Assembly: GCA_002785215.1 (NCBI GenBank)
Contig: PFMK01000083.1
Location: 1-38,150 of the forward strand
Direction: 5' to 3'
Source of the DNA: Candidatus Gottesmanbacteria bacterium CG_4_10_14_0_8_um_filter_37_24
Lineage (GTDB): Bacteria; Patescibacteriota; Microgenomatia; 2-02-FULL-39-11
Length of the DNA stretch: 38,150 bases
The position numbers and the translations under genes were made by a program. The notes beneath the pieces are model-generated. The model worked only from the letters and a program-made list of their open reading frames with translations. It was not told the DNA's origin and searched no databases. This document shows, one piece after another, positions 1-38,150 of the stretch (within the stretch, counting starts at the first letter, position 1; each line of letters begins with the position of its first letter).

Positions 1-498
1 GTAGACAGTCCGTATGCCGGAGTAAATATCTCTCTGCCGACCCAAGCTGAATTTGAAATCGTCAATCCGAAAACAGTTTATTTTTCTGCTCTGGCGGACC
101 AGACAGAAGTCATCAAGCTCCAGGAAGATATGCTTGGAGAATTATCTTTGGATTCCTACCCGGATAATCCACTCAAGGGATCGATCAAAAATATTGCTTT
201 TACTCCAAAAACAGGCGAATCAGGTACCGTATATAAGATCAAATTTATATTTGATGATAATAATGATATCTATAAGTACAAACTGGGCATGACCGGAGAT
301 CTGAGCTTTGTCACAAACAAAAAGGAAAACGTGCTTTATTTGCCTATAAAATTTATAAAAAATGAAAAAGATAAAAAATATGTCAATTTATGGAAAAACA
401 AGGAAAAAGAGAAAATCTACATAGAAACAGGTCTGGAAACTGATAATTTAATAGAAATTACCAAGGGTTTATCTGAAAATGACACAATCGTTGATTAA
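1..498 (+). CDS. Efflux RND/ABC periplasmic adaptor subunit (MacA/HlyD-like), C-terminal part, truncated by window start
   Basis: Frame 1 is open from base 1 to the stop at 496-498. Beta-barrel-like segment (FDDNNDIYKYKLGMTGDLSFVTNKKENVLYLPIKFI) followed directly by MacB-like ATPase and permease genes. Confidence 0.75.
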   Translation, partial: VDSPYAGVNISLPTQAEFEIVNPKTVYFSALADQTEVIKLQEDMLGELSLDSYPDNPLKGSIKNIAFTPKTGESGTVYKIKFIFDDNNDIYKYKLGMTGDLSFVTNKKENVLYLPIKFIKNEKDKKYVNLWKNKEKEKIYIETGLETDNLIEITKGLSENDTIVD

Positions 499-1159
499 AC
501 TGGTAGAGATCTGGAAAGAATACGAGCTGGTGGATGGAAATTTCGTGGCTTTGGAAAATGCTAATCTTGAAATAAAAAAAGGGGAATTCTCGAGCATCCT
601 GGGACCTTCCGGTTCTGGTAAATCTACTCTTATGCATATAATCGGGCTTCTTGATCACCCGACCAGGGGCAAAATCTATATAGAAGGAAAAGATGTCTCC
701 ACTTTGAACGATGATGAGCTCTCTACATTGAGAAATGAATTTGTCGGTTTTGTGTTTCAACAGTTTAATCTGGTAAAGAAGCTCACCATCTCGGAAAACA
801 TCCTGCTACCCACAATATATACAAGAAGGAAAATTGATTATAATCCGAAAGAAAAAGCCCGCGAACTCATCCAGAAATTCGGCCTTAATGGCAAAGAAAA
901 TTCTTATCCCAACAAGATTTCAGGAGGACAACAGCAAAGAGTAGCTATAGCAAGGGCATTAATCACTAACCCGAAGCTCATATTGGCCGATGAACCAACC
1001 GGTAATCTGGATACCAAAACAGGTGACAATATCCTGGCTCTTCTGAAGGAGCTAAATATAAAGGATAAAATGACCGTAATTATTGTAACGCATGAAAAAG
1101 ATGTAGCTGACCAAACCAAAAGAAAAATCATGATAAGAGACGGGAAAATCGAAAATTAG
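479..1159 (+). CDS. ABC transporter ATP-binding protein (MacB/LolD-like)
   Basis: Walker [10 protein letters not shown], signature ISGGQQQR, Walker B LILADEPT; overlaps the upstream adaptor CDS. Confidence 0.95.
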
Positions 1160-1236
1160 AAACTGTCAACCTATCTCTTTTTACGAAAAAGTGATAATAA
1201 TTCTAATTGTTTTACTTTGATTCTTGAGCTTCTCGT

Positions 1237-2445
1237 ATGCAGTATTTTATTTTTATTTTGAAGACAGCTTTTGAGGATTTCAGGAGAAATAAAGTCCGGA
1301 CACTTCTGACCTCTCTGGGTATACTTATTGGAGTTTCTTCAGTAGTACTCCTAATATCATTCGGACTTGGTCTTAAACAATACATTAAGGATCAGTTTGA
1401 AAGCTTGGGAACTAATCTAATCATTGTCCTCCCCGGTAAAATCCTACAAGGAGGAGGCTTTAGAAGCGGTGGAGGTTCGCTGGGAGGAGCCAGGTTTGAT
1501 GATAAAGATGTAGCCAGTTTAAAAAAAATTGACACAGCTCAATATGTGGTCCCTGTTTTCACCAAAACAGTTACAGTAGGAGGAAACGGTAATACGGAAA
1601 TTTCAGACCTCTATGCTACTGCCGCGGATATTTTTCCCATCAGGAATCTGGAAATCGGATATGGAAGGTTTTTTGAGAAGGTTGATTTGGAAAAAAGAGG
1701 CAAAATTGTGGTAATAGGTTCTAAGATTGCCGAAAAAATATTCGGCTCAGCTGAGAATGCTTTGGATAAGATAATAAAAATTGAAAACCAGGGTTTTAAA
1801 ATAATCGGTATAATAAAATCTAAAGGAGGAGGAGGCTTCGGAGGACCAGATTTTGATACCTTTTCTTACGTTCCTTATAAATCCGCATACACCTTTAATC
1901 CTGACAAAAAATTTTTCGCTTTCTACATAAAAGCTCGAAACGAAGAAGTAATTGAACAAACTAAGCAAAATATTAAAGATACACTCCTTAAGCGATATAA
2001 GGAAGACGACTTCTCCGTACTGGAACAAACCGAGATTTTGGATGCGGTCAGCTCAATCTTTGCCATGTTAAATATCGTACTTGTAGCAATAGCCACTATC
2101 TCCCTGGTGGTAGGAGGTATAGGAATTATGAATATTATGTATGTCACTGTAACGGAAAGAACCGGGGAGATCGGTATTCGAAGAGCAATCGGGGCTAGAA
2201 AAAAAGATATTCTCTCTCAATTTATCCTGGAATCAGTAATTCTTTCGCTTCTGGGCGGACTTCTGGGACTACTCGTAAGTTTCCTGATTGTGCTTTTGAT
2301 ACACAATTTCTTCCCTGCATATATCGATCTGCAGTCAATTCTTATAGCCATCGGAGTCTCATCTGCGATAGGTATTGTGTTTGGCGTATTCCCCGCTAAG
2401 AAAGCAGCAGATCTCTCACCAATTGACGCAATCCGCTATGAGTGA
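1237..2445 (+). CDS. ABC transporter permease, MacB/FtsX family
   Basis: N-terminal AFEDFRRNKVRTLLTSLGILIGVSSV and C-terminal TERTGEIGIRRAIGARKKDIL are typical MacB_PCD/FtsX signatures. Confidence 0.93.
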   Translation: MQYFIFILKTAFEDFRRNKVRTLLTSLGILIGVSSVVLLISFGLGLKQYIKDQFESLGTNLIIVLPGKILQGGGFRSGGGSLGGARFDDKDVASLKKIDTAQYVVPVFTKTVTVGGNGNTEISDLYATAADIFPIRNLEIGYGRFFEKVDLEKRGKIVVIGSKIAEKIFGSAENALDKIIKIENQGFKIIGIIKSKGGGGFGGPDFDTFSYVPYKSAYTFNPDKKFFAFYIKARNEEVIEQTKQNIKDTLLKRYKEDDFSVLEQTEILDAVSSIFAMLNIVLVAIATISLVVGGIGIMNIMYVTVTERTGEIGIRRAIGARKKDILSQFILESVILSLLGGLLGLLVSFLIVLLIHNFFPAYIDLQSILIAIGVSSAIGIVFGVFPAKKAADLSPIDAIRYE

Positions 2446-2461
2446 GATGTACTTTCTTCCA

Positions 2462-2574
2462 AACAATCAATAACCAATCACTAATCACTACCAACTACTA
2501 ACTATTTAACTATTAACCATCAACAATCAACCATTAACCATCAACTATGAACCATGAACTAATAACTAATTACC
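2462..2574. repeat. Degenerate AC/T-rich low-complexity tract (units like TAACCATCAAC), almost G-free on + strand
   Basis: Direct reading: ...aaccaatcactaatcactaccaactactaactatttaactattaaccatcaacaatcaaccattaaccatcaactatgaacc... Confidence 0.8.
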
Positions 2575-3816
2575 ATTCCCCCACTTTTCCAAAGCTTTAG
2601 CGAGTTCAAAATGGTTTTTGGCATATTCATCCAACCTTATTCCTTGGCTGACTGCTTCTCTTGCCTGTACTGCTGCTATTGCACCTTTATATGTCCCTTC
2701 CGGATGTCCGTGTATGCCTCCGCCAAAATTAATTAGAAGATCATTTCCCAGAATTTTTACCACATCCGGAAGATGACCGGGATGGAGACCTCCTGAAGCA
2801 ACGGGTAAAACCGTCTTTAATCCATACCATTCTGCCCTCAAAAAATTATCTATTTTCGTAACTTCCTCTTTACCCCCTTCCATCTTTCCCACTACAGTAC
2901 CGGTATGCAGGGAATCTACGCCGGCAAGACGAGAAAGTTTGGCCAGAACCAGCATGGAGATACCATACTGTTTTGACCTGGTAAAAGCGGCATGCATAGC
3001 CCTATGGGCATGTATCATTTTCCCGTAGTTTTTGTTCCTCATACCACACACTGCAGCAAAACCGGCTGTCAGGATATCAATCATATGACAGTTTCCTCCA
3101 TTTTCTACTACGAACTCTGCTCTTTTCTGCATTTCCTCATATGAAGCGGTAATATTATATGCGTAAATTTTCTCATTCCCTTTCCCTAAATAACCTTTTT
3201 CCTTCATACGGGTGGTACCTTCCCTTACCCTGTCATAAAAATTGTTATATATCTGGCTCGTCAGATTTTCATCATCTTTCACCAGATTCACTCCTCCGTC
3301 ATATACAGCCATAGCGGCATCAATATGATCTTTACTGGACAGACCCAATTTCGGCTTGATGATTGAACCAAGTAAAGGCATCTCCTTTACTCCAGCCATA
3401 TTTCTTACGCCTGTTATGCCTAAAGCAGGACCGGGAAAGGCTTTTATATATTCTTCCGGAAAATCAATGTCTTCCAATCTCAAAGCTGATATTTCCAGTA
3501 AACCGAAGATATTACCGGCTATCGAAGATAATAACTGGGGAATATTCCCTGCTTCAAACAAATCCAAAGGATAAGCAATTTTCAAAAAACCGGAAGATTC
3601 ATCTTTTTCTATCACTTTTGCATGTAAATTATCCCATGAAGTTTTTGTCTGTAAGAACACATCAGTCCAGGTACCGACTGATGACTCCGCTGCTACTCCT
3701 CCTGCTGTCCGGTCAAATGGCTGACCTTCTGATCCAAGATGAAAGCTGGCAAAAATATATTTATTTTTATCTAATTTTTCGCCTATCGAAAGATAGGTAT
3801 TATATGTATTCGGCAT
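2566..3816 (-). CDS. rbcL: Ribulose-bisphosphate carboxylase large subunit, form III-like
   Basis: AESSVGTW, GNIFGL, IIKPKLGL, GGVNLVKDDENL (carbamylated Lys motif), HTGTVVGKMEG, SGGLHPGH and NFGGGIHGHPEG are all present; SD AAAGGAG upstream of the ATG. Confidence 0.95.
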   Translation of the reverse strand: MPNTYNTYLSIGEKLDKNKYIFASFHLGSEGQPFDRTAGGVAAESSVGTWTDVFLQTKTSWDNLHAKVIEKDESSGFLKIAYPLDLFEAGNIPQLLSSIAGNIFGLLEISALRLEDIDFPEEYIKAFPGPALGITGVRNMAGVKEMPLLGSIIKPKLGLSSKDHIDAAMAVYDGGVNLVKDDENLTSQIYNNFYDRVREGTTRMKEKGYLGKGNEKIYAYNITASYEEMQKRAEFVVENGGNCHMIDILTAGFAAVCGMRNKNYGKMIHAHRAMHAAFTRSKQYGISMLVLAKLSRLAGVDSLHTGTVVGKMEGGKEEVTKIDNFLRAEWYGLKTVLPVASGGLHPGHLPDVVKILGNDLLINFGGGIHGHPEGTYKGAIAAVQAREAVSQGIRLDEYAKNHFELAKALEKWGNGN

Positions 3817-4723
3817 GAGTTTTCTCCTTTATAAAAGAATATAATAATGTTGCTAGACTATTTATTTTAGAACCCTTTATGATACCCTTCTCGCTGATTA
3901 TTTTTATATTTTCTGCATAAGGAATATAATCAAAGACCGGCGTATAAAATTTTAAACCTTTTGGCGCGCCGCTCCATATTTCTTTTCCAGATCTGAATTC
4001 TATTACTTGATAATCAAACGGACGAGGGTCGAACTTTAGAAGAATGCTGGTACAATATACGGGAACCTTAAGCTTCTTGGCGGTAAGACAAATACCTAAG
4101 GTTCCGATTTTATTCACAAAACCATTATAACTTAAAAGATCAGCACCCAAAAATATCGCATCAATCCGTGTCTTATGCACGGTCAATAATGAGGCTACGG
4201 CATCATCTATGATCAAACTAACATTTGTTAACCCTTCATCTAGTAATTCTTTCACTGTAATTCTACCCTGATATAACGGTCTTGTTTCTGTAGCGATAAC
4301 TGAAAATCTTTTCCCCATTTTCCATGCCTTTACAAACATGGAAACAACCGTGGATGAATGGCAATGCGTAAGATATATTCCTCCGTCATGAATCACTTCA
4401 ACTCCGGTATCTCCCATTTTTGCCTTGGCATCATAAATCATTTTTTCATAACAATCGCATCGTTCTAAATAAAAATCAGCATCTTTTGATTCTTTCTGAA
4501 AAATAAATCTGACGGCATTTTGGGCCAGAGGTTCGGTGGGTCTCGCATAAGCCAGCGCTTTGGCGACTTTATATAAGGTCTGGAAAACCGACTTGGTATT
4601 ATTATTTGCTCCTAGCCTGATACCGGCAAGGGTAGCTAAGGCTACGTTTGTAGCACCCTGAGTTCTTAATGTCTTTATGTCTTTTTCTATTTCTATTATT
4701 TTGTCCATAATATAACCATGCAT
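3800..4723 (-). CDS. Ribose-1,5-bisphosphate isomerase (aIF2B/e2b2 family)
   Basis: eIF-2B-like core (YLTHCHSSTVVSMF, TETRPLYQGRITVKELL, IDAIFLGADLLSYNGFVNKIGTLG); overlaps RuBisCO start by 17 nt. The ORF track starts at 4762 with TTG; ATG at 4723 with upstream GTAGGA is the more likely start. Confidence 0.88.
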   Translation of the reverse strand: MHGYIMDKIIEIEKDIKTLRTQGATNVALATLAGIRLGANNNTKSVFQTLYKVAKALAYARPTEPLAQNAVRFIFQKESKDADFYLERCDCYEKMIYDAKAKMGDTGVEVIHDGGIYLTHCHSSTVVSMFVKAWKMGKRFSVIATETRPLYQGRITVKELLDEGLTNVSLIIDDAVASLLTVHKTRIDAIFLGADLLSYNGFVNKIGTLGICLTAKKLKVPVYCTSILLKFDPRPFDYQVIEFRSGKEIWSGAPKGLKFYTPVFDYIPYAENIKIISEKGIIKGSKINSLATLLYSFIKEKTHAEYI

Positions 4724-4808
4724 ATTCAATCCTACAACCATAGGTAACACCACGTCAAACAATTTGCAATCTGAATAGTATCCGTCAAAGTTGGTATAAT
4801 AATTTCAT

Positions 4809-5588
4809 ATGGATGCAATTTGCATTAAGGGAATAAGTAAAAGTTTTGGTCAGTGCCATGCTGTTTCTGATGTGAATATTAGTATAAATGAGGGAAAAAT
4901 ATACGCTCTGATCGGGCCAAACGGGTCCGGTAAAACTACGCTTATTAAAATGATTACAGGACTCCTTATTCCGGACAGCGGAAAAGTTACTATTTATGAC
5001 TATGACATACAAAAAGAACCGGAAATGGCAAAAACCAAATTTGGTTACATTGCTGATGATCCATCCGTTTATGAATACTTAACCGGGATTGAATTCTTAT
5101 CTCTAACCGGAAGTTTAAGAGGTCTTCACCATCATGAAATTCATGATTATATCGATGAATTATCAGGTATTTTCCCGATAAAAGACATTCTTTACCAACC
5201 CATGGTCCAATATTCCCGAGGAAACAAACAAAAAGTAGCATTCCTGTCAGCTCTTTTGGCTAAACCTAAAATATTGATTATTGATGAACCTATTGTCGGG
5301 CTTGATCCAACCAGCATTAGTACTTTCGGTAAAACGCTGAGTAAATTTGCTAAAAAGGGAGGTTCTGTATTTATGGCCACTCACATCCTTTCTTTTGCCC
5401 AAGATTATGCAACTAGAGTCGGAGTTATGCAAAATGGGAAGATTGTAGATGAACGCCAGATTAAGAGTTCAACCCGTCTCGAGGAGCTTTACAATCTGGA
5501 TATACTGAAACAACCGAAGGAATGTTCCAGCATATACCCTTCTAAACTGATTCCGATTAAATCGGAATACAGTAAGAAGGGTATATAA
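4809..5588 (+). CDS. ABC transporter ATP-binding protein (ABC-2 type)
   Basis: GPNGSGKTT, YSRGNKQKV, ILIIDEPIVGLDP. Confidence 0.93.
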   Translation: MDAICIKGISKSFGQCHAVSDVNISINEGKIYALIGPNGSGKTTLIKMITGLLIPDSGKVTIYDYDIQKEPEMAKTKFGYIADDPSVYEYLTGIEFLSLTGSLRGLHHHEIHDYIDELSGIFPIKDILYQPMVQYSRGNKQKVAFLSALLAKPKILIIDEPIVGLDPTSISTFGKTLSKFAKKGGSVFMATHILSFAQDYATRVGVMQNGKIVDERQIKSSTRLEELYNLDILKQPKECSSIYPSKLIPIKSEYSKKGI

Positions 5589-5592
5589 AACA

Positions 5593-7215
5593 ATGAAAGG
5601 AATTATCACGCTCCTTTATTATGACTTCTTGGGACTTATAGCATGGTTTAAAACCCAGACTGCTAGTAAAGTTTTTATCCTTCTAGTATTTCTGGCCGTA
5701 TTATCCGGAGTATCTTTATCTATCTTTATAGCCTGCAAAACCTTTTTCTACAGTCTGTCTCTTTCAGAAAAATACGGCTTACTAACCGTAAAATACATCA
5801 TCCATGCAGCAATCGTAATCATCTCCTGGTTTGCATTGTCCACATCTACCATCTCAGTATATGGATTTCTAGTAAAATCAGACAAACAATTTGAGTTCCT
5901 TCTGTCTTATCCGATTAAAGCTTATCTTATACCTCTTTTTCTTTTCATCAAATCTACTTTTATGAATTCGCTGTTTGTCCTTATGATTTTCATACCTATC
6001 GGAATCGCTTACGTGAACATTTTTCAGACTGCGTCTTTCACTGGATTTATATTCAGATTCACTTTCACTCTGATTCTGCTTATTGTTCTTACCAACAGTA
6101 TTGCATCGGTAATAGGATACATACTGGCAAAATATATTAGACGTAAAGGTTACCTTGCCGGTATTCTGACAATGTCGATTTTTATGTTTATCATGCTTCT
6201 TATTGTAAATATCATTTTCCCGGAAGGAATAAATAAACTTTATACGGCAAATAACCATGATTTTATGGAAATTTATAACAACCTGCCATTATCCAACTCC
6301 TATCTCCCAACCTTCTGGATGACCGAAATAATCACACAAGGCATTAATATTTTCGGAATTTATCTTTCATTCCTTACAATTGCAATTCTGTTTACTTCGA
6401 TCCATTTCCAGAACAACAGGTTTCTTTCCGTTTTTCGTGATCTTTTATCCCATCCTTTCAGTTTAAGAAGCAGACATAAGGATTCCTATAATCCAACCGT
6501 TCAATTTCTCTGGAATAAATTACCGCTCGAATTCAAAGATTTGCTATCAATTACTCGTCTTCCTTCTGAAATAGGATATGCTTTCTTTTTAATCTCGATT
6601 GATCTCTTCTTTTATTTTCTTATTTCCCGGATCAGGGACGTAAACTATTTTCCCATCCAATTACAGTACGCTTTTATGCTTTTCGTATTTGCATGGCTTC
6701 AATTTATCAACATCGCTTTTCTTTTGAGGATTGTCTATCCGCTCATGGCTAAAGAAGGCCCGAATGCATGGTATATTTTCACATTGCCGATTTCTAAATT
6801 AAGAATTTTATTCTCAAAAATATGGCTGGCGCTAATTGTTTCCATACCCTTCCTCATTTTCACCTCTTTTGCTTGGATGATTGTTCCATTTAATAAATCT
6901 GATTACTGGCAATTCATAATCATCAGTATTATGTCATTTCTAACTATCGCTTTGGCAAATGTGCTTTTTGGAACAATTTTCCCGAATTTCTCCCAGGGAA
7001 AAGATCCGGAAAAAGTAAGTACCAGCGGGATGGGTATCGTAACATTATTTTTTTCCTTCCTAGTTATTATATTTTCTGGGTATTTAATTTTAGAACTGCA
7101 AAAGGGTTTGATTTCTATCTGTATGCTTTATCTTTTTCATCTTTTTTTCATTGTTGTAACTATCGCAAGTTTGTATCTAATCTCTGTAACGAATATGAAA
7201 AAATACCAGTTTTAG
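5593..7215 (+). CDS. Polytopic membrane protein, ABC-2-type permease partner
   Basis: Multiple hydrophobic helices; starts 5 nt after the upstream ATPase gene. Confidence 0.75.
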   Translation: MKGIITLLYYDFLGLIAWFKTQTASKVFILLVFLAVLSGVSLSIFIACKTFFYSLSLSEKYGLLTVKYIIHAAIVIISWFALSTSTISVYGFLVKSDKQFEFLLSYPIKAYLIPLFLFIKSTFMNSLFVLMIFIPIGIAYVNIFQTASFTGFIFRFTFTLILLIVLTNSIASVIGYILAKYIRRKGYLAGILTMSIFMFIMLLIVNIIFPEGINKLYTANNHDFMEIYNNLPLSNSYLPTFWMTEIITQGINIFGIYLSFLTIAILFTSIHFQNNRFLSVFRDLLSHPFSLRSRHKDSYNPTVQFLWNKLPLEFKDLLSITRLPSEIGYAFFLISIDLFFYFLISRIRDVNYFPIQLQYAFMLFVFAWLQFINIAFLLRIVYPLMAKEGPNAWYIFTLPISKLRILFSKIWLALIVSIPFLIFTSFAWMIVPFNKSDYWQFIIISIMSFLTIALANVLFGTIFPNFSQGKDPEKVSTSGMGIVTLFFSFLVIIFSGYLILELQKGLISICMLYLFHLFFIVVTIASLYLISVTNMKKYQF

Positions 7216-7373
7216 AGTAATATTTATCCGTCTTCGCAAAAAAACCACGAGTGCCCTTCTGTCTACTCAGGATGGTGAACCTGTTGAATCCACAAACCCG
7301 TAATGTATTTGAATTCAATATTATCTATGCTTGCTGTCATAAAATATTTTCTGTAAAATATAATTGAGAAGAT

Positions 7374-7476
7374 CAGGTTTTTTATATCGGGCCCTATAAG
7401 CATCCCGAGTTTCTCGGGAGGGACTTCCAACAAATTTATTACTATAGATTTGACGGTATAAAAACCTGTTTTTTTT
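7374..7476 (+). promoter_or_regulatory. Structured leader/attenuator-like element ending in T8 directly before the P-type ATPase ATG
   Basis: Closing stem CAGGTTTTTTATA (7374-7386) / TATAAAAACCTG (7457-7468), inner perfect hairpin CCCGAG-TTT-CTCGGG (7404-7418), then TTTTTTTT (7469-7476) and ATG at 7477. Confidence 0.55.
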
Positions 7477-10023
7477 ATGAAAGAAAATTATCAAGATATC
7501 ATTTCAGGTCTTTCTCAAAAAGAAGCATCCGAAAGGCTTAGAACAGACGGAGTTAACGAGCTTCCATCTCAAAAGAAACAAAACATCATTACTATTTTTC
7601 TTCGGGTAGTCTCTGAACCTATGCTGCTTCTGCTTATTGGAAGCGGTCTCATCTATCTTTTTCTTGGTGAAGTTAAGGATGCCTTAATGCTTCTGTCATT
7701 TATTTTTGTAGTAATTGGTATTACTTTTTATCAGGAGAGAAAGACCGAAAGAACTCTGGAGGCGTTAAGAAATCTATCAAGCCCAAGAGCTTTGATAATA
7801 AGAGATGGCGAAAGGAAAAGAATTCCGGGAAGAGAGGTGGTAAAAGGAGACATTATTATTCTACAGGAGGGCGACCGTGTTCCAGCTGATACTAAAGTCT
7901 TATCCTGCGAGAACTTATCAGTTGACGAATCACTCCTAACCGGAGAATCCATAGCTGTAAGAAAATCGTCATGGAACGGAAAAACCACGGATCAAAGACC
8001 GGGGGGAGATGATTTGCCTTTTGTCTACTCCGGATCTCTAATTGTAAGTGGAAGAGGTATGGCCCAAGTAATATATACCGGAGCTTATACCCAAATGGGC
8101 AAGATCGGAAAAGCTCTGGAGACGATAAAGGAGGAAGACACTTTACTTAAAAAAGAAACTGCAAAAATTGTAAAGGCTGTCAGTATTATTGGTTTATCGT
8201 TATGTATCCTAATCGTTCTGATTTATGGCTTAATAAAAGGTAATCTTTTACAGGGGTTTTTATCCGGACTGGCTTTGAGCATGGCGATACTTCCGGAAGA
8301 ATTTCCCGTTGTTCTTCTAATATTCTTGACCCTTGGTGCCTGGCGAATATCCAAAAGAAAAGTCCTGACCAGAAGATCGGCAGTGATAGAAACATTGGGA
8401 GCAGCTACAGTTCTATGTGTCGATAAGACAGGTACTCTTACTTTAAATCAGATGAAATTAACCTGTCTTTTTTCTAAAAATTCTTATTATGAATTAAGTG
8501 ATCTCGCCTCAACCTTACTTCCTGAAAAACATCATAATCTTTTGGAATATGGGATTTTGGCAAGTCAAAGAGATCCGTTTGATCCTGTCGAAAAAGAGAT
8601 CAAAAAAATGGGTGAACTATACCTTAAGAATACCGAACACATCCATATCAACTGGAATCTGGTAAAAGAATATCCTTTATCCAAAGAACTTTTGGCCCTT
8701 TCTCATGTCTGGCAATCTCCAGATAAGAAAGATTTTGTGATCGCGGCCAAAGGAGCTCCTGAAGCTATCCTTGATCTTTGCCATGCAGAAAAATCTATAA
8801 GAAAAAAGACATTAGACAGCGTAAAAGAGATGTCGGAAAGAGGTCTAAGAGTATTAGGTGTTGCTAAGGCATCTTTTTCAAAATCAGGCCTTCCCAAGAA
8901 GCAACATGACTATGATTTTGAATTTATCGGACTTTTTGGATTTATTGATCCCATACGCTCCACTGTACCTGATGCGGTAAAAGAAGCACATAATGCAGGT
9001 ATAAGGGTCGCTATGATTACAGGAGATTATCCGGGTACTGCTATATATATTGCCAGAAAGATTGGACTTGTTAATCCTGATAATTATCTTTCCGGAAGTG
9101 AGTTGTCAAAGCTCAATCACATGGAGCTTCGGGAAAAAATAAAAAATGTAAATATTTTTGCCAGAGTCGTACCAGAGCAGAAACTATTAATTGTGAACGC
9201 CTTTAAAGCAAATGGAGAGATCGTAGCTATGACTGGAGACGGAGTCAACGATGCTCCAGCTCTCAAATCAGCCAATATAGGCATCTCTATGGGCGAAAGA
9301 GGAACAGACGTGGCAAGAGAAGCATCATCCTTAGTCCTTTTAAACGACGATTTTTCCTCTATAATCGCTGCAATCCGTCTGGGTAGAAGAATTTATGACA
9401 ATCTCAAAAGAGCTATGGGTTATATTTTTGCAGTGCATATACCGATAGCCGGCATGTCTCTTCTTCCTGTGATTTTTAATCTTCCTCCTGTTCTTCTTCC
9501 AGCACATATAGCTTTTCTGGAACTTATCATAGATCCTGCCTGTTCAACGGTATTCGAATCGGAGAAAGAAGAAGATCATATTATGAAAAAGCCTCCCAGA
9601 AGTCTATATAAACCCATGTTTGACAGAAAAACAATAACTATAAGTATTTTGCAGGGATTAAGTATACTGATATCCGTTTTTCTTATTTATATTTATTATC
9701 TGTATGTGAACAAGAACGAAATGGGAGCAAGATCTATTACATTCACTACTCTTGTTATGGCAAACCTGATGCTTATAGCCACTAACCTTTCATGGAAGAA
9801 AAATATATTTCAAATAATCTCATCAGCTAATAAGGCATTACTTATCGTTTCAGTATTTGCAATTTTGGCTTTGTTGGTTGTTATATACATCCCATTTTTC
9901 GTAAACCTTTTCCATTTCACATATCTTAATCCGGTTGAATTATTGTTATCTTTTATTGCAGCATGCATAAGTATACTTTGGTTTGAAGCAGTGAAATTTA
10001 CAGGAAAAATTATCCGCAAATGA
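7477..10023 (+). CDS. Cation-translocating P-type ATPase (P2-like, HAD-IC) with PEEFP motif
   Basis: DKTGTLTLN phosphorylation site, [18 protein letters not shown]4 reads ILPEEFPVVLLIF. Confidence 0.93.
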   Translation: MKENYQDIISGLSQKEASERLRTDGVNELPSQKKQNIITIFLRVVSEPMLLLLIGSGLIYLFLGEVKDALMLLSFIFVVIGITFYQERKTERTLEALRNLSSPRALIIRDGERKRIPGREVVKGDIIILQEGDRVPADTKVLSCENLSVDESLLTGESIAVRKSSWNGKTTDQRPGGDDLPFVYSGSLIVSGRGMAQVIYTGAYTQMGKIGKALETIKEEDTLLKKETAKIVKAVSIIGLSLCILIVLIYGLIKGNLLQGFLSGLALSMAILPEEFPVVLLIFLTLGAWRISKRKVLTRRSAVIETLGAATVLCVDKTGTLTLNQMKLTCLFSKNSYYELSDLASTLLPEKHHNLLEYGILASQRDPFDPVEKEIKKMGELYLKNTEHIHINWNLVKEYPLSKELLALSHVWQSPDKKDFVIAAKGAPEAILDLCHAEKSIRKKTLDSVKEMSERGLRVLGVAKASFSKSGLPKKQHDYDFEFIGLFGFIDPIRSTVPDAVKEAHNAGIRVAMITGDYPGTAIYIARKIGLVNPDNYLSGSELSKLNHMELREKIKNVNIFARVVPEQKLLIVNAFKANGEIVAMTGDGVNDAPALKSANIGISMGERGTDVAREASSLVLLNDDFSSIIAAIRLGRRIYDNLKRAMGYIFAVHIPIAGMSLLPVIFNLPPVLLPAHIAFLELIIDPACSTVFESEKEEDHIMKKPPRSLYKPMFDRKTITISILQGLSILISVFLIYIYYLYVNKNEMGARSITFTTLVMANLMLIATNLSWKKNIFQIISSANKALLIVSVFAILALLVVIYIPFFVNLFHFTYLNPVELLLSFIAACISILWFEAVKFTGKIIRK

Positions 10024-10062
10024 GGATGTTTCCGTTAAGAGTCATAAATATCATAACTAATA

Positions 10063-10698
10063 TTATTTATTCAACACTATTATTTCCCATACTCCCAAAT
10101 AGTTTGACTCTTTGAATATCTTCATTTTAGTTACATTAATATAGGCTTCAATACCCTTTTTAATAAAAGGTAAATAATTTTTTGTTTCATAAATTTTTAT
10201 AATCCGATGGGTAAATTTAGCCACAATATGTTTCCGTGGATTCATATAATCAACAATTAGAATTTTACCGTTTTTCTTTATGACTCTTTTCATTTCCATT
10301 AAGACCCTAATCCCTATTTCATAAGGCATATCATGAATTCCCCAAGAAATCGCCGCTGCATCAAAAAATTCATCCATAAAAGGTAACTTCGTACCATCAG
10401 CCACTTGAAATTTAAGTTTAAGACTTGGTGATAGTTTCTTCTTTGCTTGAACCAACATCTCAGGTGATAAATCAATACCGATGACATCGTGACCTAATTT
10501 TGCCAGTTCAAAGGCTTGGGCTCCTGTACCGGTGGCAACGTCCAGTATCTTTTGTGGAGGCTTTAGGTTAAGAAATCGGGCTGCTTTTTGTCTTAATGGA
10601 AAAAGAAGATATTTTTCATAATCATAAAGCCATGCCCAACGGCCGAAAAATTGATTATTATAATTTGAATGTTTTTTTATTTGATTACCTTCCATCAT
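10063..10698 (-). CDS. Class I SAM-dependent methyltransferase (UbiE/COQ5-like)
   Basis: ILDVATGTGAQAFELAKLGHDVIGIDLSPEML. Confidence 0.88.
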   Translation of the reverse strand: MMEGNQIKKHSNYNNQFFGRWAWLYDYEKYLLFPLRQKAARFLNLKPPQKILDVATGTGAQAFELAKLGHDVIGIDLSPEMLVQAKKKLSPSLKLKFQVADGTKLPFMDEFFDAAAISWGIHDMPYEIGIRVLMEMKRVIKKNGKILIVDYMNPRKHIVAKFTHRIIKIYETKNYLPFIKKGIEAYINVTKMKIFKESNYLGVWEIIVLNK

Positions 10699-10837
10699 AT
10701 CTATTTTATCAATATTTGCAGAAACTTAAACTAATTATCTGCATTAATGACCAAACAACATAATTCACTTGTTAACAGGGTATTATAAATCACAACTTAA
10801 TGCATAAATACCGGGTAAAATTAGTGGTGTGATTATA

Positions 10838-10918
10838 TATACCCATCTTACTCAGGTTTGCAACTTTTTATCACAGCAAAGCTGATTAGATGTGTCTATG
10901 CTGGAACAATCCTGAGTT
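10838..10918 (-). repeat. Copy 1 of a structured dispersed element (81 nt)
   Basis: Its reverse complement aligns to 24035-24146, including a 24-nt identical block GCAAACCTGAGTAAGATGGGTATA; ends form ACTCAGGATTG/CAAACCTGAGT. Confidence 0.75.
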
Positions 10919-11004
10919 GTTTCAGTATATCATTTATTTGGGGTTAATTAGGGTTTTCATGTTTACTAGATTTTTATTTTAGCTTGTTTTATCAAGCTGA
11001 AGTT

Positions 11005-11052
11005 AGATAATAATGGCTTTTTATTGAAATGTTGGAAAAATAAGTACCCTAT
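11005..11052 (+). repeat. Divergent copy C of the GATAATGGCATTT intergenic repeat
   Basis: gataataatggctttttattgaaatgttggaaaaataagtaccctat resembles the copies at 12574 and 36431. Confidence 0.45.
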
Positions 11053-11085
11053 AAAAAAATTAATACTAAATCTGTTAACAATAAC

Positions 11086-12378
11086 TTAGAATTTTTTAAG
11101 AAAATTATATGAAAAAGGAAATACTCCTTTAATAATGTTTATAAGTGAACTTCGAAAGAGATATATTAAACCATAAAATCCTAAAAAGTATATAAAATGC
11201 TTATAAACTACTTCCTGTAATTTTGAGGTAAGTTCATTTGTTTGAATATTTTTGCCATCAAATATATGCTCAACGTATTTAAAACAAGAATCGTGTGTAA
11301 TGGTTATTAGCCCTGATGACATACTCTTAAGATTTATTTTATCAAGAAAATGTAATAATTTATTAACTCTGTGGGAATAATTTCGGCAGCTTTTCTTCTT
11401 AGTGGTACCAAAGAATGAGTCTGAACAAATTTCATAAGCCAATTGGTAGATACTCCTTCGATATAATTCTAAATAAAACACGTGCAGATTATCATTATGA
11501 ACCCATTCTTTAAATAACTGCGCTTTTGTTTTATCAGTAAACTCTGGTATTTTTGTAATTATTTGGCAAAAACCTCCTTTCTTAAGATGCGCTGATACAC
11601 CTTCAATGATTTTTTGGAGAATTTTATACCCGTATTTTCCACCATCTTGAAACAAATTTGATTTATGAATAGATATTTCGTACGGAGGATTGGATAATAT
11701 GAAATCATACTTTTCATTTTTAATCGGGATATAGAGATCACCACAAATAAAGTGGCAATTATCAACATTATTCAAAAGTGCGTTAAACTGAGAAAAATTT
11801 ATAGCTCGTGGGTTAAGATCAATCCCGGTAACATATCTACTATGACCTGAAGCTATTATACTTAAGATTCCACTTCCACAACCTAAATCAAGCACCGAAT
11901 TAAATTGTTTTTTTATTGAAACTTCGCTTAGCGTAATTGAATCTAATCCAATCGGATATACAGATTCATATTTCGACCGTTTCCTGTTATTCGATCGGTC
12001 TATTAACTGTAAAATAAAATCACATGCGAAATAGTATGTTTTGAATGGAATTAAAAATATTGTTGATCGTACTGAAACACTATCAGTTTTTTCAAGAATG
12101 TTTATTCTAAATAGCTCTTGAATATAATCGTCAGAAAATATTTGTTTTAATAATTTCAGTTTTAATTTTCTACCTAGAAAAAATAGGTGAAATAAAATCC
12201 CAAATGCGGTTGAAGCTGGATAACGATAGGCAAAAATAGGCAGATCATACTGATCATATGCGAAAGAATTAATCCCTCGTTGTAAAAAATCTTTATGGGT
12301 ATACTGGTATTTTCTAAGGGTGGTTATGAAGACTTCAAGGAATAATCTATTGATTGTTTGAATCGCAAAATGTTGCAT
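11086..12378 (-). CDS. Methyltransferase with NPPY motif (HemK/PrmC/RlmG-like MTS domain) and N-terminal extension
   Basis: VLDLGCGSGILSIIASGHSRYVTGIDLNPRAI and DFILSNPPYEI. Confidence 0.8.
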   Translation of the reverse strand: MQHFAIQTINRLFLEVFITTLRKYQYTHKDFLQRGINSFAYDQYDLPIFAYRYPASTAFGILFHLFFLGRKLKLKLLKQIFSDDYIQELFRINILEKTDSVSVRSTIFLIPFKTYYFACDFILQLIDRSNNRKRSKYESVYPIGLDSITLSEVSIKKQFNSVLDLGCGSGILSIIASGHSRYVTGIDLNPRAINFSQFNALLNNVDNCHFICGDLYIPIKNEKYDFILSNPPYEISIHKSNLFQDGGKYGYKILQKIIEGVSAHLKKGGFCQIITKIPEFTDKTKAQLFKEWVHNDNLHVFYLELYRRSIYQLAYEICSDSFFGTTKKKSCRNYSHRVNKLLHFLDKINLKSMSSGLITITHDSCFKYVEHIFDGKNIQTNELTSKLQEVVYKHFIYFLGFYGLIYLFRSSLINIIKGVFPFSYNFLKKF

Positions 12379-12573
12379 TATCTTATAGTTATATCATATT
12401 TAACTATTAAAATACTAAACCCTATAGTAACTGGTAGCAATTAATAGAAACTTATAGCATGAAAATAGAGAAATAAACGCGATGAAATTCGCTACTTTCC
12501 CATATGTTATTAAGTATAGTTTTCTACAGTACCTGAAATCGAGGTTTGAATTGTCAAATCAGGCTGTAAATTC

Positions 12574-12622
12574 AGGATAATGGCATTTATTGAAATGCTA
12601 GTCAAATAAGGCACCTCATGAA
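12574..12622 (+). repeat. Copy A of the intergenic repeat
   Basis: AGGATAATGGCATTTATTGAAATGCTAGTCAAATAAGGCACCTCATGAA; 42 of 49 positions match copy B by hand alignment. Confidence 0.8.
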
Positions 12623-12635
12623 GCTAATTTTTGTT

Positions 12636-15600
12636 TTATTTTACTACCAACCAACCACCTTCAGAATGCCCTGAGACATCAGGGATATACATCTGATACG
12701 CTTGAGCAGGAGGATGATGGTAGCGTCCGGGTGTAGTAGCTCTCACACGGTAGCTTATTTCATATACACCAGCGGGTAAGTAGTTAGCAAACAATGTCGT
12801 TCGGTCATCATGATATTCTTTATGCTCAAAATAAAGAAGTTGATTACCTTCTTCTTTTAAGATTGGTCTTTCTTTATTTAAAACACTGACATTTTTAAGA
12901 CTTTCATTTACTGATTCAAGGCCTGCTGGTAGAATGTCTTCGATAACCACAAAATGCCTTTCTTCAGGAGCAACGATAATAAGACGCACCCAACTTTCAG
13001 AATTTTCATTGATTGTATCAATCGGAAGTATATGTCCTTTACTATCTACAAACTCCCTTACAACAACCATTCCTTGTTCCAAAGGTTTAATTTCTGTGAA
13101 TGGTAGATAATATTTAAGATTGATGTTGTAATAGAGGTTACCTTCGCCACTTTTGGTAATCCTTAAATTACTTTCTCCCCCGATATTGAAGTCGGAAATG
13201 GATATTACATATTCCTGTAGTTTTAACAGATCATCTTTTGTAAACTTACCTTCCTTCAGTATTTTTCCATTAAGCTCAAGCCGATAATTTTCATTGACTT
13301 TCTGATCTCCTTTGCCCAGAAGCTGGGAAGAAATTGCCTTGATTACAGCAGCGGTATCACGGGTGGTTAACCAATGGTTATCGGTTCTTATAGACATCAG
13401 ATATCTTACTACTTCCGAAATAAGGGGGTTATTTTTGTCAAACCGGGTGATCGCTTCAAGGATACTTGCGGTGGCCGTAGTATTGCTACCCATGATACGA
13501 TAATCACTTTTAGGCTCTTCCCAGTGAGTTGTGGTAGCTGTTTTCTTACCAAGACTTATCAACTCAGCATAAAGCCGCTTTGCCTTACTGTCCATACCAG
13601 AAATATCTTTCATAGCTAATGCAAGATACGACCTTCCTTCTAAAGAGAGTTCAAAACGCCGGTCAAACAGATTAGAAGCATAAGAAGACAAATTCACATT
13701 TCTTTCTTTTAGAACATAAAGAATATATGCTTGAGTATATAGAGACAATTCTTTCCCACCTCTGGACAATTGACTCTCCAGATAGTTCTGTGCCCGTTTT
13801 AGAGTCTGATCAGCTACGGTAAAATTGTCCATTTTCGCTTCAGAGAGAGCTAAGAAGGCATATGCCGTCAGGAAGGTATCACTTTCATATTCAATCCACC
13901 AGCCCCAACCACCATCCGCATGTTGCTGGTTGTTCAGTCGTTGAATACCGTCGTTGATTACATCAACAAGTTGCTTTGTTTCAAGTAAACCGCTTTTATC
14001 GATTTTCGCATTTTGCAGAATTCTATGTACGAAAACTGCAGGCAAAAGCCTGCTGGTTATTTGTTCTGTGCAGTAATAAGGATAAGTTAAAAGATATGGT
14101 AGTGCGTTAATACTATCGCTGCCTAAAGAAGGTGAAAAACTTACACTCGCTGCGCCCTGCATTGGATCTAATTCCTTGGGTAATACGATTTCTTCAGAAG
14201 CGGTATCCTTTGCCTGACCTGATGTTGCTACCACTTCAGGAACGCTATATGACTTAATTGGCAAGGTCATTTCGACTGCATCTTGGGTAGTCTTATCTGC
14301 ACCTTCAACTACCAGTCTAATCTTAGCTGAGGCAACGTTGTTTGCCACTGTCACCCAAGTAAGTTTTTCTTGAGCTCCGTCGGCTAATACTAGCTGTTTT
14401 GATTTCTCATCAGTAATTTGTAAACCATCACTTTCAATTTTTGCTGTAAGAGTTTGTGTGTCCCCGCTTGTATTTACCACAATTGCACCCAATTTTGCTT
14501 CGTCCCCAATAGAAAGGAATCTGGGCAGGAAAGGTCTGATTAATACATCACGACTCACGGTAACCTCTGATACTTTTGAACCGAAAGCTGCTTCCTCCGA
14601 GTTGGCAATTGCTGCTAATCTCCATGTTGTAAGGTTGTCAGGAAGCGGAATTTCAACTTCTGCCTTACCCTCATTGTTGGTTTTATGAGTTGGATTCCAA
14701 TATGCAGTATCAGGAAAATCACTTCTGGAAGAATCGTTACCTCCTTTTTGGTTATGAACATAAATATTGCCCGCAAAATATGTTCGATATTTTTCGATTT
14801 CTAAGTTATATACTGCAAAATCTCCTCGGGTTTGTTCAATTGAAAACACTTTAATCAATTGGTTATTCCTATCCAGTAAATAATCGCCAACTTCAACTTC
14901 TCCTGCAATTATCCATTTTCTATTCACATATAACCTATGAACGGGAGTAACACGAAGCTCTCCGTTTATAATGAGGTATTGATCAACATCGTGTTTATAA
15001 GTCTTAGTTACCTTAGCTTCAATTAGTTTGGAAGAATTTTCACTTTCTCTGGTTAATACAACATCTCCAACCTTGACATCCTTAATGTTCCTATATATTC
15101 CGCCTTGCATTAAAATTGGAGTATCTCCTGTAAAGCATCCGCCTCCGCTTCCACCTTTTGCTCCAAGATTTGTGTTTGCATTTATCCGATCAATCGAGAT
15201 GGTTAAAAGCTGAGAGGTCGAAACCTCAAGATTTCTGGGTTGGTAGAAGGTCTTATAAATATCAGGCAATTCAATATTCGATAGATCCCATACTGCCCTA
15301 TCAACCAGACCGACTGCCAGTTCGGTAGAGATGGGATGACCCAATAAGTCTTTTGTTTCTATAGTCGCTTTTAGAGTATCCTTCGGTTTATATTTTTTCT
15401 TGTCCGTTGTAATTCGAACGTCAATTTGCTGCTTTTTATCCGTAACCTTTATCTCTGTATAGCCCATCTTAAATTCCACTGGTTTTTTAACCTGATTACC
15501 ACCTTTTACTAAAACTGCTCCGATGAATGCGTTAGGTGTGTATTTTGGAGGGACAGACATGGTGAAATTGTTAGAGGAATCGCTGGTATCAACAATTTTA

Positions 15601-18600
15601 TAGTCCAGAACACTTCCTCTTTCTACGGTAAGCAGTGTTTTTGCTGAATCGGAAGCAAATGGAGAAGCAACGAAAACAGAAAGATTCTCTCCAACCAGAT
15701 AGTCACGCTTATCGGTAACCAGGACAATACGATCATTATTCTCTCTTACCGTTGAGAAGCCATAACCCGAAACCCATAAAAAACTGCCGCTGGTGTTTTG
15801 ATTCCCATCCTTGTCTGTTACCTTCCCGATAACTTTATAAGTTCCTCCTTCTTGCGGGGTGAAAGAGGCGATTCCCCGTCCTAAAGAGTCTGTAGTAACT
15901 ACCATGCTTGTTACAAGAGAATCGCTGGGTTTGCTGGTGTAATAGAATATCCCATCGTCAGGATTTTTTTCTCGAACCGTTTCCCAGGTTCTTTTATAAA
16001 ATTCAATAGAAACAGGTGTATTTGGAATTTCGCTGCCCTTCAAATCAACTGTAACCATCTCGACTCTAGCTTCTTTACCAGACTGGTTAGCATAACTTAC
16101 AGGTCTAAGTCCTACATATAATCCGCCTTTATGCACTGTAAATTCTTGCGAAGCGGCAATTGATTGATTGTTAATATCATTTACTGTTGCTTCTACAAGC
16201 ATCCTTTGGCTTGTCACCTGTTTGCTTATATCAAGCGGGATAGTAAGTTCCAGATCACCTTTAACATTGGTTTTTCCTTTCCCTTCCGTAACTTTCTTCC
16301 CGGAAAAATAACTATATCCTGAATAATTCCACCAAGGTCGCGACCAATAAGAATCTGAGTCTCCAAATTCAAACCTCCAATCCTTATCCCATCGGAAAGA
16401 ATAATCTTGAGTTTGAAGCACCCAGGTTACGGGGGCATTTGTAACCGGTGCACCAAAATAATAAGAAGCATTAATGACAATATCTGCACTGTTTCCTTGA
16501 ATATATGCATCCTTTGATGGTTTTACGCTTACTGCAAGATCCGGCTTTTTGTATTCCTCTACCTGGAACTGTTGTGAGTATGAATTACCCTGAAAAGTGG
16601 ACCCCACTTGGTAATAGCCTAAATTTGCGTCTTTGCTTAAAACAAAATCCCCGGAAAATGAACCAAAGGTAGTTAGGGGTAGATCCTGCATATATACAGA
16701 CCTGTTTTGTGCATCACTTATGTTTACTTTCACCCTCTCCCCTGGTTGAAGATTCTCGTAAGCTCCGTCGTTATCTTTCTTTATTATTCCTTTAAAATAA
16801 ACTTTCTGCCCCGGCCTGTAGATTGGACGATCTAGTGTAAGAAAAAGCTTATAGTCTTGTTTTGAATAATAGTCTTTAGATTCGTTAGCGTTGTAATAGC
16901 TTGGTAAACCAAAATCATAGCGGTTAATTCCCTGACTCCAGGCACTGGCGGCAACCACAAAATCTTCATCTTTTTGACCAAAAACAAACAAGTTATTCTT
17001 TTGGAATATATCCACATCCTTCATATACACACCGTCTTTATTCGAATCTCCCTCACTTAATAAATTTCCTGAACTGTCTGTTAACTGCATTTTCATTCCT
17101 GAAACTACACTTCCTGTTGATTGATTTACTGCCCAGGAGAAGATTTGTTTGTCGCTTTTTTTAACAGTCAAAGCGGACTTGCTTACAATCATAACCATGT
17201 TATCGTGAACTCCTTGCGAAATTCGCATGTCGAGGAAGTAAAATCCGGGAGGTAATTTTCTTCCCATATCTGTGGTTATTTTAGTAATTACATGGACAGG
17301 AGTATTGAAATCTGCATCATATGTCTCGCTCCATAAACGAACTTTTTCGAGCTTGCTGGTATCATAACTTTGCCAGTTACGACAGGATTCATTATAAGAA
17401 CATTGTTCTTCATAACGCCTGCGATAAAGATCAAGAAGATCCTCTCTTTTTAACTTGTAAAGCGAATAGTCAACTTTATTGGCGTTAATTACTTGAGCGA
17501 CAATGCGTGGGATTACCTCTTGATTAAATGCTCCAAAATATGTGCCGGACGGATAAATACTTACCGACGGTTTATAAGCTGCGGTTGTGAAACTGAACGA
17601 ATAAGGACTACCTAGTGAAACTCCGTACTGATCTTTCACTCCAGAACTTATTGTGATCGTGTACGTTTTTGATCTTCCCAGGAATGTACTTACCGAAAGA
17701 GAATTACGGGAATTATAACTGTCAAAATATAAAGATGGTTTGGTATCTGGTTTAGGGTCAATAATCACGTTATCCTCGAAAGACTTTATTTCCATTGGTG
17801 TCTTAAATAAGACTTCCATTCTGTATTGCTCCGAGATATCCTTATCTCCATTTGCGGGAGTCGAACTTATTACTGCCGGTATAGCAGCAACTCCAAAAGT
17901 CCATGAGTACTCTGTTTCCATTCCGTTCGTGCCTTCAGTGCTTTGAACACCTTGAGAAATAATGGCAGTATAATGTTCTTCTCTTTTTAAAGGTTCGGAT
18001 GAGTAAAATCCTACTACATTTCCAGATACGGCCACGCGCCCTGGGACTTTATATTTATTCTTATCCAAGAGTGTAAATTTATCGGCAATTGACTGTGGAT
18101 TAATATTTTGATTAAAAGTCGCGGACACCGAAGCGATTGGAGAAGCATAATTATAATCTCTTTTGGGACTTATATCATCAAGACGCGGGCGTTCGCTGGA
18201 AAATTCCCAAGTATATTCTTCCTTAAGCACGCCTTCATCTTGAGAGCGTAATCCAGACGGTACTGTTATTTTGTATGTTGTTGCTCTTCTGAACCGTTCA
18301 GAGGGTCTGAATTGATAAGCGGTTGTTCCAAGCCATCTGCCTTCACCCTCTATCTTGGGACTTACAGAAAATGCTGGTTGTCTGATAGCGCTATTTGTAG
18401 CCGTGGTGAGAGCGATCATCGGACGATCAAAAACGACTGTAATAGGTGTTAAATCTTCAAGCGCTTCGTTTTGAGGAGAGGAAAGAACAACTTTCGGGTT
18501 GCCAATTGTTTCAAAGGAAATTGTTTTATTGCCGGTAAGAGGTATTAATAATTTGGATAAGACAATTCCGTTAAAAGCCACTTTATAACTATTTGCTCGA

Positions 18601-19061
18601 TTGAGTTTGCCTTGAGGTGTAAAAATCAGCTTCTGATCGCTTTCCCAATTAAAACTACCCTGAACACTTGGAGTTATGCTGAAGCTTTTTTCTGCTAAGA
18701 ATTTAATGACTCCTTTATTAAAAATTATTTCAATTTTGGTATCAAGGGGTGCTTCGGTACTTTGATTTCCCGGAAAGCTTGTGGCAATTTTTGGAGGAAC
18801 GAAAAGATATCCAAACTTCACAACTAAAATTGACGCAATGAGGATAAATAATGGTTTCCATATCATTGCTAAGCGCTCTTTATCAGAAGAAAGTTTAAAT
18901 CTTACCGTCCATTCGGATATGAATTTGCGTAACCTGTCGAAATTTTGCGTGAAATAAAACTGTAAAACTAGCATTTTTTTCTGTATAGAGAGGCCAAAAT
19001 TACCGGGGAATTTTAATCGAGCGGAGATAATCTTAATTAAATTACTCATATCAATGATCAT
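12636..19061 (-). CDS. Bacterial alpha-2-macroglobulin-like protein (YfhM type) with embedded Hint/intein-like domain
   Basis: N-terminal membrane anchor, MG domains, RPGQKVYFKG, bait region, FPDTAYWNPTHKTNNEGKAEVEIPLPDNLTTWRL, thioester motif CTEQ (14061-14072), TED helices; adjacent to PBP1C. Confidence 0.93.
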   Translation of the reverse strand: MIIDMSNLIKIISARLKFPGNFGLSIQKKMLVLQFYFTQNFDRLRKFISEWTVRFKLSSDKERLAMIWKPLFILIASILVVKFGYLFVPPKIATSFPGNQSTEAPLDTKIEIIFNKGVIKFLAEKSFSITPSVQGSFNWESDQKLIFTPQGKLNRANSYKVAFNGIVLSKLLIPLTGNKTISFETIGNPKVVLSSPQNEALEDLTPITVVFDRPMIALTTATNSAIRQPAFSVSPKIEGEGRWLGTTAYQFRPSERFRRATTYKITVPSGLRSQDEGVLKEEYTWEFSSERPRLDDISPKRDYNYASPIASVSATFNQNINPQSIADKFTLLDKNKYKVPGRVAVSGNVVGFYSSEPLKREEHYTAIISQGVQSTEGTNGMETEYSWTFGVAAIPAVISSTPANGDKDISEQYRMEVLFKTPMEIKSFEDNVIIDPKPDTKPSLYFDSYNSRNSLSVSTFLGRSKTYTITISSGVKDQYGVSLGSPYSFSFTTAAYKPSVSIYPSGTYFGAFNQEVIPRIVAQVINANKVDYSLYKLKREDLLDLYRRRYEEQCSYNESCRNWQSYDTSKLEKVRLWSETYDADFNTPVHVITKITTDMGRKLPPGFYFLDMRISQGVHDNMVMIVSKSALTVKKSDKQIFSWAVNQSTGSVVSGMKMQLTDSSGNLLSEGDSNKDGVYMKDVDIFQKNNLFVFGQKDEDFVVAASAWSQGINRYDFGLPSYYNANESKDYYSKQDYKLFLTLDRPIYRPGQKVYFKGIIKKDNDGAYENLQPGERVKVNISDAQNRSVYMQDLPLTTFGSFSGDFVLSKDANLGYYQVGSTFQGNSYSQQFQVEEYKKPDLAVSVKPSKDAYIQGNSADIVINASYYFGAPVTNAPVTWVLQTQDYSFRWDKDWRFEFGDSDSYWSRPWWNYSGYSYFSGKKVTEGKGKTNVKGDLELTIPLDISKQVTSQRMLVEATVNDINNQSIAASQEFTVHKGGLYVGLRPVSYANQSGKEARVEMVTVDLKGSEIPNTPVSIEFYKRTWETVREKNPDDGIFYYTSKPSDSLVTSMVVTTDSLGRGIASFTPQEGGTYKVIGKVTDKDGNQNTSGSFLWVSGYGFSTVRENNDRIVLVTDKRDYLVGENLSVFVASPFASDSAKTLLTVERGSVLDYKIVDTSDSSNNFTMSVPPKYTPNAFIGAVLVKGGNQVKKPVEFKMGYTEIKVTDKKQQIDVRITTDKKKYKPKDTLKATIETKDLLGHPISTELAVGLVDRAVWDLSNIELPDIYKTFYQPRNLEVSTSQLLTISIDRINANTNLGAKGGSGGGCFTGDTPILMQGGIYRNIKDVKVGDVVLTRESENSSKLIEAKVTKTYKHDVDQYLIINGELRVTPVHRLYVNRKWIIAGEVEVGDYLLDRNNQLIKVFSIEQTRGDFAVYNLEIEKYRTYFAGNIYVHNQKGGNDSSRSDFPDTAYWNPTHKTNNEGKAEVEIPLPDNLTTWRLAAIANSEEAAFGSKVSEVTVSRDVLIRPFLPRFLSIGDEAKLGAIVVNTSGDTQTLTAKIESDGLQITDEKSKQLVLADGAQEKLTWVTVANNVASAKIRLVVEGADKTTQDAVEMTLPIKSYSVPEVVATSGQAKDTASEEIVLPKELDPMQGAASVSFSPSLGSDSINALPYLLTYPYYCTEQITSRLLPAVFVHRILQNAKIDKSGLLETKQLVDVINDGIQRLNNQQHADGGWGWWIEYESDTFLTAYAFLALSEAKMDNFTVADQTLKRAQNYLESQLSRGGKELSLYTQAYILYVLKERNVNLSSYASNLFDRRFELSLEGRSYLALAMKDISGMDSKAKRLYAELISLGKKTATTTHWEEPKSDYRIMGSNTTATASILEAITRFDKNNPLISEVVRYLMSIRTDNHWLTTRDTAAVIKAISSQLLGKGDQKVNENYRLELNGKILKEGKFTKDDLLKLQEYVISISDFNIGGESNLRITKSGEGNLYYNINLKYYLPFTEIKPLEQGMVVVREFVDSKGHILPIDTINENSESWVRLIIVAPEERHFVVIEDILPAGLESVNESLKNVSVLNKERPILKEEGNQLLYFEHKEYHDDRTTLFANYLPAGVYEISYRVRATTPGRYHHPPAQAYQMYIPDVSGHSEGGWLVVK
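14751..15137 (-). other. Hint (intein/hedgehog-like) domain within the alpha-2-macroglobulin, residues 1309-1437
   Basis: Starts CFTGDTPILMQGG...VGDVVL, middle block RVTPVHRLYV, C-terminal block VYNLEIEKYRTYFAGNIYVHN followed by Q; flanked by GGSGGG and QKGGND. Confidence 0.88.
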
Positions 19062-19116
19062 TTCAATTGTTCAGTTCTACACCTTAATGCTATTAAATCA
19101 GAACCATTGCCATATT

Positions 19117-21576
19117 TCAATTACTACTGTCTTCTTTATATCCTACAACAGAAAAGGTTATTTCATCACTCTTAACCCGTTCGTTGTTTTCAGTCATCCC
19201 ATAAGCCGCTATAGTATGTTTACCCACTTGGGGTTTCCATGACGCGCTGTAGGGAAAGTCCTCTGCTTCCTTAAAAAGTTTCCCGTCCAAATACCAAAAC
19301 ACCTTATTAATACTCTGTGAGATATTTACCTCAAAAACTATTCTTTCATTATTTACCAAAAGCGGTGCGGATTCAAAAACGGTTTTTTCTTTCGGGTAGG
19401 TAATCTCCAAATAAATTTTACCTGAAAGTTGCTGACTATTGTTACAAAGAGGTGATGATTGCCGAGGAATGACTTCTTGACGGTTTTGTATCGCCCAGGT
19501 ATAAACTTCAGGAGGATAGTCAATAAACACCTTTTCTTCAACAAAGTTTTTCGGGCAAGAATCATCTGCTAACAAGCCGTTTCTATTATCAATCAGGACT
19601 TTTTTGTGTAATTTAGATACTTCCTTTGGCTCCGAACCCTCAACGAAAAGTTCATTGGTTTTTTCAGGACAAAGTTCATCTGGAAGACTTCCCGACATTG
19701 CGCATATTTCCACTTCCTTTATCCGTTCCGGACGAATAAACACTTCAATTGGATAGCCTTTTAAAAATTCCTCAAAAAATTGGTTCCAAATTGGTGCTGC
19801 CCCTACCACTCCTGAAATTTCCCGCATCGGATGGTTGTCATTGTTTCCAACCCAAACTCCAACTGTATAACTGGGAGTATAGCCGACAGTCCAGTTATCA
19901 TGCCAATCGGTCGTTGTTCCTGTTTTTACGGAAGCGGGGTGGGAAAGAACAAGAGGATTTTTCTCGCCAAACGCCGGAATACGGGCTTTGGGATCGGATA
20001 AGATATTGGAAATGAGATAAGCCACCTGTTTTCCATTTTGACCCAAGACTTGCGTTCCTTGATTGTCATGATGTGTATATAAGTTCTTACCATCGTCGGC
20101 AACTATCTTTTGGATTGTGTAAGGTTCTTTATACTCACCTCCTCTGGCAAAACTTGCAAATACGTTGGTCAGCTCAAGTAGCTTTATTTCTCCTCCTCCC
20201 AAAGTCAGGGCTAAATCATATCTGTCTTCCTGGGTAAAAGTAGTAATCCCTAAATCTCTGGCAACTTTCAAAAAATTATTAATTCCGATTCTATCCAGCA
20301 TTTCCACGGCTGGTAAGTTAAGAGAGGATGCGAGAGCTTCCCGAGCCAATACTAAACCGTGGTATCTGCCATCATAATTGTTAGGAGTAAAACCCTCACC
20401 TTTTTTGGTTTGATAAATTTTTATTACATCATAAATCAATGTCGCAGGAGTGTATCCTTCCCTAAAAGCTGTTGCATAGGTAACAGGTTTTAACGCCGAA
20501 CCAGGCTGCCTTAAAGCGGTTGCCATATTAACCTGCCCGGAACGAGAAGCATCGAAATAATCAATTCCTCCAAGCATGTCAATAATTTCTCCAGAATCAT
20601 TCCTGATAAGAACAATAGAAGCATTGCTTAAATCATGCTGATTTTTCAATCTGTCCACCCATATTTTGGCGATGTTCTCGCTTAGATTAAATGTAGGATA
20701 ATCAAGCGTCGTATAGATATTTAGACCTTGGTTATTATTAATTCCCAGTGCAAATAGTTCTTGTAAGACATAATGAACAAAATGAGGAGCCTTTATGTCT
20801 GACTTTTTTGTGGAAATCGCGAGTTCTTCTAGTTTTGCCTCTTCGGCTTTTTCTTTTGAAATAAATCCATGCTTCATCATTAAATCCAATACTTGTATTT
20901 GTCCCTTTTTTACTTCATCCCTACTTGAAAAGGGGTTGCGTTTGTCCGGCGAGGAAAGCAAACCAACCAGAAAAGCACTTTCTGCAAGCGATAGCTGGCT
21001 GATATCCTTATCAAAATAGGTTGACGATGCTGCCTGTATCCCATACGCCAAATTGCCAAAATACATCTGGTTGAAATACATGGTCAGGATATCTTTCTTT
21101 GAATATGAAGCTGTTATCCTTAAGGCTATAAAAATCTCCCTTATTTTTCTGACAATACTTCTGGAAGGTATCTTTTTATGGGAAATTATTGCAGTTCTGG
21201 TCAACTGTTGTGTAATCGTGCTTGCTCCGGAAACGATCCTTCCTTCTTTTATGTTTATTAACAATGATCTGGCAATTGCTCTTAAATCCACTCCTGGATT
21301 AGTCCAAAATGTAATATCTTCGGAAGCAACGGCTGCGTTTATGAGATAGACTGGCAGGTCGTTATAGGTAATTGGCATCTTTTTACCCACCTCGCCAGCA
21401 GATTCATAAAGAAGAGTGTGGTTCCTATCCCATATTTTGACAGTTCCAGACTGATTGATCTTGGGCTGTGTCCACCAGATAAATAAAGCAAGGGAAATAA
21501 ATAGGATCGAAATTATGATAGGCTTTCTTATTTTCCGGATTGTAGGATTAAATAGTTTTTTGATTTTAGGATACAC
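19117..21576 (-). CDS. pbpC: Penicillin-binding protein 1C
   Basis: Transglycosylase EDITFWTNPGVDLRAIARSL and GASTITQQLTR; transpeptidase RQPGSALKPVTYA, SSLNLPA, KTGTTTDWHDNWTVGYTP; C-terminal Ig-like extension. Confidence 0.94.
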   Translation of the reverse strand: MYPKIKKLFNPTIRKIRKPIIISILFISLALFIWWTQPKINQSGTVKIWDRNHTLLYESAGEVGKKMPITYNDLPVYLINAAVASEDITFWTNPGVDLRAIARSLLINIKEGRIVSGASTITQQLTRTAIISHKKIPSRSIVRKIREIFIALRITASYSKKDILTMYFNQMYFGNLAYGIQAASSTYFDKDISQLSLAESAFLVGLLSSPDKRNPFSSRDEVKKGQIQVLDLMMKHGFISKEKAEEAKLEELAISTKKSDIKAPHFVHYVLQELFALGINNNQGLNIYTTLDYPTFNLSENIAKIWVDRLKNQHDLSNASIVLIRNDSGEIIDMLGGIDYFDASRSGQVNMATALRQPGSALKPVTYATAFREGYTPATLIYDVIKIYQTKKGEGFTPNNYDGRYHGLVLAREALASSLNLPAVEMLDRIGINNFLKVARDLGITTFTQEDRYDLALTLGGGEIKLLELTNVFASFARGGEYKEPYTIQKIVADDGKNLYTHHDNQGTQVLGQNGKQVAYLISNILSDPKARIPAFGEKNPLVLSHPASVKTGTTTDWHDNWTVGYTPSYTVGVWVGNNDNHPMREISGVVGAAPIWNQFFEEFLKGYPIEVFIRPERIKEVEICAMSGSLPDELCPEKTNELFVEGSEPKEVSKLHKKVLIDNRNGLLADDSCPKNFVEEKVFIDYPPEVYTWAIQNRQEVIPRQSSPLCNNSQQLSGKIYLEITYPKEKTVFESAPLLVNNERIVFEVNISQSINKVFWYLDGKLFKEAEDFPYSASWKPQVGKHTIAAYGMTENNERVKSDEITFSVVGYKEDSSN

Positions 21577-21642
21577 ACCCTAAATTATATCAAGATATCG
21601 GAAGTTTTATGGTAAGCCTACATTATTTATCATAAAGTAAAA

Positions 21643-22608
21643 TTAAACCCCACATCCTCCGCCTCCTTCCACCTTAGGAAGAAGACCTTCCGTCTGCAAT
21701 TCCTTATTTATGACTCTATATCCCTGACTACTGGAATAGTCGATTCCTAAAACAAGTTCAGGATCAATCTTGTCCCATGGGATATTCTTCTTTTGCTTAA
21801 AGTAAATACCTAACTCTGCATAAGTTTGCGGAAACCAATAAGTGTTTAATACCAGGGCTTTCTTATATATCTCGTCTTTCTGCATTCCCTGTGTTACGGC
21901 AAGCTCAATAAACCCAAGCATAGCGGCTCCATGGTTGCAGTCGGGGAAATAAGTACTGTTTCCACAGCATGGACGGTATATATTTTGGGAAATTTCGCGA
22001 ACGACAGCCTCCTCTTCAGGACTCAAATCAATTATCGGAAAGCGATTGAAGAGTTTTCCTCCTTCTTCCCTACCCAATGTCCATCCGCCTGTTGAAGCAA
22101 AATTCCCTACATCTTTTTTATATTGTGTTCCCATCGGTCCCTCGGAAAGTATATTAGTTTTGTTAGCAATACCTAGTGGCCAAAGAAGATTCAGTAATAA
22201 ATTAGCATTCTCTTGATTTATGATAATCGGCTCATCGGAGGGATTGTCGAATAATCTCTTCTCAGTTTCTGTTAGACCTCCTCGCCCCTCATATAATTTT
22301 ATAAACTTATCCTTATCTATAGCTCCAAATTGAACCATTTTAGCAACTACATTCTTAAATGAGACACCCAAGTTCACTTTTTCTGGAAATACGGATTTAG
22401 TGATTTCTTCCTGTAGTTTGGTAATATCCGGTGTTGGAGTAGGCAAATTCTTCTGCCTAAACGGCAGTGAGTAAGATAAAATCTCTGCTTTAACAACAAA
22501 AAGTGGGATAAGTTTCAAAACTAGAACAGCAAGAAGAAAACCTGTTACCAGTCCCACGAAATAACTTCTTTTTGTTTTAATCCTTTTTATCAGATTTTTT
22601 ACTTTCAT
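21643..22608 (-). CDS. Uncharacterised membrane-anchored protein with CCGNSTYFPDCNHG motif
   Basis: N-terminal TM helix, CC...C-NHG motif, GGGGCG tail; 32-nt overlap with the ccdA-like gene. Confidence 0.75.
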   Translation of the reverse strand: MKVKNLIKRIKTKRSYFVGLVTGFLLAVLVLKLIPLFVVKAEILSYSLPFRQKNLPTPTPDITKLQEEITKSVFPEKVNLGVSFKNVVAKMVQFGAIDKDKFIKLYEGRGGLTETEKRLFDNPSDEPIIINQENANLLLNLLWPLGIANKTNILSEGPMGTQYKKDVGNFASTGGWTLGREEGGKLFNRFPIIDLSPEEEAVVREISQNIYRPCCGNSTYFPDCNHGAAMLGFIELAVTQGMQKDEIYKKALVLNTYWFPQTYAELGIYFKQKKNIPWDKIDPELVLGIDYSSSQGYRVINKELQTEGLLPKVEGGGGCGV

Positions 22609-23413
22609 TTCCTGCCTCCTTCAGCATAATTTTAAATAAAAGGATGATTCCGATAAGTACCAAAATGTCCAAAATCGGATTCTGCAGTTTACCTGAAACG
22701 TCAAAAATAAAATCCCTGAGTCCTCTACCATATTCCATATTGGCATCCATCTTGATTTTGTCGGTTAAAGCCATATAGGCAATAATTAGTGAAGAAACCA
22801 TAAAAGTTATCGATGCAATAATCTTCAAAGGTTTCTCTGTTTTACTTTTTATTTTGTACAGATATTGGTTGGTGAGCTTTTCATAGAATAAAGATAGGAA
22901 AAACAGAGGAAAAACTATCCCTAAAACGTATACAAATGAAACGATAAGAGAAGTGAAAATTGTCGGTGATAATGATGAGAGAGTTATGGCTGCGAATAGA
23001 ACAGGAGCACAGCAGGATGAGGTAATACCTGAGAAAAGTCCTAATACATATGTAGAGGCAACTGTTGTTTTGGTCGGCATAGTAAAGTGCGGAAGCGGTA
23101 GCATCAGTTTAGTATCAAATAACGTCATCAACCCTAAAAGGAACATCAGAAGAGCTCCCAGAAGATAAGTAGTTGTATGAAACTGGTCAAATAAAGAAAC
23201 AATTATTTTCATTCCGAGCGCAACGGGCACCAGTATTGACCCAAGTCCAAGTGCAAATACCAACGTTAAATAAACAATCCGTTTCCTTTCCTTAAAGATC
23301 GTGCCCAAATATGATGGGAATAAAAATGTGATACAGCAGGGAGCAAAAAGGGCTACCATACCCCCTAAGAATGAAGCGATTAGGGAAACACCAAATATAA
23401 GGTTTGAATTCAT
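22577..23413 (-). CDS. ccdA: Cytochrome c biogenesis protein CcdA/DsbD-like transmembrane protein
   Basis: Polytopic; FAPCCITFLFPSYLG and GITSSCCAPVLFAAITL paired Cys motifs. Confidence 0.85.
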   Translation of the reverse strand: MNSNLIFGVSLIASFLGGMVALFAPCCITFLFPSYLGTIFKERKRIVYLTLVFALGLGSILVPVALGMKIIVSLFDQFHTTTYLLGALLMFLLGLMTLFDTKLMLPLPHFTMPTKTTVASTYVLGLFSGITSSCCAPVLFAAITLSSLSPTIFTSLIVSFVYVLGIVFPLFFLSLFYEKLTNQYLYKIKSKTEKPLKIIASITFMVSSLIIAYMALTDKIKMDANMEYGRGLRDFIFDVSGKLQNPILDILVLIGIILLFKIMLKEAGNESKKSDKKD

Positions 23414-23416
23414 ATA

Positions 23417-23953
23417 TTACTCAACAAGTGCTTTTACAGTAAAAGTCAATTTAGAATTGGATGGATCATTTGTTTGCATATATACGTCTCGGGTAACCGC
23501 TCCCTTAACAGGCATGATGAATGGTCGGTATATGACGCTTAAAGTAGCTTTTTTACCTGGGTCTAGAGTCCCTATCCAAGGATTTCTTGAATGCATGGTA
23601 AATTCAGGACTTTTATTATCATCAATAGTCACTTGACCGAAGGTACAATCACAAGAAGAGCTCACCTTAAAAAGCTTCAAAGGTTTGTTCCCTTTATTCT
23701 CAATTGTAAATTCAGCGAATTTCTCATCTTTGACGTTTATATTTCCTAAATCAGAACTTGTAGATGATACTACTGCCTCCGGCTTTTCTTTATCATTTTT
23801 TGAGAAACTGGTTATATTGGATGCTGCTTGGCTTTGTTTTCCTTCATTCACGGAAAAAAGGACAATTAATACCAGGATGACAGTGGTAAATCCACCAATA
23901 ATGTAGAAAACCAATTTGTCCGTTCCCATAGTACTGATATGAGACGGTTTCAT
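23417..23953 (-). CDS. DUF1573-family membrane-anchored protein
   Basis: FTIENKGNKPLKLFKVSSSCDCTFGQ...GTLDPGKKATLSVIYRP...VYMQTNDPSNSKLTFTVKALV. Confidence 0.85.
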   Translation of the reverse strand: MKPSHISTMGTDKLVFYIIGGFTTVILVLIVLFSVNEGKQSQAASNITSFSKNDKEKPEAVVSSTSSDLGNINVKDEKFAEFTIENKGNKPLKLFKVSSSCDCTFGQVTIDDNKSPEFTMHSRNPWIGTLDPGKKATLSVIYRPFIMPVKGAVTRDVYMQTNDPSNSKLTFTVKALVE

Positions 23954-23974
23954 AAATTTATCCTCCTTATAGGG

Positions 23975-24007
23975 ATCATACCAAGCCGGTAATTAAGATT
24001 TCGTGAA
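23975..24007 (-). promoter_or_regulatory. Promoter/operator P1 (DUF1573-ccdA unit)
   Basis: Minus strand TTCACGAAATCTTAAT-N11-TATGAT. Confidence 0.65.
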
Positions 24008-24034
24008 GAAAGAAAGCTACGTTTATACAGAAAA

Positions 24035-24146
24035 AACTCAGGTTTGAAATATATTTTTCCAGCATATACCCATCTAGACCTCCGAATCGGAGGTCTAATC
24101 AGCTATTGCAACTACTCGGGCGGCAAACCTGAGTAAGATGGGTATA
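24035..24146 (+). repeat. Copy 2 of the structured dispersed element, with a palindrome insertion
   Basis: AACTCAGGTTTG...CAAACCTGAGT ends, TATACCCATCT/AGATGGGTATA internal inverted repeat, perfect palindrome TAGACCTCCGA-A-TCGGAGGTCTA (24075-24097). Confidence 0.8.
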
Positions 24147-24440
24147 AGAGTTAGTGATGGTAAGGTTGTATTTTTGAACCAATCTGAATGACTCAAGAAG
24201 TTTATTAATCGGGTCTTTTATATCTTTCTGTCTTCTTATGGGCAGAATACAATGGTGTATATGATTTGAAAGTATCATTGAACATATTTTCTGAAGTCTT
24301 CCTTCAGCTTGTTTTGAATGTTTTAGTATCTCCAAACTCGAAGAATTTCTCGCAAGAAGTACCAAACTTTTTTTTATCATACCATGTGCAACTTTCAGTT
24401 CATTAGTAATCTGTTTCTTGTCAGAATGGTATCTGCACAT
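24099..24440 (-). CDS. CsoR/RcnR-family metal-sensing repressor-like protein
   Basis: ITNELKVAHGMIKKSLVLLARN...ILKHSKQAEGRLQKICSMILSNHIHHC resembles the CsoR fold pattern including the HxxxC pair. Confidence 0.75.
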   Translation of the reverse strand: MCRYHSDKKQITNELKVAHGMIKKSLVLLARNSSSLEILKHSKQAEGRLQKICSMILSNHIHHCILPIRRQKDIKDPINKLLESFRLVQKYNLTITNSYTHLTQVCRPSSCNS

Positions 24441-24444
24441 AATA

Positions 24445-27400
24445 TTAATTTATCAATTTAAAACTGCTGTTAACAAAATGAAATTTGTCCAGTGTGGAAT
24501 CTGTTTTAGGTAATATATCTGCAACAATAACATCATTCCCAAAGAAATTACTAATTCTGTCTCCGGGATCTTTGAATATCTTTTTTTCTTTCATCATCTC
24601 CGCCTCATCGCTACCAATATATACAGGTATATATGTCTTTCCTGATATATAAATAGAATTGAATCCATCTTCTCTTAACACGTTTTTATACTGGGTAGGT
24701 ATATTGGAATCTGAAATGTAATAGAAGACTTTATCTCCTTCTGCCTCACTAATTACTTTTATATCATCCTTGTATATGGATAAATCATTGTTCAATGTCC
24801 GGATTGAGGAAGGTTTGCTACTTTCCTTCATTTCTTTTCCCTCTGCTACCATGGAACTGCTGAATCTACCAAACTCGAAGAAGAAAAAGGTAAAGAAAAG
24901 CATCATGGCAATTGGCGCAAACATAGAGATATAATTTCTTCTCCCTGGCCTAAAATACCGGAGAAGAAGGGAGTTGGAAACAACTGATATGGATGAAAAA
25001 GCCATAGCAAGACCTGCTAGTTCCGGCTTTAATACCAACCCCAGTGAAATTAATGCTCTGGCGGCAATGGGAATTCCGATGACATTGTAAAAGAGGGCAA
25101 AAAACATATTTTGCTTGATCTTGCCCATAGTTTCTTTTGACAGATCAAAAGCCGTAACCACGTCTCTTAAGTCATTTTTCATGATAACTATTCCTCCTGC
25201 TTCCATAGCTACATCTGTACCATTACCCATAGCAACACCAATATCAGCTTGAGCCAAGGCCGGCGCATCATTAATCCCATCTCCAACCATGGCTACTCTC
25301 TTACCCATCCCTTGGATCTTTTTCACCTCACTTGCCTTATCTTCCGGTAGTACTTCGGCAAGCACGTTGTCGATCCCAACCTCACGGGCTATAGCTTCTG
25401 CTGTTCTTCTGTTATCACCTGTAATCATATAAACTTCAATTCCCCGTTTCTTCAATTTTGCAACCGCTTCTTTAGATGTTTCTTTCACGGTATCAGCAAC
25501 TGCCACAATTCCCAAAATTTCTTTATCATTTGACAAAATCATGGCGGTTTTACCCTGTTCTTCCAATCTTCCCAGTTTCCTATCAACAATATCTATAGGA
25601 AGTCCGACAACTTCAGAAATCAACTTCCTATTACCAAAGTAGTACTTTTGACTATCTATTTCAGCTGTAACACCGTGCCCAGCGATCGCTTTAAAGTTTT
25701 GCGTGTCTTTTAATGTAGCTAATTCCTCTTTGGCATAATTGTAAATTGCTTCAGCCAAAGGATGTTCTGAGGACTTTTCAAGGCTCGCTGACAAAGAAAG
25801 AACACTATTATCGTTCAAACTTCCTATACCAACAATATCTGTCACAACCGGTTTTCCGTTTGTTAAAGTACCAGTTTTATCAAAAACAACTGTGTTTACT
25901 TTGCAGGCAGATTCCAAAGGTTCTCCTCCTTTTATAAGTACACCGTATTCAGCCCCTTTTCCTGTACCAACCATAAGAGCGGTGGGTGTAGCAAGTCCTA
26001 CAGCACATGGACAAGCTATAACAATAACCGATGTAAATGCCATAAGGGCAAACGCAAGTGTTGCACCTAACACAAAATACCAGATAATAAAGGTGAGTAA
26101 TGCAATCCCTATAACTATCGGTACAAACCAGGCTGATATCTTATCCGCAAATGCTTGGATAGGTGCTTTGGACCCTTGAGCTTCTTCAATCAGTCTTATT
26201 ATTTGGGCTAAAGTTGTCTCTGAACCAACACGGGTTGCCACAAACTCAAAACTACCCATTTTGTTCATTGTTGCACCAACTACAGTATCTCCCTCATGTT
26301 TTTCAACGGGAATACTTTCTCCTGTTAACATGGACTCATCTACACTTGATGAACCTTTGATAATTTTTCCGTCAATGGGAACTTTTTCTCCGGGACGGAC
26401 CAATATAATATCGCCTGCCTTTACTTCATTAATTGGGATATCCATCGTCTGGCCGTCTTTAACGACTCTGGCTGTTTTGGCCGCCAAACCCATCAGTTTT
26501 TTAATGGCATCGGATGTTCTGCCCTTTGCCCGAATTTCAAGCCATTTCCCAAGAATAACAAAAGTAATCAGAAAGGCGGCAGTTTCAAAATATAATTCCG
26601 GTATTTTTGCTCCATTTATACCGATAAGAGATCCTGTCTTTAAAAAATAATATACTAAATTGATAAGAGAGTAGAAATAGGCTGTGGATGTACCGATTGC
26701 AATCAAACTATCCATATTGAAAGTCTTCATCCTAAGGGCTGACCACATGCCTTTATAAAACCTGAGTCCGATAATAAATTGGACCGGTGTCGACAACAAT
26801 AAGGAAATTATTCCTATAAAAGGTGTTAACATTACTTTTCCGGGTATCCATGAGATGAAATCAAAGAGCATAAAATAAAGCATGGGGAAAGAGAGAATAA
26901 GACTGTTTATGAACGCTTCTGATAATCCTTTTATCTCCTTTTCCCTCTTTTTCCTATCAAACTCAGGATCATTGTTTTTCACCTCTGAGGCTAAGTAACC
27001 GGCTTTTTTTACAGCATTAATCAAACTATCAACTGTTACGATGTTGCCATCATAAAAAACCAAGGCTTTTTCTGCGGCAAAATTGACATTTGCTTTGGAA
27101 ACGCCTGTAACCTTCTTTAGCGACTTTTCAATAAGTGCAGCACATGATGAACAATGCATACCCGAGAGTGACAGATTTATTCTTTGCTGACTATTTGCTG
27201 TTAACGTATTTGTCTTTTCTTCCTTAATTGGAAGGCTATTTTGGGGTATTTCTGAGGTTGTGTTTGGTGTTACATCGTCACTATCGTTACGGTTTGTGGA
27301 AAACTCCACTCTGTCAAACAGTTTTACTATGTCAATTGAGGATATCAGCTCTTGCAGGAAGTTTTTAGAACCCACCTGTCCTTGTGGAATTGATAATTTG

Positions 27401-27798
27401 GCATTCTTATTATTTTTAACAATACCATCAAAATACGGTTTACCACCGGCATCTTGGGAAATTCTTCCTTCTGCGACTACTTCAGACTCAATCGTAATTT
27501 TGAAAGGCTTATTTGACGCAGTAATTTCTTGTTGAAATAGTACTTCGCTCTCATGAGTTGATTTTCCATACCCATTTCCGTTTGCTTCGATCACTGCCTG
27601 ATAACCGGCACGTTTAACAGCATTGATCAGTTCATCAAGTTGTATATTTTCTTTTTCTAAATGAAGTAATGCTTTGCCGGTTTTATGATCAATTCTTTCT
27701 ACTTTAACTCCGGAAATTTCTGATAACTCTTCTTTAATGAGTGTTTCACATGAATCGCAATGCATTCCCGAGATAGTGAGGTTAACGTTTTTTATCAT
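24445..27798 (-). CDS. copA: Cu+-exporting P1B-type ATPase (CopA-like) with two HMA domains and an extra C-terminal region
   Basis: GMHCDSC and GMHCSSC HMA motifs, [49 protein letters not shown]. Confidence 0.95.
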
Positions 27799-27843
27799 AG
27801 TTCGATTTCACTCACTATGACCCTGAGCTTGTCGAAGGGTCAT
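27796..27843 (-). repeat. REPIN-like paired hairpin in the copA leader, includes start codon
   Basis: ATGACCCT-TCGACAAGCTC-AGGGTCAT followed by CATAGT-GAGTGAAATCGA-ACTATG (minus strand). Confidence 0.75.
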
Positions 27844-27853
27844 AATATTACTC

Positions 27854-28063
27854 TCATTTCACCTGATAAGGTAAACCCGAAAGAGCAGGAGTGATATCGG
27901 ATATATTCAGTTTTTTAATGCTTGTAACAGTTGTTTCTCCGCTGTTTCCTTTTATGATTACGTCGGAAACCCCATCCAGTTTACCGACTTTCTTTTTAAT
28001 AAGTTTGATACAGGCTTCACAAGTAATCCCGGATATTTTTACATTTAAGTTATAATTACTCAT
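27854..28063 (-). CDS. Heavy-metal-associated (HMA) domain protein, CopZ-like chaperone
   Basis: 69 aa, GITCEACIKLIKKKVGKLDGVSDV. Confidence 0.85.
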   Translation of the reverse strand: MSNYNLNVKISGITCEACIKLIKKKVGKLDGVSDVIIKGNSGETTVTSIKKLNISDITPALSGLPYQVK

Positions 28064-28080
28064 TAAATTCTCCTTTGTGA

Positions 28081-29886
28081 TTAAATAACTTTTATAACTC
28101 CTCTGGGTACTCCCATCGCACAGGTGATGGGATAATCGCCTGTGGATGAAGGTGTAAATTCAAAAACAATAGTCTTCCCTTTTGCCAGGAACTTAGGATC
28201 GTCAACAAGTCTTGGCACAGTTATGGTCGACATACAACCGCTTCCATTATCTTTCACGTCAATTTCCATCCTGACTTTCTTCCCGGATTTGACCGTAAAA
28301 GTATTCGGTTGAATATCACTGCTTTGTGTATAGGTAGTTTTCAGGATTTGGACATCACCTTCATTCACTGCCGGTTTGGGAGTTACTTTAGGATCATTAG
28401 CATTAAAAGTGTTACTACCTCCACCTCCACAACCGCAGCCTCCTTTACCTCCACATGAAGCTCCTTGCGCAGCTTGTGGAGGTATATTCGCAGGATCATT
28501 TGCGGCTAAAGCCTGTCCTTTTACAGCGCCTCCCGAGTTTCCGACCACAGAAATGCTACCCGTAAACATTCCCATGCTGCAGGTAAATCGGATGATTCCT
28601 TCCTCAGTTGGAGTAAATTCAATTACATTTTCTCCCGGATGAAGGTTTTTACGGACATTTAACTTATCTGAAACTATACTAGCTGCACACGTATTGGGAT
28701 CTTTGGAATCGATGATCCAGCGAACCGGTATATCTTTCTTAACTATAAAAGAATTAGGTTTGTATCCTCCTGCATCTTGAGTCATTCTGATAATCTGATT
28801 TCCGTTTTCAAGTAGCGTATCTGTTGCCGCTAAAACATTTGAATTTCTGCTTGATAATATTGAGCTTAGTCCAGTCAAATTTAATCCGTTTGACAGGTTA
28901 AACAAACTAAGTAGTATTACTACCAACCCCGCCAGTCGGAAGAAACTTTGGGCAAATGCACCTTTAACAACAGATGTCAAACCGCCAACTCCCAAAAGCC
29001 CCGGGGCAGTACCTATCGCAAAAATACCCATAATGAGTGCTCCTGATACAGGATTTCCTGTTGTCATAGCATAAAGCTGCATGGCCTGGGTGAAACCGCA
29101 CGGAAGGAAAAAGGTGAGTCCGCCCATAATAGCAGAATTCTTATTACTGTATTCACCATCATTCTTTTTGTGAAGTCCTAGTATTCTTGCTAACCCTACC
29201 GGTAGTGTAATTTTTACATCTTCAAGTCTGGGAAATATACCTGTCAGTTGAATTCCCATCAGAAGCATAACAAGACTAACAGCTATGGTTAAAAAACCTA
29301 AACCGATACCGGAAAGTTGAAAAAATGATCCCGCCAATCCGATTATTGCTCCGAAAATTATATAGGAAACAATTCTTCCTGCATTAAAGTAAAGGTGCGG
29401 CTTAAATTTCTCCATAGGTGTGGCATCAGGATGTTTCTCAGAAAATCTGGCAGATACTCCAAGAACCAACCCTCCAACAAGAGCCATACAAGTTGAGAAT
29501 CCTGCAGTAATTCCAATAAGAAGAACTACAAATAGACTGGAGGGGTGATTTGCAACAGCCGGAGTTGATATTTTTATATCAAATACATAGAGAAGAATGT
29601 AGCCTAAAAATATAGTGATAGCGAAAGTCAGGATTTGAGCGTAGATATTAAAGTCTTTTGTGAAGAATGGTTTTTTATCTGACACTCCTATTTCGTATCC
29701 CGCCTTTTCTACCAAACATCTAATTTGTTCATAGTCAAGATGCTCCTCGTGTAGGATTTCAGCAACTCCTTTCTTTTGACTTACATTAATTTCATTAACT
29801 CCTTTTAAATTTCCAAGTTCTCCTTCGACTAATAGTTCGCAGGAACGGCAATGCATTCCTTTGATATTAATGGTTGTTTTTTTCAT
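28081..29886 (-). CDS. HMA - TauE/SafE (UreH-like) membrane domain - tandem cupredoxin-like protein
   Basis: GMHCRSCELL, GITAGFSTCMALVGGLVLG, two repeats ending FTCSMGMFTGSISV and ITCAMGVPRGVIKV. Confidence 0.85.
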   Translation of the reverse strand: MKKTTINIKGMHCRSCELLVEGELGNLKGVNEINVSQKKGVAEILHEEHLDYEQIRCLVEKAGYEIGVSDKKPFFTKDFNIYAQILTFAITIFLGYILLYVFDIKISTPAVANHPSSLFVVLLIGITAGFSTCMALVGGLVLGVSARFSEKHPDATPMEKFKPHLYFNAGRIVSYIIFGAIIGLAGSFFQLSGIGLGFLTIAVSLVMLLMGIQLTGIFPRLEDVKITLPVGLARILGLHKKNDGEYSNKNSAIMGGLTFFLPCGFTQAMQLYAMTTGNPVSGALIMGIFAIGTAPGLLGVGGLTSVVKGAFAQSFFRLAGLVVILLSLFNLSNGLNLTGLSSILSSRNSNVLAATDTLLENGNQIIRMTQDAGGYKPNSFIVKKDIPVRWIIDSKDPNTCAASIVSDKLNVRKNLHPGENVIEFTPTEEGIIRFTCSMGMFTGSISVVGNSGGAVKGQALAANDPANIPPQAAQGASCGGKGGCGCGGGGSNTFNANDPKVTPKPAVNEGDVQILKTTYTQSSDIQPNTFTVKSGKKVRMEIDVKDNGSGCMSTITVPRLVDDPKFLAKGKTIVFEFTPSSTGDYPITCAMGVPRGVIKVI

Positions 29887-29932
29887 AGTTCGATAATACT
29901 CACTATGATCCTGAGCAAAGCCGAAGGATCAT
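29884..29932 (-). repeat. REPIN-like paired hairpin in the HMA-TauE leader, includes start codon
   Basis: ATGATCCT-TCGGCTTTGCTC-AGGATCAT followed by CATAGT-GAGTATTATCGA-ACTATG (minus strand). Confidence 0.75.
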
Positions 29933-29937
29933 ATTTA

Positions 29938-30750
29938 TTAATAAACATTTATAATCTCATCAATCACCTGTTTAAAATTCTCAAAAGGATATGCCCCTTG
30001 CATAACTTTGCTTTTACCTGTTTTAGTATCTAGAAGAATGTTTCCCGGAGTACCGCTTATCCCAAGTCTGCTTCCTTCTTCAATATCGTCTTTAACACGC
30101 TGGCTATATTTGCCACTATCCAAACAAGTTTTAAATTTAGCCTCTTTTAATCCGATTTCTTTAGCCAATGGTGCAAGATCAGCCAAAGCAAATCCGGTTC
30201 CTCCGGAAGAAGTCCTGTTGGTAAGAGTATTTACATACTTCCAGAAAGCGGTATTTCCTCCTAAATCATTGGCACATTCTGACGCTTCAGCTTCTTTTTG
30301 TGCATTGGCATGCAATGATAATGGAAAGTGGCGGTATACCCACGAAACCTGTCCTTTATAGGTATCAACTATTTGCTGGGCTGTTGGGTGAAATTTCTTA
30401 CAAAAAGGACATTCCATATCAGAATACTCAAAAAGAATAATTCTTGCGTTTTTATTTCCATTTATATGGTCATCTTTGGCAAGTTTTATATCACTATTTT
30501 CAAAACTAATAGTAGGAGAAACTGATGGTACAGGCTGATTTCCTTCATTTGCTGCAACTTGGATTCCTGCAACCTTTTGACTATTATCCTTTCCGGATAA
30601 ACTTTTTTCCAATATTTGCACTTTTGTATAAAGAGAACCGATAAGAAAAGAACTTACTATCAATAATCCGAGCAAAAAATAGGTTAGAATAGATTCCTTC
30701 TTTTTAATCGAAGTAGTTTGAGATGACTGCATCATATTTTTAATTGCCAA
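29938..30750 (-). CDS. DsbA-like thioredoxin-fold oxidoreductase, membrane-anchored
   Basis: EYSDMECPFCKKFHPTAQQIVDTYKGQVSWVYRHFPL and GISGTPGNIL. Confidence 0.92.
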   Translation of the reverse strand: MAIKNMMQSSQTTSIKKKESILTYFLLGLLIVSSFLIGSLYTKVQILEKSLSGKDNSQKVAGIQVAANEGNQPVPSVSPTISFENSDIKLAKDDHINGNKNARIILFEYSDMECPFCKKFHPTAQQIVDTYKGQVSWVYRHFPLSLHANAQKEAEASECANDLGGNTAFWKYVNTLTNRTSSGGTGFALADLAPLAKEIGLKEAKFKTCLDSGKYSQRVKDDIEEGSRLGISGTPGNILLDTKTGKSKVMQGAYPFENFKQVIDEIINVY

Positions 30751-30767
30751 TTTTTCTAATAAGTTAA

Positions 30768-30800
30768 ATCATACCAATACGGTTATTAAGATTTTATGAG
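30768..30800 (-). promoter_or_regulatory. Promoter/operator P2 (DsbA-HMA/TauE-HMA-CopA-CsoR unit)
   Basis: Minus strand CTCATAAAATCTTAAT-N11-TATGAT. Confidence 0.65.
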
Positions 30801-30841
30801 TAACAGGCACAATAAAATTAGGGGTTAGAGGAATAGGGTAA

Positions 30842-31219
30842 TTATTTTGCGTTATCAACAATAGTATGGATAGCTTTTTCTACATCATCTACGAGATCAT
30901 CAATGTTAATGAAAATCTCTTTCATAATAACCGGCTTCATCCCTGAAATATAAGTCTTTCCATTCTTTACATAAACGTTTATTTTACAGGGGAGGCACAG
31001 GGCAAGATTTATATCTTTCTGAATAGCTGTATACGCATTTTTAGCATTGCAGATTTCAATTATTTTTAACGGGTCAATAATAAAATTCTTTTTACTAAGA
31101 GTTTCTTTTACATCATGCACATATAAAACACGGAATCCTGCTCTTCCAGTTTCAGCTTCTACGCTTTCAACTGCTTCATCAAATGATTTTTTTGTCTGGA
31201 GTGTATAATCAATTTCCAT
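30842..31219 (-). CDS. DUF302-family protein
   Basis: SFDEAVESVEAETGRAGFRVLYVHDVKETL...ALCLPCKINVYVKNGKTYISGMKP. Confidence 0.85.
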   Translation of the reverse strand: MEIDYTLQTKKSFDEAVESVEAETGRAGFRVLYVHDVKETLSKKNFIIDPLKIIEICNAKNAYTAIQKDINLALCLPCKINVYVKNGKTYISGMKPVIMKEIFINIDDLVDDVEKAIHTIVDNAK

Positions 31220-31364
31220 TATTTTTTTTATTAATTACTTTCCAAAAATATATAATGCCTAACGTCAAAAATATTATTACTAAAACCCAAGTTAACAACC
31301 CGATAAAAGTAAAAGAACCATATCCTCCCATCATATTTTCATAATATCCCATCATAAACTTCAT
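31209..31364 (-). CDS. Small membrane protein, 51 aa (below the ORF-track cutoff)
   Basis: Translated by hand: MKFMMGYYENMMGGYGSFTFIGLLTWVLVIIFLTLGIIYFWKVINKKNNGN*; stop overlaps DUF302 start. Confidence 0.75.
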   Translation of the reverse strand: MKFMMGYYENMMGGYGSFTFIGLLTWVLVIIFLTLGIIYFWKVINKKNNGN

Positions 31365-31369
31365 CACCT

Positions 31370-33574
31370 TTATAATTTTGTTCTTCTCAATAACAATGCA
31401 TTAAACACAACTATCACTGACGATGCGCTCATCAGAAGTGCTGCCCATTCAGGTTTAAGAAGTATACCAAACGATGGATAAAGAACACCTGCAGCTGTTG
31501 GTATAGCAAAAACGTTATATCCTGTTGCCCAAATAAGATTCTGTATCATTTTGGAATTAGTCTTCCGACTGAGAGTTATAGCTTTTACCACATCCAGTGG
31601 ATCATTTTTCATAAGGACTATATCTGCCGACTCTACAGCCACGTCCGTACCTGTACCAATAGCAATACCCACATGAGCTTGTGTAAGCGATGGAGCATCG
31701 TTTACTCCATCACCAACCATTGCCACGATTTCACCGCTCTTTTGCAACTCTTTAATTTTGTTAACTTTATCCTCAGGTAAAACCTCGGCAAAAACCTTAT
31801 CTACATCCAGTTCCTTTCCGACAACTTCGGCCACATCCTTAGTATCACCTGTAAGCATGGCCGTCTTTATTCCCATATCATGCAGCTTTCTTATCGCTTC
31901 TTTTGATTCTTTCCGGATTATATCGGCAAGTAAAATTATCCCTTCCAGTTTGTTGTCAATAGCAACATACACCGGTGTTTTCCCTTGGACTTTAGAGTCG
32001 CTAAATTCAGTAATTTCCATTTCCAGACCTAATTCGCTTATTAACACCCTATTGCCGACAGCGACTCTTTTACCGTCTACTTCACCCGTTGCTCCCTTTC
32101 CGGGAAAGGATTTAAAGTTCTTAACTTCAGGAATAGCCAGTTTTTCTTCTTTAATCTGATTGACTATTCCTTTGGCAATTGAATGTTGGGAATTAACCTC
32201 AACTGTTGCTGCCATTTGTAATAAATCATTTCTCGAAATCTTTGTATCTTTATTTTGAATAATATCCGTTACACCAAACTCACCTTTGGTTAGTGTCCCT
32301 GTCTTATCAAATACCACGAAACTGATTTTTCGTGCAATCTCCAAACCCTTCATATCTTTGATGAGAATCCCGTTTCTAGCCCCAAGTGTTGAAGTAATGG
32401 TGGTAACTGTAGGAATAGCCAGTCCTAAAGCATGAGGACAGGCAACGACTATGGCAGCCACAGCAACTGTGGCAGCAAAAACAGCTCCCTGAGGAGAAAT
32501 AAAAAACCAATAAAAGAAGGAGGAAAATCCGGCTATGATTGCCACATAAAACAGTATTCCGGCTGCACGATCAGCCAGATGTTGTACGTTGGGTTTTGAG
32601 ACTTGGGCTTGGGTTATGAGTTTCATAATCTGAGAAACTGCGGTATCAGCTCCGGTCTTGGTTACCTCAATAGTTAGGGAACCATCCTGATTTATCGTTC
32701 CGCCGATCACTTTGTCACCCTTCTTTTTACCAATAGGCCGGGATTCCCCGGTAATCATAGATTCATCTACGGAACTTTCTCCCTCCAAAACCACTCCATC
32801 AATGGGAATCTTCTCACCAGGTTTAACCAGGACTTTTTCACCAATTTTTACTTCTCGGGTTTCCACATCAACTATTTCGCCTTTATCTCTTAATAGATGT
32901 GCAGAAGAAGGAATCAGTTTAGCCAGTTCTGCCAATGCTCCAGTAGCACCCCGAACTGCTCGCATTTCCAGCCAATGACCTAAAAGAAAGACAGATATTA
33001 AAGTTGAAATTTCCCAGTAGAGTGATTCTCCCGGAAAAAGAAAAGTTGCTACAACGGAAAAAGAATATCCAACTGTTATGGCAAAAACCACGAGAGTCAT
33101 CATCCCAGGATTTCTTTTTGAAAGTTCACCTTTGGCTGACCGGAAAAAGGGTATACCCCCAAAAAGGAAGATAAACGTACCGATAAGAAAAAGAGCTAAC
33201 TCTCTGCCGGAAAAAACGATATTTAAACCTATCCACTTTTGGATATTGGGAGAAAGCAACATGGTGATAAAGACAAATGGGAGAGTGAAAAAAAACCGTT
33301 TCCGGAATTCAAATTCCATTGACGCATGGTTTTCTTGTCCTTCATGATCTGATGAGGTCATAGGTACAAGTTTCATTCCACATTTCGGACAATTCCCCGG
33401 TTCGTCTTTTATGACATCAGGGTCCATCGGACAGGTATATAATCCGATACCTTTAGTAGGACTACGAAGTTCACGATTTTCTTCTTTATAATTAAGAGTC
33501 ATTCCGCACTTGGAACAGGTACCGGGTTTATCCGAGGATACTTCAGGATGCATTGGGCAAATATATTTTTCCAT
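31370..33574 (-). CDS. copB: CopB-like P1B-type ATPase (CPH motif) with two N-terminal metal-binding domains
   Basis: [24 protein letters not shown] and [52 protein letters not shown]. Confidence 0.95.
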
Positions 33575-33605
33575 ATTAATCTTATTGTACCTTAATAGTT
33601 AAAAT

Positions 33606-33640
33606 ATTATATTTTTCTTTTCATTAAGATTTTGTGAAGA
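33606..33640 (-). promoter_or_regulatory. Promoter/operator P3 (CopB unit)
   Basis: Minus strand TTCACAAAATCTTAAT-N11-TATAAT. Confidence 0.65.
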
Positions 33641-33772
33641 AAGTCTGGAATAAGATATAAATACCCTGTAGGACCTCTTATATGAATTTTACAGCAATTC
33701 ATATTGTCCTCCTTTAATTCATCGTACAAGATGGTTCATTAAGTTTCTGTTAGTGGAAGATGAAGAATTTTT

Positions 33773-33796
33773 AATCCTTCGATTCCACTCAGGATT
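33773..33796. repeat. REP-like single hairpin overlapping the DUF2933 stop codon
   Basis: AATCCT-TCGATTCCACTC-AGGATT. Confidence 0.6.
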
Positions 33797-33998
33797 AATG
33801 TTTATGGTTACCGCCTCTCATCATCAATACATGAAGCAGCGGACATGCCAGTAAGATTGCGGCTGTACCGATTGTTGATATGGGTACTTTAAACAAAGTC
33901 ACTGCAATAATTGCAATTACTACTCCCGCCAAACATATTCCAAACGTTTTAGCAGAAATAAATGAAGTTTTTTGTGTATGAGTATCAATCTTATCCAT
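33795..33998 (-). CDS. Small membrane protein, DUF2933-like
   Basis: 67 aa, two TM stretches, tail CPLLHVLMMRGGNHKH. Confidence 0.7.
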   Translation of the reverse strand: MDKIDTHTQKTSFISAKTFGICLAGVVIAIIAVTLFKVPISTIGTAAILLACPLLHVLMMRGGNHKH

Positions 33999-34090
33999 TT
34001 TTGTTCACCTCCCTTGGCCTCCGCAGCTTTATGCGAAGGAGGCTTAATTGAATAAAGCTATTGTTCCGGCCAAAGCTGGCTTTAATATTT

Positions 34091-34115
34091 AGTATAGAAA
34101 AAAAATTATGAAGAT
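34091..34115 (-). promoter_or_regulatory. Promoter/operator P5 (DUF2933 unit), weaker match
   Basis: Minus strand ATCTTCAT-N11-TATACT. Confidence 0.45.
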
Positions 34116-34137
34116 TGTATTAATGCTGGAAAGAAAA

Positions 34138-35535
34138 TTAAGTGATAGGAAAGGAAATAGATATAATGGTACCTTTTTCCACTTTACTCTCGATATCTAT
34201 TTTCCCTTTATGTGAAGAAATGATTGCCTGTGCGATAGCAAGGCCAAGGCCTGAACCGGAAGTTTTCTCATTTTTCGATCCCCTATAAAAACGCTCAAAT
34301 ATCTGCGGAAGATCTTTTTTGGCAATTCCGATTCCGTTATCTTTTATCTGTAAATAAACCTTGTGGGGTGTCTTATGAAGCGTGATAAAAACTGTCCCTT
34401 TCTCAGGTGTGTATTTCACGGCGTTGTCAACGATATTCACTATTGCATGAAATAATTTCTCTCTTTTCCCGTGTATTTTGATATTGGAGATAATATTTCC
34501 CATAATCTTTATTTTTTTTGAAGAAGCCATTTTTGTAGCTAAATCACGAATTTCTTCGATAAGTTCTGAAAAATCAAACATCTCAAATTGAGTGGTCATT
34601 TCCGCCTCTGACCAGGCAAGATCCAGAATGTTTTCCAGTGTTCCCGACATTCTTTTATTATCAATAAGTGTCTCGTCCAGAGCTTTTATATATTCGCTAT
34701 TTCTCCTGTCTTTTGAACGGATAACTTCAATATTACTTCGTTGAGTTGCAAGAGGAGTTTTAAGTTCATGCGCTATATCTCCGATGAATTGCCGCTCCCT
34801 TTTGAATGCCTGATTTAAGCGATCCAACAGACTATTAAATGTTACGGCTAATTCTTTTATCTCATCGTTTGTTTTGGGAGTGGTTACCCGCTCGTCTAGA
34901 TTTTCACTACTTATCTTTTTCAGCTTTTCAGAAATGGAAGTAATAGGTGCAATAGCGCTTTTGGCAAGAAGATATCCACCAAGGACTGTAGGTATTAAAA
35001 ACACAACAAAAACAACTCCCAGCATAAGAAGCAAATTATTCAGGGATTTTTCTATCACGTCGATTGGATGACCAACAAAAACCACCCCTAGGAGCTGACC
35101 ATTTTTATATATCGGATCAATCCAAAAACGTAGTTTAAGATCAGAAATAATATGATCAGTGATGTGAGGGGATTTAGTACGGGACGCTTGCTCAAATAGT
35201 TGGGAGAGTCTATTATCAAGCTTATCAAAAGTTACGGAACTTCCTACAATATTCCCTGTACTATCCATCAGAATTACGACCATTCCCGGTATGTCGCTAA
35301 ATTCTGTAAGAAAAGCATTTCTTGCCATCATCTGGCATGTTTGACACGATTTATTTTCTTCTCTAGTGATAACCTCCACAATTTTACTTCCATGAGAATC
35401 GAGAGTCGTATCCGTCTGCGAATAAAGAGTTTGTTTCGTAATCAGATAAAAACTGGTAAAGATAACAGCGGTAGCGATGAAAAAAGCAACAGAGTACCAG
35501 ACTGTAAGATGAAATCTCACGCTTCTTGTATTCAT
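34138..35535 (-). CDS. Sensor histidine kinase (CopS/CusS-like)
   Basis: HAMP, H-box IGDIAHELKTPLATQRSN, N-box HAIVNIVDNAVKYTPEKG, DNGIGIAKKDLPQIFERFYRG, GSGLGLAIAQ. Confidence 0.92.
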   Translation of the reverse strand: MNTRSVRFHLTVWYSVAFFIATAVIFTSFYLITKQTLYSQTDTTLDSHGSKIVEVITREENKSCQTCQMMARNAFLTEFSDIPGMVVILMDSTGNIVGSSVTFDKLDNRLSQLFEQASRTKSPHITDHIISDLKLRFWIDPIYKNGQLLGVVFVGHPIDVIEKSLNNLLLMLGVVFVVFLIPTVLGGYLLAKSAIAPITSISEKLKKISSENLDERVTTPKTNDEIKELAVTFNSLLDRLNQAFKRERQFIGDIAHELKTPLATQRSNIEVIRSKDRRNSEYIKALDETLIDNKRMSGTLENILDLAWSEAEMTTQFEMFDFSELIEEIRDLATKMASSKKIKIMGNIISNIKIHGKREKLFHAIVNIVDNAVKYTPEKGTVFITLHKTPHKVYLQIKDNGIGIAKKDLPQIFERFYRGSKNEKTSGSGLGLAIAQAIISSHKGKIDIESKVEKGTIISISFPIT

Positions 35536-35540
35536 AACAG

Positions 35541-35561
35541 ATCCTTCAGCAAGCTCAGGAT
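35541..35561. repeat. REP-like single hairpin between response regulator and kinase
   Basis: ATCCT-TCAGCAAGCTC-AGGAT. Confidence 0.65.
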
Positions 35562-35573
35562 GAAACAGTTTGA

Positions 35574-36248
35574 TTATACAGTTTCACTTATTTTGTATCC
35601 AATGCCATGCAGAGTATGGATTAACTTCACTTTTGCATTCTTGTCTACCTTACGCCTTATTGCGGCAACAAAAACATCAACTACATTGCTCATGCTGTCA
35701 AAGTTATAGTCCCATACATGTTCAATAATCATTGTCCTTGAAACAACTTCATCTTTATGACGAAGCAAGAGTTCCAAAACTGAAAATTCTTTGGGAGTTA
35801 GAGTAATTGCTTTCCCTCCTCTTGTTAAATTATGTTTTATCGGATCAAGTTCCAAATCAGCGATTTTAAGAATGGGTGATGATTCCTGTTTGCTTCGTCT
35901 GATAAGAGCATGTATTCGGGAACGAAGTTCCAGATAAGCAAAGGGTTTTGTAATATAATCATCCGCTCCGCTATCAAGACCGATAATTTTTTCTTCAAGT
36001 GTAGCCCTGGCGGTAAGCATTAGAATTGGGATCTTAATGTTTTTCTTACGAAGCTCTTTGCAGATTGTTATACCATCTACTTTGGGAAGTGTAATGTCCA
36101 ATATAATAAGATCGTACTCTTCGGACTGCGCAAGATATTGTCCTTCTTCTCCATCAAAAGCCATATCGACTGCGAATCCTTCCTCCATAAGACCTTTTTT
36201 CACCACGTTTGCCAGACGTCTTTCATCTTCAATAAGGAGTATTCTCAT
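35574..36248 (-). CDS. OmpR-family response regulator (CopR-like)
   Basis: MRILLIEDERRLANVVKKGL, LIILDITLPKVDG, ADDYITKPF, C-terminal winged helix TPKEFSVLELLLRHKDEVVSRTMI. Confidence 0.94.
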   Translation of the reverse strand: MRILLIEDERRLANVVKKGLMEEGFAVDMAFDGEEGQYLAQSEEYDLIILDITLPKVDGITICKELRKKNIKIPILMLTARATLEEKIIGLDSGADDYITKPFAYLELRSRIHALIRRSKQESSPILKIADLELDPIKHNLTRGGKAITLTPKEFSVLELLLRHKDEVVSRTMIIEHVWDYNFDSMSNVVDVFVAAIRRKVDKNAKVKLIHTLHGIGYKISETV

Positions 36249-36256
36249 ATCGCAGT

Positions 36257-36280
36257 ATTATACACCAAGAAGATTAAGAA
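36257..36280 (-). promoter_or_regulatory. Promoter/operator P4 (response regulator/kinase unit)
   Basis: Minus strand TTCTTAAT-N10-TATAAT. Confidence 0.45.
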
Positions 36281-36430
36281 TTTATTAAATTTATCAGACT
36301 CTTCGCTTATCGGTAATTTTGCTCATAATAAGAAAAGTTTAACATTACGGTGGTTTTAGAAGATTCAAATAACGGTATCTTTCTCCTTCGCTTTAAGCTA
36401 CAGAGGATGAAAACGAGATTACCCTATTTG

Positions 36431-36479
36431 AGGATAATGGCATTTTTTGAAGTGCTACTCGAATAAGGTACTTCACGAA
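36431..36479 (+). repeat. Copy B of the intergenic repeat
   Basis: AGGATAATGGCATTTTTTGAAGTGCTACTCGAATAAGGTACTTCACGAA; outer arms ACCCTATTTGAG (36421-36432) / CTCGAATAAGGT (36458-36469). Confidence 0.8.
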
Positions 36480-36606
36480 ATACTTGTATTACTCCCTTTT
36501 TGAAATCTTGCTCTTATTTATTAAGATCTATACCAAAAAAGTTATTCTGCATCCAATTTTTAAGCTAATTATTGCTTTTATTTTCCTTTCGTGAAATGAT
36601 ACTATT

Positions 36607-38150
36607 ATGAATAGGAAGTCCTCAAAAAATCCCTTTCCTGAAGCAGAAATCATTAGCTCAAATGTAAGAACTCCTTCTAATTATTCTTTACCCCCATCTC
36701 CTCCAGTTTTAACAGCTAGAAGAAACTATAAAAAAACTATTTTTTTATTTACCCTTTGCTTTCTTATCTTAATTGTTAGTGGAGTATCTCTTTTTATATA
36801 TTTGGATTCACAAAATAATATTAAACCAGGTATACGTAATCCAAATGGTGATAAAGGAACTATTCTTTTCATATATTCATTAACATTTTTTGATCGGTCT
36901 GGGCAAGAACTTCTCGATAAAATATCTTCGCAAATAATAAAAGAAAATTGGCGTTTGGAGGTTTTACCTATTGATAAAAAGTTAACTAATACAACGCCAT
37001 ATGATGCTATTAACGCCTATATACCCTCTCTTTGGGGAAATGAAAATAAGGATTTTGAAAAACGAATACAAGAAATTAAAAATGCAACAGATATTCCGGT
37101 CGTTCTCTTTGTTAAAGGTAATAACTCAGAGAAAAATAAGGAAATATACTCTCATATATTATCCGAAAATAAATCGCAAATAATTGCTGTTGATAATCTT
37201 GGTAATAATGATTCTGATATTGATCTTATATCCAAAGATATTAATCTATTATTAAAGGCTACTGAAGAACATGATAAGCAGAATGATAAATTACGTATTG
37301 ACCAATTCCAAAGATTATCCAATAATATTTATGATTATTTTCTTAATCAGCAGAAACTTCCAGTAACATTATCTGACCCAGTATTAGATCCTGAAAGAAT
37401 AAAAGATCCAATCACAAAACAATCAATCGAATATCATAGCAGATCGAAGCAATTTTATCGTTTCTGTACTCGGTTTGATTGGAACTTTGCGAAATATCCT
37501 GATCCAATTAAATACGAGGACTATACCCATTTAAAGGGTCATGACTGCTATTACTTTAATGCTCAAAACAGGTTTAATCTTATACAGAAAGAAGAAATAC
37601 TGGACCAGATTCGTTTAAAGGATTTTATTGATTTAAGTAATATAGTCAAAGGTTATTTCCAAACAAAATCAGAACTTCCCGTAGATCTTCAATCTCTTTC
37701 CAACAACCTAAATGGTACAGAAATAAACGATCCTGAAACAAATGAGATATATAGGTATAAAAGAATATCCGAAACTGATTTTGAATTTTGCACTACGTTT
37801 TCCTCTGACTCACCGGCAACAGCGTCGTTAAAAGATATTGCAGATATATATAATAAAAACATACATAAACAGGGATATAACTGTAAACGCTTTATTATTT
37901 CAGATTATAAAGGTTTTCGAATCAACGAAATTCTAAAAAACACTTCTTTTGGTAATTGGGCGGATTATACTGACCATGTCGAAGTCGACGAATGGAAAAC
38001 CAGTGATGGTCGGATAAAAAGAATTGATAGAATCTCCACAGAACCAACAACCGGATACCCAAGCTATTATGCTGTCCAACTTACTCCTGGACCATATTCC
38101 TTTTTAACCTCAAGTAAAGTAAAAGTTATTGGAGGAAAATTTTACGATGT
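36607..38150 (+). CDS. Membrane-anchored protein with tandem pilin/T2SG-like C-terminal modules and possible carbohydrate-binding-like domain; runs off window end
   Basis: ATG at 36607, open to the edge, hand-translated: MNRKSSKNPFPEAEIISSNVRTPSN...KKTIFLFTLCFLILIVSGVSLFIYL... then LPVTLSDPVLDPERIKDPITKQSIEYHSRSKQFYRFCTRFDW and LPVDLQSLSNNLNGTEINDPETNEIYRYKRISETDFEFCTTF. Confidence 0.8.
   Translation, partial: MNRKSSKNPFPEAEIISSNVRTPSNYSLPPSPPVLTARRNYKKTIFLFTLCFLILIVSGVSLFIYLDSQNNIKPGIRNPNGDKGTILFIYSLTFFDRSGQELLDKISSQIIKENWRLEVLPIDKKLTNTTPYDAINAYIPSLWGNENKDFEKRIQEIKNATDIPVVLFVKGNNSEKNKEIYSHILSENKSQIIAVDNLGNNDSDIDLISKDINLLLKATEEHDKQNDKLRIDQFQRLSNNIYDYFLNQQKLPVTLSDPVLDPERIKDPITKQSIEYHSRSKQFYRFCTRFDWNFAKYPDPIKYEDYTHLKGHDCYYFNAQNRFNLIQKEEILDQIRLKDFIDLSNIVKGYFQTKSELPVDLQSLSNNLNGTEINDPETNEIYRYKRISETDFEFCTTFSSDSPATASLKDIADIYNKNIHKQGYNCKRFIISDYKGFRINEILKNTSFGNWADYTDHVEVDEWKTSDGRIKRIDRISTEPTTGYPSYYAVQLTPGPYSFLTSSKVKVIGGKFYD

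What the first reader, a model, noticed from the sequence alone, without database searches (positions are those of the whole stretch)
14751..15137. Hint (intein-like) domain embedded at the bait-region position of a bacterial alpha-2-macroglobulin
Seen: residues 1309-1437 form a complete Hint module. It starts with CFTGDTPI (block A), has TPVH in the middle (block B-like) and ends VYNLEIEKYRTYFAGNIYVHN. It is flanked by Gly-rich linkers (GGSGGG | QKGGND), just before FPDTAYWNPT, where YfhM-type proteins carry the flexible protease-sensitive region. Established: Hint domains cleave or splice through the N-terminal Cys and terminal HN; bacterial intein-like (BIL) type A domains often lack a C/S/T at +1. 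Inference: +1 is Gln, so normal splicing is disfavoured and self-cleavage is more likely. That could pre-nick or conditionally trigger the protease trap, or attach it to a nucleophile. No homing endonuclease fits in 129 aa.
Basis: partly seen in the sequence, partly recalled or inferred. Interest (0 to 1): 0.88.

Follow-up and report, generated by a model that had tools for sequence, protein, structure and literature searches.

The report
Self-cutting domain in protease-trap bait
In Patescibacteria (CPR bacteria), the part of a giant protease-trapping protein that a protease normally has to cut is replaced by an intein-like domain that appears built to cut itself out, so the trap may fire or mature by its own chemistry instead of waiting for an enemy enzyme.

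Summary
The minus-strand gene 12636-19061 encodes a 2141-aa bacterial alpha-2-macroglobulin (A2M) beside pbpC. Residues 1309-1437 are a complete Hint domain. It lies between the LNK/A2M_BRD half and the conserved R-x-x-F plug, which is the bait position and the position of the anaphylatoxin domain in complement C3/C4/C5. The AlphaFold model (pLDDT 97) matches solved bacterial intein-like (BIL) domains at TM 0.90.

It is a recurrent architecture. 29 of the 49 A2M-bearing genomes in the class sample (Microgenomates-type) and 18 of 45 in a phylum-wide sample carry a Hint at this site. Over 46 sequences Cys1 (45/45), block-B T/H and terminal His-Asn (46/46) are invariant. The +1 residue is Q/D/E/A/K/N and never C/S/T. 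A Lys-Gly follows in nearly all. Hint-less relatives (72-85% identical) carry a short poly-Gly loop instead. Hints of A2M subfamilies only about 20% alike are still about 45-60% alike, which suggests repeated transfer into the same site.

Best reading: a type-A BIL domain that cleaves the bait autocatalytically, giving a two-chain A2M, with or without firing the thioester. This is inferred; no activity was measured. No prior description was found in the papers searched. New variant of a known kind, high interest.

The parts
12636..19061 (-). Bacterial alpha-2-macroglobulin gene, 2141 aa; Big_5 x4, bMG3, MG2, bMG5/bMG6, A2M_BRD, PT-HINT, A2M, TED, bMG10; N-terminal hydrophobic anchor about residues 66-88
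   Evidence: anchor read by eye
14751..15137 (-). Hint (BIL type-A-like) domain, residues 1309-1437
15135..15137 (-). Cys1309 (Hint Cys1), predicted N-S acyl shift nucleophile; 45/45 in relatives
14937..14948 (-). Block B T-P-V-H, residues 1372-1375; Thr64 and His67 of the Hint invariant 46/46
14751..14756 (-). His1436-Asn1437, predicted Asn-cyclisation site; 46/46
14742..14750 (-). C-flank Gln-Lys-Gly (+1 to +3), residues 1438-1440; +1 never C/S/T in 46; Lys-Gly follows in nearly all
15138..15155 (-). N-flank Gly-rich linker GGSGGG, residues 1303-1308; -1 is Gly in 29/29 of the class set
   Evidence: disordered in model
14715..14726 (-). R-S-D-F, residues 1446-1449, equivalent of the conserved Arg/Phe plug (alpha'NT / BR-C) of the A2M superfamily; R-x-x-[F/L/Y] in 46/46, 3 to 9 residues after the Hint
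   Evidence: plug described in PMC9352918 and PMC9156758
15285..15722 (-). A2M_BRD domain, residues 1114-1259 (upstream half of the bait-containing region)
14448..14708 (-). A2M (PF00207) domain, residues 1452-1538
14061..14072 (-). C-T-E-Q thioester motif, residues 1664-1667
19117..21576 (-). pbpC, penicillin-binding protein 1C, 55 bp upstream on the same strand (classical A2M partner)
   Evidence: (TIGR02073 over cut-off)

Best explanation
The segment is a type-A bacterial intein-like (BIL) autoprocessing domain that has replaced the protease-sensitive bait of a bacterial A2M. After folding, Cys1309 would attack the preceding Gly1308 carbonyl to form a labile Gly-thioester, and Asn1437 would cyclise and cut before Gln1438. 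With no C/S/T at +1 the standard branched intermediate cannot form, so cleavage at one or both junctions should dominate. The result is a two-chain A2M whose C-terminal chain starts 8 residues before the R-x-x-F plug, the same topology that furin and the convertase create around the anaphylatoxin domain in C3/C4/C5. Freeing the plug is the known trigger of the conformational change, so self-cleavage either activates the A2M and its CTEQ thioester without an outside protease, or pre-nicks it for later release. Shown here: architecture, fold, invariant catalytic residues, non-nucleophilic +1, position at the plug, recurrence. Inferred: the reaction, its timing and its effect.
For: Hint domain with PT-HINT above cut-off. 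AF2 model pLDDT 97.3, Foldseek best hits BIL2 6tmm/6y75 and BIL 2lwy at TM 0.90. In the 459-aa model the Hint is an ordered unit between two disordered linkers inside the bait-bearing MG domain. 46 A2M-Hints: Cys1 45/45, Thr64, His67, His128, Asn129 46/46, while overall identity to the window falls to 40%. +1 = Q16 D13 E11 A4 K1 N1. R-x-x-[F/L/Y] plug just downstream in 46/46. Nonsynonymous change far below synonymous change in every pair tested, at the level of the flanking A2M. Published: BILs lack the +1 nucleophile and give mainly cleavage (PMC7664689, PMC4031507). Bait cleavage triggers plug retraction, and complement carries an anaphylatoxin domain at this site (PMC9352918, PMC9156758). 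Gly-Ser baits are not cut by any of 12 tested proteases (PMC8267569), so the poly-Gly loops of Hint-less relatives would need another cutter.
Against: No biochemical activity was measured for any member. Nearly all members of two clades whose thioester domain is fully in hand keep the CxEQ thioester, which would be wasteful if constitutive cleavage fired it at once. Two other clades carry the Hint but no CxEQ, so firing the thioester cannot be its only role. Type-A BILs can also splice to some extent without a +1 nucleophile (PMC4031507).
Confidence: 0.62

Rival explanations
1. Type-A BIL splicing by amine attack: the Hint removes itself and the freed alpha-amine of the C-terminal part attacks the Gly-thioester. 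This would restore a short Gly-rich bait (GGSGGG-QKGGND) much like that of Hint-less relatives, making the Hint a near-neutral mobile element.
For: The predicted splice product resembles the empty sites GGSGGGGGGGFDT and GGSGGGGGGGNDT. Type-A BILs can splice this way (PMC4031507). Patchy presence, at least 6 gains or losses on the A2M tree, and sideways spread look like a mobile element.
Against: Selection on an element that must splice would favour C/S/T at +1, found in 0 of 46. In published BILs cleavage products dominate. No endonuclease is present in 129 aa.
Confidence: 0.15
2. Conjugation: the Gly-Gly-Gly thioester made by the Hint is a second warhead, attacked by an amine (the conserved Lys at +2, a target protein, cell wall or lipid), covalently attaching the anchored N-terminal half.
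For: The closest fold match, BIL2 of Tetrahymena, makes isopeptide bonds to lysine (PMC8616854; TM 0.90). Lys lies at +2 or +3 in 45 of 46 and at +1 in the remaining one, and is not a feature of the Hint-less baits listed. Gly at -1 in 29/29.
Against: Most non-A2M Hints of these genomes also have Lys at +1 or +2, so the Lys may be a general family trait. The acceptor is unknown.
Confidence: 0.12
3. Inert structural spacer: the Hint is folded but no longer reacts, and serves as a large exposed bait or cap like an anaphylatoxin domain that outside proteases cut at its linkers.
For: The anaphylatoxin domain is a non-catalytic insert at the same place (PMC9156758). The linkers flanking the Hint are predicted disordered.
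Against: Complete invariance of Cys1, Thr64, His67, His128 and Asn129 across sequences down to 40% identity is hard to explain without catalysis.
Confidence: 0.08

Closest known systems
Bacterial intein-like (BIL) domains, type A (C. thermocellum BIL 2lwy; Tetrahymena BUBL1 BIL2 6tmm/6y75)
   Same: Fold (TM 0.90), Cys1, block-B T-x-x-H, terminal His-Asn, no nucleophile at +1, no endonuclease, short size.
   Different: Hosted by an A2M, at one fixed functional site (bait) in many species, with a conserved x-Lys-Gly C-flank; activity untested.
Bacterial A2M of the YfhM / ECAM / Salmonella A2M type
   Same: Domain order, CxEQ thioester, membrane-anchored N-terminus, pbpC neighbour.
   Different: The protease-cleavable bait (disordered Arg923-Leu942 in ECAM, PMC4498604) is replaced by a self-processing domain; extra Big_5 domains.
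Complement C3/C4/C5 with anaphylatoxin domain
   Same: A folded domain replaces the bait between LNK and the R-x-x-F plug and is designed for release by cleavage (PMC9352918, PMC9156758).
   Different: There, furin and convertase cut; here the inserted domain carries its own cutting chemistry. Independent origin.
PT-HINT (pretoxin HINT) domains of polymorphic toxins
   Same: Best Pfam family, above cut-off.
   Different: Not followed by a toxin domain; followed by the other half of an A2M.

Membership tests
BIL type A domain | Hint fold | tested here: met
   AF2 pLDDT 97.3; TM 0.90 to 2lwy and 6tmm/6y75
BIL type A domain | N-terminal Cys, block B T-x-x-H, C-terminal His-Asn | tested here: met
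   45/45, 46/46, 46/46; window residues 1309, 1372-1375, 1436-1437
BIL type A domain | No Cys/Ser/Thr at +1 | tested here: met
   Q16 D13 E11 A4 K1 N1
BIL type A domain | N- and/or C-terminal autocleavage | not testable with these tools
   needs expression
Canonical class 1 intein | C/S/T at +1 for transesterification | tested here: not met
   Gln1438; 0 of 46
Canonical class 1 intein | Inserted in a conserved site of a housekeeping protein | tested here: not met
   inserted in the variable bait loop of a secreted-type protein
Bacterial A2M (YfhM type) | MG2, A2M_BRD, A2M, TED with CxEQ, bMG10 | tested here: met
   CTEQ at 1664-1667
Bacterial A2M (YfhM type) | pbpC neighbour | tested here: met
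   TIGR02073 over cut-off 55 bp upstream; same in L014, L015, L066, L068, L069, L075, L135
Bacterial A2M (YfhM type) | Disordered protease-sensitive bait | tested here: not met
   replaced by a folded Hint with short disordered Gly-rich linkers; protease sensitivity itself not tested
Pretoxin HINT (polymorphic toxin) | PT-HINT followed by a C-terminal toxin domain | tested here: not met
   followed by A2M, TED and bMG10

The most novel reading that the evidence does not exclude
The Hint gives the A2M a second, bait-borne thioester. It not only cuts the bait but transfers the Gly-Gly-Gly end of the anchored half to a lysine, either the nearly invariant Lys+2 (isopeptide splicing, as in Tetrahymena BIL2) or a lysine of a captured protein. 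This would be a self-triggered conjugating protease trap or surface-attachment system.
Probability: 0.13. Interest if true: 0.92.

Novelty: new variant of a known kind. Interest (0 to 1): 0.83.

Why it matters
Every A2M-superfamily protein whose mechanism is described in the papers read here, complement included, is activated by an outside protease that cuts the bait or anaphylatoxin region. A conserved self-cutting domain at exactly that site would make activation intrinsic and separate it from protease capture. It would show that bacteria and animals independently put a releasable folded domain in the bait slot, and give Hint domains a defined physiological job at one site in one protein family. 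It may also explain the poly-Gly baits of Patescibacteria, which ordinary proteases should not cut. It is directly testable with one expressed fragment and two point mutants.

Tried and rejected
Chance or artefact: rejected, same arrangement in 46 sequences from many genomes. Standard intein: rejected on +1 and on host site. Polymorphic-toxin pretoxin Hint: rejected, no toxin domain follows. Thioester firing as the sole purpose: rejected, because Hint presence is independent of CxEQ (clade-bound). Strict vertical inheritance of the Hint within A2M: disfavoured, because within subfamilies Hint and A2M core diverge about equally (patristic ratio 0.6-1.3) but between subfamilies the Hint is far less diverged (0.28-0.61); not excluded, since the core is near saturation at about 20% identity and column bootstrap of single comparisons was only suggestive (P 0.05-0.13). 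Omnitrophota L034 hits: Hints at the C-terminus of non-A2M proteins. Plasmid search: hits are at about 33% identity and, where annotated, polymorphic-toxin HINT proteins. A search of Omnitrophota genomes around L034 could not be run, so distribution outside Patescibacteria is open. Literature searches pairing BIL or Hint with macroglobulin found nothing; the library lacks most subscription journals.

Full report
The observation. The first-stage interval 14751-15137 is coding on the minus strand. It encodes residues 1309-1437 of a 2141-aa protein (ORF 12636-19061). Pfam places four Big_5, bMG3, MG2, bMG5/bMG6, A2M_BRD (1114-1259), PT-HINT (1323-1437), A2M/PF00207 (1452-1538), TED_complement (1652-1768) and bMG10 (1997-2128) along it; bMG3 and bMG5 are below their cut-offs. 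It aligns with solved Salmonella and E. coli A2M (E down to 3e-40). The aligned stretches on either side of the Hint (query to 1276 matching chain 917, and from 1461 matching chain 972) bracket the bait. The neighbouring upstream gene is pbpC (TIGR02073 over cut-off), as in the classical yfhM-pbpC pair.

The domain. By sequence the best solved relative is the C. thermocellum BIL domain 2lwy (5e-18 with a family profile). The AlphaFold2 model from 29 relatives has mean pLDDT 97.3, and Foldseek ranks BIL2 of Tetrahymena and 2lwy first at TM 0.90, then inteins and hedgehog Hint. A model of residues 1094-1552 shows the Hint as an ordered unit with disordered linkers on both sides (model residues 188-213 and 347-357 below pLDDT 50), between strands of the MG domain that carries the bait. 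Overall confidence of that larger model is moderate (pLDDT 78.6, pTM 0.50); its Foldseek hits are bacterial A2Ms, complement factors and BIL domains.

Recurrence. In a class-wide sample of 382 genomes, 49 have an A2M domain and 29 of these carry the Hint inside the A2M. Named records in a separate scan belong to Gottesmanbacteria, Daviesbacteria, Shapirobacteria, Woesebacteria and other Microgenomates. In phylum-wide samples of 381 and 364 genomes, 18 carry the Hint in an A2M and 45 have an A2M domain. One genome (G169) has both a Hint-bearing and a Hint-less A2M (L091, L146). Hint-less A2Ms of the class have short poly-Gly loops at the site in nearly all cases. The orthologues closest to the window, 72-85% identical, read GGSGGGGGGGFDTARSNFPDTAYW (L014) and GGSGGGGGGGNDTSRRDFPDTAYW (L015) where the window has GGSGGG-[Hint]-QKGGNDSSRSDFPDTAYW.

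Conservation. Over 46 A2M-Hints Cys1 is 45/45 (one sequence is cut by a contig end); Thr64, His67, His128 and Asn129 are 46/46; +1 is Q16 D13 E11 A4 K1 N1. In the class set -1 is Gly 29/29, +2 Lys 30/30, +3 Gly 30/30. In all 46 an R-x-x-[F/L/Y] motif follows 3 to 9 residues after the Asn. This corresponds to the Arg/Phe plug of the alpha'NT or BR-C segment whose retraction after bait cleavage triggers the conformational change (PMC9352918, PMC9156758). Nonsynonymous change is far below synonymous change in the Hint, at the level of the flanking A2M; dS is saturated in most pairs.

Evolution. On a 46-row A2M core tree the Hint needs 8 changes, at least 6 forced by well-supported branches. The A2M Hints fall together (SH-aLRT 94, one exception L070) apart from other Hints of the same genomes. 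Between A2M subfamilies the cores share 17-28% identity but the Hints 44-47% on average; the window's Hint is 60% identical to that of L016, whose A2M core is 20% identical, and only 51% identical to that of L080, whose core is 47% identical. This favours sideways movement of the Hint between bait sites, with repeated loss or gain, although saturation of the core weakens the quantitative argument.

Mechanism. Published work states that BILs lack the +1 nucleophile and give mainly N- and C-cleavage, with minor splicing by amine attack (PMC7664689, PMC4031507). Applied here, Gly1308-Cys1309 and Asn1437-Gln1438 are the scissile bonds. Cutting the latter frees the segment that bears the plug. Human A2M with a Gly-Ser bait folds and keeps its thioester but was not cut by any of 12 proteases (PMC8267569), so the poly-Gly loops of these bacteria would be poor baits for ordinary proteases and the Hint would supply the missing cut. 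That step is inference. Thioester status does not track the Hint: two Hint-bearing clades keep CxEQ, two lack it. The shared role must therefore be bait cleavage or two-chain topology itself, with thioester firing a possible further consequence. The nearly invariant Lys at +2 and the isopeptide chemistry of BIL2 (PMC8616854) leave open that the Gly-thioester is transferred to a lysine.

Novelty. Both modules are known. The combination, its fixed place at the trigger of the A2M fold, and its recurrence were not found in any paper searched. A Vampirococcus paper mentions A2Ms in a CPR predator and does not mention a Hint (PMC8080830). I file it as a new variant of a known kind.

Noticed in passing
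L014, L015, L134-L150 (Hint-less A2Ms): Natural poly-Gly baits (runs of about 5 to 12 Gly) are common in Patescibacteria A2Ms, resembling the engineered protease-proof 'tabula rasa' bait of human A2M.
   Followed up: partly
L019:1-7001 (G010:C5): A separate ORF region with tandem Hint domains joined by Gly-rich linkers (VHNKGGGGCFLP...VHNKGGGGFGGGG) in the same family as the window genome; the A2M of that genome lacks a Hint.
   Followed up: no
L070:7111-9072 (+): A 654-aa fn3/Glucodextran_B protein carries a Hint that groups with the A2M Hints, the only non-A2M host of that group; the same genome (G138) has a Hint-less A2M.
   Followed up: partly
L034:3841-9892 (+): Two adjacent Omnitrophota proteins end in Hint domains behind Gly-rich linkers, almost at the C-terminus.
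   Followed up: no
window 2566-3816 (-) and 3800-4762 (-): Type III RuBisCO-like gene next to a ribose-1,5-bisphosphate-isomerase-like gene (both below those equivalog cut-offs), resembling the AMP-salvage pair known from CPR bacteria.
   Followed up: partly
window 24445-33574 (-): Cluster of two heavy-metal P-type ATPases, a CopZ-like fusion with a membrane domain and other redox or metal genes next to the A2M-pbpC pair.
   Followed up: no
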